Assembly (NCBI RefSeq): GCF_014635845.1 | Contig: NZ_BMDP01000003.1 | Coordinates: 310,001-374,000, forward strand | Reading direction: 5' to 3' | Source: Oxalicibacterium solurbis | GTDB lineage: Bacteria > Pseudomonadota > Gammaproteobacteria > Burkholderiales > Burkholderiaceae_D | DNA: 64,000 nt | In this document: one piece after another, positions 1 through 64,000 of the stretch | Numbering within the stretch: the first letter of the stretch is position 1 | Layout: each line of letters begins with the position of its first letter | Notes under the pieces: model-generated | What the model was told of the DNA's origin: nothing | What the model saw: the letters and a program-made list of their open reading frames with translations, nothing else | Databases searched by the model: none | Program-made: the position numbers and the translations under genes

Positions 1-636
1 CCGCTGGTCGAAGATGCCGATGACGACGATAGCGAACGCGCCTCCGACGTCACGCGCGACTACAAGCTCGCGCTGGATACCGACGCCGCACCGATGCTGA
101 CGATCTTTGGCGGCAAGATCACGACCTTCCGCAAGCTGGCCGAAGAAGCCGTCGACCAGCTTGCGCCGCTGCTCGGCAATCGCCACGCTGCCTGGACCGC
201 CGACGCCTGTCTGCCCGGCGGCGATATTTTCGGTAATACGCCGAACAAGCGCGCGGTAAAAGAATTCGATGCCTTCGTATGCGACATGCAGCGACGATAC
301 GCATGGCTGCCGCCCGAACTGATCGCGCGATACGCGCATGCATACGGCACGCGGATCACACGATTGATGGCCAAACGCAGCAATCTGCAGGAAATGGGAG
401 AAAACATCGCGCCTGGCCTGTTTGCTGCGGAAGTGGATTACTTGGTGCAGCATGAATGGGCGCAGCGCACCGATGACATCCTGTGGCGGCGCTCCAAACT
501 TGGCCTGCATATGAACGCCGATGAAACAGAGGAAATCGTAGAGAAACTGGCGCGCCACATCGCAGAAAACCGGAACAGATCCGGCCCGGATCGGACTGCC
601 CCCGATTCGCCTCACCGCATTGACGATCCGGTTTAG
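1..636 (+). CDS. glpD: Glycerol-3-phosphate dehydrogenase, C-terminal part (cut by left edge)
   Basis: The reading frame is open from base 1 and gives about 211 residues. The segment MLTIFGGKITTFRKLAEEA is the conserved FAD-side motif of aerobic GlpD, which oxidises glycerol-3-phosphate to dihydroxyacetone phosphate at the inner membrane and feeds electrons to quinone. What follows matches the helical C-terminal domain of the family (HEWAQRTDDILWRRSKLGL). The N-terminal half lies outside the window. The last 30 residues are polar and rich in Arg and Pro, a poorly conserved tail. No glpK or glpF is visible here. Confidence 0.93.
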   Translation, partial: PLVEDADDDDSERASDVTRDYKLALDTDAAPMLTIFGGKITTFRKLAEEAVDQLAPLLGNRHAAWTADACLPGGDIFGNTPNKRAVKEFDAFVCDMQRRYAWLPPELIARYAHAYGTRITRLMAKRSNLQEMGENIAPGLFAAEVDYLVQHEWAQRTDDILWRRSKLGLHMNADETEEIVEKLARHIAENRNRSGPDRTAPDSPHRIDDPV

Positions 637-716
637 AATCGACCGCAAGACCTCGGACGATTTCCTCGCGATGGTCGATATTCATGTATCGCACCAACCA
701 TCGGGAGGTAGATTGC

Positions 717-1919
717 ATGCAAGCCGACTTCGCCACCGCCGACTGTGCGTCCCATCGTACCAACCGCTCTAGCGCAAAATACAGCCATCCTTTTGCCACG
801 CTCGTGATCGGCATTCTTTTCGCCTTGATTCCCGGCAGAGAGGCATACGCCGAAGAAAAAAAGCCCATTGCCTTTTTCGATCCCGAAGACGGCCAACTCG
901 ATCTGAGCGACTTCCTGCTCAATCACAAAGGCGCGCTTGTCGTCCCTACCGTTATCACCGAGCCGGCCATCGGCTACGGTTTTGGCCTGGGCCTGGCATT
1001 CTTTTCGGAATCGATTTCCGATGCGGCCACCACTGCGAAGAAGAGCGGCAAGGGGATAGCGCCACCGAACATCACGGTCGTGGGCGGCGCCAAAACAGAC
1101 AACGGAACATGGGGAGCCGGTCTCGCGCACTTTCATACCTGGGACGGGGACCGCTACCGTTATCTGGGCGCCATTGCCAAGATGGATGCGCGGCTCGATT
1201 ACTACGGCCAGCTGAATCGCCCACGCAGTTATGAACTCGATGGCTCCCTGCTGGTACAGCAACTGCTGACGCGTATAGGCGATTCGCACTGGTACGTCGG
1301 TCCACGCTATGTCTACTTCGACTCCAGCACGCGCTTCACTGGCGAAGTGGCAAGCGAACTTAACCTCAAGGGCAACGACCACAATATCGGCAAGCTGGGA
1401 ATCGTGGTCGACTACGATTCTCGCGACAACATCTTTTATCCGAACAAGGGTACCTACGCGGAATTTGAAGTGCAGTTCGCGCGCGATGCGTTCGGCAGCA
1501 AACAAGACTTCAACCAGTACAACGCGCGTGGCTATACCTGGCTACCATTCGCGAAGGAATGGATACTCGGCCTGCGCGCCGACGGACGTTTCTCCAGCGG
1601 CGACATCCCGTTCTATGCGCAACCCAATGTCGACCTGCGCGGCATATCCAAGAGCAGATATCAGGATCAGAATGCCGTCGTCACGGAAGTCGAACTGCGC
1701 TGGCAGGCCACACCTCGCTGGTCCCTGCTGGGATTCACCGGTGCCGGCAAGGCCTACGGGAAATGGAACGATTTCTCGGACGCGCCGACGGCAACCAGTG
1801 TAGGAGCGGGCTTCCGTTATCTGATCGCGCGCAAGCTGGGGCTGTCGCTGGGCGTGGACGTCGCGCACAGCCGGGATGACAATGCGTTTTATATACAGTT
1901 GGGAAGCGCCTGGCGTTGA
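717..1919 (+). CDS. Outer-membrane beta-barrel protein of the BamA/surface-antigen type
   Basis: The protein has 400 residues. A long N-terminal signal region (hydrophobic around residues 27-41) appears to be cleaved after AYA near residue 45. The rest looks like a membrane barrel: alternating aromatic and polar strands, many Gly-Tyr turns, the segment RDNIFYPNKGTY typical of the bacterial surface antigen (Omp85 C-terminal) domain, and a final strand ending in FYIQLGSAWR. No POTRA repeats are visible, so this is a barrel-only relative and not BamA or TamA. An upstream in-frame ATG exists at 684, but GGGAGG at 703-708 fits the ATG at 717. Substrate and role are unknown. Confidence 0.75.
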   Translation: MQADFATADCASHRTNRSSAKYSHPFATLVIGILFALIPGREAYAEEKKPIAFFDPEDGQLDLSDFLLNHKGALVVPTVITEPAIGYGFGLGLAFFSESISDAATTAKKSGKGIAPPNITVVGGAKTDNGTWGAGLAHFHTWDGDRYRYLGAIAKMDARLDYYGQLNRPRSYELDGSLLVQQLLTRIGDSHWYVGPRYVYFDSSTRFTGEVASELNLKGNDHNIGKLGIVVDYDSRDNIFYPNKGTYAEFEVQFARDAFGSKQDFNQYNARGYTWLPFAKEWILGLRADGRFSSGDIPFYAQPNVDLRGISKSRYQDQNAVVTEVELRWQATPRWSLLGFTGAGKAYGKWNDFSDAPTATSVGAGFRYLIARKLGLSLGVDVAHSRDDNAFYIQLGSAWR

Positions 1920-2024
1920 GCAAGTGCAACCGGCCAGATTTGGCCATGTTCCAGCATGGCTTGCGAAGCAGTATCTGCCCGATTACCCGGCGCCAGAATC
2001 GATAAGCAAAAAGCGGGACGATAA

Positions 2025-2051
2025 AAAAGGAGGCAATAGCTGCCTCCTTTT
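2025..2051. terminator. Bidirectional intrinsic terminator
   Basis: An 11-bp perfect stem (2025-2035 with 2041-2051) around a 5-base loop is flanked by A-run and T-run. It lies between the convergent barrel-protein and ibpA genes and can serve both. Confidence 0.85.
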
Positions 2052-2074
2052 AATCATTTAAAGCCGGCCGGCAA

Positions 2075-2527
2075 TCAAGCGGCCTTCAATGCCTGCACAT
2101 TGTCGCCCACTGCATCAATACTAATTTTGCGCGGCTTCAGCGCTTCCGGCACTTCGCGCACCAGCTCGATATTCAGCAAGCCGTTATCCAGCTTCGCACC
2201 GACGACACGCACATGGTCGGCCAGACGGAAAGTGTGCTCAAAGTTGCGCGTGGCGATGCCGCGGTGCAGGAAATTACGCGGCGCATCTTCGCGCTGCTTG
2301 CGGCCGATGATCTTCAATGCATCGCGTTCGGTTTCGATATCGATCTCGGAACGATCGAAGCCGGCGACGGCCATCGTGATCTGATACTTGTCTTCGCCCA
2401 CCAGTTCGATGTTGTACGGCGGATAGCTGGGCTGCGCGTCGGTGCGTAGCGCATCGTCGAACAGGTTCGCCAGGCGGTCGAAGCCGATTGCCGAACGGTA
2501 CAGCGGGGTAAAGTCAAAAGTACGCAT
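2075..2527 (-). CDS. ibpA: Small heat-shock protein, IbpA-like Hsp20
   Basis: The 150-residue protein starts MRTFDFTPLYRSAIGFDRL, almost identical in layout to enterobacterial IbpA. It carries an alpha-crystallin domain (about residues 35-125) and a C-terminal tail with LKPRKISID, close to the usual I-x-I anchor. Hsp20 proteins hold unfolding proteins for DnaK/ClpB. An in-frame ATG two codons upstream (2533) is only one base from the AGGA ribosome site, whereas the ATG at 2527 is spaced seven bases, so the shorter form is chosen. A sigma-32-like promoter lies upstream. Confidence 0.93.
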   Translation of the reverse strand: MRTFDFTPLYRSAIGFDRLANLFDDALRTDAQPSYPPYNIELVGEDKYQITMAVAGFDRSEIDIETERDALKIIGRKQREDAPRNFLHRGIATRNFEHTFRLADHVRVVGAKLDNGLLNIELVREVPEALKPRKISIDAVGDNVQALKAA

Positions 2528-2596
2528 GGTCATATCCTTTCAAGAATTCAAGCGATAAGGTTGGGCGGACCTCGATCGAGCATCCGCTGACTGCGG

Positions 2597-2625
2597 ATAT
2601 AAGGAGTCGTCCCAGCCGTTTCAAG
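2597..2625 (-). promoter_or_regulatory. Sigma-32 (heat-shock) promoter for ibpA
   Basis: Read on the minus strand, CTTGAA (2620-2625) and CCTTATAT (2597-2604) are 15 bp apart. This matches the RpoH pattern CTTGAA / CCCCATnT. The roughly 65-base leader after it contains the small hairpin ATCCGC-AGTCA-GCGGAT and ends in TTGAAAGGAT at the ribosome site. Confidence 0.65.
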
Positions 2626-2769
2626 ATCTTGAAAAATCGCCCTCCCATCCCTATGGACGGCAAAAAATCCGCCGCCCTTTTCCGCCGGAAAACCGCATCG
2701 CCACTGGCTTCGCTTCATCTTTCTTTACATTAAATCTATTGCAATCGCGCCCCGGATCGCCGACAATCC

Positions 2770-2790
2770 AAATGAGAATAGTTTTTATTT
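2770..2790 (+). promoter_or_regulatory. Fur-box-like site before the PepSY cluster
   Basis: The tract AAATGAGAATA-GTTTTTATTT has a good left half (GAGAAT) and a degenerate right half compared with the sites at 10591, 14136 and 60868. Its position 40-60 bases before the first gene of a cluster built of iron-reduction components supports iron control. Confidence 0.5.
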
Positions 2791-2830
2791 ACCGGTGCAG
2801 CGGGCTGCATCCGGCGAAACGGGTGCTGGA

Positions 2831-3469
2831 ATGGAAACATCGGCCAATCAACGACGAGCCTATTGGCTGAAGACGCTGCATCAGTGGCACTGGATCAGTT
2901 CGGCGCTGTGCCTGCTGGGCATGCTGCTGTTCGCCGCGACCGGCTTCACGCTCAACCATGCGGGGCAGATCGAGGCGCACCCGGTCGTGACGTCGAAGAA
3001 GGCCACGCTGCCGGCCGACTTGCAGGCGCAGCTGGCGACGCTCAACGCATCTGACGAAGACGACAAGGCGAACGATCCGCTGCCGCCGGCATTGCAGCAA
3101 TGGACTGAAACGGCATTGTCAGTCGATGTCGGCGCGCGCGAGGCGGAATGGTCGCCGGAAGAAGTCTATGTGGCGATGCCGCGCCCCGGCGGCGATGCCT
3201 GGCTGCGCATCGATCGCAGCAACGGCGAAGTGGAATACGAACTGACCGATCGCGGCTGGATTTCCTACCTGAACGATTTGCACAAGGGCCGCAATACCGG
3301 CACCGCATGGAGCTGGTTCATCGACCTCTTTGCGCTTTCCTGCCTGATCTTCTCGATCACCGGCCTGTTCATATTGAAGATGCATGCAACCAACCGGCCG
3401 ACGACATGGCCAATCGTCGGATTGGGCGTGCTGATTCCGCTGCTGCTGGCCATCCTGTTCATTCACTGA
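2831..3469 (+). CDS. PepSY-type transmembrane protein (electron-transfer or ferric-reductase partner)
   Basis: About 212 residues. The N-terminus KTLHQWHWISSALCLLGMLLFAATGF is the usual PepSY-TM opening, with His residues before the first membrane helix. A soluble PepSY-like segment follows (EVYVAMPRPGGDAWLRID.., NGEVEYE), then LNDLHKGRNTGTAWSWFIDLFALSC and two more membrane helices. Such proteins pass electrons across the inner membrane in iron-reduction systems (established for related families, inferred here). The start at 2831 is preferred over 2795 because the protein then begins just before the first helix. It heads a run with DUF2271 and DUF4198 genes. Confidence 0.8.
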   Translation: METSANQRRAYWLKTLHQWHWISSALCLLGMLLFAATGFTLNHAGQIEAHPVVTSKKATLPADLQAQLATLNASDEDDKANDPLPPALQQWTETALSVDVGAREAEWSPEEVYVAMPRPGGDAWLRIDRSNGEVEYELTDRGWISYLNDLHKGRNTGTAWSWFIDLFALSCLIFSITGLFILKMHATNRPTTWPIVGLGVLIPLLLAILFIH

Positions 3470-3489
3470 CCACTATCTGGAATTTTTCT

Positions 3490-3999
3490 ATGCAGATCCG
3501 TTATTCCTTCATGCTGGGCGCCGCACTGACCGCGCCCGCCTTCGCCGCCGACCTGAACGTAAAGGTGGAAGTGCCGCGCCTGAACGTGGCCGAATACCAC
3601 AAGCCTTATGTCGCATTCTGGATCGAGAAGCCCGATCAGAGCTTCGTGCAGAACCTCTCGGTCTGGTACGACATCAAGAAGAAGGACAACGTCGGCACCA
3701 AGTGGCTGAAGGATGTCCGCCAATGGTGGCGCAAGAGCGGCCGCGATCTGCAGATGCCGGTCGACGGCGTCAGCGGCGCCACGCGTGCGCCGGGCGAACA
3801 CACGATGACATTCGGCGCCAAGGCCGGCCTCGACAAGCTGCCGGCCGGCGATTACGTGCTGGTGGCGGAAGCATCGCGCGAAGCCGGCGGCCGCGAAGTC
3901 GTGCGCGTGCCGTTCGCCTGGTCGTCGAAAGCCGCACAAACCACGCAGGCGAAAGGCGACCACGAACTGGGCGCCGTTTCCGTCGAAGTCAAACCATAA
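3490..3999 (+). CDS. DUF2271 periplasmic protein, predicted ApbE flavinylation target
   Basis: The 169-residue protein has a short signal peptide (cleavage after AFA, near residue 19) and a DUF2271 fold rich in beta-strands. Residues 92-98 read DGVSGAT, which fits the ApbE acceptor pattern D-G-x-S/T-G-A-T; FMN would be attached to Thr98. An ApbE gene and a flavin reductase lie directly downstream, so a covalently flavinylated periplasmic electron carrier is the best reading. The gene starts 21 bases after the PepSY gene and shares its promoter. The annotated longer frame from 3148 is only an overlap with the PepSY gene. Confidence 0.8.
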   Translation: MQIRYSFMLGAALTAPAFAADLNVKVEVPRLNVAEYHKPYVAFWIEKPDQSFVQNLSVWYDIKKKDNVGTKWLKDVRQWWRKSGRDLQMPVDGVSGATRAPGEHTMTFGAKAGLDKLPAGDYVLVAEASREAGGREVVRVPFAWSSKAAQTTQAKGDHELGAVSVEVKP

Positions 4000-4017
4000 C
4001 GACACAGGGGACTTTCC

Positions 4018-4851
4018 ATGCACAAACCATCCTTGACTCACTACGCTGCGGCAATCGGCGCTTCCGTCATGCTGACGCTGCCGCTGGCTGCGCACGCGCA
4101 TCGCACCTTCCTGCTGCCGTCGACGACGCTGGCCGACAAGGCCGGTGCAGTCGTCACCTTCGATGCATCCGCTTCGGAAGAATTGTTCGTGCCCGACCAT
4201 GCGCTGCAACTGGGCGCACTGACGGTCGACGGCCCCAACAATACGCACCCGCAACCGGAAAACACCTGGAAAGGCAAACAGCGCAGCAGCTTCGAACTGA
4301 AGCTGCCGGAAGCCGGCACCTACCGCGTTGCGCTGGTCAATGACGGCCTCTCCGCCATGTACAAGGTCGACGGCCAGATGAAACGCTGGCGCGGTACCGC
4401 CGAGACTTTCGCCAAGGAAGTCCCGGCCAATGCCGAAGGCCTGAACGTGACGCGCATGCAAAGCCGCGCCGAAACCTTCGTGCGCGCCGGCGATGACAGC
4501 GGCAAGACCGAATGGAAGAGCGACGGCAACGGCCTCGAGATGACGCCGCTGACAGCACCGATTGAACTCTTCGCCGGCGACACCACCGTGCTGCGCTTCA
4601 CGCTCAACGGCAAACCCGCGGCCGATCTGGCCGTCACCGTCATCCGCGGCGGCAATCGTTATCGCGATGCGCTCGGCGAGATCACGCTGAAGACCGATCG
4701 CGACGGCAAGGTCAGCATCAAGTGGCCGGACGCCGGCATGTACTGGATCGGTACCAACACCGGCCGCCCGCCGCAAGGTTCGACCGGCACGCTGGAAAAG
4801 CCGCTGGTACGCGCCAGCTACAGCGCCACGCTCGAAGTGCTGCAGCCGTAA
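4018..4851 (+). CDS. DUF4198 periplasmic protein
   Basis: 277 residues with a clear signal peptide (cleavage near LAAHA, residue 27) directly followed by HRTFLLPSTT, the conserved DUF4198 start. The chain is a series of beta-sandwich segments, with a C-terminal carboxypeptidase-regulatory-like part (ITLKTDRDGKVSIKWPDAGMYWI). DUF4198 proteins are found with nickel, cobalt and iron uptake genes; the exact role is not known. It follows the DUF2271 gene by 18 bases and ends before a strong terminator, so PepSY-DUF2271-DUF4198 form one transcription unit. Confidence 0.8.
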   Translation: MHKPSLTHYAAAIGASVMLTLPLAAHAHRTFLLPSTTLADKAGAVVTFDASASEELFVPDHALQLGALTVDGPNNTHPQPENTWKGKQRSSFELKLPEAGTYRVALVNDGLSAMYKVDGQMKRWRGTAETFAKEVPANAEGLNVTRMQSRAETFVRAGDDSGKTEWKSDGNGLEMTPLTAPIELFAGDTTVLRFTLNGKPAADLAVTVIRGGNRYRDALGEITLKTDRDGKVSIKWPDAGMYWIGTNTGRPPQGSTGTLEKPLVRASYSATLEVLQP

Positions 4852-4867
4852 TTCCGTTCCTCCGCTG

Positions 4868-4899
4868 CGCCCGTTGCCTGCCGGCAGCGGGCGTTTTTT
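4868..4899 (+). terminator. Intrinsic terminator after the DUF4198 gene
   Basis: A 10-bp stem (4868-4877 with 4884-4893, one G-T pair) and a 6-base loop are followed by six T. It sits inside the cluster, between DUF4198 and apbE, and would lower or separate expression of the two downstream genes. Confidence 0.85.
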
Positions 4900-4912
4900 C
4901 TTTGACGATCCG

Positions 4913-5929
4913 ATGACGCGACGCACGCTGGTCCCCCGTATAAGCACTCCGCCGCAGCCTCCACGGCTGGGCGGCGGAGTGCATGCGTTGCATGGCGACA
5001 CGATGGGGACGACGTGGAGCGTCAAACTGGCTGCCGAACCGGCATGCGAGTTGAAACCGCTGCAGCAAGCCATCGAAGAAGAACTCGCGCTCGTCATTGC
5101 GCAGATGAGTACCTGGGAAGCGGAATCGCATCTCAGCCGTTTCAATCGCGCACCGGCCGGCAGCTGGCATACGCTGCAGGAGGAATTTTTCACCGTCCTG
5201 AATTGCGCACTGCAGGTCGCACGCGACAGCGGCGGCGCCTACGATCCGACCGCCGGCACACTCGTCAACGCATGGGGCTTCGGTCCGACACGGCGTTACA
5301 ACGAACCAGGCTTCGCTGCGCCGACGCCGGAAGAATTGCACGCCGCACAGGCATGCTGCGGCTGGCAGCGCATCGTCGTCGATGCCGTGCCGCGTCGCGC
5401 TTTCCAGGCCGGCGGACTCTATGTCGATTTCTCCGCCATCGCCAAGGGATTTGCCGTCGACCAAGTAGCGCGCCGCCTGCGCCGCATCGGCATCGACAGC
5501 TTTCTCGTCGAGATCGGCGGCGAACTGCGCGGCGAAGGAACGAAGCCGGATGGGCAGCCGTGGTGGGTCACATTGGAGCTGCCGGGCGACATGCATGTCG
5601 GCATCGAAACGATCGTCGCGCTGTACGACTGGTCGATCGCCACCTCCGGCGATTACCGCCGCTATTTCGAAGCGGACGGCACGCGCCACTCGCACACCAT
5701 CGATCCGCGCACCGGCCAGCCGATCCGCAACAACCTCGCATCCGTCACCGTGCTGCATCGCGATTGCATGCTGGCCGACGCCTGGTCCACCGCGCTTGGC
5801 GTGATGGGCGTCGAAGAAGGCCTCGCACTGGCGAATCGCCTTGGCCTGTGCGCACTGATGCTGCAGCGTGGCGAAGATGGTTTTCAGGAATACCTGAGTA
5901 CGCCGCTGCAGGCGCTGCTGGAAGAATAG
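4913..5929 (+). CDS. apbE: FAD:protein FMN transferase
   Basis: About 338 residues of the ApbE family, which moves FMN from FAD to a Thr or Ser of extracytoplasmic proteins. Seen motifs: DTMGTTWSV near the start, TWEAESHLSRFN, the GGAYDPTAGTLVNAWGFGP block, VDFSAIAKGFAVDQVA, the VEIGGELRGEG loop, and near the C-terminus HTIDPRTGQP and ADAWSTALGVMG, which hold the Mg2+/FAD site. The start at 4913 avoids the terminator stem that the longer frame from 4874 would begin in. There is no clear lipobox. Its likely local target is the DUF2271 protein. Confidence 0.93.
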   Translation: MTRRTLVPRISTPPQPPRLGGGVHALHGDTMGTTWSVKLAAEPACELKPLQQAIEEELALVIAQMSTWEAESHLSRFNRAPAGSWHTLQEEFFTVLNCALQVARDSGGAYDPTAGTLVNAWGFGPTRRYNEPGFAAPTPEELHAAQACCGWQRIVVDAVPRRAFQAGGLYVDFSAIAKGFAVDQVARRLRRIGIDSFLVEIGGELRGEGTKPDGQPWWVTLELPGDMHVGIETIVALYDWSIATSGDYRRYFEADGTRHSHTIDPRTGQPIRNNLASVTVLHRDCMLADAWSTALGVMGVEEGLALANRLGLCALMLQRGEDGFQEYLSTPLQALLEE

Positions 5930-5939
5930 AAGCATCGCC

Positions 5940-7304
5940 ATGACAGCTGCCCGCATCCTGTTCGCTTCCCTGCTCGTCGCCCTCTGGCTGGGACTGTGCC
6001 TGACCACCTGGCTGGCGCAACGCCGCAAACGCCTGCAAGCGGCGCATGAAGCCGCCTCGCTGATCCCGGCCGCCGATGGCGTCGCGCCATGGCTGGTCGT
6101 CTATGCCAGCCAGACCGGCCAGGCCGAAGAGATTGCCTGGCAGACGGCGCGCGCACTGCACACGGCTGGCGTTCCGGCGCGCGTGGCGTCGTTGTCCGAA
6201 ATCGATACCGACGCCCTGCTGCAAACCGAACGCGCGCTGTTCATCGTCAGCACCTACGGTGAAGGCGATCCGCCCGACAACGCCGCGCTGTTTGCCGGCA
6301 AGGCGATGCGTCAGACCCCGGCGCTGGCGCATCTGCATTACGGCCTGCTGATGCTGGGCGATCGCGAATACAAACACTTCTGCGGTTTCGGCCGCACGCT
6401 GCAAGGCTGGCTGCAATCATGCGCGGCACAACCGCTGTTCGACGCCATTGCCGTCAGCAACGGCGACACGGCCGCACTGCACGACTGGCAACATCAACTG
6501 AACCGCATCGCCGGCACCAGCGACGTGCCCGACTGGCAAGGGCCGCCCTATCGTCCATGGCGGCTTGCCGCACGCCGGCACCTGAATCCCGGCAGCGCTG
6601 GCAGCCCGGTCTTCCATCTCGAACTGGAAGCCGAGGACGACGAAACGCCGCAATGGGAGGCCGGCGATCTCGTGCAGATCATCGCTCCCGGCGATCCGCA
6701 CAAGCCGCGCGAATATTCGGTCGCCTCCATTCCGGCCGACGGCCGCATTCACCTGCTGGTGCGTCAGGAACGGCATCCGAACGGCACGCTTGGCGTTGCC
6801 TCCGGCTGGCTGACCGAACACGCACCATTGGAGACGACAATCGATCTGCGCCTGCGCGCGCACGGCAATTTCCGCATCGGCAACAACGCGCAACGACCGC
6901 TGATCCTGATCGGCAACGGCACCGGCCTGGCCGGTCTGCGCAGCCATCTGAAGGCGCGCGCGGCGAACGGCATCATGCGCAACTGGCTGATCTTCGGCGA
7001 ACGCCAGATCGCGCACGATTTCCATTACCGCGACGAGATCGAAGCGTGGCAGGCGCAAGGCTTGCTGACACAGGCCGATATCGTCTTTTCCCGAGATCAG
7101 GAAAAGCGGCTGTACGTGCAGGACAGATTGCGCGAACGCGCCGAGGAGGTACGCGTCTGGCTGGATGAAGGCGCGGCGCTGTATGTTTGCGGCAGTCTGG
7201 AAGGCATGGCAGGCGGCGTAGAAGCCGCACTGAAGGAAATGATCGGCGAAGAAAAAGTCGAACGCCTGATCGAGCAAGGCCGTTATCGGCGCGATGTGTA
7301 CTGA
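5940..7304 (+). CDS. Membrane-anchored flavodoxin/ferredoxin-NADP-type reductase (CysJ-like)
   Basis: 454 residues: one N-terminal membrane helix (residues 4-25), a flavodoxin domain (about 50-190; VVYASQTGQAEEIA and STYGEGDPPDNA are the FMN-binding loops), and an FAD/NADP domain (about 205-454; REYSVASIP for FAD, LILIGNGTGLAGLRSHL for NADP, final RRDVY aromatic residue). The reductase faces the cytosol if the single helix is an N-out anchor. It starts 10 bases after apbE. In this setting it most likely feeds NADPH electrons to the PepSY membrane protein and onward to the flavinylated DUF2271 protein (inferred). Confidence 0.85.
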   Translation: MTAARILFASLLVALWLGLCLTTWLAQRRKRLQAAHEAASLIPAADGVAPWLVVYASQTGQAEEIAWQTARALHTAGVPARVASLSEIDTDALLQTERALFIVSTYGEGDPPDNAALFAGKAMRQTPALAHLHYGLLMLGDREYKHFCGFGRTLQGWLQSCAAQPLFDAIAVSNGDTAALHDWQHQLNRIAGTSDVPDWQGPPYRPWRLAARRHLNPGSAGSPVFHLELEAEDDETPQWEAGDLVQIIAPGDPHKPREYSVASIPADGRIHLLVRQERHPNGTLGVASGWLTEHAPLETTIDLRLRAHGNFRIGNNAQRPLILIGNGTGLAGLRSHLKARAANGIMRNWLIFGERQIAHDFHYRDEIEAWQAQGLLTQADIVFSRDQEKRLYVQDRLRERAEEVRVWLDEGAALYVCGSLEGMAGGVEAALKEMIGEEKVERLIEQGRYRRDVY

Positions 7305-7405
7305 CAGTCTGTGAATTGAAAATCGCGCTCAGATGGGGCGCGATAAACGCCATAAAACTACCGTCGCAAAATCGCACTACATCGCGACAGGAAATCAATC
7401 AGGCT

Positions 7406-8086
7406 CTATACCGCAGCCCATTGCCGCAGCAGATTGTGATAATGGCCGGTCAGTCCGACGATCTCCGGCGTATCGCCAACCTTGTCGCGCAACTGCTGGA
7501 TGTTCTTGTCCAGTTCGAACAGCATCGTGCGCTTGCTGTCGTCCGCCACCATGCTTTGTATCCAGAAGAAGGAGCAAACCCGTGCGCCGCGCGTGACAGG
7601 TTCGACCTTGTGCAGGCTGCTGGATGGATAAAGGATCATGTCCCCTGCCGGCAACTTCACCTCATGTTCGCCATAAGTATCCGACACGACCAGTTCGCCG
7701 CCTTCGTATTCCTCCGGCTCACACAGGAAGAGCGTGCAGGAAAGATCCGTGCGCAGATTCAGGTTTGTGCCGGGAATCGAACGTACGGAACCATCGATGT
7801 GGAATCCGTAATGCTCGCCTCCCTCGTAGCGATTGAACAGCGGCGGCATGTAACGCATCGGCAACGCCGCAGCAAAGAAAAGCGGATTGCTGACCAGCGC
7901 CTTCAGGATAATGTTGCCCAGTTCAAGCCCGACCGGCGATGTTTCCGGAAGCTGCCGGTTCTTCTTGACCTGCGCCCCTTGCGTGCCGACGGTCGCCTTG
8001 CCGTCGACCCACTCCGTCTCTTCCAACCGCCGCCGGATTTCGGCAACCTGCGTCTGGGTCAATACTTCAGGAATATGCAGCATCAT
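7406..8086 (-). CDS. piuC: PKHD-type Fe(II)/2-oxoglutarate hydroxylase, PiuC/YbiX family
   Basis: 226 residues, the family length, starting [10 protein letters not shown]. The metal and oxoglutarate ligands are visible: HID (the H-x-D pair) in [11 protein letters not shown], the distal His in [15 protein letters not shown], and the following Arg. The longer frame starting at 8134 would begin inside a terminator, so the ATG at 8086 with GAGAGA before it is chosen. In E. coli and Pseudomonas this gene sits next to the catecholate receptor gene fiu/piuA, as it does here. The substrate is not established; a role in iron-siderophore use is inferred from that pairing. Confidence 0.9.
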
Positions 8087-8101
8087 GATGATGTCTCTCG
8101 C

Positions 8102-8132
8102 AAAAAAAGAGCCTCTCCCGAAGGAGAGGCTC
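8102..8132 (-). terminator. Intrinsic terminator after the Fiu-like receptor gene
   Basis: A perfect 10-bp stem (8109-8118 with 8123-8132), CGAA loop, and seven T on the minus strand. It separates the receptor gene from piuC. Confidence 0.88.
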
Positions 8133-8163
8133 AAAGTATAACGCTACGTGGAGTGCTTGCTAC

Positions 8164-10458
8164 TTAGAACCGGATGTTCGCCGTCAGACGTGCGGAACGC
8201 TCGATACCCGGGAAGTAACGATAGCCGCTCTTGTTGATCGCTGCGACGTATTCCTTGTCGAACAAGTTGTAGATGTTGAGCTGCAGATCGACGTTCTTGC
8301 TGAGTCGATAGGTCGCCATTGCATCGTAGACCCAGTACGAGTCCGTGAAGTTCGGCGTGCCGACTGCACCGTCACTACCGCGCTTCAGGCCACCGGAATA
8401 ACGTGCGCCACCACCAACGGTAAAGCCACGTGGCAATTGATACGTCGTCCACAGAGAGAAGGAATCCTTAGGCGTATAGGTCAGGCCGTCGGAATCATCG
8501 TTTGTCAAAGGATCGCCTTTGACAATCTCGCTATCCTGATAGGTATAACCAGCAATAACGGACCAATCCCGTGTGATCTGGCCAGAAGCAGACAATTCGA
8601 AGCCCTTCACACGCTTCTTACCGGTTTGGTCGAACGTGCCGTCGTCATTTTCGAAAATTTCATTTTCGACGTCGGTACGGAAGATTGCAGCAGTCAACAG
8701 CAGTCGTTTGTTCAGCAAATCCCATTTGGTGCCGATCTCTGCAGTCTTGGCTTCCTGTGGATCCATGTTTGCATTGTTCGCGCTGTTATCAGACGTGCTC
8801 AACTGGAAGTTGCTGCCACCAGGTGGTTGTTTCGATACAGCGTAATTGACATAGATGCTACCGTTGGGCGCAGGCTTATAGAGCAAGCCCGTCTTCCAGC
8901 TCACAACATTGTCCGAGGCTTTCAGGTGATCTGCGCTTGACATAAGCGTTCCTGTCGGATTCGAGCCACAAGCTGGACCACGACCACCACACGCTGCTAC
9001 TGCGTTGTACCTCGTCTTGTAATGATCAATTCGCAATCCGAGGTTGGCTTGCCATTGGTCGTTGAATTTCAACGTGTCAAATACATATGCCGCAATTGTA
9101 TCGGTCGATCCCTTACCAAATGCACCAGTGCGGTTATAGTCAGGAAGCGAAATGCTTGAATCCGGATCATAAACGCTTACCCTTGGTACAGTTCCAGTCG
9201 TAGCACGCGTATAGCTTTCCTGCTCTTCTCGCGTCAGCTCAAACCCTGCACTCAGATCATGCTTGATCGAACCTGTTGCGAAACTTGTAGTCAGGTTGGT
9301 CTGGTTCGTAATAATTGTATTGACCTGATCCTTCGTATTGATATTGCGAGCCATGGTCCAGGTAGAGGGATCCGTTGCACTTGGCGTCAATATCTGATTG
9401 GCACCCGAACCTGCCGCCATAAATGATGTCAACAGATAGTCTTGTTTCGTGCGACCCCAACGCGTTGTATTGCGAATTGTCGTATCCGCACTGATGTCAT
9501 GTTCAAATCGCAGGGTTGCCATATCCGCTGTAACATCATCGCGATCTGACCTCGTACCGTAGAAATTGCTTGAATCCACTTTAGGCGCATTACCTAAATA
9601 TGGGCGAGCAGGGTCAGGAGAACCGAAACCTGGCAGACCAATCGTATAAACACCGCCGTCAGGCACATTGTTCTGTTTGACATGCAGGAAGTTCAAGTAT
9701 GTCCGCGTCGGCGAATTTAGGCCAAATGCAATCGATGGTGCAACAGCCCAACGATCGTTTTCCACTTCATCGCGGCCGGCCACACCAGCATCCTGAACCA
9801 TGGCATTCAAACGAATCGCTGTGCCTTCCATGCCCGTCAATGCCTTGTTCAAATCGACGGCAGTACGCTTGTAGCTACCGCTACCAAAACCAACACTAGC
9901 ACTAGTAGCATCCGTCAATGTCGGCTGCTTGGTTACCAAGTTAATAGCACCGCTCGGTGCGCTACGGCCATAGTCGGTACTGGATGGCCCCTTAGTTACT
10001 TCCACTTGCTCGACGTTGAAGATATCGCGGGAAATCGAACCGAGATCACGCACGCCATCGACATAAATACTGTTCGATGTATCGAATCCACGCATGTAGA
10101 TAGCATCACCGGTGCTGGTATTTCCATTCTCACCAGCATAGAAAGTTCCTACACCGGGTACGCTGCGCAACGCTTCAGTCAGCGTGGTTGCACCTTGATC
10201 CTGAATGACTTCTTTCTTGATGATGGAGACGGTTTGCGTCGTATCGACCAACGGTTGCGTGAATTTTGGCGAGGAGACGGCATCAGCCTTGTAAGGCACG
10301 TCCCCTTGCACCGTGATCTGCGGCAATGTTCCTGCCTGTTTTGCGGCGTCATCCGTCTGTTGTGCATATGCTGGCAGTGCCATCACTGCAGCAGCGACCG
10401 CCACGGAGCAATTCAACCGGCGAGCAATAGGATGCTTGCGGCTTTTGATATGAGCCAT
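8164..10458 (-). CDS. fiu: TonB-dependent catecholate siderophore receptor, Fiu-like
   Basis: 764 residues. The signal peptide ends at PAYA (residue 32). A TonB-box-like stretch (LPQITVQGD) is followed by the plug domain (VSIIKKEVIQDQGATTLTEALRSVPGV; VEVTKGPSSTDYGRSAPSGAINLVTKQ), then a 22-strand barrel ending in SARLTANIRF with the terminal Phe needed for outer-membrane insertion. The RYSGGLKRG..YRLSKNVDLQLNIYNLFDKEYV block is typical of the Fiu/FepA-like siderophore group. A Fur-like site lies about 130 bases upstream, and a PiuC gene lies downstream as in the E. coli fiu-ybiX pair. Ligand identity cannot be read from sequence. Confidence 0.88.
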   Translation of the reverse strand: MAHIKSRKHPIARRLNCSVAVAAAVMALPAYAQQTDDAAKQAGTLPQITVQGDVPYKADAVSSPKFTQPLVDTTQTVSIIKKEVIQDQGATTLTEALRSVPGVGTFYAGENGNTSTGDAIYMRGFDTSNSIYVDGVRDLGSISRDIFNVEQVEVTKGPSSTDYGRSAPSGAINLVTKQPTLTDATSASVGFGSGSYKRTAVDLNKALTGMEGTAIRLNAMVQDAGVAGRDEVENDRWAVAPSIAFGLNSPTRTYLNFLHVKQNNVPDGGVYTIGLPGFGSPDPARPYLGNAPKVDSSNFYGTRSDRDDVTADMATLRFEHDISADTTIRNTTRWGRTKQDYLLTSFMAAGSGANQILTPSATDPSTWTMARNINTKDQVNTIITNQTNLTTSFATGSIKHDLSAGFELTREEQESYTRATTGTVPRVSVYDPDSSISLPDYNRTGAFGKGSTDTIAAYVFDTLKFNDQWQANLGLRIDHYKTRYNAVAACGGRGPACGSNPTGTLMSSADHLKASDNVVSWKTGLLYKPAPNGSIYVNYAVSKQPPGGSNFQLSTSDNSANNANMDPQEAKTAEIGTKWDLLNKRLLLTAAIFRTDVENEIFENDDGTFDQTGKKRVKGFELSASGQITRDWSVIAGYTYQDSEIVKGDPLTNDDSDGLTYTPKDSFSLWTTYQLPRGFTVGGGARYSGGLKRGSDGAVGTPNFTDSYWVYDAMATYRLSKNVDLQLNIYNLFDKEYVAAINKSGYRYFPGIERSARLTANIRF

Positions 10459-10590
10459 CTGTAATTCCTTCTGTCCTGAAATGGTTTTTTATTTAAAAGG
10501 CTGGCTAGTCTGCAAACCGGCCCTGTGACAGGGAGGAGGTGATTCAGATGGCTGGCTATCGGCGCGGAAACATGCCGACGAGAATGCGGA

Positions 10591-10604
10591 TGATAATTAT
10601 TCTC
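10591..10604 (-). promoter_or_regulatory. Fur-box-like site before the Fiu-like receptor gene
   Basis: On the minus strand it reads GAGAATAATTATCA, a hexamer pair GAGAAT-A-ATTATC that matches the Fur pattern GATAAT-N-ATTATC with one change. It lies upstream of the receptor start codon at 10458. Confidence 0.7.
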
Positions 10605-10704
10605 TTTTGTAGGGTCAATCTAAACTGCTAGGAGTGTTGTTTTTTGTGAAAAGAGCGAAGTTGGAAGAAGAATATCGTTAAAAATTCGTTAAATACATGC
10701 CATG

Positions 10705-11826
10705 TCAGTTTCGTCGGCGCCACCATAACCAGATACCGGTAACGCCGAGCATGCCCAGGGCCAGGCCTGCCAGAAAGACGACTGCTTCGAGCAACGGGCC
10801 GCCCAGTTCGCCTGTGTGTAGCGGATAGATGTATGAATTCAGTCGCGCGCCGATATCGATTTCATCCCAGCGATCGACGGCGAGAATCTCGCCACTTTGT
10901 GGATGAAGATAGATGGCGGTCCGCCCGTTGGGATGCGGGTCACTGGCAAGTCGCATCCGGATACGAATCGGTTGGTCTGCCTTGGCAGGTATCTGGATAT
11001 AACCGACGGGATCGTCTGGAAATTGCGACTGCGCATGTGCAACCATTTCATCGAGCGTAGGCGGGACGATGGTCGTGGCAACCGGTTTCACCTTGGGTGG
11101 TTTGACAACCTTGTCGCCAGCCATCGCGGTGATTATTTGCCCGATAGGCCGCCAAGCCATGTAAGCACCAGTGGCGACGGAGACGGCGATTACCAAACCA
11201 AGAACCGCCCCGCCGATACGATGCGTATCGAACAAACCGCGCAGCACGCCTTTGCGCAATTCTATTTTCAGCGAAGGCGGCCAGCGTTTCGGCCACCACA
11301 ATACCAATCCCGATATCAACAGAATCAGATAAGCCAGTGCGATCCAGGCGAGAATCGCCTTGCCCGTCGCCTTCAGCATCAACGAGCTGTGGAGTTTGAA
11401 CAGAAAGTTAACGACACCCTCGTCGCCACCCCGACGCCCCTGCTCCACGCCGGTGTATGGATTTAAATAAACCGTGCCTTGCCACGGGCCATTCACTAGT
11501 ACGTGTAATGTCTCGCCCTCTTCGTGAGGGGGGCGCAATGTATAGCTATACCCCTTGCCGAATGTCGAGACAAGATAATGACGTACCGATTCCATCGAAA
11601 CCGTTTTCCCACTCGTATTCACGATCGTGGACGGCTGCACCTGGAAAAGCTGCGGATGACTCCAGACATCGAGCGGACGCGCGATAACCAAGATGGCACC
11701 GACAAGGCCGACAATGGCAAGAATCCACCCCACCGACAACGCAAGCCATCGATGTGTCTTGAGCCAGAGGCGGCGTAGATTCATTGTGCGGGCAGGAGTC
11801 GTATGCTGCATGGGTGCCATGTACAT
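10705..11826 (-). CDS. PepSY-domain iron-regulated membrane protein (PiuB-like)
   Basis: 373 residues with four membrane helices: LALSVGWILAIVGLVGAILV near residue 30, AILAWIALAYLILLISGLVLWW near 160, VLGLVIAVSVATGAYMAW near 208, and a last one near 350 (LEAVVFLAGLALGMLGVTGIWLWW). KTHRWLALSVGW at the first helix and FKLHSSL before the second carry the conserved His residues. The pair following a TonB receptor gene suggests reductive iron release from a siderophore (inferred). The true start could be the ATG at 11784 (MNLRRLWLKTHRW), since no candidate has a strong ribosome site. Confidence 0.82.
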   Translation of the reverse strand: MYMAPMQHTTPARTMNLRRLWLKTHRWLALSVGWILAIVGLVGAILVIARPLDVWSHPQLFQVQPSTIVNTSGKTVSMESVRHYLVSTFGKGYSYTLRPPHEEGETLHVLVNGPWQGTVYLNPYTGVEQGRRGGDEGVVNFLFKLHSSLMLKATGKAILAWIALAYLILLISGLVLWWPKRWPPSLKIELRKGVLRGLFDTHRIGGAVLGLVIAVSVATGAYMAWRPIGQIITAMAGDKVVKPPKVKPVATTIVPPTLDEMVAHAQSQFPDDPVGYIQIPAKADQPIRIRMRLASDPHPNGRTAIYLHPQSGEILAVDRWDEIDIGARLNSYIYPLHTGELGGPLLEAVVFLAGLALGMLGVTGIWLWWRRRN

Positions 11827-11836
11827 GAAATGACAA

Positions 11837-11856
11837 GGCCGGTCGATTGACCGGCC
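11837..11856 (-). terminator. Hairpin after the second TonB receptor gene
   Basis: Perfect 8-bp G+C-rich stem with a GATT loop between the receptor stop codon and the PepSY gene. The following T-run is poor, so it may only weaken transcription into the PepSY gene. Confidence 0.5.
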
Positions 11857-11881
11857 AGTTGAAGATCAGGATTGCACGCTT

Positions 11882-14026
11882 TTAGAACGAATAACGTCCC
11901 TGGACAAAGATTGTGCGGGGGGCGCCGACCAAACGGCCTCCCGAGGTGTTTGTAGGTTTGCTGCTATAGATGCGCGTGTAGTACCGTCTATCAGTCAGAT
12001 TGTTAATTCCAGCAAGAATATCAAACCCTTTCTTGCCTTGCGCTTTCCAACCAACTTGAGCATTCAATACGCGATAGCCTGGGATTACACCATTGTTCGC
12101 GTTTTCATTTTCTGCCACTGTATTTTGTTCGTCCGCATACTGACGGCTTTGATGTGTACTAGACACATTAAAGGTCCATGGACCTGTTTTATAACGTGCG
12201 CCGATTGTGTCCGTGTTACGCGAATAGAAAGGCAGGTCATTCCCGTCCGTAGCGTCATCATTATCCAATGTCGCACGCAGGTATGTGTAATTGGCATACA
12301 GATTCAAACCCGCTAACGCACTGTCGTCATCGAACGTATAGTCAATAGCCGTTTCAACGCCGTGATGCGTGGTTTTGCCGAGATTGCGGTATGTATCTTC
12401 TGTACCACCCGCACCTCGGTCGATTTGAATCTGATTATCAAAATCGATATTGAACAATGTCGCCTCAGCAGACAGCTGACGTCCCTGCCAGCGCATACCA
12501 AGTTCGGTCGTAGTCGCAACCTCTGGCGCCAGCGGATTGGCCGCCGAATTCTGATTCAACTGCGTGTTCTGCACAGGTCCGAAAGATTTGCCGTAGTTTG
12601 TGAACACTGTCAGTTCCGACGTCAACAGATAGGCAATGTTCAGCTGTGGCAAGGCCTTGTTGTTCTTGCGATTGAAGCGCTCGCTACCATCGGCGCTTTC
12701 ACGTTGAGAATCAATGCGCTCGTAGCGAACTCCCGGTGTAATCCGCCATGAACCGACAGCGATTTTGTCATCGATGTAAACCGCATGCGCATCGGTAGCA
12801 TTGATAAAAGGCTCGTAATTGCTAATAACGCCCGTGGTTGTGTTCTCATCATAGGAAGTATCGTCACCACGCTCGCTAATGTAGCGATATCCAACCGTGA
12901 CATCGTGCGTAACGGAATCGAAAGCGAAACGTTGCGTATACCGCGGCTCGATGCCGAACACGCGGTAATTGCGCGGCGAATGCGTCATGGTCGCAGGATT
13001 GTCACCCGGAGCCTTGGCCAGTGTACTTTGACGGAAACTTTCGTTGAAATAACTGCGAATTTCGAACTCTTGCGTATCCGAAATATAGTTTAGGTAACCA
13101 ACATCAATACCTTTACGGTCACCGCTCCAGTAGTCACGCGGACGCGTATTTTGAAATGGATCGGCAGCATATTGCGCTTGCGTTAGTCCACCTGGAGTCT
13201 TGGATTCGACATCGTAATATGACAGCTTGCCGTAGATCTCTGAAGTCGGTGTCAACTCATAGCGCAGCTTCAAGGCAAAATCATTGACGGACTGGTCGCT
13301 ATGGTCACGCCAGCTCGAACCGCTAGCGCCGGAATACAGCAACGCGATACCTAGGCCGTTATCCAGCGTACCCCCAACAAACGTGCTGTATTGCGTATTG
13401 GCCTGGCGTCCATCGTAATCGATGTAACGAACACTGGCATCTCCCGACATTCCAGGTGTCGTCGGAATAGAACGTGTACGGAAATTAATAATGCCGCCCA
13501 CATTTTGTGGACCGTAACGTACGGCACCGCCGCCACGCACAACGTCGATCGTCTCAATATTAGCTAAACTGATCGGTGCGAATGACAACTGCGGCTGACC
13601 ATACGGAGCAAACGACATGGGAATGCCATCAAGCAAAACCGTCGAACGTGGCGAATAACGTCCCGTCAGTCCACGCACACCAATGTTCAACGAAACAGGT
13701 GTGCCGGCCGTTGCAGCATTTTCCGTTACCTGCACGCCTGGAATGCGACGCATGACGTCAGTGATGCTCGCTGCCCCACTATCCTGGATTTGTTCTTTTT
13801 TAACGACGGTGCGCGCACCTGGATAAGTCTTGACGCTGTTCTGCAATCCACTACCCAACCAATCGCTGCTGACCTGGATCGCCTCCAATGTGGTCGTATC
13901 TTGCGCAATCTGCTGTGCTTCCTGCGCATGCAGCAAGCCAGACATGCTCAGCATTGCCATGGCAACGGCGGTAACGAGGGGTTTTGGTTGCGTAAAGCGA
14001 GGTGAGCGACTCTGTCGAGACGGCAT
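11882..14026 (-). CDS. TonB-dependent iron receptor (FecA-like)
   Basis: 714 residues. The signal peptide runs to about LLHAQ. The plug carries VVKKEQIQDSGAASITDVMRRIPGV and the IETIDVVRGGGAVRYGPQNVGGIINF stretch typical of FecA-type ferric-citrate receptors, and the barrel ends IFVQGRYSF. No N-terminal signalling domain of the real FecA type is present, and no FecI/FecR genes are near, so regulation is probably direct by Fur. The ATG at 14026 has GGAG nine bases before it and is preferred to the upstream ATG at 14059. The ligand is not determinable from sequence. Confidence 0.83.
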   Translation of the reverse strand: MPSRQSRSPRFTQPKPLVTAVAMAMLSMSGLLHAQEAQQIAQDTTTLEAIQVSSDWLGSGLQNSVKTYPGARTVVKKEQIQDSGAASITDVMRRIPGVQVTENAATAGTPVSLNIGVRGLTGRYSPRSTVLLDGIPMSFAPYGQPQLSFAPISLANIETIDVVRGGGAVRYGPQNVGGIINFRTRSIPTTPGMSGDASVRYIDYDGRQANTQYSTFVGGTLDNGLGIALLYSGASGSSWRDHSDQSVNDFALKLRYELTPTSEIYGKLSYYDVESKTPGGLTQAQYAADPFQNTRPRDYWSGDRKGIDVGYLNYISDTQEFEIRSYFNESFRQSTLAKAPGDNPATMTHSPRNYRVFGIEPRYTQRFAFDSVTHDVTVGYRYISERGDDTSYDENTTTGVISNYEPFINATDAHAVYIDDKIAVGSWRITPGVRYERIDSQRESADGSERFNRKNNKALPQLNIAYLLTSELTVFTNYGKSFGPVQNTQLNQNSAANPLAPEVATTTELGMRWQGRQLSAEATLFNIDFDNQIQIDRGAGGTEDTYRNLGKTTHHGVETAIDYTFDDDSALAGLNLYANYTYLRATLDNDDATDGNDLPFYSRNTDTIGARYKTGPWTFNVSSTHQSRQYADEQNTVAENENANNGVIPGYRVLNAQVGWKAQGKKGFDILAGINNLTDRRYYTRIYSSKPTNTSGGRLVGAPRTIFVQGRYSF

Positions 14027-14135
14027 GATGATTTTCTCCGGTAAAAACGTTTGCTGCACGGGCTTTTCTGCAGCTGGGTTGATACCGGTCAGACAGCGGA
14101 ATGGCGAGCAGAAGGAATGAATTCAGATACAACAA

Positions 14136-14150
14136 GAATGATAATTATTC
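14136..14150 (-). promoter_or_regulatory. Fur-box-like site before the second TonB receptor gene
   Basis: GAATGATAATTATTC is a near-perfect palindrome whose minus-strand core GGAAT-A-ATTATC matches the other Fur-like sites in the window. It is about 110 bases upstream of the start codon. Confidence 0.75.
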
Positions 14151-14260
14151 CTATCTAAAGGGTCAAATCACAACCCTCACTCTGCGACAGTTTTGCAACG
14201 TCATCACCTTCATCAAGCCTCGCAGATGGCTGGATTTATTCGCCCTTGCCAATCAGGACA

Positions 14261-15076
14261 TCAGCTGACCTTGAGCTTCGCATATTCCGGATTTCCAGGC
14301 GGGTAACTCGGCTTGAGTTCGCGCAGCGTTTCCAGCACGATGGATGCGATGGCAAGATTGCGATGCGTCTTGGAATCTGCCGGTATCACATACCACGGCG
14401 CATGGTTTGCATCCGTAGCATGGATTGCGCGCATGTACAGGCGCTGATACGTCTGCCAGTACTCACGCTCTTTCAGATCATCCGGATCGAATTTCCAGTG
14501 CTTGTCTGGATTGGCGATACGTTCTTCCAATCTGCTCTTCTGCTCACGACTTGAAATATGCAGGAAGAATTTCATGATGACGGTACCCGTCTCCGCCAGC
14601 ATGCGCTCGAAATCGCGAATATGGGCGTAACGTCGCTTGCATTCGGCCTCGCTGATCCAGTCATGCACGCGTGTGATCAATACATCTTCGTAATGACTGC
14701 GATTGAAAATGGTCAGCTCGCCTTGTGCGGGAACGTGCCGATGAATACGCCATAGAAAATCGTGGCTCTTTTCTTCGAGAGTCGGTGCCTTGAAGGCGAC
14801 ACTGCTGACGCCAAGCGGATCGATCTTGCCGAACACGCCACGCACCGTACCGTCCTTGCCCGATGTATCCATTCCCTGCAGGACGATCAGAATCTTGTGC
14901 TCACGCTGTGCATACAGCACATCCTGCAGATCGGAGATTTCCCTGGCCAGCTCCTCCACGATCTGTTTGTCCGCCGCCTTGTCGCCACTGGACAAAGGCT
15001 TGTCGCCGGCAGCTGCTTCACTCGCGCGCTGTCCATCGCGCACCCGCAACAGTTTACGCACGGATTTTTTCGACAT
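14261..15076 (-). CDS. ppk2: Polyphosphate kinase 2 family protein
   Basis: 271 residues. Walker A is GMDTSGKDGT (residues 68-77), the lid and Walker B region is ELTIFNRSHYEDVLITRVH, and the C-terminal part WYVIPADSKTHRNLA is conserved in PPK2 enzymes, which move phosphate between polyphosphate and nucleotides. The single kinase domain has the usual PPK2 length. Two starts compete: 15091, which overlaps the stop of the upstream gene as ATGA, and 15076, which has GGGAG six bases away and is used here. The gene is coupled to the CoA-binding protein gene upstream. Confidence 0.9.
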   Translation of the reverse strand: MSKKSVRKLLRVRDGQRASEAAAGDKPLSSGDKAADKQIVEELAREISDLQDVLYAQREHKILIVLQGMDTSGKDGTVRGVFGKIDPLGVSSVAFKAPTLEEKSHDFLWRIHRHVPAQGELTIFNRSHYEDVLITRVHDWISEAECKRRYAHIRDFERMLAETGTVIMKFFLHISSREQKSRLEERIANPDKHWKFDPDDLKEREYWQTYQRLYMRAIHATDANHAPWYVIPADSKTHRNLAIASIVLETLRELKPSYPPGNPEYAKLKVS

Positions 15077-15087
15077 TGCAGCTCCCG

Positions 15088-15531
15088 TCATTTCATTTTC
15101 ATCAGACGTGCGGCATGTTCGATCTTGGTACAACGATCGGCGACGACCGCCAATCCGGCAGCACGCGCCTTGTCGATTGCTACCTGATTGACCACGCCGA
15201 GTTGCAGCCACAGGCCATTGGCACGGATCGCAATGGCTTCGTCCGCGATCGGCCCTACTGCTTCGGATTTGCGAAAGACGTCGACCAGATTGATATGCAG
15301 TTGCTGTTCTGCCAGCGCCGCTGCAGCCAGCGTCAGCGTGGCATAACAATGTTCGCCAAGAATTTGCGTCCCTGCCGCTGCAGGATTGACGGGGATGATG
15401 CGGTAGCCATGATGCTGCAGGTATCGGGCGACTTCATGACTGGGGCGCTCCGGATTCGGCGACAGGCCGACGACGGCGATGACGCGCGATTCGGTCAACA
15501 GTTTGGTGATGACGTCTGTGGTGTGATCCAT
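15088..15531 (-). CDS. CoA-binding protein, YccU family
   Basis: 147 residues with a Rossmann-like CoA-binding fold: VIAVVGLSPNPERPSHEVARYLQHHGYRIIPVNP at the N-terminus and ANGLWLQLGVVNQ and VVADRCTKIEH near the end. The cellular role of this family is not settled. The ATG at 15531 is preceded by GGGAG five bases away, so it is preferred to 15543. The gene ends overlapping the possible ATG of ppk2. Confidence 0.85.
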   Translation of the reverse strand: MDHTTDVITKLLTESRVIAVVGLSPNPERPSHEVARYLQHHGYRIIPVNPAAAGTQILGEHCYATLTLAAAALAEQQLHINLVDVFRKSEAVGPIADEAIAIRANGLWLQLGVVNQVAIDKARAAGLAVVADRCTKIEHAARLMKMK

Positions 15532-15551
15532 GAAGACTCCCAAAAAAACAA

Positions 15552-15575
15552 AAAGGGCAGCCCAAGCTGCCCTTT
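15552..15575 (-). terminator. Terminator of the atp operon
   Basis: A 10-bp stem (15552-15561 with 15566-15575) with a CCAA loop, followed on the minus strand by a T-run, sits 22 bases after atpC. Confidence 0.85.
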
Positions 15576-15596
15576 ATTGTATGCGGGAATTCCCGA

Positions 15597-16019
15597 TCAG
15601 CGTTTTTGACGCAGTCTCTGAATTGCCGCCAGTTGCGCGACCGCGCTGGCCAATTCTGCCTGGGCCTGTGCGTAATCGATCGATGCTTCCTTGTTGACCA
15701 GTGCTTCTTCAGCCAACCGTTTCGCTTCCGCTGCCTTGGCTTCGTCCAGATCCGCGCCGCGAATGGCGGTATCGGCCAGGACCGTTACTGCATTCGGCTG
15801 CACTTCCAGGATGCCGCCGGCGACGAACACGAATTCGTCTTCTGCCTGCTCCGAAACCTTGATGCGCACCGCGCCCGGGCGGATACGCGTGATCAGCGGC
15901 GTGTGGCCCGGCAGAATGCCGAGTTCGCCCGATTCACCCGGCAGCGCAACGAACTCTGCCTCGCCGGAGAAGATTTCTTCTTCGGCGGAGACGACGTCTA
16001 CGCGCATTGTGTGTGCCAT
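15597..16019 (-). CDS. atpC: ATP synthase F1 epsilon subunit
   Basis: 140 residues with the N-terminal beta-sandwich ([23 protein letters not shown]) and two C-terminal helices ([15 protein letters not shown]..). The subunit couples the c-ring to F1 rotation and can inhibit ATP hydrolysis. It is the last gene of atpIBEFHAGDC and is followed by a clear terminator. Start MAHTMRVDV fits the family. Confidence 0.97.
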
Positions 16020-16101
16020 GTTAGAACCTTTTCTTCGTCCAAAGACCGGTAGGGGTACCGATACGAACTACCGGCCGCGCGATGCACGGCCGGCTCAACG
16101 A

Positions 16102-17526
<1,425 letters not shown>

Positions 17527-17569
17527 TTAAAATCTGGTTCATCAAGGCAGCAACGTCGCCGCCGTGTCA

Positions 17570-18439
17570 TCAAACTGCGGCTGCACCTGCGACGATTTCC
17601 GACAGTTCCTTCGTGATCGCTGCCTGACGCGTCTTGTTGTAGACAAGCTTCAGTTCGCCGATCACGCTGCCAGCGTTGTCGCTTGCGGCCTTCATTGCCA
17701 CCATGCGGGCGGACTGTTCCGACGCGAGATTTTCCGCAACCCCCTGGAAAATCAGCGCCTCAACATAGCGCACCAGCAGTTCGTCGATGACAGTCTGGGC
17801 ATCAGGCTCGTAGATGTAGTCCCAAGCATGGGCATCCGCGTCCGCCTGCAGTCGCTCCGACGCCAGCGGCAGCAGCTGCTCCATCACCGTTTCCTGTTTC
17901 ATCGTGTTGATGAACTTGGTATAGACGATGTGAACCGCATCCAGCTTGCCGTCCTGATAGGCGTCCAGCATGACCTTGACCGGACCGATCAGCTTTTCCA
18001 GGTGCGGCGCGTCGCCCAATTGGGTGACATGCGACACGACCTTCGCGCCGATACGATTCATAAAGCTGAAGCCCTTGTTGCCGATGGCAACGATTTCAGC
18101 TTTCTTGCCCTGCGATTCCAGCTCGCGCAGCTTGTTGGTCACGTTACGCAAGGAGTTGGTGTTCATACCGCCACACAAACCCTTGTCGGTCGTCACGACG
18201 ATCAGGCCGACCGTTTTCGACATATCCGATTTCACGAGGAACGGATGCGTGTACTCGGGATTAGCCTGCGACAGATTCGCGGTGATATTGCGAATCTTGT
18301 CGCTGTACGGACGAGCCGCAAACATCCGCTCCTGCGCCTTGCGCATTTTGGATGCCGCGACCATTTCCATCGCCTTGGTGATCTTCTTCGTATTTTCTAC
18401 GCTCTTGATCTTGCCACGTATCTCTTTGCCTGCAGCCAT
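17570..18439 (-). CDS. atpG: ATP synthase F1 gamma subunit
   Basis: 289 residues. The N-terminal helix [33 protein letters not shown] and the C-terminal helix [21 protein letters not shown] form the rotating coiled-coil shaft; [11 protein letters not shown] is the conserved central loop. It lies between atpA (30 bases) and atpD. Confidence 0.98.
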
Positions 18440-18469
18440 GAGTTGCTACTCCTTATAGCTCCAGTTGAA

Positions 18470-20005
18470 TCAGAAGGTTTTCTTGAAGTCTTCGACTGCC
18501 GCAGCCAGTGCCGCTTCGTCTTCCTTCTCGAGCTTCTTCGTATCTTCGATCTTCTGCAGCAATGCAGCGTGGCTGGACTTCATGAAGCTGTGCAGGCCGG
18601 ATTCGAACGCCAGTACGCGCTTGACTTCGATGTCGTCGAAGTAACCCTTGTTGACGGCGAACAGCGAAACAGCCATCAACGAGATCGACAGCGGCGAGTA
18701 TTGCGCCTGCTTCAGCAGTTCGGTCACACGTGCACCGCGGTCCAGCTGCTTGCGGGTTGCTGCATCCAAATCGGATGCGAACTGTGCAAACGCTGCCAGT
18801 TCACGGTACTGCGCCAAGTCGGTACGGATACCGCCGGACAGGCCCTTGATGACCTTGGTCTGAGCAGCACCACCAACACGCGACACCGAGATACCTGCGT
18901 TGATTGCAGGACGCACGCCCGAGTTGAACAGGTTGGTTTCCAGGAAGATCTGGCCGTCGGTAATCGAAATCACGTTGGTCGGAACGAACGCGGAAACGTC
19001 GCCGGCTTGCGTTTCGATGATCGGCAGTGCGGTCAGCGAACCGGTCTGGCCCTTGACTGCGCCCTTGGTGAACGCTTCGACGTAGTCGGCGTTGACGCGA
19101 GCTGCACGCTCCAGCAGACGGCTGTGGAGATAGAACACGTCGCCAGGGAATGCTTCACGGCCCGGCGGACGGCGCAGCAGCAGCGAAACCTGACGGTATG
19201 CAACCGCTTGCTTCGACAGATCGTCGTACACGATCAGCGCGTCTTCGCCGCGATCGCGGAAGTATTCGCCCATTGCGCAACCGGAGTATGCGGAGACGAA
19301 CTGCATGGCAGCCGATTCCGAAGCCGATGCAGCAACCACGATCGTGTATTCCATCGCGCCGTTTTGTTCCAGCGAACGCACGATGTTCTTGATCGACGAT
19401 GCCTTCTGACCGATGGCAACGTAGATACACGTCATGTTCTGGCCTTTTTGATTGATGATCGCATCAATCGCAACAGCCGTTTTACCCGTTTGGCGATCGC
19501 CAATGATCAGCTCACGCTGGCCACGGCCGATCGGCACCATCGCATCGATTGCCTTGATACCGGTTTGCATCGGCTGGTCGACGGATTGACGAGCGATAAC
19601 GCCCGGTGCAATCTTTTCGATCGGTGCGGACAGCTTGGCGTTGACCGGACCTTTGCCGTCGATCGGCTGACCCAGTGCGTTGACCACACGGCCACGCAGT
19701 TCAGGACCGACCGGCACTTCCAGAATGCGGCCCGTGCACTTGACGGTATCGCCTTCGGAAATGTGTTCGTATTCGCCCAGGATAACGGCGCCGACGGAAT
19801 CACGTTCCAGGTTCAACGCGAGGCCGAACGTGTTGCCCGGGAATTCCAGCATCTCGCCTTGCATGACCTCGGACAGACCGTGGATGCGGCAGATACCGTC
19901 GGACACGGAAATCACCGTGCCTTGATTGCGAATCTCAGCGTTGTCGCCGAGCCCTTGGATCCGGCTCTTGATCAGCTCGCTGATTTCAGACGGGTTGAGT
20001 TGCAT
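18470..20005 (-). CDS. atpA: ATP synthase F1 alpha subunit
   Basis: 511 residues. The non-catalytic P-loop GDRQTGKT and the region [47 protein letters not shown] are unchanged from the family. With beta it forms the F1 hexamer. The 46-base gap to atpH holds a normal ribosome site. Confidence 0.99.
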
Positions 20006-20051
20006 GTTAACTCCTAAAATTTTCTCTTAGCTTGGCTATGGGCACGGACGA

Positions 20052-20585
20052 TTACGCAGTCAGCGCAACATGCATCTGTTGCAGCTTGGCGCGCACCGAG
20101 GTATCGAGCACTTCATCGCCGACAACGACGCGCACGCCACCGATCAGCGTGCTGTCCACAGTGACGGTCGGATTGAGCTTACGGCCGAATTTCTTTTCCA
20201 GCGATGCGATCAGATCCGTTACCTGCGCTTGCGACAGTTCGAACGCGCTGGTGATTTCTGCATCTGCAGCACCTTCCTGCGCATTCTTCAATGCGTGGAA
20301 CTGCTCGGCGATTTCCGGCAGCAATGTCAGGCGATCGTTCTGTGCCAGCATGTCGACGAAGTTTTTCGCTTCGGCGCCAACCGGCGACTTCAACGCAGCG
20401 AGAAAAACGCTGCTGATCTGATCGTCGGACACCTTCGGATTGTGAGCCAGCGACTGGACATCGGGATTCGCGGCAACTTGTGCCATTTCGGAAACCAGAT
20501 CGGACCAAGCCGCCAGATTGGCGGCTTTCGCTACGCGAAACAGTGCTTCGGCGTATGGACGGGCAATCGTTGCGAGTTCGGCCAT
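20052..20585 (-). CDS. atpH: ATP synthase F1 delta subunit
   Basis: 177 residues. [19 protein letters not shown] is the family N-terminal helix, and the C-terminal beta part has [26 protein letters not shown]. Delta ties F1 to the peripheral stalk. It starts two bases after atpF ends. Confidence 0.97.
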
Positions 20586-20587
20586 GA

Positions 20588-21058
20588 TTACAGCTCGGCT
20601 TTCAATTGGTTCAGCAGATCGGCATGTGCCGCAGCATTGACTTCACGCTTCAGGATCTGTTCGGCACCCTGCACAGCAAGGGTAGCGACCTGGTCGCGCA
20701 GTGCTTCGCGCGCCTGGGTGATCTGTTGTTCCGCGTCAGCCTTGGCAGCAGCGATGATGCGTGCAGCTTCGTCAGCCGCCGTTTTCTTGGCTTCCTCGAT
20801 GATGCCTTGGCCGCGTTTTTCGGCATCGCCGATACGTTTTTGACCAGCTTCTTGGGCAGAAGCCAGTTCAGCCTGGGCACGCTTCTCGGCTGCAGCCAGA
20901 TCGGACTTGCCGCGTTCGGCGGCAGCCAAACCGTCCGCGATCTTCTTGGCGCGCTCATCGAGCGCATTCATCAGCGGAGGCCACACGAATTTCATCGTGA
21001 AGCCGGCGAGGATGAAGAAGACCACGAACTGCGCAATCAGGGTTGCATTCAGGTTCAT
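20588..21058 (-). CDS. atpF: ATP synthase Fo b subunit
   Basis: 156 residues with one N-terminal membrane helix ([19 protein letters not shown]) and a long charged Ala-rich helix that forms the peripheral-stalk dimer. Normal length for an F-type b subunit; only one b gene is present, as in other proteobacteria with homodimeric stalks. Confidence 0.97.
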
Positions 21059-21132
21059 GGTTGTTTCCTTCTCAAATTAACGTGTCTGCCGAAACGGATG
21101 TTTCAGCGTAAGAACCGGTAACGAGAACCGAA

Positions 21133-21396
<264 letters not shown>

Positions 21397-21425
21397 TTAA
21401 TACAAAAGTGAAAAATCAAAACAGC

Positions 21426-22268
21426 TTAATGCGCCTCATGAGCCTGACCGATGTACACCAGGGTCAGCATCATGAAAATGAACGCTTGCAACACGACGAT
21501 CAGAATATGGAAGATCGCCCAAATCGTACCTGCCAGCACATGGCCGAAGAAACCGAACGCGGTTGCGGTCGAGCCCAGCAATGCAATCAGCAGGAACAGC
21601 AGTTCGCCGGCATACATGTTGCCGAACAGTCGCATTGCCAGCGAAACGGTTTTCGCAGCGAATTCGATGATGTTCAGCAGCAGGTTGAACGGTGCGAGGT
21701 AGATGCCGAACGGTGCGGCAAACAATTCGTGAATGAAGCCGCCTGCACCCTTGATCTTGACGCTGTAGTACAGCATCAGAGCCAGCACGCCGAGGGCGAT
21801 GCCCATCGTGCCGTTCAAGTCAGCGGTCGGCACCACGCGGTGATGACTGATCACGCTATCCCAGCCGACGGCATGGAAGAAAGCGGAGAACATGTCAACC
21901 GGCAGAAAATCGAGGGCGTTCATCAAGGCAACCCAGACGAAAACCGTCAGGGCCAGCGGCGCGATGAAGGAACGGTCGCCGTGAACAATGGATTTGGCCT
22001 GGTTATCGACCATTTCGACGATCATTTCGACTGCAGCCTGGAAGCGGCCCGGCACGCCGGAAGTCGCCTTGCGTGCCGCGAGGTACATGACCAGGCAACC
22101 GAGAATACCCATTGCGACCGACCAGAAGACCGTATCGATGTTGATGATGGAGAAATCAACGATGGACGTCTGGTGCTTGGAGGAAAGATGCCCCAGATGG
22201 TGAACGATGTATTCTGAAGCTGTCGGTGCGTGATGTTCCGCGCCGGCGGTAGCCATTTCTGTCGCCAT
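21426..22268 (-). CDS. atpB: ATP synthase Fo a subunit
   Basis: 280 residues with several membrane helices. The essential Arg lies in [17 protein letters not shown], and FLPVDMF and the C-terminal [15 protein letters not shown] helix are standard. It forms the proton channel with the c-ring. It starts two bases downstream of atpI. Confidence 0.98.
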
Positions 22269-22270
22269 GT

Positions 22271-22645
22271 TCAGTGCCTAAATAATAAGATGATGTAACT
22301 TTTCAATGCCACGATGAACGCGGCGATCATCGCCAGCAAATTCAGTTCGTGGTACAACATGACTACCGCCCACAGCAGGGCAATCGTCACTGCAATCTTG
22401 ATAAATTCCCCGATGAAAAACGTCATCGGATTGACGGACTGGGATTTTTGCGCAGCGGAAAACAGGCGTAGCGCAAACAGACCATTCGGCACCACGCAAC
22501 ACAACCCTCCAAGCAATGCCGAATAAAATGCCGGCATTCCAGCGATCAAACCGGCAATCAGACTAACGATTACCGTGGTCGCTATTTGCAGGAGGACGAC
22601 GGGCAGCATACTTGTCCAGATGACACAGTTTCGGGGCGATCGCAC
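22271..22645 (-). CDS. atpI: ATP synthase assembly protein I
   Basis: Up to 124 residues with four hydrophobic segments, the usual atpI layout at the head of an atp operon. The start is uncertain: a GTG at 22645 gives about 12 residues before the first helix, as in E. coli AtpI, while the ATG at 22609 starts directly at the helix ([15 protein letters not shown]). AtpI helps c-ring assembly and is poorly conserved. Confidence 0.85.
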
Positions 22646-22929
22646 ACGATCAAGCCGCGCCGAAACCGGGGTGAATACTAACTAAGTCGTGCGTTCCATG
22701 AAGCCACGGGATTATAAGGGCTTTCCTGAAGCATCGTCAAACGATTTGCTGCCCCGCATTCCTGATGTGTGGTCGGATTTTCCCGCATCGACAAACGCCC
22801 GCTTTTACTTTACAAATACCTCGAAAAATCCTGTCATTTGGCAGATTTCACACTGCCTTACCTTGCGTGAAACCCGCTTCTGTCGCGATTTTCGCCGGAC
22901 GTTTTCACGATACCTGCCTGCGCCTGTAT
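22646..22929. other. Intergenic region between parB and atpI
   Basis: 284 bases with no credible gene. It must hold the atp operon promoter on the minus strand. I see an AT-rich part around 22800-22850 and one half parS-like motif (GCGTGAAAC near 22866) but no convincing full operator. Confidence 0.4.
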
Positions 22930-23823
22930 TTATGCCACGCGCAGTTTGCCGATGATGCCGTCCAGCGCATCGAGGTCGGCGAATTCAACAATCAGTTGGC
23001 CGCGATTCTTCGCACCCACCTTGATGGAGACCTGAGTCGCCAGGGTATCGGACAATTCTTCTTCCAGCCGCACGATGTCGCGCGACTTTTCCTTTGCGCC
23101 GCCACGCGGTTTGGCGGCACCCTGCTCCATCGTGGCGCGGACGACCAGTTTCTCGGTTTCACGTACCGACAGGCGTTTTGCCACGATCTGGTTGGCCAGC
23201 GTAATTTGCGTTGCCGAATCCACCGCCAGCAATGCACGCGCATGCCCCATATCGATATCACCAGCCATCAGCATGGTTTGAACCGGCTTGGCCAGATTCA
23301 ACAACCGCAGCAGATTGGAAACGGCGCTGCGGGAACGGCCGACCGAATTCGCGGCCTGTTCATGCGTGAAATTGAAATCGGTGATCAGGCGATGAATGCC
23401 TTGCGCCTCTTCCAGCGGGTTCAAGTCTTCGCGCTGGATGTTTTCGATCAACGCCATTGCGGCGGTCGCTTCGTCGTCGACTTCCTTGATCAGCACCGGC
23501 ACTTCCGTCAGGCCTGCGATCTGCGCAGCACGGAAACGGCGTTCGCCGGCAATGATTTCGTAACGCGGTTTGCCGTTGGCCGGGGCGATCGGGCGCACGA
23601 GGATTGCCTGCAGCAAACCCTGCGCCTTGATCGACGCAGCCAGTTCATTCAACGCACCTTCATCCATACGTGTGCGCGGCTGATATTTGCCGGCTTGCAT
23701 ATCGGCCACCAGCAGCGTGGTCGGCGCGCCTGGCAGCGCAGCAACTGCTTCGGTCAGGTCGCTGGAGCCGCCCAGCAATGCTTCAAGGCCGCGGCCCAAT
23801 CCCTTCTGTTTCTTTGTCGCCAT
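22930..23823 (-). CDS. parB: Chromosome-partitioning protein ParB
   Basis: 297 residues. The CTP-binding motif GERRFRAAQ, the ALIENIQREDLNPLEEAQGI motif and the HTH region (LITDFNFTHEQAANSVGRSRSAVSNLLRLL) are all present, followed by a C-terminal dimerisation part. ParB loads on parS and slides as a CTP clamp to organise the origin region. Two perfect parS sites occur at 27924 and 28719. The gene follows parA by 51 bases. Confidence 0.97.
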   Translation of the reverse strand: MATKKQKGLGRGLEALLGGSSDLTEAVAALPGAPTTLLVADMQAGKYQPRTRMDEGALNELAASIKAQGLLQAILVRPIAPANGKPRYEIIAGERRFRAAQIAGLTEVPVLIKEVDDEATAAMALIENIQREDLNPLEEAQGIHRLITDFNFTHEQAANSVGRSRSAVSNLLRLLNLAKPVQTMLMAGDIDMGHARALLAVDSATQITLANQIVAKRLSVRETEKLVVRATMEQGAAKPRGGAKEKSRDIVRLEEELSDTLATQVSIKVGAKNRGQLIVEFADLDALDGIIGKLRVA

Positions 23824-23874
23824 ATTTTTACTCGCTGATCTTTTACTGTTCGATTCGACGTTGCTATTGTCGAA

Positions 23875-24645
23875 TCAAAGTGTCCTGATGCGTTCCACCA
23901 TCTCGGCGCCGAACGCAAGATAGGCTTGCGCGCCTTTGGACGATGGATCGAAATTGATGCCCGGCATGCCGTAGGAAGGCGCTTCGGCCAAACGCACGTT
24001 GCGCGGGATGATCGTCTTGAAGACCTTGTCGCCGAAATGTTCTTCCAGCTGCGACGACACCTGCTGCGACAGCGTCATACGTGGATCGAACATCACGCGC
24101 AACAGACCGATGATCTTCAGGTCCGTGTTCAGTTTGGCGTGCACCTTCTTGATCGTGTTGACCAGATCGGACAAGCCCTCGAGTGCGTAGTATTCGCACT
24201 GCATCGGGATGATGACGCCATGCGCAGCACACAGTCCGTTCAGCGTGAGCATCGACAATGCCGGCGGGCAATCGATCAGCATGAAGTCGTACTGATCGTT
24301 GACCGCATTCAGCGCTTCCTTCAGCCGGCGTTCACGGTTGTCGAGCTCGACCATCTCCACTTCGGCGCCGGCTAGTTCGCGATTGGCGGGCAATACGTCG
24401 AACCTGCCCGTTTCCGATTGCACACGTGCCGTCGGCACATCGGCCAGGCCGAGCATGACTTCATAGATCGACGATTGCAGCTCGGCCTTGTTGATGCCTG
24501 CGCCCATCGTGGCATTGCCCTGCGGATCCAGATCGACGAGCAGCACGCGTTGATTCAGTTGCGCCAGGCCTGCTGCCAGATTGACTGCGGTGGTGGTCTT
24601 GCCGACGCCGCCCTTTTGATTCGCGACGCAAAATATTTTTGCCAT
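23875..24645 (-). CDS. parA: Chromosome-partitioning ATPase ParA (Soj)
   Basis: 256 residues with the deviant Walker box KGGVGKTT near the N-terminus (MAKIFCVANQKGGVGKTT), DLDPQGN, and DCPPALSMLTLNGL. It lacks an N-terminal HTH, so it is the chromosomal Soj type. It acts with ParB and parS to segregate origins. Confidence 0.97.
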   Translation of the reverse strand: MAKIFCVANQKGGVGKTTTAVNLAAGLAQLNQRVLLVDLDPQGNATMGAGINKAELQSSIYEVMLGLADVPTARVQSETGRFDVLPANRELAGAEVEMVELDNRERRLKEALNAVNDQYDFMLIDCPPALSMLTLNGLCAAHGVIIPMQCEYYALEGLSDLVNTIKKVHAKLNTDLKIIGLLRVMFDPRMTLSQQVSSQLEEHFGDKVFKTIIPRNVRLAEAPSYGMPGINFDPSSKGAQAYLAFGAEMVERIRTL

Positions 24646-24658
24646 GTTGTCGTTGTCG

Positions 24659-25195
24659 TTATTGCGAAATGTTTTGTCTGGTCTTGACCAGTTTGGCTGT
24701 ATCGAATCCCTGTGCCGTCAGTCGGTTGACCAAAGCTTCGTATGTTGCCTCATCCATCGCCGGCTTGCGAGCAAGTATCCACAGGTACTCGCGCGACGGT
24801 TCACCGACGGCAACATGCGAATAGTCCTCGGCCAAATCGATGATCCAGTAGTTCGCCCAGACAAAAGGCAACCATGCCAGCCAATCCGGCGCAAAGCGCA
24901 CCTCCAGCTTTGCATTGGTCGCCGGATCGGCGACGCGCGCACGACCACTCGCTTCGTCTTTCTCGCCACCCGCTTCATCGCATCGGTTGGCGACATCAAT
25001 CTGACCATCGCTACGTTCCGCATAATTTGCGGTCACATTTGCAACGCAATCCTTCTGGAACCGATTCGGGAAACGCGCAATTTCATACCATGTACCAACA
25101 TATCGTTTGAGGTCGACATGCTTTACGGTCTGCACCGTTTGCGCCTGGCCGAGACTGCACAAGACGCAAAGCAACAATCCCAGCCATTGTTTCAT
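24659..25195 (-). CDS. Lipocalin family protein (Blc-like)
   Basis: 178 residues. The signal peptide [18 protein letters not shown] has no lipobox (no small residue before Cys), so the protein is probably soluble periplasmic. The lipocalin signature is YVGTWYEIARFPNRFQKDC, with a beta-barrel and a closing LARKPAMDEATYEALVNRL helix. Its ATG overlaps the rsmG stop as ATGA, so it is translationally coupled and lies between rsmG and parA, an unusual place. Related Blc proteins bind lipids or hydrophobic compounds in the envelope. Confidence 0.88.
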   Translation of the reverse strand: MKQWLGLLLCVLCSLGQAQTVQTVKHVDLKRYVGTWYEIARFPNRFQKDCVANVTANYAERSDGQIDVANRCDEAGGEKDEASGRARVADPATNAKLEVRFAPDWLAWLPFVWANYWIIDLAEDYSHVAVGEPSREYLWILARKPAMDEATYEALVNRLTAQGFDTAKLVKTRQNISQ

Positions 25196-25854
25196 GCGAC
25201 CTCCCTCTCGATGAAAACCAGATGCCGTTCGGCATCCATGTCAGGAACATGCACCGGACGTATTTCCTTCACATTCCAGCCGGCAGGCAATCGCGCCGCT
25301 TCTTTTTCCGGCTCAATCGCCTTGAGGGCGATATAACACCCCCCCTCTTCCAGCAAATGTTGCGACCATGCGACGAAGTCGGAAAGATCGGCGAAGGCGC
25401 GCGATGTGATTACGTCAAAGCGCTGCGGTGATTGCCATTGCTCGACACGACCGGTCTGCACATCCACATTGCTTAAACCCAGCTCCGCTTTTACCTGTGT
25501 AAGGAAGGCTGTTTTCTTGTGCACGGTATCGATCATCGTGACGCGCATGTCCGGGCGCGCTTCCGCGGCCCAGATTGCCAATACAATGCCAGGCAATCCA
25601 CCGCCGGCCCCAACATCGAGTACGCGGCGCGCGTTGTGGAACGCTGGTATTGCGGCCAGCGAGTCCAGCAGATGCTGCGTCACCATCCGTGCAGGTTCGC
25701 GTACGGCCGTCAGGTTATAGACGCCGTTCCACTTCACCATCAAGGCCAGATAGTCGATCAGCCTGGCATGCTGCGCATCGCTAAATGCCAGTTGCAATGC
25801 CTGCGTGCCCGCAACGAGTTGCGCCGTCAGTGCCGCGCGATCGAATGTCCTCAT
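25192..25854 (-). CDS. rsmG: 16S rRNA 7-methylguanosine methyltransferase
   Basis: 220 residues with the SAM-binding motif [19 protein letters not shown] and [13 protein letters not shown]. It methylates G527 of 16S rRNA. The ATG at 25854 overlaps the mnmG stop as ATGA; a longer frame from 25998 only runs inside mnmG. Order mnmG-rsmG-(lipocalin)-parA-parB is conserved apart from the lipocalin. Confidence 0.96.
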
Positions 25855-27788
25855 GCAGCCGCTTCGGATGTTGGCGGCTCCACGGAAAAACCCTTGAATC
25901 CACCCTTCTTCAGATGCACCAGCAGCAGCGAAATCGCCGCCGGCGTCACCCCTGAAATGCGCGATGCCTGGCCCAGCGTTTCGGGACGATGCTTGCACAG
26001 CTTCTGACGCACTTCGAACGACAGTCCCTGCACCTGCATGTAGTCGAACTCGGCCGGCAGTTTCAGATTTTCGTAATAATCGTGACGTTCGACTTCCTTC
26101 GCCTGCCGATCGATATAGCCCGAATACTTCAATTGGATCTCGATCTGTTCGCGCACGGCAATATCCGCCACGCCCGGGCCCGCAAGCTCCTGGCCTTCCA
26201 TGCCTTTCAGCGTCATCAGTTCCGTGTAGCGTACATTTGGCCGGCGCAGTAAGTCAGCTAGCGCATACTCACGCTCTAATGCTTTACCAACAACACGCTC
26301 CGCTTCCGCTTGCGCAACAATGCGCGGGTTGACCCATGTAGAACGGAGCCGCTCCAGTTCTCGCGCCACTGCTTCGCGTTTGGTATCGAAGGCAGCCCAT
26401 TGCGCATCGCCGACACAGCCCAGCTTGCGGCCAATCTCCGTCAAACGCATATCGGCATTGTCTTCGCGCAGGCTTAGCCGATATTCGGCGCGACTGGTGA
26501 ACATGCGATAAGGCTCCATGACGCCCTTGGTGATCAGGTCGTCGACCAGCACGCCGAGATAGGCTTCATCACGGCGCGGCGTCCAGGCTTCGCGTCCCTG
26601 GGTCTGCAGCGCAGCGTTGATGCCGGCCAGCATGCCTTGTGCAGCGGCTTCTTCGTAGCCAGTGGTGCCATTGATCTGACCGGCAAAAAACAGGCCCTGG
26701 ATCGCCTTCGTTTCCAACGATGCTTTCAGGCCGCGCGGATCGAAGTAGTCGTATTCGATCGCATAGCCCGGACGCAGGATGTGGGCGTTTTCCAGACCAC
26801 GCATCGAACGGACCAGACTCAGTTGCACGTCGAAAGGCAGGCTGGTGGAAATACCATTCGGGTAAAACTCATTCGTCGTCAGTCCTTCCGGCTCCAGGAA
26901 GATCTGGTGGGAATTCTTGCTGGCGAAACGATGGATCTTGTCCTCGATCGACGGACAGTAACGTGGGCCAACACCCTCGATGACGCCGGTGTACATCGGA
27001 CTGCGATCCAGACCGCTGCGAATGATGTCGTGCGTCTGTTCGTTGGTGTGCGTGACCCAGCACGGCATTTGCCGCGGATGCATGACTGCCGAACCCATGA
27101 CCGAAAATACCGGCACAGGATCCAGGTCGCCCGGCTGCTCGTCCATGACAGAAAAATCGATCGTGCGACCGTCGATGCGCGGCGGCGTACCGGTTTTCAG
27201 GCGACCTTGCGGCAGTTGCAATTCCTTGAGGCGCGCAGACAGCGATACTGCCGGCGGATCACCAGCACGACCACCGGAGTAATTATTCAGGCCAACGTGG
27301 ATTTTCCCGTCGAGGAAAGTCCCTGCCGTCAGCACCACGGCACGCGCCATGAACTTGATGCCGACCTGCGTCACGGCGCCGACCACGCGATCGCCATCGA
27401 CAATCAGGTCGTCCACGGCCTGCTGGAACAGCCACAGATTGGGCTGATTCTCAAGACGCGAACGGATTGCCTGTTTATAGAGAAGGCGGTCGGCTTGCGC
27501 ACGCGTGGCGCGGACGGCCGGGCCTTTCGACGAGTTCAGAATACGAAACTGAATACCCGCTTCATCGGTGGCGATCGCCATGGCGCCTCCCATCGCATCG
27601 ACTTCCTTGACCAGATGCCCTTTGCCGATACCGCCAATCGATGGATTGCACGACATCTGGCCGAGGGTTTCGATGTTGTGCGTCAACAGCAGCGTGGCCT
27701 GTCCCATACGGGCAGACGCCAACGCAGCCTCGGTACCGGCATGGCCGCCACCGACAACAATCACGTCGAATTTGTCAGGAAAAATCAT
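25851..27788 (-). CDS. mnmG: tRNA uridine-34 carboxymethylaminomethyl modification enzyme
   Basis: 645 residues, normal length. The FAD dinucleotide fold is [19 protein letters not shown], followed by [26 protein letters not shown], which is invariant. With MnmE it adds the cmnm5 group to tRNA wobble uridine. It lies next to the oriC-like region and the parS sites. Confidence 0.98.
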
Positions 27789-27923
27789 GGTGCGCCTCGA
27801 TGAGACGTTAAGTGAGACAGTTAATGAGGCAACTAAGCAGAGGCGAGATTATAAGGTCTTTTTGATTTTATTTCGCTCGTCTCACCTGTTTTGAAACAAT
27901 TCAAGCCTACGTGAGCGCCGATA

Positions 27924-27939
27924 TGTTTCACGTGAAACA
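27924..27939. other. parS site 1
   Basis: TGTTTCACGTGAAACA is an exact 16-bp parS palindrome, four bases after the TSUP permease stop codon. Confidence 0.95.
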
Positions 27940-27943
27940 GCAA

Positions 27944-28702
27944 TCAACGAAAAAAGCCGTCATACAAAGTCTTGCAAATCAGTACGCCGACCACGATCAA
28001 AAACAGCTTGCGAACAAAACCCGATCCATGCCGTACAGCCAATCGGATACCGGTCAACGAACCTAGCACATTACAAACTGCCATCATCAAGCCCAGTTGC
28101 CACAACAAGTGCCCGCTATAACCGAACCATAGTAGCGCGGCAGTATTGCAAGCAACATTGACAACCTTGGCAGCGGCAGAAGCGCCCAGGAAATCGAAGC
28201 CAAAGAACCGCACAAACAGGAATACGAGGAAACTACCCGTTCCAGGCCCGAAGAATCCGTCATAGAACCCGATGCTGCCGCCAATGAGTACAGCCATGAC
28301 GCGCTCTTTTCCGCCGGTATGTAGCGGCGCATGAATACTGCCGAAGTCCTTTTTGCGAAAGGTGTAAATCGCAATAGCGATCAGGATGAACGGCAGGAGC
28401 TTGCGAATAAAATCTGCAGGAACATGTGTGACGGTAAAGGCGCCGAGGAAGGACAACGCGAATGCGGCAAATGCCGCCGGCACCGCAGTACTCCATCGCA
28501 CCCTTACCTTGCGAGCGAATCCTGCCGCAGCTGCAGTCGTTCCCCAGACACCCGAAAGCTTGTTGGTTCCCAATAAGGTCGCCGGTGCCATATTCGGAAA
28601 AACCGAGAATAAGGCCGGAAGCTGGATCAATCCCCCACCGCCGACAACGGCATCAATCATGCCTGCGGCAAAAGCGGCGATTGCCAAAATCAGATAATCC
28701 AT
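27944..28702 (-). CDS. TSUP (TauE/SafE) family sulfite/anion permease
   Basis: 252 residues, about eight membrane helices. The opening AAFAAGMIDAVVGGGGLIQLPAL and the internal repeat GGSIGFYDGFFGPGTGSFLVF are the two characteristic Gly-rich halves of the TSUP family. Members export or import sulfite, sulfoacetate or other organic anions; the substrate here is unknown. The gene stands exactly between two parS sites. Confidence 0.85.
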   Translation of the reverse strand: MDYLILAIAAFAAGMIDAVVGGGGLIQLPALFSVFPNMAPATLLGTNKLSGVWGTTAAAAGFARKVRVRWSTAVPAAFAAFALSFLGAFTVTHVPADFIRKLLPFILIAIAIYTFRKKDFGSIHAPLHTGGKERVMAVLIGGSIGFYDGFFGPGTGSFLVFLFVRFFGFDFLGASAAAKVVNVACNTAALLWFGYSGHLLWQLGLMMAVCNVLGSLTGIRLAVRHGSGFVRKLFLIVVGVLICKTLYDGFFR

Positions 28703-28718
28703 CTTTCCGCCGAATCAG

Positions 28719-28734
28719 TGTTTCACGTGAAACA
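28719..28734. other. parS site 2
   Basis: A second exact TGTTTCACGTGAAACA, between the TSUP start and the mmsA stop. Confidence 0.95.
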
Positions 28735-28739
28735 TCGTT

Positions 28740-30251
28740 TTATTTATTTGTCGGCATTGCGAACTCGGCACCCTTGTTCAGGGATTCTGGCCAACGTTGC
28801 ATGATGGATTTGTATCTCGTATAGAAACGGACGCCCTCTTCTCCATAGGCATGTACATCACCAAACATCGATCGTTTCCACCCGCCAAAAGAATGCCAGG
28901 CCATCGGCACCGGGATTGGTACATTGATGCCGACCATTCCCACTTCTACCCGGCGGGAAAATTCCCGAGAGGTATTTCCGTCAGAGGTAAACAGGGATAC
29001 GCCATTTCCGAGTTCATGGGCGTTGATGAGATCGATCGCAGCTGCAAGGTCAGGGACACGTACGACACAGAGCACAGGGCCAAATATTTCCTCTTGGTAA
29101 ATAGTCATATCCGGCGTCACATGATCGAACAGACTGCCTCCCAGAAAGAATCCGCTTTCATGTCCGGAAATGCGAAGACCTCGACCATCCACCAACAGAT
29201 TTGCGCCAGACTGAACACCCGCTTCAATATATTTCTCTATCCTGGTCTTATGCTCCGCCGTGATGACAGGACCCATTTCCACATCCTGTTCCATGCCGTT
29301 TGCGATTTTCAATTTCCGCACACGTGGAATCAACGCCTCTACCAATCTATCCGCCGCATTACCCACGGCTACAGCAACGGAAACTGCCATGCATCTTTCA
29401 CCTGCTGATCCGTATGCTGCACCCATCAAGGCATCCACCGCCTGTTCCAAGTTGGCATCGGGCATTACAACCAAATGATTCTTTGCACCGCCCAGCGCCT
29501 GGACACGTAATGGATATGCCCCCTTCCGAGCAGCCCCCGTTTGATAGACATATTCAGCAATTGGCGTAGAGCCGACGAAGGAAACCGCGCGTACATCTGG
29601 ATGTTGCAACAATCCGTCGACCACCGTTTTCCCGCCTTGCAATACATTGAAGACGCCGTCGGGCAAACCGGCCTGTTTCAATAAATCGGCAACCATCAAT
29701 GACGGAGCAGGATCTCTTTCTGATGGTTTCAGGATGAAGGTATTGCCTGTCGCCAGCGCCACAGGTGCCATCCACATCGGCACCATGAAGGGAAAATTGA
29801 ACGGGGTAATACCAACGGTAACACCCAACGGCTGGCGCAAATTCCAGTTGTCGATTCCACCACCAATGTTGTCGGTGAAGCTGGTTTTCAATAACTGCGG
29901 GATGCCGCAGGCAAATTCGACGATCTCCAAACCGCGGCTCACCTCGCCCTTTGCATCGCTGAAAACCTTGCCATGCTGACGCGTGATGGCAGCTGCCAGC
30001 TCGTCATGATGTCTTTCTATTAACTCTTTAAAACGGAACAGAATCCTTGCACGCTTCAGCGGAGCGGTATCGGCCCAGGCGGGCGCTGCGGTTTTCGCGG
30101 CAGAAACGGCCAGTTCTACTTCCCTGGTATCCGCCAGCCAGACTTCGCTTTCCACTTCTCCGAGTGCCGGATTGAAGACAGATTGTTTGCCGATTCCGCT
30201 CTCAAGCAGATCGCCGTCGATAAAATGACCGATAGTCGGAATCTGCTTCAT
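28740..30251 (-). CDS. mmsA: Methylmalonate-semialdehyde dehydrogenase
   Basis: 503 residues of the CoA-acylating aldehyde dehydrogenase group. [19 protein letters not shown], the Cys in [17 protein letters not shown] and [11 protein letters not shown] are the family marks. It converts (methyl)malonate semialdehyde to propionyl- or acetyl-CoA in valine, inositol or beta-alanine breakdown. No mmsB or other pathway gene is nearby. Confidence 0.92.
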
Positions 30252-30365
30252 GTCTGTTTCCCGAATGATTTATGGATGAATTAGGACGGGAAAGAGCGTA
30301 TCACGCGATGCACGATGCTGCTGTCGGCAACTGTGGGTAACGCTTTGCAGAACGCGTGGATAGTT

Positions 30366-30374
30366 TGTGGATAA
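30366..30374 (-). promoter_or_regulatory. DnaA box
   Basis: Exact TTATCCACA on the minus strand. Confidence 0.8.
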
Positions 30375-30488
30375 GCTGGTGAAAACTCCGGGCCGTTTAT
30401 TTATACAGAATCCATCCCCTTGCCATACACCTGTTGTGCAGTAGCTTATACCGAAGCCAAGTTCTTGATCTTGCACGCCTTTATCCGG

Positions 30489-30497
30489 TTATCCACA
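30489..30497 (+). promoter_or_regulatory. DnaA box next to the trio-like tract
   Basis: Exact TTATCCACA, 16 bases before the ACTATTACTACTATT tract. Confidence 0.85.
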
Positions 30498-30625
30498 GAA
30501 AGAGGCCTGTGTTAACTATTACTACTATTCATATATACAAACATTTAAATAAAAACCAGAACCATATCAGCGCAACGTTCCTGAAAACTGTAGCCGGTAA
30601 AAATCCCCCCTTTCTTCGAAGTGGC

Positions 30626-32635
30626 TTAACGTTTCTTCGAAGATTTACCGGGAGCAGGAGCAACCGGTTTCTCGGCAGCCTGATGCAATAATTCACGGCA
30701 TTTGTTTTCTTCCTCGGAACCGACATTGATCAATGGCAGCAAGGAAGTAATCGGTGCCAGCACACCCAGGACTACTGCACCCCCCGCTTTCGCAGCCAAT
30801 ACGCCTTTATCCACATCGACATCCGGATTCTTCAAGGTCCCTCGTACATAAAGCGGTGCACGCAAGGACACGATACGCACTCCCTTGCTTACCGGCCGGA
30901 TTGTCAGATCCGGTTTTTCCTTCGCAAGATCGATCGTTCCGTCGATATGAATGACAGCATCGCTGGTATCGAGAATCATCGTACGTGTTTGCACCAGACC
31001 GTTGGTTACGCCCAGATCCGTCGCCATGCAATTGAGCTCCACCTGTTTGTCACCAAACAGCTTCGAGATCACCACGTTGCCGATATTCAAACCGATCTGT
31101 TCCAGCAGCAGCTTGCTTATCGTTCCTTCACTGATCAATGCCTTGATTTCACCGTTGGACGATCCAAGGAAGGTTGCAATCGAATCGCCGGTCGCGGACA
31201 ACGAGGTATCGCCGTTGATTTCGCCGAGGCTGGCCTGCATCGTCGGTATCGTTGGAAACATTTCTTTCAATTTCAGCTTGCGCACCGAAATTTTTGCTTC
31301 TGCCTTGATCACAGGCTGGCGTCCATCCATTTTGATGTTCGCGATCAGATTGCCTCCCGCAATGCCGAAATTCAGCGGTGTCAATGTGACGACGCTATCC
31401 TGCAGTTTCAGATGCGTATTCAGATTCTCGATCGGAAGCGTCGCATCACGCACGATCTTGCGGCCGGTGATATTGACGTCCGCATCCATGCTTCCCCAGC
31501 GATCGGTCGTGAATTTCTCCACCGGCAGCAGCTTGTCTTCCGGCTGTACGGCAGCGACACCACGCTCACGCTTGCTCGCATTCGAATCGGCACCGATGAT
31601 CGGGCCCAGATCGCTCAGCTGCAGCAGATTGGAGACGACGGTCCCTGACAGCAGAGGACGCGGCTGCTTGCCTTCATAGGTCAAGGTACCGGACAAATCG
31701 CTGTCGCCCAGCTTGCCGCTGAATTTGTCGTAGGTCCATTTGCCGCCTGCTTCATTGAGGACACCTGTCAGATGTCCTTCAGTCGCAAATGGCGGCGTTT
31801 TCGGCAACGTGATACCGGTCAGCGGATAAAGATCCGCCATGCTGGCACCGGAAAGTTTCAGGCGCATATCCACTGCAGCCAGCGCCTGTGGCTTCGTCAC
31901 CGTGCCGTTGACGCTGATCGACGTCTTGCCGACATTCAGCCTTGCCTGCAGCGGAAAAGGTTTTTTCTCGTTTCGCAAGGCAAGCAAGGCACCGGCCTTG
32001 CCATCACCGCTGATGCGCGCATTGTTGAACGAGCCCGATACCTTCCATTCCATCGCATACTCGTTTTTATCGCTTATCGGAATCGATGCGATCTCGGCTT
32101 TTGCATCGATATGCTTGACTGCGTCCTTCAGCGAAACCTCGCCGTTGTGAAGCAGCAGATGCTGAAGATCCAGTGTCCATGTGGAAGGCGACGTATCGTC
32201 GCTCTTGAAGGTCCAGTTGTTGCGACCGTCCGCGATGCGCTCCAGCACCAGTTTGGTGTCGTCCAGCTGCAGCGTGGGAATGACGATGTCCCTCGACAGC
32301 AAGGGAATTGGGTTGACGGAAAATGTGATGTGGCCGATTTCAGCCATGTTGCGATCCAGCCTGGACCAGTCGGGATTACCCATCGTGACGTTGTAGGCGC
32401 TGAGTCGCGGCGCCGGCAACCAGTCATGCCATGTGCCGCTATCGGCCTGCGTGCGTTCCCATGTCAGCGAAAGATCGCCGTTGATCGCAAACGGTCTGCC
32501 GGTCGCTTCGCTGACGCGCTCATTGATCCAGGGCTTCGCCCTGTTCCAATCGAAGGTGAGCAGCAGGATCAGACAAAGCGCAAGCAGCACTAGCAGCGTG
32601 AGCGCGCTCCACCATATTATTTTTCGTGTCCGCAT
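30626..32635 (-). CDS. AsmA family protein
   Basis: 669 residues. One N-terminal membrane helix (about residues 9-28, IIWWSALTLLVLLALCLILLL) is followed by a long repetitive beta-rich region, with the AsmA segments GRPFAINGDLSLTW near the start and LVQTRTMILDTSDAVIHIDGTIDLAKEKPDLTIRP toward the end. AsmA-like proteins are envelope proteins implicated in lipid transport between membranes. The last residues are a Lys-Arg-rich tail. Confidence 0.88.
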   Translation of the reverse strand: MRTRKIIWWSALTLLVLLALCLILLLTFDWNRAKPWINERVSEATGRPFAINGDLSLTWERTQADSGTWHDWLPAPRLSAYNVTMGNPDWSRLDRNMAEIGHITFSVNPIPLLSRDIVIPTLQLDDTKLVLERIADGRNNWTFKSDDTSPSTWTLDLQHLLLHNGEVSLKDAVKHIDAKAEIASIPISDKNEYAMEWKVSGSFNNARISGDGKAGALLALRNEKKPFPLQARLNVGKTSISVNGTVTKPQALAAVDMRLKLSGASMADLYPLTGITLPKTPPFATEGHLTGVLNEAGGKWTYDKFSGKLGDSDLSGTLTYEGKQPRPLLSGTVVSNLLQLSDLGPIIGADSNASKRERGVAAVQPEDKLLPVEKFTTDRWGSMDADVNITGRKIVRDATLPIENLNTHLKLQDSVVTLTPLNFGIAGGNLIANIKMDGRQPVIKAEAKISVRKLKLKEMFPTIPTMQASLGEINGDTSLSATGDSIATFLGSSNGEIKALISEGTISKLLLEQIGLNIGNVVISKLFGDKQVELNCMATDLGVTNGLVQTRTMILDTSDAVIHIDGTIDLAKEKPDLTIRPVSKGVRIVSLRAPLYVRGTLKNPDVDVDKGVLAAKAGGAVVLGVLAPITSLLPLINVGSEEENKCRELLHQAAEKPVAPAPGKSSKKR

Positions 32636-32770
32636 CGGAGCCCCCGATCAGTGAGGATGAAAATAGGACTCCGGGACCAGGGGCGAGTTCAAGCGGGTTC
32701 AGCGGTGCTGTGTGCGGGATCGCACATAGAATCGCACACAGATCATGTGTATGAATGCGGCAGGCAAATA

Positions 32771-32796
32771 AAAAGCCTCGACCAGGCGAGGCTTTT
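32771..32796. terminator. Intrinsic terminator after the LysR gene
   Basis: Perfect 10-bp stem with ACCAGG loop, A-run on one side and T-run on the other. It ends the minus-strand LysR gene and could work in both directions. Confidence 0.82.
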
Positions 32797-32864
32797 GTCG
32801 TCGCGGCAAATCGGATGGCCGCTGTAAATTGCTGCTGCGATGAATGCTGTAACCGACGCTGCAA

Positions 32865-33824
32865 TCAACGCCGTTTCTTGAAGGGACCGATACCTTCTTC
32901 GGTACTGGCGCTCAATTGTTCGCGCAGCCATTTGTGGGCGGGATTACGCGCATCGCGCTCATGCCACAGCATGTCGACGTGCACATCCGGCAGTTCGAAA
33001 GGCAGAGTCTTGGCGATCAATGCGTCTTCCATGCCGGTTGCCGCAATCAGGTGGCGGGGCAGCACGGTGATCAGATCGGAGCTGGCGACGACGCGGCCGG
33101 CGGTAAAGAACTGGTTCACCGTCAGCAGGATTCTTCGTTCGCGACCCAGCTCGGTCAGGGCATCGTCCATCAGGCCTTTTGCCCGGCCGGAGAAACTGAC
33201 CAACAAATGATGCGCCGCACAATAGCTATCGAGCGTCAGTTCTTCCTTGGCCAGCGGATGTCCTTTGCGCATCACGCAGACATATTCACCGGTATAGAGA
33301 CGTTCGTGGCGAATCTGCGAAATCGCCGTGTTCTGACCGCTGGCGAGCTGGGCAGCCACGCCGGGGAAAAAGCCGATCGCCAGGTCGACATCTCCGCGCA
33401 GCAGCATGGGGCGCGGCTCGCGTGTGGTCAGCGGAACCATGCGGACATTCAGGCCCGGCGCATCGCGCTCGACAGCCCTGACCAGAAACGGCAACCACAA
33501 CGCAGCAGTGGCGTCCGCCATTGCCATGCGGAAAGTAGTGTTGACGCGCGAGACATCGAAAGTGTCGGGCGTAACCGCAGCCTCCAGATCGGATAGTGCG
33601 CGCCGTACGACAGGCCACAGCTCGGCTGCCCGCGACGTCGGTTTGACGCCGTGGGCGGTACGGATGACGAGTTCGTCACCCAGGGTTTCGCGCAGGCGCC
33701 GCAGGGCGTTGGATACCGCCGGTTGCGTCATGGCCAGCAGGTTGGCGGCACGTGTGAGGTTCTGTTCCGTCATGACGGCGTCGAACACGCGCAACAGGTT
33801 CAAATCCAGGGTGAGAAAGCTCAT
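32865..33824 (-). CDS. LysR-type transcriptional regulator
   Basis: 319 residues. The winged HTH (LNLLRVFDAVMTEQNLTRAANLLAMTQPAVSNALRRLRETLGDELVIRT) and a periplasmic-binding-like effector domain are present; the layout is the NodD/PcpR-like subgroup. It is divergent from the small two-repeat protein gene, whose promoter region it shares, so control of that gene is plausible but not shown. Confidence 0.88.
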   Translation of the reverse strand: MSFLTLDLNLLRVFDAVMTEQNLTRAANLLAMTQPAVSNALRRLRETLGDELVIRTAHGVKPTSRAAELWPVVRRALSDLEAAVTPDTFDVSRVNTTFRMAMADATAALWLPFLVRAVERDAPGLNVRMVPLTTREPRPMLLRGDVDLAIGFFPGVAAQLASGQNTAISQIRHERLYTGEYVCVMRKGHPLAKEELTLDSYCAAHHLLVSFSGRAKGLMDDALTELGRERRILLTVNQFFTAGRVVASSDLITVLPRHLIAATGMEDALIAKTLPFELPDVHVDMLWHERDARNPAHKWLREQLSASTEEGIGPFKKRR

Positions 33825-33975
33825 GTTGTCTTTATCAAAAGGAGAAATTTCTGGACTCAGTCATATTCACAGTAATTATAGCTGGTATCCAAAAATGAAA
33901 TTAGATTTATATCTCTGCAGTCCCTATACTGCAATGCATCAACAAGGGAAACTTATACAAGGAAAGGAAATTATT

Positions 33976-34245
33976 ATGTCTACATTATCAAAAACACGTG
34001 TTTCTGCCTATGCATTGAACAGCCAGGCAAACCGTATTGCTCAAACGAATCCTGAACTCGCTGCTGCCCTGCGTATGCAAGCGGCATATGGTTCGCAACT
34101 GCCAGTCGCAAGCAAAGTTTCTACAAAGAAAGAAACTGCGCAGGTGAAGAAATCGGTCCAGTTGCTGAACAGCAAGGCCAATTCGATCGCTCAGACCCAG
34201 CCGGAACGCGCTATCGCTCTGCGCATGCAAGCAGCCTTTGCTTAA
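33976..34245 (+). CDS. Small protein with two tandem 26-residue repeats, unknown function
   Basis: 89 residues. Two copies of a motif, one at about residues 14-39 and one at 63-88, share LNS-x-AN-x-IAQT-x-PE-x-A-x-ALRMQAA, separated by a Lys-rich linker. The predicted helices are amphipathic and no signal peptide is visible. AAGGAAAGGAAA gives a strong ribosome site. I do not recognise the family. The upstream region is very AT-rich, unlike the neighbourhood, and the gene faces a LysR gene. Confidence 0.72.
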   Translation: MSTLSKTRVSAYALNSQANRIAQTNPELAAALRMQAAYGSQLPVASKVSTKKETAQVKKSVQLLNSKANSIAQTQPERAIALRMQAAFA

Positions 34246-34339
34246 CGCATGGCGAACGAATCGGTTGAATGAAAATCGATCGATCAGTTGATGTATTTGG
34301 TCTGATTGTAAATCGACCTCATAGTGCAACGGCCAAGGA

Positions 34340-34518
34340 TCGCAAAGGTCGAAATATGGCGGGATGCCAGCGATCAGTAAAAGCAGGAATTCCGTAAGCG
34401 AAGTAATTCGGGAACAAGGTTTGGCCAGATTCGGTGGCCTTTGTTCCCACCCAGTGTCTCCTCTTCCCTCTCAAGGAAGCTCAGCCCCGCGAGCCGATTA
34501 CTCTGCGGGGCTTTTTTT
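34340..34518 (+). ncRNA. Possible small RNA or structured 3' leader ending in a strong terminator
   Basis: A hairpin pairs GGGAACAAGG (34410-34419) with CCTTTGTTCCC (34438-34448, one bulge). After about 35 unstructured bases comes the stem AGCCCCGC (34483-34490) with GCGGGGCT (34505-34512) and seven T. No reading frame explains the region, which lies after the two-repeat protein gene. It may be an sRNA or that gene's 3' UTR. Confidence 0.4.
34483..34518 (+). terminator. Intrinsic terminator
   Basis: 8-bp G+C-rich stem, 14-base loop and a run of seven T. Confidence 0.85.
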
Positions 34519-34599
34519 ATCCGTAGGTGCGACTAGGAGAAATTGAGCGGCAATAAAAAAGCGCGGGAATCACCCGCGCTTTTTAACGTGTTGCCAGGT

Positions 34600-35412
34600 T
34601 TATTTTGCGGACGGGAAGAAAACCTGTTCGCCGCTGACCCGATACTCACCTATTTTCTTCTGGCCTTCAGGCGAGGTGATCCAGTCAATCAACTGCATCG
34701 CACCCTTGTAATTGATGTCCTTGTACTTGGCGGGGTTGACCGCGATGATGCCGTAGGGGTTGAACATCTTCTTGTCGCCCTCCACCATGACGGCCAGACC
34801 GGTCTTGGCGCGATATGCGCCATAGGTTGCACGATCGGTCAGCGTGTAGCCTTGCAGCTCGCCGGCCATCGTCAATACTTCACCCATGCCGAGACCTGCA
34901 GAAACATAGTTGCTGCCTTCCGGTTTGACGTTAATGGCTTTCCAGTACGATTTTTCCATTACATCCGTACCGGAATTGTCGCCGCGCGAAATAAATTTAG
35001 CTTTCTTGTCAGCGATTTTTTTCATCGACGCCAAAACATCATGGCTGCCTTTGATACCTGCAGGATCACTGACTGGGCCAACGATGATGAAATCGTTGTA
35101 CATCACGTCGCGGCGATTGACGCCATGGCCTTCCGCAATGAATTTGTCTTCCAGCGAACGGGCATGAACCAGCGTCACGTCGACGTCGCCGTTCTTTGCC
35201 AGTTCCAGCGCCTTGCCTGTACCCACTGCAATAACGTGCACTTTGGAGTTCGTTTTCGCCTCGAAGATCGGCAACAGATACGGCAGCAGGCCAGAATTAT
35301 CGGTACTCGTGGTAGTGGACAGCTTGATGACCTGCTGCGAGAAAGCTGCCGGCGCGATAAATGCCGATGCAAGCAAAGCAGCAGCAAAACGTAGAACGAT
35401 TCGACGTGTCAT
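34600..35412 (-). CDS. tupA: Tungstate-binding periplasmic protein (TupA-like)
   Basis: 270 residues with a signal peptide cleaved near AFSQ. VIKLSTTTSTDNSGLLPYLLPIFE is the TupA anion-binding start (TTTST loop), and FISRGDNSGTDVMEKSYW follows. TupA proteins bind tungstate for ABC uptake. No TupB or TupC gene is next to it; upstream on the same strand are the formate dehydrogenase genes, and modABC is 8 kb away. A molybdate- or tungstate-related role for the formate dehydrogenase is inferred from this position. Confidence 0.85.
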   Translation of the reverse strand: MTRRIVLRFAAALLASAFIAPAAFSQQVIKLSTTTSTDNSGLLPYLLPIFEAKTNSKVHVIAVGTGKALELAKNGDVDVTLVHARSLEDKFIAEGHGVNRRDVMYNDFIIVGPVSDPAGIKGSHDVLASMKKIADKKAKFISRGDNSGTDVMEKSYWKAINVKPEGSNYVSAGLGMGEVLTMAGELQGYTLTDRATYGAYRAKTGLAVMVEGDKKMFNPYGIIAVNPAKYKDINYKGAMQLIDWITSPEGQKKIGEYRVSGEQVFFPSAK

Positions 35413-35502
35413 GGATTTTTCCTCCTGATAATCATAAATAAAAAGCTGTGTGCCGGGTGGTGACGCAGCCGTTGAAATTTGGCGATCTGTTACCGATCCA
35501 AA

Positions 35503-35730
35503 TCAGATCATCTTGTGCGTGCGCACAGCCTCAAGCACGATGGGTCTCAATCCCTCGCCATCATGTTGTTCGACATGATTCATCAATGCCGTACGCATGC
35601 GCGGATCCCAGGATCTTTTCAAGTGGCCGGCAATCTCGTCCATCGATTTTCTGTGGTCCTTCATCGGTGCGAAAAAATCGCCAATCTGGTTAGCCATCGA
35701 GACCAGGTTGTCTATGTTCTTACCGCTCAT
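35503..35730 (-). CDS. fdsD: NAD-dependent formate dehydrogenase delta subunit
   Basis: 75 residues, beginning MSGKNIDNLVSMANQIGDFFAPMKDHRKSMDEIAGHLKRSWDPRMR, characteristic of FdsD. The protein supports the formate dehydrogenase complex, though its exact function is not clear. It is the last gene of the fds operon before tupA. Confidence 0.88.
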   Translation of the reverse strand: MSGKNIDNLVSMANQIGDFFAPMKDHRKSMDEIAGHLKRSWDPRMRTALMNHVEQHDGEGLRPIVLEAVRTHKMI

Positions 35731-35754
35731 TGTTTATCCCTTGCTTGATGTTTA

Positions 35755-36585
35755 TTATTTCAAACCGTCGCGAATCAGGCGATGCGATTGTGCATAAACG
35801 ACGTGGCTTTGATCGCGAACGAAACCGATCAGGGTCACGTTTGCTTCCTCGGCCAGCCGGATCGCCAGGCTGGTCGGCGCCGAGATGGCCGCCAGAAAGC
35901 TGACGCCCATCGTCGCCGATTTCTGCACCATTTCATAGCTGGCGCGGCTGGTAATCAGCGCGGCGCCAGTGGAGAAATCCAGACGCTTCTTCGACATGGC
36001 GCCGATCAACTTGTCGAGCGCATTGTGCCGGCCGACATCCTCGCGGACCAGTTCGACCGACCCATCTGCATTCATCCACGCCGCCGCATGCGTGGCGCCG
36101 GTGTATTTCTGCAGACGTTGCATGCTGCGCATGGTCTTCATGCCGGCATGGATCTGTTCGGCGGAAAACCGTATCGTGCCGACCGTCACGCCCGGATGAC
36201 GGATGGCCTGTTCCAGCGTTTCGGCACCACACAATCCGCAACCGGTGCGTCCCGTCAGATTGCGGCGCTTGTCCTTCAACGTGACGAATCGTTCGGTGGC
36301 AATCTGCATCTGTACCTGGATGCCGTCGCAGCTGGATATGACTTCGCAATCGTACAGTTCGGATCTGTCGTTCAGTATGCCTTCACTAAGAGAGAAGCCC
36401 AGCGCAAAGTCTTCCAGATCGTAAGGAGAAGCCATCATCACGGCATGCGAAATGCCGTTGTACTCCAGTGCGACCGGGATTTCCTCTGCAACGTCGTCCT
36501 CACAGACGACCCGCCGGTCCGCATCCCATTTTTCAACGGAGACGCGAACCAGCGCACTGCGTTCGTCATCGGTAAAGGCATTCAT
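35755..36585 (-). CDS. fdhD: Formate dehydrogenase sulfurtransferase
   Basis: About 276 residues. The Cys pair for sulfur transfer is visible as TGRTGCGLCGAET (C-x-x-C), and the C-terminal half carries the cofactor-binding repeats. FdhD passes sulfur from IscS to the molybdenum cofactor of formate dehydrogenase. A GTG at 36588 precedes the ATG at 36585; the ATG is preferred on spacing. Also called fdsC in fds operons. Confidence 0.92.
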   Translation of the reverse strand: MNAFTDDERSALVRVSVEKWDADRRVVCEDDVAEEIPVALEYNGISHAVMMASPYDLEDFALGFSLSEGILNDRSELYDCEVISSCDGIQVQMQIATERFVTLKDKRRNLTGRTGCGLCGAETLEQAIRHPGVTVGTIRFSAEQIHAGMKTMRSMQRLQKYTGATHAAAWMNADGSVELVREDVGRHNALDKLIGAMSKKRLDFSTGAALITSRASYEMVQKSATMGVSFLAAISAPTSLAIRLAEEANVTLIGFVRDQSHVVYAQSHRLIRDGLK

Positions 36586-36606
36586 CACGCCATTCCTGCC
36601 CAGGTA

Positions 36607-39474
36607 TTACTTCGTTGCCGCAGCTTCGCGAGGAATGAGTTTGGAACTCGCAAAACTTTCCTGCTCGGCATTGAAACGCGTATACGCACGCTGCCATTCG
36701 GACGGCTGGCTGACTGGCGTGACCTGAACCGCAGTGACCTTGTATTCAGGGCAGTTGGTCGCCCAGTCGGACGAACTGGTCGTGATCACGTTCGCACCCG
36801 ATTCCGGGAAGTGGAACGTGGTGTACACGACGCCCGGCTGAATGCGATCGGTCACTTCGGCGCGCAGCACGGACTGGCCGGCACGCGACGTGATGCCAAC
36901 CCAGTCATCCTGCTTGATGCCGCGTTCCGCTGCGTCGTCCGGATGGATTTCCAGGCGGTCTTCGCTATGCCACATGTTGTTGAACGTACGACGGGTCTGA
37001 GCGCCGACGTTGTACTGCGACAGGATACGGCCGGTCGTCAGGATGAACGGGAAATCCTTGCTGGTGCGTTCACCCGAACCGTAGTACTTGGTCAGGATGA
37101 AACGACCCTTGCCGCGGACGAATTCGTCGATGTGCATCGTCGGCGTGCCTTCCGGCGCTTCGGCGTTGCATGGCCACTGGATGCTGCCACCCAGTTCGTC
37201 GATACGCTTGAAGCTGACGCCGGTAAAGGTCGGCGTCAACGCTGCAATCTCGTCCATGATTTCACGCGGATGCGTGTAATTCATCGGATAACCGAGCGCG
37301 TTCGACAGCATCTGCGTGACTTCCCAGTCGCCATAACCGGATTTCGGCGGCATCACTTTGCGCACGCGCGAGATACGGCGCTCTGCGTTGGTGAAGGTGC
37401 CGTCTTTTTCCAGGAACGACGAACCGGGCAGGAATACATGTGCGTACTTTGCGGTTTCGTTCAGGAAGATGTCCTGAACGATGATGCATTCCATTGCTTC
37501 CAGCGCAGCGGTAACGTGTTGCGTGTTCGGGTCGGACTGAACAATGTCTTCACCTTCGCAGTACAGGCCCATGAAGGTCCCTTCCATCGCTGCGTCGAAC
37601 ATGTTCGGAATACGTAGGCCTGGCTCCGGGTCCAGCTTGACGTTCCATGCTGCTTCGAATTCAGAGCGAGCAGTGGTGTCGGACACGTGGCGGTAGCCCG
37701 GCAATTCGTGCGGGAAGGAGCCCATGTCGCAGGAACCTTGCACGTTGTTCTGACCGCGCAACGGATTGACGCCGACGCCTTCACGACCGATGTTGCCGGT
37801 TGCCATCGCAAGGTTGGCGATGCCGATAACGGCCGTCGAGCCTTGTGCATGCTCGGTCACGCCCAGGCCGTAGTAGATCGAGCCGTTTTTCGCTTTGGCG
37901 TACAGACGTGCTGCACCGCGAATATCTCCAGCCGACACGCCAACGATCGGTGCCATTGCTTCCGGCGAGTTTTCCGGCAGCGAAACGAACTCCATCCATT
38001 CCTGGAAGGAATCCCATTCGCAGCGTTCGCGGATGAATTCTTCCTTGTACAGTTTTTCGGTAACGATCACGTGTGCCAGTGCATTGACGACACCGACGTT
38101 GCCGCCCGGTTTCAGCTTCAGGTGATAATCGGCCTTGATGTGCGCCGATTTGACCATTTCGGTTTCACGCGGATCGACCACAATCAGATTGGCGCCCTGA
38201 CGCAGGCGGCGTTTCATCATCGACGCAAACACCGGGTGACCGGAAGCCGGGTTGGCGCCGATGATCAGGATGCAGTCCGATTTCATCACGGACTCGAAAG
38301 TCTGCGTGCCGGCGGATTCGCCCATCGTGACTTTCAAGCCATAGCCGGTCGGCGAGTGGCAGACACGAGCGCAGGTATCGACGTTGTTGTTGCCGAATGC
38401 TGCACGCACCAGCTTCTGCACCAGATAGCCTTCTTCGTTCGTGCAGCGCGACGACACCAGGCCGCCGACGGAACCACGACCGTATTTGGCCTGGATGCGC
38501 TTGATTTCGGAAGCGGCGTAGTTGATCGCTTCTTCCCACGATACTTCCTGCCACGGATCCGAGATTTTCTTGCGGATCATCGGTTTCAGCATGCGGTCCT
38601 TGTGTGTTGCGTAACCCCATGCGAAACGACCCTTGACGCAGGCATGGCCCTGGTTGGCACCGCCGTCCGGGTTCGGGAGCATACGCACGACTTCGTTGCC
38701 CTTCATTTCGGCACGGAACGAGCAGCCCACGCCGCAGTATGCGCAGGTGGTGATCTTGCTGTGCTCGGCTTGGCCCATCATGATGACGGTCTTCTCGGTC
38801 AGCGTAGCGGTCGGGCAGGCATCGACGCAGGCGCCGCAGGAGACGCACTCGGAGTCGATGAAGTCTTCGTACTGGCTCGGCGACACGCGCGAATCGAAAC
38901 CGCGACTGTCGATCGTCAGGGCGAAAGTACCTTGCGTTTCTTCACAGGCACGTACGCAGCGATTGCAGACGATGCACTTGGAAGGATCGTAAGTGAAGTA
39001 CGGGTTGGATTCGTCCTTCTCCATCTTCAGATGGTTTTCACCGTCGTAGCCGTAGCGCACGTCGCGCAGGCCGACGACGCCGGCCATGTCCTGCAGTTCG
39101 CAGTTGCCGTTGGCCGGGCAGGTCAGGCAGTCCAGCGGGTGGTCGGAGATATACAGCTCCATGACGCCGCGGCGGATGTCTGCCAGTTTCGGGGTTTGCG
39201 TGCGCACCTTCATGCCGGCTTCGGCCGGTGTCGTGCACGATGCCGGGTAGCCACGGCGGCCGTCGATCTCGACCAGGCACAGGCGGCAGGAACCGAAGGA
39301 TTCCAGGCTTTCGGTTGCGCACAGTTTCGGCACGTTGATGCCGGCTTCTGCAGCTGCGCGCATGACGGAAGTACCTTGCGGCACGGAGATGGTTTTACCA
39401 TCAATTTCCAGCGTGACCAGATTTTCGGATGCGCGCTTCGGCGTACCGTAATCGATGCCATTCAATAAGTTCAT
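36607..39474 (-). CDS. fdsA: NAD-dependent formate dehydrogenase alpha subunit (Mo/W enzyme)
   Basis: 955 residues: an N-terminal 2Fe-2S ferredoxin part (CATESLESFGSCRLCLVEIDGRR), NuoG-like His/Cys cluster (DHPLDCLTCPANGNCEL), two 4Fe-4S clusters (CIVCNRCVRACEE, CVSCGACVDACPT), then a 4Fe-4S cluster (CAYCGVGCSF) and the bis-MGD domain with the metal-ligand Cys in DTCARVCHSPTGYGL. It oxidises formate to CO2. A Cys, not Sec, ligand is encoded. It follows fdsB by 40 bases. Confidence 0.96.
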   Translation of the reverse strand: MNLLNGIDYGTPKRASENLVTLEIDGKTISVPQGTSVMRAAAEAGINVPKLCATESLESFGSCRLCLVEIDGRRGYPASCTTPAEAGMKVRTQTPKLADIRRGVMELYISDHPLDCLTCPANGNCELQDMAGVVGLRDVRYGYDGENHLKMEKDESNPYFTYDPSKCIVCNRCVRACEETQGTFALTIDSRGFDSRVSPSQYEDFIDSECVSCGACVDACPTATLTEKTVIMMGQAEHSKITTCAYCGVGCSFRAEMKGNEVVRMLPNPDGGANQGHACVKGRFAWGYATHKDRMLKPMIRKKISDPWQEVSWEEAINYAASEIKRIQAKYGRGSVGGLVSSRCTNEEGYLVQKLVRAAFGNNNVDTCARVCHSPTGYGLKVTMGESAGTQTFESVMKSDCILIIGANPASGHPVFASMMKRRLRQGANLIVVDPRETEMVKSAHIKADYHLKLKPGGNVGVVNALAHVIVTEKLYKEEFIRERCEWDSFQEWMEFVSLPENSPEAMAPIVGVSAGDIRGAARLYAKAKNGSIYYGLGVTEHAQGSTAVIGIANLAMATGNIGREGVGVNPLRGQNNVQGSCDMGSFPHELPGYRHVSDTTARSEFEAAWNVKLDPEPGLRIPNMFDAAMEGTFMGLYCEGEDIVQSDPNTQHVTAALEAMECIIVQDIFLNETAKYAHVFLPGSSFLEKDGTFTNAERRISRVRKVMPPKSGYGDWEVTQMLSNALGYPMNYTHPREIMDEIAALTPTFTGVSFKRIDELGGSIQWPCNAEAPEGTPTMHIDEFVRGKGRFILTKYYGSGERTSKDFPFILTTGRILSQYNVGAQTRRTFNNMWHSEDRLEIHPDDAAERGIKQDDWVGITSRAGQSVLRAEVTDRIQPGVVYTTFHFPESGANVITTSSSDWATNCPEYKVTAVQVTPVSQPSEWQRAYTRFNAEQESFASSKLIPREAAATK

Positions 39475-39514
39475 GTTTCGCTCCAGTTAGCTTGCGTTGC
39501 GTTGGGCTACAGCA

Positions 39515-41080
39515 TTAAGCCGCATTCGCCATCGGCTGATCGCCGAAGTCTTCAGGGAAGTGATTCAGGGCCGACAACACCGGGAACGGCGTCATGCTGC
39601 CCATCGCGCACAGCGATCCGGTGACCATCACGTCGCACAGGTCGCGCAGCAGCTTGATTTGCTGCGGACGGTTCTGGTTGGCGATGATCTTGTCCATGAC
39701 TTCCACACCGCGGGTCGAGCCGATCCGGCACGGTGTGCATTTGCCGCACGATTCCGCCTTGCAGAAATGCATGGCGTAACGTGCCTGCTTGGCCATGTCG
39801 ACGGACTCGTCGAACGCGACCAGACCGCCGTGACCGACGGTGGAGTCGACGGCGGCAAACGCTTCATAATCGAACGGCGTGTCGAACAGCGATTCGGGCA
39901 TGTAGGCGCCCAACGGGCCGCCGACCTGCACGGCGCGGATCGGACGACCCGATTCCGAACCACCGCCGAAGTCGTATAGCAATTCACGCAGCGTCACGCC
40001 GAAAGCCTTCTCGACCAGGCCGCCGTATTTCAGGTTGCCGGCGAGTTGCATCGGCAATGTGCCGCGCGAACGTCCCATGCCGTAGTTCTTGTAGAACTCG
40101 GCGCCGCGCGACAGGATCAGCGGTACGGCCGACAACGAAATGACGTTGTTGATGACGGTCGGTTTGCCGAACAAGCCTTCCAGTGCAGGAAGCGGCGGCT
40201 TGGCGCGCACCATGCCGCGTTTGCCTTCGATACTTTCCAGCATCGCGGTTTCTTCGCCGCAGACATATGCACCGGCAGCCTTGCGCACTTCCAGATGGAA
40301 GGTGCGGCCGGAACCGAGGATGTTTTCACCGAGGTAACCTGCAGCCTTGGCGTTATCGATGGCTTCGTTCAGGTTGGCGATCGAGTGCGGATACTCGGAG
40401 CGCACATAGATATAACCCCGCGTCGCACCGACGGCGATGCCGGCAATCGTCATGCCTTCGATCAGCATGAACGGATCGTCTTCCATCACCATGCGGTCCG
40501 AGAACGTACCCGAATCGCCTTCGTCGGCGTTGCAGGCGATGTATTTCTGGTCAGCTTGCGCGCCCAGCACGGTTTTCCATTTGATGCCGGTCGGGAAAGC
40601 CGCACCGCCACGACCGCGCAGGCCGGAATCGGTCACTTCCTGCACGATGGCAGCCGGTTCCATGGCGATCGCTTTTTTCAGGCCGACATAACCCTCATGC
40701 GCCAGATAATCGTCCAGCGATACCGGATCGGTGATGCCGACACGGACGAACTGCAGGCGTTCCTGTTTTTTCAGGTAAGGAATTTCTTCGACCAGACCGA
40801 GCGCTTTCGGATGCGCTTGTTTGTCGATTTTGCCGGTATGGAAGCCCGCGTCGAACAGGCCGGCAACTTCATGCTCTTCGATCGGACCGAAACCGATACG
40901 ACCGGCGTCGGTCGCGACTTCGACCAGCGGTTCCAGCCAGAACATGCCGCGCGAACCGTTGCGCACGAGTTTGATATCGACGCTGCGTGCCTTTGCTTCC
41001 TTGGCAATGGCAGCGGCGGTTTCATTGGCGCCCAGCGCCAGCGCGTTGGAATCGCGCGGAACGTAAATAGTGATGGTCAT
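39515..41080 (-). CDS. fdsB: NAD-dependent formate dehydrogenase beta subunit
   Basis: 521 residues: an N-terminal thioredoxin-like part followed by a NuoF-like core with the NADH-binding GLRGRGGAAFPTGIKW, FMN site (ACNADEGDSGTFSDR) and a C-terminal 4Fe-4S cluster (CGKCTPCRIGSTRG). It passes electrons from FdsA clusters to NAD+. Its ATG overlaps the fdsG stop as ATGA. Confidence 0.96.
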   Translation of the reverse strand: MTITIYVPRDSNALALGANETAAAIAKEAKARSVDIKLVRNGSRGMFWLEPLVEVATDAGRIGFGPIEEHEVAGLFDAGFHTGKIDKQAHPKALGLVEEIPYLKKQERLQFVRVGITDPVSLDDYLAHEGYVGLKKAIAMEPAAIVQEVTDSGLRGRGGAAFPTGIKWKTVLGAQADQKYIACNADEGDSGTFSDRMVMEDDPFMLIEGMTIAGIAVGATRGYIYVRSEYPHSIANLNEAIDNAKAAGYLGENILGSGRTFHLEVRKAAGAYVCGEETAMLESIEGKRGMVRAKPPLPALEGLFGKPTVINNVISLSAVPLILSRGAEFYKNYGMGRSRGTLPMQLAGNLKYGGLVEKAFGVTLRELLYDFGGGSESGRPIRAVQVGGPLGAYMPESLFDTPFDYEAFAAVDSTVGHGGLVAFDESVDMAKQARYAMHFCKAESCGKCTPCRIGSTRGVEVMDKIIANQNRPQQIKLLRDLCDVMVTGSLCAMGSMTPFPVLSALNHFPEDFGDQPMANAA

Positions 41081-41556
41081 TGAACACCCCGCTTTGCCTG
41101 GACCAGGCGATTGAATTTTTCCTTCGAGACGCGTGCGTACAGGTCGTCATCGATCTGGATGGTCGGGCCGGTCGCGCATTGGCCGAGGCAGTACACCGTT
41201 TCCAGCGAGAATTTGCCGTCATCCGTGGTGCCGTGGAAATCGCAACCCAGCAACTCCTTCGCGTGCGAAGCCAGATCCTCGCAGCCGCGAGCCTGGCAGG
41301 CCTCGGCGCGGCAGATCTGCACGACGTGCTTGCCGGCCGGATGCTGGCGGAAGAAGTGATAATAAGTAATCACGCCATGCACTTCCGCACGGGAAATGTT
41401 CAGGCTGTCCGCGATAGACGGGACGGTGCTGGACGGGATATATCCGATAGCGGATTGGATATCGTGCAAAATCGGCAACAATGCACCAGGCATCTCCTTG
41501 CGCTGGGCGATGATGGACTCTACTGCGGCCATGTCGAATGTGTTTTGGGTGCTCAT
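41077..41556 (-). CDS. fdsG: NAD-dependent formate dehydrogenase gamma subunit
   Basis: 159 residues, NuoE-like, with the 2Fe-2S ligands in QICRAEACQARGCEDL and ETVYCLGQCATGPT. The ATG at 41556 has GTAGGAG eight bases before it; the longer frame to 41685 only extends into the promoter. It is the first gene of the fds operon, divergent from the regulator at 41800. Confidence 0.95.
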   Translation of the reverse strand: MSTQNTFDMAAVESIIAQRKEMPGALLPILHDIQSAIGYIPSSTVPSIADSLNISRAEVHGVITYYHFFRQHPAGKHVVQICRAEACQARGCEDLASHAKELLGCDFHGTTDDGKFSLETVYCLGQCATGPTIQIDDDLYARVSKEKFNRLVQAKRGVQ

Positions 41557-41656
41557 GAAGAGGCTCCTACCGACGACATCATTGGCAACACCTGCCGCGA
41601 AGTCGTGTAATGAAACGGGAACATACTGCTTCCTTGGTTTATAAAATTTGTCTTGT

Positions 41657-41680
41657 ATATATGCTTTTAATAGCATATAG
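41657..41680. promoter_or_regulatory. Inverted repeat in the fdsG/regulator divergent region
   Basis: TATATGC (41658-41664) and GCATATA (41673-41679) form an exact repeat with an 8-base spacer in a 243-bp divergent intergenic region. A related half-site (TTTTGCATATCC) occurs near 41750. A likely operator for the neighbouring regulator (inferred). Confidence 0.45.
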
Positions 41681-41799
41681 TTCAAAGGCGAACCTTTTCC
41701 AACGGCTGAAAGGTAGCACCCGAAAACCCTAGGTTCAATAGGCTATCTTTTGCATATCCGGGAAAGCGGCGTAAACGACACATAGGCTCCGTAGAACAT

Positions 41800-42927
41800 A
41801 TGTTCAAAGTCATCATCAATCCGCATTGGGAAATTTCGCACGACGGCGAAGCGTCGCTGGACACGGCGGTTTTGCTCGATTTGCTGATGGCGATCCAGAA
41901 AACGGGGTCGATTTCGAAGGCTGCGCGATTGGTTGGGCTGTCCTATCGATACTCGTGGGGCATGCTGCGCGATGTCGAACAACTGTTCGGCACGCCGCTA
42001 TTAAATACAGATCGTGGCCGTGGTACGACACTCACCCCGCTGGCGGAGAAACTGATCTGGGCCGACCGCCGTGTCCGTGCGCGCCTGTCGCCCACGCTCG
42101 AAAGTCTGGCGTCGGAACTGGAAAACGAGATCGGCAAGACGGTTGTCGGTAAATCCAAGCCTTTGCGGCTGGATGCCAGCCACGGTTTCGCCGTCGACGC
42201 CCTTCTGCATCAGTTGACCGAAGCCAACTTGCCGGTCGACCTGCGTTACCGCAACAGTACGGATGCGGTAGCTGCGTTATCGCGTAGCGAATGCGATCTC
42301 GCGGGTTTTCATGTGCCGTTGGGCGAATTCGAGAAAAAGGCGGTCGAGCGTTATGCGCAATGGCTGAACCCGCGCGAACACTGCCTGCTGCATCTGGCTG
42401 TGCGTACGCAAGGCATGTTCGTTTCGCCGGGTAATCCGAAGAAAGTCCAGACGTTGCAGGATCTGGCCCGGCCCGGCGTGCGTTTCGTCAACCGCCAGAT
42501 CGGTTCCGGCACGCGCATGCTGCTGGAACTGATGCTGGCCGGCGCCGGCATTTCGCCGTTCGATATCGAAGGCTATCAAAGCAACGAATTCACACACTCG
42601 GCTGTCGCGGCTTACATCGCCAGCGGCATGGCGGACGTCGGCGTTGGCGTGCAGACAGCAGCGCAGCGTTTTGGCCTGGACTTCATTCCGCTGGTGAAGG
42701 AACGTTATTTCATGGCGCTGCCGCTGTCGATGATGGACGACCCACTGATCCAGCACGTGATCGAAGTCGTGCAATCGGGTTATTTCCGCAAGGTGATTAA
42801 CGGACTGGCCGGCTATGAATCCGGTGATACGGGCAAGATATTGCTGCTGTCTGAAGCATTTGGCCAAGCGGCGATACGGCGCAATGTGCCGCCTTCTCCG
42901 ATTACTTCAGAATCGCAATTCCCTTGA
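41800..42927 (+). CDS. ModE-N/PBP-type regulator of formate dehydrogenase (FdsR-like)
   Basis: 375 residues: an N-terminal winged HTH (LLDLLMAIQKTGSISKAARLVGLSYRYSWGMLRDVEQLFGTPLL) of the ModE/LysR kind and a C-terminal PBP-like ligand domain (LRLDASHGFAVDALLHQL, NRQIGSGTRMLLELML). It is transcribed away from the fds operon, as FdsR is in related bacteria, where it controls fds expression. The ligand is not evident; the PBP domain class often senses molybdate-like or formate-linked signals (inferred). Confidence 0.82.
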   Translation: MFKVIINPHWEISHDGEASLDTAVLLDLLMAIQKTGSISKAARLVGLSYRYSWGMLRDVEQLFGTPLLNTDRGRGTTLTPLAEKLIWADRRVRARLSPTLESLASELENEIGKTVVGKSKPLRLDASHGFAVDALLHQLTEANLPVDLRYRNSTDAVAALSRSECDLAGFHVPLGEFEKKAVERYAQWLNPREHCLLHLAVRTQGMFVSPGNPKKVQTLQDLARPGVRFVNRQIGSGTRMLLELMLAGAGISPFDIEGYQSNEFTHSAVAAYIASGMADVGVGVQTAAQRFGLDFIPLVKERYFMALPLSMMDDPLIQHVIEVVQSGYFRKVINGLAGYESGDTGKILLLSEAFGQAAIRRNVPPSPITSESQFP

Positions 42928-43984
42928 TCTGCGCATAGACGCGATTGCCCGGCATCAGGTTCATCGTCGCGCACGATTTGCGCGTGATGCGGGCCAGCAG
43001 GCGCGTGCCGTTTGCATCGAGCCCCACCATCACCTGTCCCGGACTGTCTTCCGCCAGCTCGGTAACGGTCGTTTCTATGATGTTCAGGATGCTGGAATCG
43101 TACACGGGCACACGGCTCAAGCTGACGTCGCGCGCCTGAATCCGGATGCGAACCTGTCGTCCGATCGGCAGATCGAGTTGCGGTAATTGTAGATTGCCGC
43201 CGGAAAATTTCGCCTGCGTCAGGTGGAAAGCCGGATCGTGATTGACGACGGTCGCGGCCACCAGCGCTCCTGCATCCGTGCCATGCGCCACGCCAAGGTC
43301 CAGACGCGTCAGCAGTTCGTCGATTGGTCCGTTGGCGACGACGCGGCCAGCTTCGAGCAGGACCAGATGATCAGCCAGTCGTGCCACCTCGTCAGCCGAA
43401 TGGCTGACGTACAAAACCGGAATATCCAGTTCATCGTGCAGGCGTTCGAGATACGGCATGATTTCCGCCTTGCGGTGCGCATCCAGCGCGGCCAACGGTT
43501 CATCCATCAGCAGAATGCGTGGACTGGTTGCCAGCGCCCGCGCGATGCCGACGCGCTGACGTTCGCCGCCGGAGAGTTTGTCAGGTTTGCGCGCCAGCAG
43601 ATGGCCGATATCCAGCAGCTCGATCGCATGTTCGAGTGACACCTGCCGCTCCGCTGCCGGAATCCTGCGCATGCCGTATTCGAGATTGCGTTGCACGCTG
43701 AGATGCGCAAACAGGCTGGCTTCCTGAAAGACGTAACCGAGCGGCCGCTTCCAGGTTGGAATGAAAATATTGCTGGCATCGTCCTGCCATGTTTCTCCAT
43801 TCACCTGCAGAAATACGCGCGAGGCCGGCTCCAGCCCGGCGATCACGCGCAGGCAGGTGGTCTTGCCGGAACCGGAGGCGCCGAACAGCGCCGTGATGCC
43901 GCGTCCCGGCAAAGCCAGGTCGACATCGAGATGAAAGGCGCCGTAATCGACCTTGAAGCGCGCCAGGACTTGATCGTCTTTCAT
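42902..43984 (-). CDS. modC: Molybdate ABC transporter ATPase
   Basis: 360 residues. Walker A GASGSGKT, signature LSGGERQRVGIARAL, Walker B ILLMDEPLAALD, and a C-terminal TOBE/Mop domain (RIQARDVSLSRVP, ARITRKSCATMNLMPGN). It powers molybdate uptake with ModAB. Its ATG overlaps the modB stop as ATGA. A longer frame to 44566 runs through modB in another frame and is not used. The end overlaps the convergent 41800 regulator gene by 26 bases. Confidence 0.95.
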   Translation of the reverse strand: MKDDQVLARFKVDYGAFHLDVDLALPGRGITALFGASGSGKTTCLRVIAGLEPASRVFLQVNGETWQDDASNIFIPTWKRPLGYVFQEASLFAHLSVQRNLEYGMRRIPAAERQVSLEHAIELLDIGHLLARKPDKLSGGERQRVGIARALATSPRILLMDEPLAALDAHRKAEIMPYLERLHDELDIPVLYVSHSADEVARLADHLVLLEAGRVVANGPIDELLTRLDLGVAHGTDAGALVAATVVNHDPAFHLTQAKFSGGNLQLPQLDLPIGRQVRIRIQARDVSLSRVPVYDSSILNIIETTVTELAEDSPGQVMVGLDANGTRLLARITRKSCATMNLMPGNRVYAQIKGIAILK

Positions 43985-44658
43985 GAGTTCTTGCGGCGTC
44001 CTGTCGGGTTCAGCGTGTAGAGCGTGATCAGCACCAGCAGCGAGAACACCACCATGCCGGCGGCAAGCCAGTGCGCCTGCGCGTATTCCAGCGCTTCGAC
44101 GTGATCGTAGATTTGCACGGACACCAGCCGTGTCTTCTCGGGAATATTCCCGCCTATCATCAATACGACGCCGAATTCGCCAACCGTGTGCGCGAACCCC
44201 ATCACCGTCGCGGTCAGATAACCGGGGCGCGCCAGCGGCAGGATGACGCTGAAGAAGGTATCGAGCGGCGATGCGCGCAACGTCGCCGCGGCTTCCAGCG
44301 GACGCTCGCCGATTGCCTCGAAGGCATTCTGGATCGGCTGCACGACGAAAGGCATCGAATAGAGAACGGAGCCGACGACGAGGCCGGCAAAGGTGAAGGG
44401 CAGCGTGCCCAGACCGAGAACCTGGGTCAGCTTGCCGATCGGCCCGTTGGGGCCGAGCGTCACCAGAAGATAGAAACCGATCACGCTGGGCGGCAGCACC
44501 AGCGGCAATGCCACGAAGGCACCGATCGGGCCTTTCAGCCAGGAACGGGTGCGCGCCAGCCACCACGCCACCGGCGTGCCGATCAGCAGCAGGATCAGCG
44601 TGGTGAGCGCCGCCAGTTCCAGGGTAAGGACGACGGCGCTGATGTTCGGATCGGTCAA
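43981..44658 (-). CDS. modB: Molybdate ABC transporter permease
   Basis: 225 residues, five to six membrane helices with the EAA-like loop EAIGERPLEAAATLRASPLDTFFSVILPLARPG. It forms the inner-membrane channel for molybdate. Confidence 0.95.
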   Translation of the reverse strand: MTDPNISAVVLTLELAALTTLILLLIGTPVAWWLARTRSWLKGPIGAFVALPLVLPPSVIGFYLLVTLGPNGPIGKLTQVLGLGTLPFTFAGLVVGSVLYSMPFVVQPIQNAFEAIGERPLEAAATLRASPLDTFFSVILPLARPGYLTATVMGFAHTVGEFGVVLMIGGNIPEKTRLVSVQIYDHVEALEYAQAHWLAAGMVVFSLLVLITLYTLNPTGRRKNS

Positions 44659-44682
44659 GTGCAGAACTTCTTTGTCAGGGAA

Positions 44683-46264
<1,582 letters not shown>

Positions 46265-46342
46265 GACGGTCTTCTTTAGGTTTCTTTGTTCGGAAAACGA
46301 CGAAAGGCCTGTCCAGTCCAAGCGTGAGGTTGCTATCATACA

Positions 46343-46367
46343 CGATATTACTTTGAACGACATATTG
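46343..46367. promoter_or_regulatory. Possible ModE box
   Basis: CGATAT (46343-46348) and ATATTG (46362-46367) form an imperfect palindrome with the spacing of ModE sites, in the modE/LysR divergent region. Confidence 0.35.
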
Positions 46368-46471
46368 GCTGGCAGGGCAGACGATCATTCTAGTGAATAC
46401 GTGCCGCGAGAGGTGCTTGCAGCAGCCGGATGTCGGTTTTTATTACGGCATCGCCTTGAGGATGGAAAATC

Positions 46472-47386
46472 ATGTTCGTACGCCAACTCGACTATCTCGT
46501 CACGCTTGCCCGCGAGAAGCACTTCGCCCGCGCAGCTGAAATCTGCTGCGTCTCCCAGCCGGCCTTGTCGGCCGCGGTGCGCAATCTGGAAAACGAACTC
46601 GGCGTGGCCATCGTACAGCGCGGCCAGCGTTTTCAGGGATTCACGCCGGAAGGCGAACGCATTCTCGACTGGGCGCGCCAGACGCTGGCGGCGCTGGAAG
46701 GATTGAAACAGGAGGCATCGCTGTCGCGCGTGCGCCTGACCGGCACGCTGCGTTTCGGTGCGATCCCGACCACGATGCCCATCGTTTCATTGCTGACCGG
46801 GCCTTGCCGCATGCAGCATGCGAATCTGCAGCAACTGGTGCTGTCGCTGAGCTCGGAGGAAATAATGCGCCGGCTCGACGATTTCGAACTGGATGTCGGC
46901 CTGACGTATCTGGAGGACCAGCGGTTGAACGGCTTTCATGTCCAGCCGCTTTATCGCGAACGCTACATGCTGCTGGCGCGCGATCGTGCCGCGCTTGGCG
47001 AGCGGCGCGAGATCGACTGGAAGGCCGCGGCCGAACTGCCGATGTGTTTGTTGACGCCGGATATGCAGAATCGCCGCATTGTCGACGCCGCGTTCCGTCG
47101 TGCCGAGGTGCAATCCAACGTTGTCGTCGAGACCGATTCGGTGTTTGCACTGTATGCACAGGTGCGGCATGCGGAGCTGTACAGCGTCGTGCCGCACAGC
47201 CTGTTGTGCCTGTTCGAGCCCGGAGGGGAAATGGCGGCGATTCCGCTGGTGCCGGAGCTCAGTCGTTCCATCGGCCTGATTTCCCTGGCGCACGATCCCT
47301 GCTCGCCCATCGTCATCGCCGCGCGCAACATTGCCATGCAGATCGATCTGCAAACGCGATTCGATCGTTATCTGTCGCCGGCATGA
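46472..47386 (+). CDS. LysR-type transcriptional regulator
   Basis: 304 residues. HTH at residues 3-60 (VRQLDYLVTLAREKHFARAAEICCVSQPALSAAVRNLENELGVAIVQR) and an effector domain of the LysR type. It lies between modE (divergent) and the metal-independent formate dehydrogenase gene (same strand, 193 bases downstream), which it most likely controls (inferred). The GGATGGAAAATC before the ATG gives an adequate ribosome site. Confidence 0.9.
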   Translation: MFVRQLDYLVTLAREKHFARAAEICCVSQPALSAAVRNLENELGVAIVQRGQRFQGFTPEGERILDWARQTLAALEGLKQEASLSRVRLTGTLRFGAIPTTMPIVSLLTGPCRMQHANLQQLVLSLSSEEIMRRLDDFELDVGLTYLEDQRLNGFHVQPLYRERYMLLARDRAALGERREIDWKAAAELPMCLLTPDMQNRRIVDAAFRRAEVQSNVVVETDSVFALYAQVRHAELYSVVPHSLLCLFEPGGEMAAIPLVPELSRSIGLISLAHDPCSPIVIAARNIAMQIDLQTRFDRYLSPA

Positions 47387-47486
47387 CCGGCAGGATATAA
47401 ACAAGCAGGCATACAAACAGACAGACATAAGCGGCAGCTATCAGTCCATCACATCAAACGATTGGACCGTGACATTGCTTCATTCC

Positions 47487-47564
47487 TAAGATGAATTGGT
47501 TGGCATCGCCTGGGTGCCGGCATCGGCATTCCCGATTTCCCTGACGCAACAACAATTCATCTTA
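47487..47564 (+). repeat. 12-bp inverted repeat in the fdh leader
   Basis: TAAGATGAATTG (47487-47498) and CAATTCATCTTA (47553-47564) are exact inverted copies 54 bases apart; the second ends two bases before the GGAGA ribosome site of the fdh gene. It could be an mRNA structure or operator pair. Confidence 0.75.
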
Positions 47565-47579
47565 TGGAGAAGCCTCATC

Positions 47580-48785
47580 ATGGCCAAAGTTTTATGTGTG
47601 CTGTACGACGATCCTGTCACCGGTCACCCGACCTCTTATGCGCGCGATGAAGTCGCGCAACCTTCCATCTATCCGGACGGCCAGACCCTGCCGACGCCGA
47701 AAGCCATCGACTTCAAACCGGGCACCCTGCTCGGCAGCGTGTCGGGCGAACTCGGCCTGCGCAAATACCTGGAATCGAACGGCCATCAACTGGTCGTGAC
47801 CTCCAGCAAGGACGGTGCGGACAGCGTGCTCGATCGCGAACTGCACGACGCTGAAATAATCATCTCGCAACCGTTCTGGCCGGCTTACATGACGGCTGAA
47901 CGCATCGCCCGCGCGAAAAAGCTGAAGATGATCGTCACTGCCGGCATCGGTTCGGATCACACCGATCTGGAAGCAGCCAACAAGCACAACATCACCGTTG
48001 CCGAAGTCACCTATTGCAACAGCCACTCGGTGGCCGAGCACGTCCTGATGATGATCCTGTCGCAGGTGCGCAATTACATTCCGTCGTACAACTGGGTGGT
48101 CAAGGGCGGCTGGAACATCGCCGACTGCGTGTCGCGTTCCTACGATCTGGAAGCGATGAGCGTCGGTACCGTCGCTGCCGGCCGTATCGGCCTGCGCGTG
48201 CTGCGCCTGCTGAAACCGTTCGACGTCAAGCTGCACTACATGGATCGCCATCGCCTGCCGGAAGCAGTCGAGAAGGAACTGAACCTGACCTATCACAGCA
48301 ATCTGAAGAGCCTGGCTGCTGCCTGCGACGTGGTCACGCTGAACTGCCCACTGCACCCGGAAACGGAACACATGGTCAACGAAGAAACGCTGAAATACTT
48401 CAAGCGCGGCGCCTACATCATCAACACCGCACGCGGCAAGCTGTGCGATCGCGATGCAATCGTCAAAGCGCTGGAAAGCGGCCAGCTGGCCGGCTACGCA
48501 GGCGATGTCTGGTTCCCGCAACCGGCACCGGCCGATCATCCATGGCGCACGATGCCGCATCACGGCATGACGCCGCACATCTCCGGCACCAGCCTGACCG
48601 CGCAAGCGCGTTATGCCGCCGGCACGCGTGAAATCCTCGAGTGCTACTTCGAAGGTCGTCCGATCCGCGACGAATACCTGATCGTCCAGGGCGGCAAGCT
48701 GGCCGGCGTCGGCGCGCACTCGTACAGCGACGGCAACGCCACCGGCGGTTCCGAAGAAGCCGCGAAGTTCAAAGCGGTCAAGTAA
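47580..48785 (+). CDS. fdh: Metal-independent NAD-dependent formate dehydrogenase
   Basis: About 401 residues of the D-2-hydroxyacid dehydrogenase fold, like the methylotroph Pseudomonas enzyme. VGTVAAGRIGLRVLR is the NAD-binding glycine loop, LHYMDRHRLP supplies the Asp that selects NAD, and HISGTSLTAQARYAAGTREILECYF holds the catalytic His and the family tail. It oxidises formate to CO2 and makes NADH without metals. The ATG at 47580 follows GGAGA. Two formate dehydrogenases of unrelated types therefore lie 6 kb apart, with molybdate uptake genes between. Confidence 0.95.
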   Translation: MAKVLCVLYDDPVTGHPTSYARDEVAQPSIYPDGQTLPTPKAIDFKPGTLLGSVSGELGLRKYLESNGHQLVVTSSKDGADSVLDRELHDAEIIISQPFWPAYMTAERIARAKKLKMIVTAGIGSDHTDLEAANKHNITVAEVTYCNSHSVAEHVLMMILSQVRNYIPSYNWVVKGGWNIADCVSRSYDLEAMSVGTVAAGRIGLRVLRLLKPFDVKLHYMDRHRLPEAVEKELNLTYHSNLKSLAAACDVVTLNCPLHPETEHMVNEETLKYFKRGAYIINTARGKLCDRDAIVKALESGQLAGYAGDVWFPQPAPADHPWRTMPHHGMTPHISGTSLTAQARYAAGTREILECYFEGRPIRDEYLIVQGGKLAGVGAHSYSDGNATGGSEEAAKFKAVK

Positions 48786-48841
48786 TACGGCACCGGCATC
48801 GCCGTCGTTACCGGCTGCGGCGATCGCCGATGTTGGCTCGC

Positions 48842-48873
48842 ATGCCGACGCACTCCTGGGCGTCGGCATTTTT
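48842..48873 (+). terminator. Intrinsic terminator after fdh
   Basis: Perfect 10-bp stem (48842-48851 with 48860-48869), 8-base loop and T-run, 29 bases before the HPP gene start. Confidence 0.85.
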
Positions 48874-48901
48874 CATTCGGCAAAATACAAGTGGAATTCT
48901 C

Positions 48902-49435
48902 ATGACAACATTAGAACGGGATCACCTGTCCGATCCTCTTCCATCACCCGCTCCCGTCGCTTCGCACTTTCCGCCGCGGTCGGCATTCCGGCACGTGCTG
49001 CTGGCGGCGCTTGGCGGTTTTGTCGCGATCGCCGCCATTGCGCTGCTGGCCAGCAATTTCCATGCCGCGCTGATGCTGGGTTCGTTCGGCGCATCCTGCG
49101 TGCTGGTGTTCGGGTTTCCGGATGCGCCTTTTTCCCAGCCGCGCAATGTCGTCATCGGCCATACGCTGAGCAGCTTCGTCGGCCTGCTTTGCCTCACGCT
49201 GTTCGGACCGCACTGGTGGGCCGTGGCGCTGGCGGTCTCGCTGGCGATTGCCGCAATGATGCTGACGCGCACCGTGCATCCGCCGGCCGGTTCCAATCCG
49301 GTCATCATCTTCCTGGCGATGCCGCAGTGGGACTTCCTGTTGTTTCCGACATTGAGCGGCGCGCTCGTTCTCGCAACGATCGGCCTGCTGTACAACCGCG
49401 TGTTGCGCGGTCATGCCTATCCGAAATACTGGTAG
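48902..49435 (+). CDS. HPP family membrane protein
   Basis: 177 residues, four predicted membrane helices, with ALMLGSFGASCVLVFGFPDAPFSQPRNVVIGHTLSS and the signature HPPAGSNPVI toward the C-terminus. HPP proteins are linked to small-anion (nitrite) transport in some organisms; function here is unknown. It lies between the formate dehydrogenase and the OFA transporter, so a role with formate or another small anion is possible (inferred). Confidence 0.8.
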   Translation: MTTLERDHLSDPLPSPAPVASHFPPRSAFRHVLLAALGGFVAIAAIALLASNFHAALMLGSFGASCVLVFGFPDAPFSQPRNVVIGHTLSSFVGLLCLTLFGPHWWAVALAVSLAIAAMMLTRTVHPPAGSNPVIIFLAMPQWDFLLFPTLSGALVLATIGLLYNRVLRGHAYPKYW

Positions 49436-49526
49436 CGCGTTGTCATGCACGCGGAGCGATGCGGTGGGTGTTGGCTGAATGCCAATTGCCTGGCCGTGTG
49501 CGAAGCCTGTTCTTTCGCTCAGTACA

Positions 49527-49559
49527 GACAATTTGTCGCGCATGCAGCGTCAAATTGTC
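49527..49559 (+). promoter_or_regulatory. Paired upstream activator sites
   Basis: GACAATTTGTC (49527-49537, exact palindrome) and GTCAAATTGTC (49549-49559, one mismatch) have centres 22 bp apart, two helical turns, on the same face about 85 bp upstream of a sigma-54 promoter. Each is followed by GCG. This is the usual arrangement for an NtrC-type activator dimer pair. Confidence 0.75.
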
Positions 49560-49624
49560 GCGTCATTGGGTAAGTGCACTGAGCCGGCCTCTTCTAAATC
49601 AACGACTTAGCGCGTGGCGCGTGC

Positions 49625-49640
49625 TGGCATGTCGATTGCC
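49625..49640 (+). promoter_or_regulatory. Sigma-54 (-24/-12) promoter for the MFS transporter
   Basis: TGGCATGTCGATTGCC has the required GG-N10-GC spacing and nearly the full consensus TGGCAC-N5-TTGC. It is 81 bases before the transporter start codon. Confidence 0.85.
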
Positions 49641-49720
49641 TTTGTGGGTCTCCAACGACGGAATGTTTCCGTCCGGCGCAGCGAACGCTGCGGTCGAAAA
49701 AATCAGAGGAGAGATTTCAC

Positions 49721-51106
49721 ATGCTCAAATTTTTTGCGAAAGAAAGAACGGTTGCCGGTCCGGGATTCAACCGTTGGATGGTGCCGCCGGCCGCATTGGC
49801 AGTCCATCTGTGTATCGGCCAGGCCTATGCATTCAGTGTGTTCAACGGCCCGCTGTCCAAGGCGATCGGCATTACCGAGTCGGCACCGGATGACTGGAAG
49901 CTGACGACCATCGGATGGATTTTCAGTCTGGCGATTTTCTTCCTCGGCTTGTCCGCCGCGTTCGGTGGTAAATGGCTGGAAAAGGTCGGGCCGCGCATGA
50001 CGATGTTTGTCGCGGCCTGCTGCTTCGGCGGCGGCTTCCTGATTTCGGCGATCGGCGTGGCGCTGCACCAGATCTGGTTGCTCTATCTCGGTTATGGCGT
50101 GATCGGCGGCATCGGCCTCGGTCTCGGCTACGTGTCGCCAGTCTCGACGCTGATCAAGTGGTTCCCGGATCGTCGCGGCATGGCGACCGGCCTGGCGATC
50201 ATGGGTTTCGGCGGTGGCGCGATGGTTGCTGCACCGCTGTCGGTATTCCTGATGAATACCTTCAAGACCGCCACCTCGGTTGGCGTGATTCAGACCTTCG
50301 TTGTGATGGGCGTCCTGTACTTCATCTCGATGGTGATCGGCGCGTTCACGATCCGTATTCCCGCAGAAGGCTGGCAGCCGAAGGGTTGGACGCCACCGGC
50401 GACGGAAAACCGCATGATCACGCGCAACCACGTGCATATCGACGAAGCGCTGAAGACGCCGCAGTTCTACCTGCTGTGGCTGGCGTTGTGCCTGAACGTG
50501 ACGGCCGGCATCGGCGTGCTGGGTCAGGCCTCGGTGATGATCCAGGAAACCTTCAAGGGCGGCGTGACGCCGGCTGCGGCTGCCGGTTTCGTCGGCCTGA
50601 TGAGCCTGTTCAACATGGGCGGCCGTTTCTTCTGGTCGTTCTCTTCCGACTATCTCGGACGCAAGAACACCTATTACGTCTTCTTCATCCTCGGCATCAT
50701 CCTGTACACGCTGGTTCCGCACACCGGCCAGACCGGCAGCGTCGCGCTGTTCGTGCTGTGCTATTGCGTGATCATCAGCATGTACGGCGGCGGCTTCTCG
50801 ACGATCCCGTCCTATCTGGCCGACATGTTCGGCACCAAGTATGTCGGTGGCATCCACGGTCGCCTGCTGACGGCCTGGGCGGCGGCCGGCATCTTCGGCC
50901 CGGTGCTGGTCAACTACATTCGCCAGTACCAGGTCGAGCATGGCGTGGACAAGGCTGCTTCGTACGAGGTGACGATGTATGTGATGGCTTGCCTGCTGGT
51001 GCTGGGCTTCATCTGCAACATGTTGGTCAAACCGGTGGATCGACGTCACCACATGAGCGAACAGCAACTGCGCAACGCCGAGCCGGATCTGGCTGGCGCG
51101 CATTAA
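49721..51106 (+). CDS. OFA-family MFS transporter (oxalate/formate antiporter type)
   Basis: 461 residues, twelve membrane helices, with GLGLGYVSPVSTLIKWFPDRRGMATGLAIMGFG, the OFA-family signature in the middle loop, and HMSEQQLRNAEPDLAGAH at the cytosolic end. OFA proteins exchange carboxylates such as oxalate and formate. The exact substrate is not shown; no oxalyl-CoA genes are in the window. GAGGAGAG is the ribosome site. The gene has a sigma-54 promoter with paired activator sites and is followed by a 46-residue partner and by the matching two-component genes. Confidence 0.88.
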   Translation: MLKFFAKERTVAGPGFNRWMVPPAALAVHLCIGQAYAFSVFNGPLSKAIGITESAPDDWKLTTIGWIFSLAIFFLGLSAAFGGKWLEKVGPRMTMFVAACCFGGGFLISAIGVALHQIWLLYLGYGVIGGIGLGLGYVSPVSTLIKWFPDRRGMATGLAIMGFGGGAMVAAPLSVFLMNTFKTATSVGVIQTFVVMGVLYFISMVIGAFTIRIPAEGWQPKGWTPPATENRMITRNHVHIDEALKTPQFYLLWLALCLNVTAGIGVLGQASVMIQETFKGGVTPAAAAGFVGLMSLFNMGGRFFWSFSSDYLGRKNTYYVFFILGIILYTLVPHTGQTGSVALFVLCYCVIISMYGGGFSTIPSYLADMFGTKYVGGIHGRLLTAWAAAGIFGPVLVNYIRQYQVEHGVDKAASYEVTMYVMACLLVLGFICNMLVKPVDRRHHMSEQQLRNAEPDLAGAH

Positions 51107-51152
51107 GTTCGAATCGACCGAAGCTATCGAACCTACTCCAAGGAGCATATTC

Positions 51153-51293
51153 ATGAATACGCATTACTCGACAACGGAAGAAGTCCGACCCACCAATCCG
51201 GTCCTCATGGTGATTTTCTGGCTGTACGTCGGTATTCCGCTTGTGTGGGGAGTATCGTCCACACTGCAGAAAGCGGCCGCGCTGTTCCAGTAA
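51153..51293 (+). CDS. MFS transporter small partner, single membrane helix
   Basis: 46 residues, too short to be found by a 60-residue cut-off. MNTHYSTTEEVRPTNPVLM is followed by the single helix VIFWLYVGIPLVWGVSSTLQKA. AAGGAG lies seven bases before the ATG. It sits 46 bases after the OFA transporter and before its terminator, so the two are co-transcribed; such small proteins accompany OFA transporters in related bacteria. Confidence 0.8.
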   Translation: MNTHYSTTEEVRPTNPVLMVIFWLYVGIPLVWGVSSTLQKAAALFQ

Positions 51294-51350
51294 GAACAGC
51301 CGTATCGCAGTAATATCTGACGATACATTCGGCGGTAACATCCGCAACAG

Positions 51351-51378
51351 GGCGAGAGGCATGCCTCTCGCCTTTTTT
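51351..51378 (+). terminator. Intrinsic terminator after the transporter pair
   Basis: Perfect 10-bp stem GGCGAGAGGC/GCCTCTCGCC with a 2-base gap followed by six T. Confidence 0.9.
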
Positions 51379-51480
51379 CATGGCATTTTCATGTGTGCGT
51401 CGCCCGCCACGAAAAAATTGCAACTTTGCATCTGCCCTGTCGACAGGAAAATCGCGGCACAATGGACGTCGCCCGAATAA

Positions 51481-52899
51481 ATGAACGAATACTTGATGAG
51501 TGCTGCAATCACGACGGCCTCGAACGCCGACGAATCATTCACCGAAGCCTTTGGCGGCTGGCAGCATCGCTCCATCCTGATCGTCGATGACGAACCCGGC
51601 ATGCGCAGTTTTCTCAAGCGCACGCTGGCCAGCCGCTGCAGCCGTGTTGAAACGGCCGAATCGGTCGAGGATGCCGCCGTGCTGCTCGGCCAGCAGCACT
51701 TCGATCTGATCATTCTCGACAATTCATTGCCCGGAAAATCGGGCGTGGACTGGCTGCATGAAATCCGCGCGCGCGGGCTGTACAACGACGTCGTATTGAT
51801 CACCGCCTTCGCCGATCTCGATATCGCCATCCGCGCATTGCGCGCCGGCGCCGCTGATTTTCTGCTGAAGCCTTTCCGCGTGAACCAAATCCTGAGCGCG
51901 ATCGGTCGCTGCTTCGATCGTGCACACCTGCGCCGCGAAAACTTCGTGCTGCGCCGCGAGCTGGACCAGCATGCCGATCTGGCCGGCGCGGACGGACTGA
52001 TCGGCCAGTCGGCGGCGCTGCAGCCGATCCACGATGCGATCGAGCGGCTGGCATCGGTACCGAGCACCGTGCTGATCACCGGCGAATCCGGCACCGGCAA
52101 GGAAGTCGCGGCACGCGCGATGCATTTCCTCAGCAATCGTTCGCGCAATCACTTCGTACCGATCAACTGTGGCGCGGTGCCGCCGGACATCATCGAGAGC
52201 GAACTGTTCGGCCACGTAAAAGGCGCGTTCAGCGGCGCGGCTTCGTCGCGTGAAGGCCTGTTCTTCTATGCGCAAGGCGGCACCTTGTTCCTCGACGAAG
52301 TCGGCGAACTGCCGATGGCGATGCAGGTCAAGCTGCTGCGTGCGCTGGAAGAAAAGAAAATCCGGCCGGTCGGCGCCGATCGCGAGATTCCGGTGGATGT
52401 GCGCGTCATTGCCGCGACCAATCGTAATGTCGAGCTGGAAGTGGCGGAAGGCCGCTTCCGTGAGGATCTCTATTACCGACTCAATGTCGTGCAACTGCAG
52501 ATGCCGCCGTTGCGCGATCGTCTCGAAGACATTCCGGCGCTGGCTGCCAGCTTCGTGCGGCAGCTGGCGCAACAGCTCGGGGTGCCGCCGCGCCCACTGG
52601 ACGACAAGGTGCTGGCATCGATGGCAGCCTATTCGTGGCCGGGCAATGTGCGCGAACTGCGCAATCTGGTCGAGCGCTGGCTGATCCTCGGCAATCTGCC
52701 GGATGCCGTATTCGGCAATCGCATGGCGATCAATGTGGCAGACCGCGCAGCGGATGGCGAAGTGTCGCTGGAAGCGATCGAGAAGCAGCACATCCTGAAG
52801 ATACTTGCCGAAAGCGGGGGCAACAAGACCGAAGCCAGCCGCCGTCTTGGCGTGTCGCGCAAGACGCTGGAACGCAAGTGTGCCGAATGGGGCGTCTGA
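51481..52899 (+). CDS. Sigma-54-dependent response regulator (NtrC family)
   Basis: 472 residues: receiver domain (Asp36, Asp37, phospho-acceptor Asp80 in [12 protein letters not shown], Lys in LLKPFR), AAA+ domain with Walker A GESGTGKE, Walker [14 protein letters not shown], and a C-terminal Fis-type HTH ([16 protein letters not shown]). The sigma-54 contact loop reads GAFSGA (residues 248-253) instead of GAFTGA. It is followed by its sensor kinase and lies just after the sigma-54-controlled transporter, which is the natural target (inferred). A second in-frame ATG at 51496 could be the start. Confidence 0.93.
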
Positions 52900-52912
52900 A
52901 CAATTGAACGCG

Positions 52913-54940
52913 ATGCGCCGCTTCATGCAATGGGGGATGACACTGCGCATTCTCGGTAACGCATCGGTGCGTACCAAGTTGTTGCTGGTGACGCTGGTAC
53001 CGTTCCTCACGGTTCTCCCCATCCTGTTTTTCCTGATCTTTTACTGGGGTGTCGGCTATTACGATCGATTACTGACGTTCAAGGTCAGCAGCGATCTGGC
53101 GGTGGCGCACGAATATTTCCTGCATGTGCGCGATCGCGTCGGCCTCGACGTTTCCAGTCTGGGCAATTCGCATCCGCTGGTGAAAACGATCGAGGACGGC
53201 AGCAATGCGACCATCCAGCAGCTGCTGGCGGAGCGGCAGATTGCGCTTGGTCTCGATTTTCTGAATTTCCTCGATACCGAAGGCCACTTGCGCGTGTCGA
53301 CGGTAGCGCTCGGCACGCTCGACAATTCGCATTGGCCGATCGTGCAATCGGCGCTGCAGGGCAATGCCAGCAACGACATCGATATCTATACGGAAGCGCA
53401 GCTACGCCGGCTCGACGCACACATGGCGCAACAGGCACATCTGGAACTGGTCGATACGCCGAATGCGACGCCGACCACCAAGACGGCCGAAACCAGCGGC
53501 ATGGTGATCCACGCCGCCACACCGATCTATGACGGCGAAGGTCGCATGCTCGGCGTGCTAGAAGGCGGCGTGCTACTGAACCAGAACCTGCCTTTCGTCG
53601 ATACCATCAACAGCCTCGTCTATGCGGAAGGCTCGCTGCCGGAAGGCAGCGCCGGCACCGCCACGCTGTTCATCGACGACGTGCGCATTGCCACCAATGT
53701 GCGACTGTTCGGCAATCGCCGTGCGCTTGGCACGCGTGCCTCGCAGGTGGTGCGCAATCACGTGCTCAATGACGGCAAGACCTGGCTCGACAGCGCCTTT
53801 GTCGTGCATGACTGGTATATCTCCGCTTACGAACCGATTTCCGACAGTTTCGGACGGCGTGTCGGCATGTTGTATGTCGGCTATCTGGAAGCGCCCTTCC
53901 GCAAGGCCAAGGAAACCGCGTTCTATCTATTGGCGGCATTGTTTGCGGTAATCGGCATGGGTGGCGTGTATTTTTCGTTGCGTGTGGCGCGCGGCATCTA
54001 CGCGCCGCTGGCGGCGATGAACCGGACGATGACGGCGGTCGAAATGGGCGACATGGATGCGCGCAGCGGCGGTACGCCATCCCGCGACGAACTGGGTAGC
54101 CTGTCGCGACACCTGGATGAATTGCTCGATACCGTGCAGGCGCAGAATCACGAGCTGAAAACCTGGGGCGAACAACTGGATCGCAAGGTGGTCGAGCGCA
54201 CGATGGAACTGGAAGCGACCAATAAGTTGCTGGTGCAGGCGCAGCAGCAGCTTGTACTGGCGGAGAAGCTAGCCGCCATCGGCGAGATCACCGCCGGTGT
54301 TGCGCATGAGATCAACAATCCGGTCGCCGTATTGCAAGGCAATCTCGATGTGCTGCGCGATACGTTGGGCCAGGCAGCGGCGCCGGTGCAGGGCGAATTG
54401 AAGCTGATGGACCAGCAGATTCAGCGCGTCAATACTATCGTCACCAAGCTGCTGCAGTTCGCTAATCCGGGCGAATTCGCCGGCTATGTGGAAGCGATCA
54501 TGGTGGACGACGTGGTCACGGATTCGCTGGTGCTGGTGCGTCATCTGCTGAACCAGTGCGACATTCGCGTCGAACATCGCAAGGGCGCGACGATGGCGGT
54601 ACCGATCAATCGCGGCGAACTGCAGCAGGTGCTGATCAATCTGTTCACCAATGCCATTCATGCGATGAAGAACGGCGGCAGCCTGACGATCGAGACTGCG
54701 GACTGGTACGGTGAAAACGATACCAGCGGCGTCGACATTCGTGTGGCCGATACTGGTGCCGGCATTCGGCGCGAAGATTTGCCGCGTGTGTTCGATGCCT
54801 TCTTCACGACCAAGCGCCAGGGCGGCACCGGCCTTGGGCTGTCGATCAGTTACACGCTGGTGGCACGTTATGGCGGCACGATTCTGGTCCAGAGCGAGGA
54901 AGACTCAGGTACCGAGTTCACCGTGCATCTATTGGCCTGA
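52913..54940 (+). CDS. Membrane sensor histidine kinase
   Basis: 675 residues. A first membrane helix (about 19-45), a large periplasmic Cache-like sensing region, a second helix near 340-360, HAMP (GIYAPLAAMNRTMTAVEMGDMDARSGG), a coiled coil, HisKA with His465 in GVAHEINNPVAVLQGN, and HATPase (NLFTNAIHAMKNGG, DTGAGI, GTGLGLSI). The start at 52913 is 13 bases after the regulator stop; a longer frame from 52805 runs inside the regulator gene. The signal is probably a small carboxylate, given the neighbouring transporter (inferred). Confidence 0.92.
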   Translation: MRRFMQWGMTLRILGNASVRTKLLLVTLVPFLTVLPILFFLIFYWGVGYYDRLLTFKVSSDLAVAHEYFLHVRDRVGLDVSSLGNSHPLVKTIEDGSNATIQQLLAERQIALGLDFLNFLDTEGHLRVSTVALGTLDNSHWPIVQSALQGNASNDIDIYTEAQLRRLDAHMAQQAHLELVDTPNATPTTKTAETSGMVIHAATPIYDGEGRMLGVLEGGVLLNQNLPFVDTINSLVYAEGSLPEGSAGTATLFIDDVRIATNVRLFGNRRALGTRASQVVRNHVLNDGKTWLDSAFVVHDWYISAYEPISDSFGRRVGMLYVGYLEAPFRKAKETAFYLLAALFAVIGMGGVYFSLRVARGIYAPLAAMNRTMTAVEMGDMDARSGGTPSRDELGSLSRHLDELLDTVQAQNHELKTWGEQLDRKVVERTMELEATNKLLVQAQQQLVLAEKLAAIGEITAGVAHEINNPVAVLQGNLDVLRDTLGQAAAPVQGELKLMDQQIQRVNTIVTKLLQFANPGEFAGYVEAIMVDDVVTDSLVLVRHLLNQCDIRVEHRKGATMAVPINRGELQQVLINLFTNAIHAMKNGGSLTIETADWYGENDTSGVDIRVADTGAGIRREDLPRVFDAFFTTKRQGGTGLGLSISYTLVARYGGTILVQSEEDSGTEFTVHLLA

Positions 54941-54961
54941 CACGCCGATTTTTAATTTTGT

Positions 54962-55450
54962 TCAGGTGGTTTCATTGCGGCGTTCGCTGCCGGCGCCGCG
55001 CAGGGCGGCCAGAATGAACAGTGCCAACAGTGCGCTGAGAATCGCCGTCATTTCGCGTCCCATACCTGCAGCCACGCCGATCGCGGCGGTCAGCCAGACG
55101 CTGGCGGCGGTTGTCAGCCCCTTGATTTCCTGCTCCTGATTCAGCTTGATGATCGCGCCGGCACCGAGAAAGCCGACGCCGGTCACTACGCCTTGCAATA
55201 CGCGGCTCAGATCGGCCTGGCTGACGCCTGCTTCCAGCGGCACCAGCACGAAGATGGCAGCGCCGAGCGCAACCAGCATATGCGTGCGCAAGCCGGCCGA
55301 GATGCCGCGCGATTCGCGTTCGTAGCCGAGCAACCCACCGAGTACGACAGCGACCAGCAGGCGCGCGCAGACGCGCGTGACCTGTGCCGGATCGCTGATG
55401 TCGGAAAATTCCTCACGCAACGTTTGCCAGACGAGCGTTCCGGTATCCAT
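54962..55450 (-). CDS. MgtC/SapB family membrane protein
   Basis: About 162 residues. [37 protein letters not shown] and [18 protein letters not shown] are the MgtC core; the usual C-terminal ACT-like domain is absent, so this is the short form. Role in acid or magnesium stress is inferred only. A GTG at 55453 is one codon upstream of the ATG used. Its 3' end faces the kinase gene. Confidence 0.85.
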
Positions 55451-55457
55451 CACGACC

Positions 55458-55799
55458 TTATTTCTGGTCGGTGACGGGATTGGCGGTAGAGTGATTGTTC
55501 GCCTGGCCGGAATTCGGCATGGTGGTGCTCTCTTCCTGTTTGCTCAAATCCTTTGGATGAGCTTGCGTGGGGCCGGAGGCATCACCGCTATCGCCGGATG
55601 CACCATCCGGTGCAGCAGGCGGTGTGGAAGTTTCCGGTGCGGGCATGCTGCTGGGTGGCGAGGCGATCGAACCACTAGTGCCCGGCGAATCGCCGGTCTT
55701 TGGTGCAGGCGGAGTTTCCGCGCGATCGCAGCCGGCGAGCAGTGCGATGAGCATGGCGGAAGACAAGGCAGAAGCAAGAACGGAACGGACTGGGAACAT
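55458..55799 (-). CDS. Pro/Ser-rich lipoprotein
   Basis: 113 residues with a lipoprotein signal peptide ending LLAGC (Cys near residue 24), then a low-complexity region rich in Pro, Ser, Thr and Gly and no recognisable domain. GAAAGGAG precedes the ATG. It lies 7 bases upstream of the MgtC-type gene and is probably co-transcribed with it. Confidence 0.75.
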
Positions 55800-56017
55800 G
55801 TCGATCTCCTTTCCAGATTGCGAATCCTCATTGTAGTGAGCGATTCTGCGCTTGGTAAGGATTAAATTGACCGTCGCGATGAAGTGAAAAACTTACACGG
55901 CCGATGCTGGCGCATTCTGCAAAACGGCCGCGTAAATTTCCCTCGGCGCATCACGCAGCCGGCAAAACTGTTGTGTCGGCTTCGCGATGGCTACTTGATG
56001 CGTACCGTACCGGGCAA

Positions 56018-56866
56018 TCAATCTTCCGGAAAATCCGCCGATGCGCTGATTTCGGCCCAGTTGTCGAAGTCTCTCTGCAGCCACACCAGCTTGTTGCGTG
56101 CACCGTTCATCGCAGCTTTGCCGAGCAGCAGTCGTAATGGTGGATCAGCTGCTTCGACCGTTTGCACGATGATGGCGGCGGCACGTTGCGGATCGCCCGG
56201 CTGTTTGCCGCTGTAGCCGCGAATCATGCGCATGCGTTCGCCTGCGGTGGCGTCGTAATCCGGGATGCCGATGGGCTGTTCGTCCGCTGAACGCCCTGCC
56301 CAGTCGGTGCGGAATGGTCCGGGTTCGATGATCAATACCTTGATGCCGAGCGGCGCGACTTCGTGCGACAGCGATTCGGACAATGCCTCGACGGCAAATT
56401 TCGATGAATTGTAAAAGCTTAGCGCCGGAAATGCGGCAAGACCGCCGACCGACGAGATATTGACGATATGGCCGCTGCGCTGGCGGCGCATCAGAGGCAA
56501 TACGGCGCGCGTCATCTGTGTCAGGCCCCAGACATTGATCTCAAACATATTGCGTACGGCAGCGATGTCGCTTTCCTCGAACGAACCGAAGTAGCCGACG
56601 CCCGCATTGTTGACCAGCACGTCGATGCGCCCGAAACGCTGTTCTGCCGCATCGACGGCAGCTGCAACCTGCTCCGGCTTCGTCACGTCGAGCGTCAATA
56701 CCAGCGCGTGGTCTTCATGGCCGGCCACGAGATCTTCCACCTGTTTGATGTTGCGTGCGGTGACGACGGTCGGATAACCGAGCGACAGTGTATGGGCGGC
56801 GAGATAGCGGCCGAAGCCGGTCGAGCATCCGGTGATGAACCATACGGGTTGTTTTTGTGCAGTCAT
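56018..56866 (-). CDS. Short-chain dehydrogenase/reductase
   Basis: 282 residues with TGCSTGFGRYLA for NAD(P), NNAGVG, and the catalytic Ser-Tyr-Lys set (NISSVGG, YNSSK). The substrate is unknown. The ATG at 56866 follows GAGGAAAAAC; a longer frame to 56962 is not used. Upstream on the minus strand there is a terminator-like hairpin in its leader. Confidence 0.88.
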   Translation of the reverse strand: MTAQKQPVWFITGCSTGFGRYLAAHTLSLGYPTVVTARNIKQVEDLVAGHEDHALVLTLDVTKPEQVAAAVDAAEQRFGRIDVLVNNAGVGYFGSFEESDIAAVRNMFEINVWGLTQMTRAVLPLMRRQRSGHIVNISSVGGLAAFPALSFYNSSKFAVEALSESLSHEVAPLGIKVLIIEPGPFRTDWAGRSADEQPIGIPDYDATAGERMRMIRGYSGKQPGDPQRAAAIIVQTVEAADPPLRLLLGKAAMNGARNKLVWLQRDFDNWAEISASADFPED

Positions 56867-57231
56867 GTTTTTCCTCGATGAGACAGGCAAATGAAAAACG
56901 GCCGAGTGCCAAGCACTCGGCAGAACAAACTCTACGCCGATCGAGAAAAATGTGCCGGCCATTGACCCAACGGCGAACCATTTGCGGATTCAGGCAGTTG
57001 CCCAATTGATGGGTGGTACCGGATCGCGCCGTTGCATTCATGAACGACGGGTACTCGGAAATTGCCAAATCTGGTAGAGGGGAGTCTGGACAATTCTTAT
57101 GTCGCAGAGATCGCCCATCGGGAATTTGTTGTTGCCAAACCGATTTTTCGATTCACGCTATGCTGTCGGTCTGCCTGCGCGCACGTTTGTATTCACTGCC
57201 GCATGCGTGGCTGAAGAAGGGTTCGGGTTCC
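56867..57231. other. Divergent promoter region between the SDR and LLM genes
   Basis: 365 bases with no gene of its own. It carries the terminator-like hairpin at 56901-56921 on the SDR side; otherwise I see only AT-rich promoter-like sequence and no clear operator. Confidence 0.4.
56894..56921 (-). terminator. Terminator-like hairpin in the SDR gene leader
   Basis: On the minus strand GCCGAGTGC-TTG-GCACTCGGC is followed by CG and five T, 28 bases before the SDR start codon. No minus-strand gene ends there, so an attenuator or a barrier is possible. Confidence 0.55.
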
Positions 57232-58230
57232 ATGAAATCGTTAAAAGACATTCCGCTGTCCGTACTGGACCTGTCGCCGATTATTGCCGAGGGCGATGCT
57301 GCCGATGCTTTCCGCCGTTCGCGCGATTTGGCGCAACACGTGGAAAAGCTGGGTTATCACCGCATCTGGCTGGCCGAGCATCACAGCATGCCGGGCATTG
57401 CGAGCGCGGCGACGGCGGTCGTCATCGGCCACGTGGCCGGCGGCACATCGACGATACGTGTCGGTTCCGGCGGCATCATGCTGCCCAATCATGCGCCGCT
57501 GGTCGTCGCCGAGCAGTTCGGCACGCTGGCGTCGCTGTACCCTGGCCGTATCGATCTCGGCCTCGGCCGTGCACCCGGCTCCAATCAGGCCACGGCGCGC
57601 GCATTACGCCGCCAGGTCAACGACGACGGCAGTGAGTTTCCACGTCAATTGAACGAGTTGCGCGCATTCTTTCGCCCGACCGATGAAGATGCGCCGGTGC
57701 AGGCAGTGCCGGGACAGGGGCTCGACGTTCCGATCTGGTTGCTCGGTTCCAGCAGCTACAGCGCGCAGCTGGCCGGCTATCTCGGTTTGCCGTTCGCTTT
57801 TGCCGGTCAATTCGCGCCAGACTACATGCTGGCGGCATTGCGCCTGTATCGTGAAACCTTCCGTCCGGGAGCGCTCGACAAGCCGTATTCCATGGTGGGT
57901 GTCAACGTGTTTGCGGCCGATACCGAAGAACAGGCGCAACGCATGGCGACGTCGCAGCAGCAGATGCATCTGGCGCTGGTGCGTGGCGAGCCGATACGTT
58001 TGCCGCCGCCGGTTGCGAGCATGGACGATGCGTGGTTGCCGCACGAACGCATCTCGGTCGAATCGATGCTGCGTGGCTCGATCATCGGCGATGCATCGAC
58101 GGTAAAAGCAAGGCTGCAGGAATTTCTCGATACCACGCAAGTAGACGAGATCATCATTCATACGATGGCTTACGATCACGAAGCACGCAAACGCTCGTAC
58201 GAAATCGTCGCTGATGTGCGCAAGGCATGA
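57232..58230 (+). CDS. LLM-class flavin-dependent oxidoreductase
   Basis: 332 residues of the luciferase-like monooxygenase fold: [58 protein letters not shown] are the family core. Reduced FMN is the expected cofactor; the substrate is unknown. The ATG at 57232 has GGGTTCC before it. Its stop overlaps the next start (ATGA), so the thioesterase is translated with it. Confidence 0.92.
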
Positions 58231-59123
58231 TGGATCGAAACATGACTGATTCGACATTGTTCAACACCGATGAGATTGTGCAGCTGCTGGAGCTGAAGCC
58301 GTCAGGTGAGGATAATTTCATCGGACAGAGCCATTTCATGGGCGTGCCGCATGTGTTCGGCGGACAGGTTCTTGGACAAGCGCTGCATGCGGCAAACATG
58401 ACGGTGCCGCAAACAGATCGTCGCCCGCATTCATTGCATGCGCTGTTTATTCTGCCCGGCGATTTGCGCCTGCCGATCGAATACGAAGTCGAGCGCGTGC
58501 GTGATGGTGGCAGCTTCAGTACACGGCGCGTAGTGGCGAAGCAGGACGGCAAGCGGATCTTCGTGATGTCGACGTCATTCCAGTCGCCGGAAGAGGGACT
58601 GTCGCACCAGAAGCCGCCGCCAGCTATGTCCGATCCGGAAACCTTGCCTTCCAGCGTCGTGGCGTGGAAGGAGCATGGCGGCGCGGCCTGGCCGTTCCGT
58701 CCGGTGCCGATGGACTTTCGTGCGGAACACGATGGCGATCTGCTGAGCGGTCCGCAAGGCAGTACGCATCGCCATGTCTGGGTGCGTACGCCGACGCGTT
58801 TGCCGGACGATGCGTATGTGCACGAAAGCCTGTTCGCCTACATTTCGGATTACGGTCTGCTGTGGACGGCACTGCAGCCGCATCGCATCAGTGTCGGCGA
58901 TCCGCGCATGCAGATTGCCAGCCTCGATCACACGATCTGGTTTCACCGGCCATTCCGCATGGATGAATGGCTGCTGTTCGCCATCGAGACACCGAACGCA
59001 TCGGGAGGGCGCGGCCTGTGCATGGCGCACGTCTACAATCGGGAAGGTGTGCTGGTAGCGACGGTGGCGCAGGAAGGCTTGATTCGTGTGCGCGATTTTC
59101 CTGCAGAGGCACGTGCTGCCTGA
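58227..59123 (+). CDS. tesB: Acyl-CoA thioesterase II
   Basis: 298 residues, a double hot-dog protein: [48 protein letters not shown] in the first half, [26 protein letters not shown] in the second with the catalytic Asp region. TesB hydrolyses medium- and long-chain acyl-CoA. Confidence 0.95.
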
Positions 59124-59138
59124 TGTGAACGCTTGCCG

Positions 59139-59495
59139 TTACAGATCGACGATCATCTCGAATCCGCCGTAAATCATCCGCCGCGCATCGAAGGGCATCG
59201 TCTCCGGCGACATGCCGGCGATACGCGGATCTTTCATGACCTTGTCGTTCACCTCGTCGCGGTGTGCGCGCGACTGGTAGACGATCCACGAAAAGATCAC
59301 GATCTCGTCGTCTTTGAGATCCACGCTTTGCGGAAATGACGTCAGCTTGCCGGGTTTGACATCATCGGCCACGCTTTCGCGATACTGCAATGCGCCGTGT
59401 TCCATCCACACCTTGCCGCACTGGGTTGCAATCTCCCGGTATTTCTCGAGATTGCCTTTCGGTACCGGCACCACAAAACCATCTACATACGCCAT
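59139..59495 (-). CDS. DUF1428 family protein (YbaA-like)
   Basis: 118 residues, MAYVDGFVVPVPKGNLEKYREIATQCGKVWMEHGALQYRES is the family start, and the ferredoxin-like fold runs through to MIYGGFEMIVD. Function unknown. It is convergent with the tesB gene. Confidence 0.9.
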   Translation of the reverse strand: MAYVDGFVVPVPKGNLEKYREIATQCGKVWMEHGALQYRESVADDVKPGKLTSFPQSVDLKDDEIVIFSWIVYQSRAHRDEVNDKVMKDPRIAGMSPETMPFDARRMIYGGFEMIVDL

Positions 59496-59635
59496 GTTCG
59501 TCTCCTCATGACAGGACAGGGAAAAAGGCTGGTTGCTGCGTAATCTACAGCAAAAAGAACAGCCCTTAACGTGCCCTTAACTGACGGGGCGGTAATTTCG
59601 ATCGCTTTTGTGATTGCCCCGCCGGGAAGTGCACA

Positions 59636-60391
59636 GTGGAAAATTCTTCGCGCCGTTTCATCTTCGCCAATTTATTCGGATTGGTTGCCGCCGGCATCGT
59701 GTTTACGTGGATTTCGCGTAGCGGCACGTTTGATTTCTGGGTGACGCAACACTTCTTCGATCCGGTGACACGAACGTTTCCGCTCGAACACAACCGCCCG
59801 CTGTTTTTCTGGGGACATGCGGTACTGAAGAAAATCAGTGTGGTTGCCTGGCTCATCTGTATCGGCCTTGCGTTTGCCTCCATCCGCGTGCGTGCGCTGC
59901 AATCCTGGCGGCAAGTGCTGCTGACCTTCATCGTGATGGGCGGTCTTGCATCATGGCTGGTGCAATCGCTAAAAGGAGCAAGTCCTCACTCTTGTCCTTA
60001 TGACCTGGCTGTCTACGGCGGCAGCGATTTCTGGTTTCCGCTGTTCGATGCGGTAACGACCATCGTGCATAAAGGACAGTGCTGGCCGGGCGGCCATGCT
60101 TCGGCCGGATTCGTGTTGATCGCGGGCTATTTCGCGCTGCGCGAGAAGGCGCCAAAGTGGGCGCGCTGTGTGCTGATTTTCAGCCTGGTGTTGGGAACGG
60201 TGATGAGTGCCGTACAGGTCGTGCGCGGCGCACATTTTGTCTCGCACAATCTGTGGTCGCTATGGCTGGTGTGGGCGACCTGCGTGACATTGCATCTGGC
60301 GATTGCCGGTTATCGTCGTCTGCGCGGGCGTACGGCCATCGTCTACGATGCAGCTGTTACTGCGGAAGCTGCTCCGGGATATCGGCCGTAA
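59636..60391 (+). CDS. PAP2-type membrane phosphatase
   Basis: 251 residues, six helices. The acid-phosphatase motifs are changed from the standard: KGASPHSCP (instead of K-x6-RP), PGGHAS (instead of PSGH) and RGAHFVSHNLWS (His motif). This matches the CPWDL/PGGH subgroup. The substrate, lipid phosphate or lipid A, is not determinable. A GTG start is used, preceded by GGGAA. The 3' end overlaps the next, convergent gene by 35 bases. Confidence 0.82.
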   Translation: MENSSRRFIFANLFGLVAAGIVFTWISRSGTFDFWVTQHFFDPVTRTFPLEHNRPLFFWGHAVLKKISVVAWLICIGLAFASIRVRALQSWRQVLLTFIVMGGLASWLVQSLKGASPHSCPYDLAVYGGSDFWFPLFDAVTTIVHKGQCWPGGHASAGFVLIAGYFALREKAPKWARCVLIFSLVLGTVMSAVQVVRGAHFVSHNLWSLWLVWATCVTLHLAIAGYRRLRGRTAIVYDAAVTAEAAPGYRP

Positions 60392-60731
60392 TCAGTTCCG
60401 GTTCCGGCTCCGGCCGCGGTTTCGGATGACGCCGATCCAGCCACCACGCCAGCACCGGTAATAGAAAAAAGCCGCCCGGCGCGATGAACAGCAGCATGTA
60501 AGGACTCAATTCCATCAGCTTGTGCAGATGCACGCGGATGCGTCGACGATCCAGCTCCGTCCAATGCTCACCGTTGCGCCGCTTCATCAACAGCGGGATC
60601 AGGCCGCGCATCTGGTGCATCTCGTGCCACAGGCGCGTGCGTTCGCGCCCCTGCATTGCCCACAGGAAATGAAACAAACTGCGCAGATAACGGAGGGTCA
60701 GCGCACAGGTGCGCAGAAAACGTCGGAACAC
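60357..60731 (-). CDS. Small basic membrane protein (possible LETM1-like)
   Basis: 124 residues, Arg-rich N-terminal half and one hydrophobic segment (YMLLFIAPGGFFLLPVLAWWL) near residue 90, then a Pro-Glu tail. The segment resembles the LETM1-like membrane part, but the match is weak by eye. GTG start. Confidence 0.6.
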   Translation of the reverse strand: MFRRFLRTCALTLRYLRSLFHFLWAMQGRERTRLWHEMHQMRGLIPLLMKRRNGEHWTELDRRRIRVHLHKLMELSPYMLLFIAPGGFFLLPVLAWWLDRRHPKPRPEPEPELITADIPEQLPQ

Positions 60732-60757
60732 GGATGGACCTGAATGGGAAAGTATTG

Positions 60758-60796
60758 CTTGTTGCCCTAGCTTGTTGCCCTAGCTTGTAGCCCTAT
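60758..60796 (+). repeat. Three tandem copies of a 13-bp unit
   Basis: CTTGTTGCCCTAG occurs twice exactly and a third time with one or two changes, in the promoter region shared by the small basic protein gene and the DUF2061 gene. Confidence 0.8.
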
Positions 60797-60867
60797 TGTA
60801 CGCCGAATCTCAAAATATAGTTAATAACTATCAATTTGTTTAAATATATTTAATTGTTCTATTGAGC

Positions 60868-60880
60868 GAGAATGATTATC
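60868..60880 (+). promoter_or_regulatory. Fur-box-like site before the DUF2061 gene
   Basis: GAGAATGATTATC differs from the site at the Fiu-like receptor (GAGAATAATTATC) only at the central base. It is 45 bases before the start codon. Confidence 0.65.
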
Positions 60881-60924
60881 CTTTGCTTCATCGCACTTCA
60901 GAATGCACAAGGAAAGGAATCATC

Positions 60925-61161
60925 ATGGTCACCGCAGCCAGAACCGTCAGCCAGGTCGCTTTGCATATGAGCGTCGCCTTTGCCGTCATGTATGCATTCA
61001 CGGGCTCGATTGCCCTGGGCGGTGTTGCGGCGGTTGTGGAACCTATCTGTAACGTGATCCTGTTGCCGGTTCACGATAGGCTTTGGGAGCGCATTCGCCA
61101 GAGACTCGAATCGCGCGCCGACAATTCCCCTGATGCCGTGCGCAATGTGCAGAATGCTTGA
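60925..61161 (+). CDS. DUF2061 small membrane protein
   Basis: 78 residues, two hydrophobic segments (VALHMSVAFAVMYAFTGSIALGGVAAVVEPICNVILLPVHDRLWERI). DUF2061 is of unknown function. AAGGAAAGGA gives a strong ribosome site. The Fur-like site upstream suggests iron control. Confidence 0.82.
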   Translation: MVTAARTVSQVALHMSVAFAVMYAFTGSIALGGVAAVVEPICNVILLPVHDRLWERIRQRLESRADNSPDAVRNVQNA

Positions 61162-61180
61162 TGCCAAATCTTTCCTGAAG

Positions 61181-61205
61181 AGCCGCTGATGTCAGCGGCT
61201 TTTTT
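61181..61205 (+). terminator. Intrinsic terminator after the DUF2061 gene
   Basis: AGCCGCTGA / TCAGCGGCT stem with a 2-base loop followed by five T. Confidence 0.88.
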
Positions 61206-61251
61206 ATTGCTGCCGCTATTGCTGCCGCTATTGCTGCCGCTATTGCTGCCG
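61206..61251 (+). repeat. Nearly four tandem copies of a 12-bp unit
   Basis: ATTGCTGCCGCT occurs three times exactly, then ten of the twelve bases again. It lies in the gap before the 2-hydroxyacid dehydrogenase gene. A short tandem repeat of this kind may vary in copy number between strains. Confidence 0.9.
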
Positions 61252-61341
61252 AAATCGTAGGCGGCTGTCGGATAATACGCAGTGCTGTTATCCATCGATA
61301 TGTTTCCATAACGTTCCCATACCTGCTGCCGGATTTCCACG

Positions 61342-62325
61342 ATGAAGATTGCGATTCTCGACGACTATCAGGACTGCGTCCGCCATCTCGACTGCTTTTC
61401 GCTGCTGCAGGAACATGACGTGAAGATCTTCACCAGCAGCGCACGCGGTGTCGGCCAGCTGGCGATTCGCTTGCGAGAATTTGATGCGCTCGTACTGATT
61501 CGCGAACGTACGGTTTTATCGCGCGCGCTACTGGAAAAACTGCCGAACCTCAAGTTGATTTCGCAAACCGGCAAGGTGAGCGGCCATATCGATACGGCAG
61601 CTGCCGCAGCACGCGGCATCACGATCTGCGAAGGCGTCGGCGATCCGACTGCACCGGCTGAACTGGCATGGGCGCTGACCATGGCCGCGATGCGCAAGCT
61701 GCCGCAATATCTGTCGAACCTGAAGGATGGCTTGTGGCAAACCGCCTCGCTGCATCCGCAACACAATACGTTGGGTCGCACATTGAAAGGCCGCACGCTC
61801 GGTATCTGGGGTTACGGTCGGATCGGTCGTCGTGTCGCCGCCTACGGCAAGGCGTTCGGCATGGATGTGGTCGTGTGGGGACGCGAAGCGAGTCTTGCAA
61901 CGGCAGCGCAGGACGGCTATCGGCTTGCGGCATCGAAGGAAGCATTGCTCGCCGAGAGCGACGTCCTGTCGTTGCACCTGCGGCTGAACGAGCAGACGCG
62001 CGGCATCGTATCGGCGGACGATCTGCAGCGGATGAAACCCGATGCTCTGTTCGTCAACATCAGCCGAGCGGAATTGCTGCAGCCGGATGCGCTGCTGTCG
62101 TCGCTGCAGGCTGGTCGGCCTGGATATGCGGCATTGGATGTCTATGAAAGCGAACCGCTGCCGCCGACCTCGCCATTGCTGCAGATGGAAAATGTATTGG
62201 CGTCGCCGCACCTGGGCTATGTGGAAAAGGATAGCTACGAGCTGTACTTCCACAGCGCGTTTCAGAACATCGTTGATTTCGCTAATGGCGCGCCGCGCAA
62301 TGTGCTGCAGGTTCAGCAGGACTGA
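61342..62325 (+). CDS. D-2-hydroxyacid dehydrogenase family protein
   Basis: 327 residues with GYGRIGRRVAAYG for NAD(P) binding and SPHLGYV near the C-terminus (catalytic His). The catalytic Arg motif SRAEL departs from the usual SRG/ARG form. The substrate is unknown; the group includes phosphoglycerate and glyoxylate-type enzymes. Confidence 0.88.
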   Translation: MKIAILDDYQDCVRHLDCFSLLQEHDVKIFTSSARGVGQLAIRLREFDALVLIRERTVLSRALLEKLPNLKLISQTGKVSGHIDTAAAAARGITICEGVGDPTAPAELAWALTMAAMRKLPQYLSNLKDGLWQTASLHPQHNTLGRTLKGRTLGIWGYGRIGRRVAAYGKAFGMDVVVWGREASLATAAQDGYRLAASKEALLAESDVLSLHLRLNEQTRGIVSADDLQRMKPDALFVNISRAELLQPDALLSSLQAGRPGYAALDVYESEPLPPTSPLLQMENVLASPHLGYVEKDSYELYFHSAFQNIVDFANGAPRNVLQVQQD

Positions 62326-62329
62326 AGCG

Positions 62330-63118
62330 TCAGCGGAGGATATCGGACTCGGTGTCGGCCGGACCGCGATCGGCGGAACGGCGTTTCTTCGACGGCAGCA
62401 GAGTCGCCGTGGTGGTCGCCAGATGACCGCCGCCCCACATCTTGATCCAGCCTGGCGGCCACGGCAGCGCCGGTCCGCTGTAAGGCGGTACGCCGCGGCG
62501 CACGGGAATGATCGGCAGCACATCCGGCAACTGGCCGTCGCGGCTGTCCCAGCCCAGCGTATATGTATAGTCGGGCAGCAGCATTTCGCAGACAGCCTCG
62601 AACCACGCGGTGTGATCCTCGTCGCGCCCCAGCGCCTGCGCCATGCCGACCGGATCGAACTGCGCCAGCGTGCTCACCAGCTCTTCGGTTGTTTCGCCGG
62701 GTGCGTCACCCCAGCCCATCACCGGATTGAAGATGTAATCGGCACCCGAGCCGTACCAGCCTTCGCGCCATGGCCGTTCCATCCAGTTGCGCGGGCCGGT
62801 AAACAAGTGCCAGCGCCAGTGCAGGCCTGAGGGTTTGGGCCAGCTGTACAGATACAGGCGCTGATAGCCAGCCTGATGCAACTGCCGCACCATTGCCATC
62901 AGGCGAGCGTGCGGCATCTGGTCCGGCGGTGCGCGGCGAAACAGGATGGGTTCGCCATCGGCATGCTGGACTTCGTCGCTCGACAGGTTGAGGTCGAGCG
63001 TGCGCATCTCGTTGCCGAAGCGCGCCGAAATCCATCCCGTCATCAGATTGACGGCCGTGATCACGCCATAGCCACGATGGCGATGGAAGATGATGGTGCC
63101 GGGTGCGATGGGTTTCAT
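62330..63118 (-). CDS. Conserved hypothetical protein with SH3/Tudor-like N-terminus
   Basis: 262 residues. The start MKPIAPGTIIFHRHRGYGVITAVNLMTGWISARF looks like a small beta-barrel (Tudor- or CarD-like), followed by a region rich in Trp and Pro without a family I recognise. The ATG at 63118 is preferred to 63163. It faces the hydroxyacid dehydrogenase gene, four bases from its stop. Confidence 0.65.
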   Translation of the reverse strand: MKPIAPGTIIFHRHRGYGVITAVNLMTGWISARFGNEMRTLDLNLSSDEVQHADGEPILFRRAPPDQMPHARLMAMVRQLHQAGYQRLYLYSWPKPSGLHWRWHLFTGPRNWMERPWREGWYGSGADYIFNPVMGWGDAPGETTEELVSTLAQFDPVGMAQALGRDEDHTAWFEAVCEMLLPDYTYTLGWDSRDGQLPDVLPIIPVRRGVPPYSGPALPWPPGWIKMWGGGHLATTTATLLPSKKRRSADRGPADTESDILR

Positions 63119-63448
63119 GGTTACAGCGGTCGCTTGCAAAAAAGGCGGATGCCAATGGGGCATTAGTTTAGCGGGATTTCCACATGTCGACGGTTACGCC
63201 GTCAATTTGTACGTGAAACCACGCCAAGCTGAATTCACGTTGTTGTCACATATTTATCAAAGAATTTTCTTGGCAAATCTGCCATGTCCCGGTATTCATG
63301 GGAGTATTATTCCCGCCTGGCATGCTGGTTAATAAATCAAACAAGAATCTCGCTACGTAAATGGTGCAATGACCGTCGCGTGCCTCGGAAATTTAAATAG
63401 TTTCCGCCACCCAAAATCTTGCACACTTCCTCGGGAAACGGGCGAGCC
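63119..63448. other. Gap between the hypothetical and AraC-type genes
   Basis: 330 bases without a credible gene; it must hold the divergent promoters of both neighbours. I see AT-rich stretches around 63250-63270 and no clear operator. Confidence 0.4.
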
Positions 63449-64000
63449 ATGCCTGAGGTGCATCAGAGCAGATTACCGGCTTCCGATAGTCGTCTTGCTG
63501 ATGCGGAGATGTCACGTGTGCTCGGTACCACACCATTTCGTATGGTGCTGGATTCGTCCGGTGCGGGTATCGCACATTGGAAACATGATCCCTTGCACGA
63601 TGTCGTACAGCCCATGACGCATCACGTCATCATGGCTTATAACGGCACTGTACAACGCATGGAGCGGCGATCGGGAAGGTCTATTGTTACAGGAACATTT
63701 CGTCCTGGGGTGGTCATCATTATTCCGGAAGGGTCGAGTTCACGATGGGATATCCCGAAACCTGTCGATGTCGTTCAGCTTTATCTCCCTCATGCATCAC
63801 TCGAACGCGTCGTTGATGAGGCGAACATTGCTACACCTGTTGATCTTCTTGAGCGAACTGCGCAGCCCGATCCCGTTACATCCCGCTTACTATTGAGCGC
63901 CGCAGATTGCTTGGTGGGCAATGAAGCGCTAGACACACTTTTCCGACAGCAACTGATAGACCTGTTGGCTACACGTCTTCTCACTGCACACACCGGCTCG
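63449..64000 (+). CDS. AraC-family regulator, N-terminal part (cut by right edge)
   Basis: The frame from the ATG at 63449 stays open to the last base (184 codons). It reads like the sensor half of an AraC-type protein: FRPGVVIIIPEGSSSRWDIP, then DVVQLYLPHASLERVVDEANI. The HTH half lies beyond the edge, so the call rests on the N-terminal domain only. GGGCGAGCC precedes the ATG. Confidence 0.7.
   Translation, partial: MPEVHQSRLPASDSRLADAEMSRVLGTTPFRMVLDSSGAGIAHWKHDPLHDVVQPMTHHVIMAYNGTVQRMERRSGRSIVTGTFRPGVVIIIPEGSSSRWDIPKPVDVVQLYLPHASLERVVDEANIATPVDLLERTAQPDPVTSRLLLSAADCLVGNEALDTLFRQQLIDLLATRLLTAHTGS

Follow-up and report, generated by a model that had tools for sequence, protein, structure and literature searches.

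The question that this locus raises is which signal and which substrate belong to a transporter gene that is preceded by a sigma-54-type promoter and followed by a very short gene and the two genes of a two-component system. It lies in the window, i.e., the whole 64,000-nucleotide stretch of Oxalicibacterium solurbis DNA that was analysed. We consider it fairly probable that a formate-responsive two-component system drives the sigma-54-dependent transcription of a two-gene transporter operon and that the transporter imports formate or a similar monocarboxylate, formate being the most likely signal. The original prediction had described a complete carboxylate-sensing uptake circuit; its parts were found to be conserved as a unit, and the genome context narrowed the carboxylate to formate as the most likely candidate.

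Two palindromes can be read from the sequence upstream of the transporter gene: GACAATTTGTC (49527-49537), which is a perfect copy of GACA-N3-TGTC, and, downstream of it, GTCAAATTGTC (49549-49559), which has one mismatch. Their starts are 22 bp apart and both are predicted to bind an activator. They are followed on the forward strand by the -24/-12 promoter TGGCATGTCGATTGCC (49625-49640), which agrees with TGGCAYG-N4-TTGC and has its GG and GC in register, 12 bp from one to the other, and from which transcription would be expected to start near 49651. Both the promoter and the paired sites were found exactly where the original prediction had placed them. The promoter alone is not exceptional, because a scan of both strands of the 64-kb window with a consensus matrix of hand-set weights revealed two sites that reach its score, itself included. 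The promoter together with the paired palindromes occurs a single time in the window. In the 3.04-Mb genome, a count that was restricted to pairs at exactly the 22-bp spacing with up to three mismatches gave one other match, which has three mismatches, and therefore the pair looks dedicated to one promoter. An rpoN gene is present in the same genome.

The first gene behind this promoter (49721-51106, + strand, from the ATG to the end of the stop codon) encodes a 461-aa OFA/SfMCT-type MFS transporter, which scored above the curated cut-off of NCBIfam NF049980 (SfMCT family, "L-lactate MFS transporter"; 358.3 bits, cut-off 320). The second is a 46-codon open reading frame (51153-51293, + strand) with AAGGAG upstream, which encodes a one-helix protein, and both genes are as they had been foreseen. 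Behind them lies a sequence with a strong hairpin and a T run that resembles an intrinsic terminator (51349-51378, + strand; hairpin 51349-51374, -19.7 kcal/mol, z -4.1), and a similar hairpin was present in three of the four Herminiimonas loci that were examined. Because this hairpin separates the small gene from the response regulator gene, the transporter and the small gene probably share one transcript while the regulator genes form another. It had been proposed that the regulator and a Cache kinase follow the transporter directly; they are indeed adjacent and in the expected places, but the intervening hairpin speaks against a continuous transcript. The NtrC-type response regulator (51481-52899, + strand) consists of a receiver domain with its Asp in LIILDNS, a sigma-54 AAA+ domain and a Fis-type HTH, all of which exceeded their Pfam cut-offs (Response_reg 90.7, Sigma54_activat 230.1 and HTH_8 49.3 bits). 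Its loop reads GAFSGA and not the usual GAFTGA, which is also the case in the four Herminiimonas loci and in L088 (besides the window, the set comprises L006, L007, L008, L013 and L088), whereas the linked regulators of Cupriavidus and of the alphaproteobacteria carry GAFTGA. The sensor histidine kinase (52913-54940, + strand) has two predicted periplasmic Cache modules (Pfam sCache_3_3, 97.6 bits), HAMP, HisKA and HATPase.

The conservation of this arrangement was analysed in 61 OFA transporter loci, which were collected by scanning genome contigs for the transporter. A regulator and a kinase were found within the fetched stretch in 25 of them, downstream of the transporter in Herminiimonas, divergent from it in Cupriavidus and upstream of it in the Rhizobiaceae and Rhodobacteraceae types. 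The pattern that was scored comprised two GACA-N3-TGTC sites with at most two mismatches together, approximately two or three helical turns apart, and a sigma-54-like site 15-140 bp downstream of them, its tolerances having been fixed after the 25 kinase-linked upstream regions had been viewed. It was present before the transporter in all 25 scorable kinase-linked loci and in none of the 31 unlinked ones, these counts being drawn from related loci, which are not independent events. Five further loci (L017, L051, L061, L062 and L064) were left out of this promoter test as their upstream sequence was missing or short. Elsewhere in the loci, 1.6 Mb of sequence when both strands are counted, there was one stray match. 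With the window added, the pattern occurred in 26 of 26 kinase-linked upstream regions and in none of 2,600 dinucleotide shuffles of these same regions, and chance palindromes were rejected on this basis. The spacing between the palindromes was 21-23 or 32-33 bp across the loci, and their distance from the -24 element was 52-55 or 65-68 bp, two values that are roughly one helical turn apart. The unit of sigma-54 promoter, paired sites, transporter with its one-helix partner, regulator and kinase is conserved across alpha- and betaproteobacterial genomes and, as in systems of the DctBD type, the paired upstream sites, the binding of which is predicted, are tied to a linked regulator.

The surroundings of the operon point to formate. 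Judging from its gene content, the part of the window from 34600 to 49435 is a formate-oxidation island with genes for a TupA-like protein (below its cut-off), FdhD, FdsA, FdsB, FdsG, ModA, ModB, ModE, a LysR-type regulator, an NAD-dependent formate dehydrogenase and an HPP-family protein. The genes of an Fds-type NAD-linked molybdenum/tungsten formate dehydrogenase (35755-41676, - strand) comprise FdhD (241.7 bits), FdsA (TIGR01591, 913.8 bits) and the gamma subunit FdsG (229 bits), all above their cut-offs, as well as the NuoF-like FdsB, which was assigned by the NuoF family only (430.6 bits, below the cut-off of 558.65). Closer to the transporter and on the + strand, a LysR-type regulator (46472-47386; Pfam LysR_substrate and HTH_1) precedes an NAD-dependent formate dehydrogenase of the metal-free type (47574-48785; PRK07574, 699.8 bits, cut-off 329), and the membrane protein of the HPP family (48902-49435; Pfam TM_HPP, 169.3 bits) is encoded between this dehydrogenase and the transporter. 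Within the island, a 75-codon open reading frame beside FdhD (35503-35730) occupies the position of FdsD, a reading that comes from its position only; it had no NCBIfam match at E 1e-10. The stretch 41800-42927 combines a ModE-like N-terminal domain with a domain similar to the periplasmic-binding-like terminus of a protein for molybdopterin biosynthesis.

When 399 genomes of the order were searched with the kinase sensor, 27 of them contained matches with E values no higher than 1e-30. Apart from the window's own locus, these amounted to 29 related loci in 26 genomes, and the surroundings of all of them were fetched; 17 loci around distant kinase hits served as controls. Using fixed queries, a formate-dehydrogenase-type gene was found in 13 of the related loci and MoaE alone in five more; hence formate-dehydrogenase or molybdopterin genes lay near the kinase/regulator pair in 18 of 29 related loci compared to one of 17 controls, and in the remaining 11 related loci neither was found with these queries. 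Several of the loci that the analysis covered are short contigs (e.g., L124, L191, L200 and L204). In 11 loci, the pair directly adjoins dehydrogenase genes, eight of which are of the formate dehydrogenase N and three of the FDH3 type. The same DNA code, i.e., a GACA pair with a sigma-54 site, precedes the dehydrogenase operon in eight of these 11 loci (L164, L165, L166, L167, L169, L173, L176 and L177), in a scan that also accepted palindrome spacings of 42-45 bp. The enzyme assignments were confirmed by NCBIfam in the loci that were tested: against a cut-off of 814.2, the alpha subunit of formate dehydrogenase N scored 1513.5 bits in one locus and 1519.3 bits in another, both with read-through of TGA, and its larger piece in a third locus scored 1187.2 bits, and the FDH3 beta subunit reached 341.6 and 336 bits (cut-off 240). 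Elsewhere in the set, L154 has MoeA above and a TupA-like protein below the cut-off, L153 has a selenate-type binding protein and the dehydrogenase of L155 is located several kb away from the pair. Among the 61 OFA loci, an FdsA-type gene was present within the fetched stretch in 25, and no formate dehydrogenase was found in the fetched stretches of the other 36, some of which were short. Eight loci with FdsA-type genes were tested against NCBIfam; six passed TIGR01591, the partial reading frame of L019 failed and the gene of L042 was of the FdhF/YdeP type.

The sensor domain itself says less about the ligand. For the kinase, an AlphaFold2 model that covers residues 1-348 (mean pLDDT 85.7, pTM 0.79) suggests a pair of Cache modules flanked by a membrane helix on either side, a topology that was read from the helix list of the model. 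Only two PDB sequences were matched at E up to 1, 8py0 (E 0.017) and 8py1 (E 0.026), both of which are chemoreceptor domains with titles that include "in complex with formate". In the alignments, both share Arg258, Thr261 and Thr274 of the kinase (R-x2-T-x12-T, codons within 53684-53734, + strand), which match Arg142, Thr145 and Thr158 of PacF. According to passages of PMC12501870, these residues of PacF affect formate binding, and passages of PMC12415202 report formate as the ligand of an sCache_3_3 domain with the same Arg, Thr and Thr. The motif was found in 24 of the 29 related kinase loci but also in 13 of the 17 controls and, being a general feature of Cache_3 domains, constitutes weak evidence for formate; as proof of formate sensing it was rejected, and because of the controls, we rated the formate reading lower. 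Of the five related loci without the exact motif, L165, L166 and L176 have Ser in place of the last Thr and their kinases adjoin formate dehydrogenase N genes, and the regular expression found no true motif in L163. In the structural comparison, the best matches of the sensor model, which differed by about 2 Z units at most, were Cache sensors with diverse ligands; the dicarboxylate sensor DctB (Z 16.3), among others, scored as high as the formate receptors (Z 15.5 and Z 15.2), and pyruvate-bound KinD reached Z 14.0. Moreover, PacF binds formate in its distal module, as described in passages of PMC12501870, whereas the motif of the window kinase sits in the membrane-proximal module of the model. 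The sensor sequence is therefore compatible with formate, and it is the genome context that carries the argument.

It is also conceivable that the circuit serves another monocarboxylate, such as lactate or pyruvate, and that the formate genes are mere neighbours, a reading that we regard as rather unlikely. It would agree with the name of NF049980, with the solved relative SfMCT being called an L-lactate transporter and with a kinase that is equally close in fold to sensors of other acids and shares with the formate receptors a residue motif that is general. However, many genomes have genes for formate dehydrogenase or molybdopterin beside an orthologous kinase/regulator pair, the dehydrogenase being preceded by the same DNA code, and FdsA-type genes recur around the OFA transporters. 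An oxalate:formate antiporter such as OxlT appears the least probable of the readings weighed here and is very unlikely. Like SfMCT (6g9x and 6hcl) and OxlT (8hpj and 8hpk), the window transporter belongs to the 12-helix MFS family (116.6 and 100.1 bits, respectively), and the model of a naturally fused relative, L039, matched OxlT with Z 39.1 and an rmsd of 2.2 over 382 residues and SfMCT with Z 37.6-38.1. Passages of PMC10070484 state that Lys355 of OxlT holds the second carboxylate of oxalate and that both Arg272 and Lys355 are conserved in the OFA family. In the alignment, the equivalent of Arg272 is kept as Arg302, but the position of Lys355 is occupied by Trp386, and 37 relatives without exception have a Trp in this column (W417 in L039). 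The substitution favours a monocarboxylate; OxlT-type oxalate exchange was rejected on its account and the protein was not classed as an oxalate:formate antiporter, the scores for the oxalate/formate models also being below their cut-offs (TIGR00890, 181.9 of 374.85; TIGR04259, 147 of 335). Since the sequence gives no direction and an inducible export pump would also fit control by formate, the transporter might instead export formate or formic acid as a means of protection. We consider this improbable, as the linkage to formate-oxidising enzymes, both in the window and in its relatives, fits import for use, although it indicates direction by inference only.

The small protein had been thought to escape notice, which was not borne out, because it already belongs to NCBIfam NF047966 (54.8 bits, cut-off 24), named MFS_OXA_tail_dom or "MFS transporter small subunit"; its residues 16-46 match positions 1-31 of 31, no difference in sequence sets it apart from the family, and a new small-protein family was consequently rejected. 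Of 150 genomes of the order, 42 contain the family, as opposed to none of 14 control genomes. A profile that was built from 22 sequences, which were themselves among those counted or the window's own, showed that 42 of the 61 OFA loci encode this 13th helix as part of the transporter and 18 by a separate gene, and it was not found in one (threshold 15; L053 passes at 15.9 bits). In the loci listed, the separate genes begin 3-48 nt past the transporter and have start codons and mostly ribosome-binding-like sequences. Because the helix is covalently joined to the transporter in most relatives, the small protein is probably a structural or stability subunit. That the reading frame is instead a leader, a regulatory peptide or an unused remnant has, in our view, a slim chance: the phrase "MFS transporter small subunit" was absent from the open-access literature that was searched, but neither the retention of the helix in both its separate and its fused form nor the translation signals and the distribution of NF047966 in the order would be expected of such an element. 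A query combining the small subunit with SfMCT or OFA gave unrelated papers, so that the role of NF047966 is a name only in the literature searched, and a PDB search with the small protein yielded one chance-level match. The L039 model consists of a 12-helix MFS core and a final helix that was predicted with confidence (residues 511-540, mean pLDDT 87.4), and the structural comparison covered residues 14-474; the 13th helix, whether fused or separate, is thus outside the aligned ranges of the SfMCT and OxlT structures. Human MCT1 and MCT2 with basigin or embigin were among the further structural matches of L039, which by analogy suggests a similar partner role for the helix. The single locus without a detectable 13th helix, either fused or behind the gene, is that of the Enhygromyxa relative (L065), the transporter of which has two long insertions.

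Under the formate reading, the kinase would use its periplasmic Cache modules to sense a signal outside the cell, most likely formate, and would phosphorylate the NtrC-type regulator. An oligomer of the regulator may then bind the two palindromes, which lie some 65 bp ahead of the -24 element, and reach RNA polymerase-sigma-54 at the promoter by looping, which would open it. The resulting transcript would run through the transporter gene and the small gene as far as the hairpin that begins at 51349, and the 13th transmembrane helix would come from the small protein. Import of formate, or of a similar monocarboxylate, by the transporter may then supply the formate dehydrogenases that are encoded just upstream. 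A broader proposal, which is possible but tentative, is that of a formate-dedicated sigma-54 two-component system, the paired GACA-N3-TGTC sites of which control either formate dehydrogenase or a formate-dedicated OFA transporter, depending on the Burkholderiales-type bacterium; in this proposal, the transporter would need its detachable helix, a bacterial counterpart of basigin and embigin.

A Cache kinase and an NtrC-type regulator with a sigma-54-dependent transporter operon are a well-known kind of circuit. The DctB/DctD circuits, the transporter of which is the DctA-type carrier, follow the same logic of a periplasmic Cache sensor, a sigma-54 activator, paired upstream sites and the inducible uptake of an organic acid, and the sensor model is close to Vibrio cholerae DctB (3by9; rmsd 4.3 over 216 residues). 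The window differs from them in having an OFA/SfMCT-type MFS transporter with a one-helix partner, GACA-N3-TGTC sites and a context of formate rather than C4-dicarboxylates. The formate-sensing Cache receptors 8py0, 8py1, PacF and Atu0526 share the non-specific R-x2-T-x12-T motif but are chemoreceptors, whereas the sensor in the window belongs to a histidine kinase, for which two Cache modules are predicted. Formate-inducible regulation was also described, in passages of PMC7057948, for FdsR of Cupriavidus necator, a formate-responsive regulator of the LysR type. A LysR gene is likewise present upstream of the NAD-dependent dehydrogenase in the window; however, FdsR is a one-component cytoplasmic regulator that does not act with sigma-54, unlike the circuit proposed here. 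The search of one open-access library found no title on this system among those listed for formate two-component systems, no paper on this kind of transporter with sigma-54 and a response regulator, none on formate uptake by an MFS protein in Cupriavidus together with oxalate and no published account of this circuit. What appears to be new is the probable formate signal, the conserved site code and the naturally split or fused transporter. If the formate reading is true, the locus provides a candidate inducible formate importer for formate users, including the relatives of Cupriavidus necator in C1 biotechnology, as well as a sensor for formate outside the cell, the promoter code of which is mapped and which could possibly serve as a formate biosensor; for this clade, the family name "L-lactate transporter" would then be potentially misleading. 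That fused and split transporters both occur naturally also makes the role of the one-helix subunit directly testable. It is worth mentioning that two Neisseria gonorrhoeae records in a plasmid collection, which are chromosome-sized (2.17 Mb), encode a transporter that is 62-63% identical.
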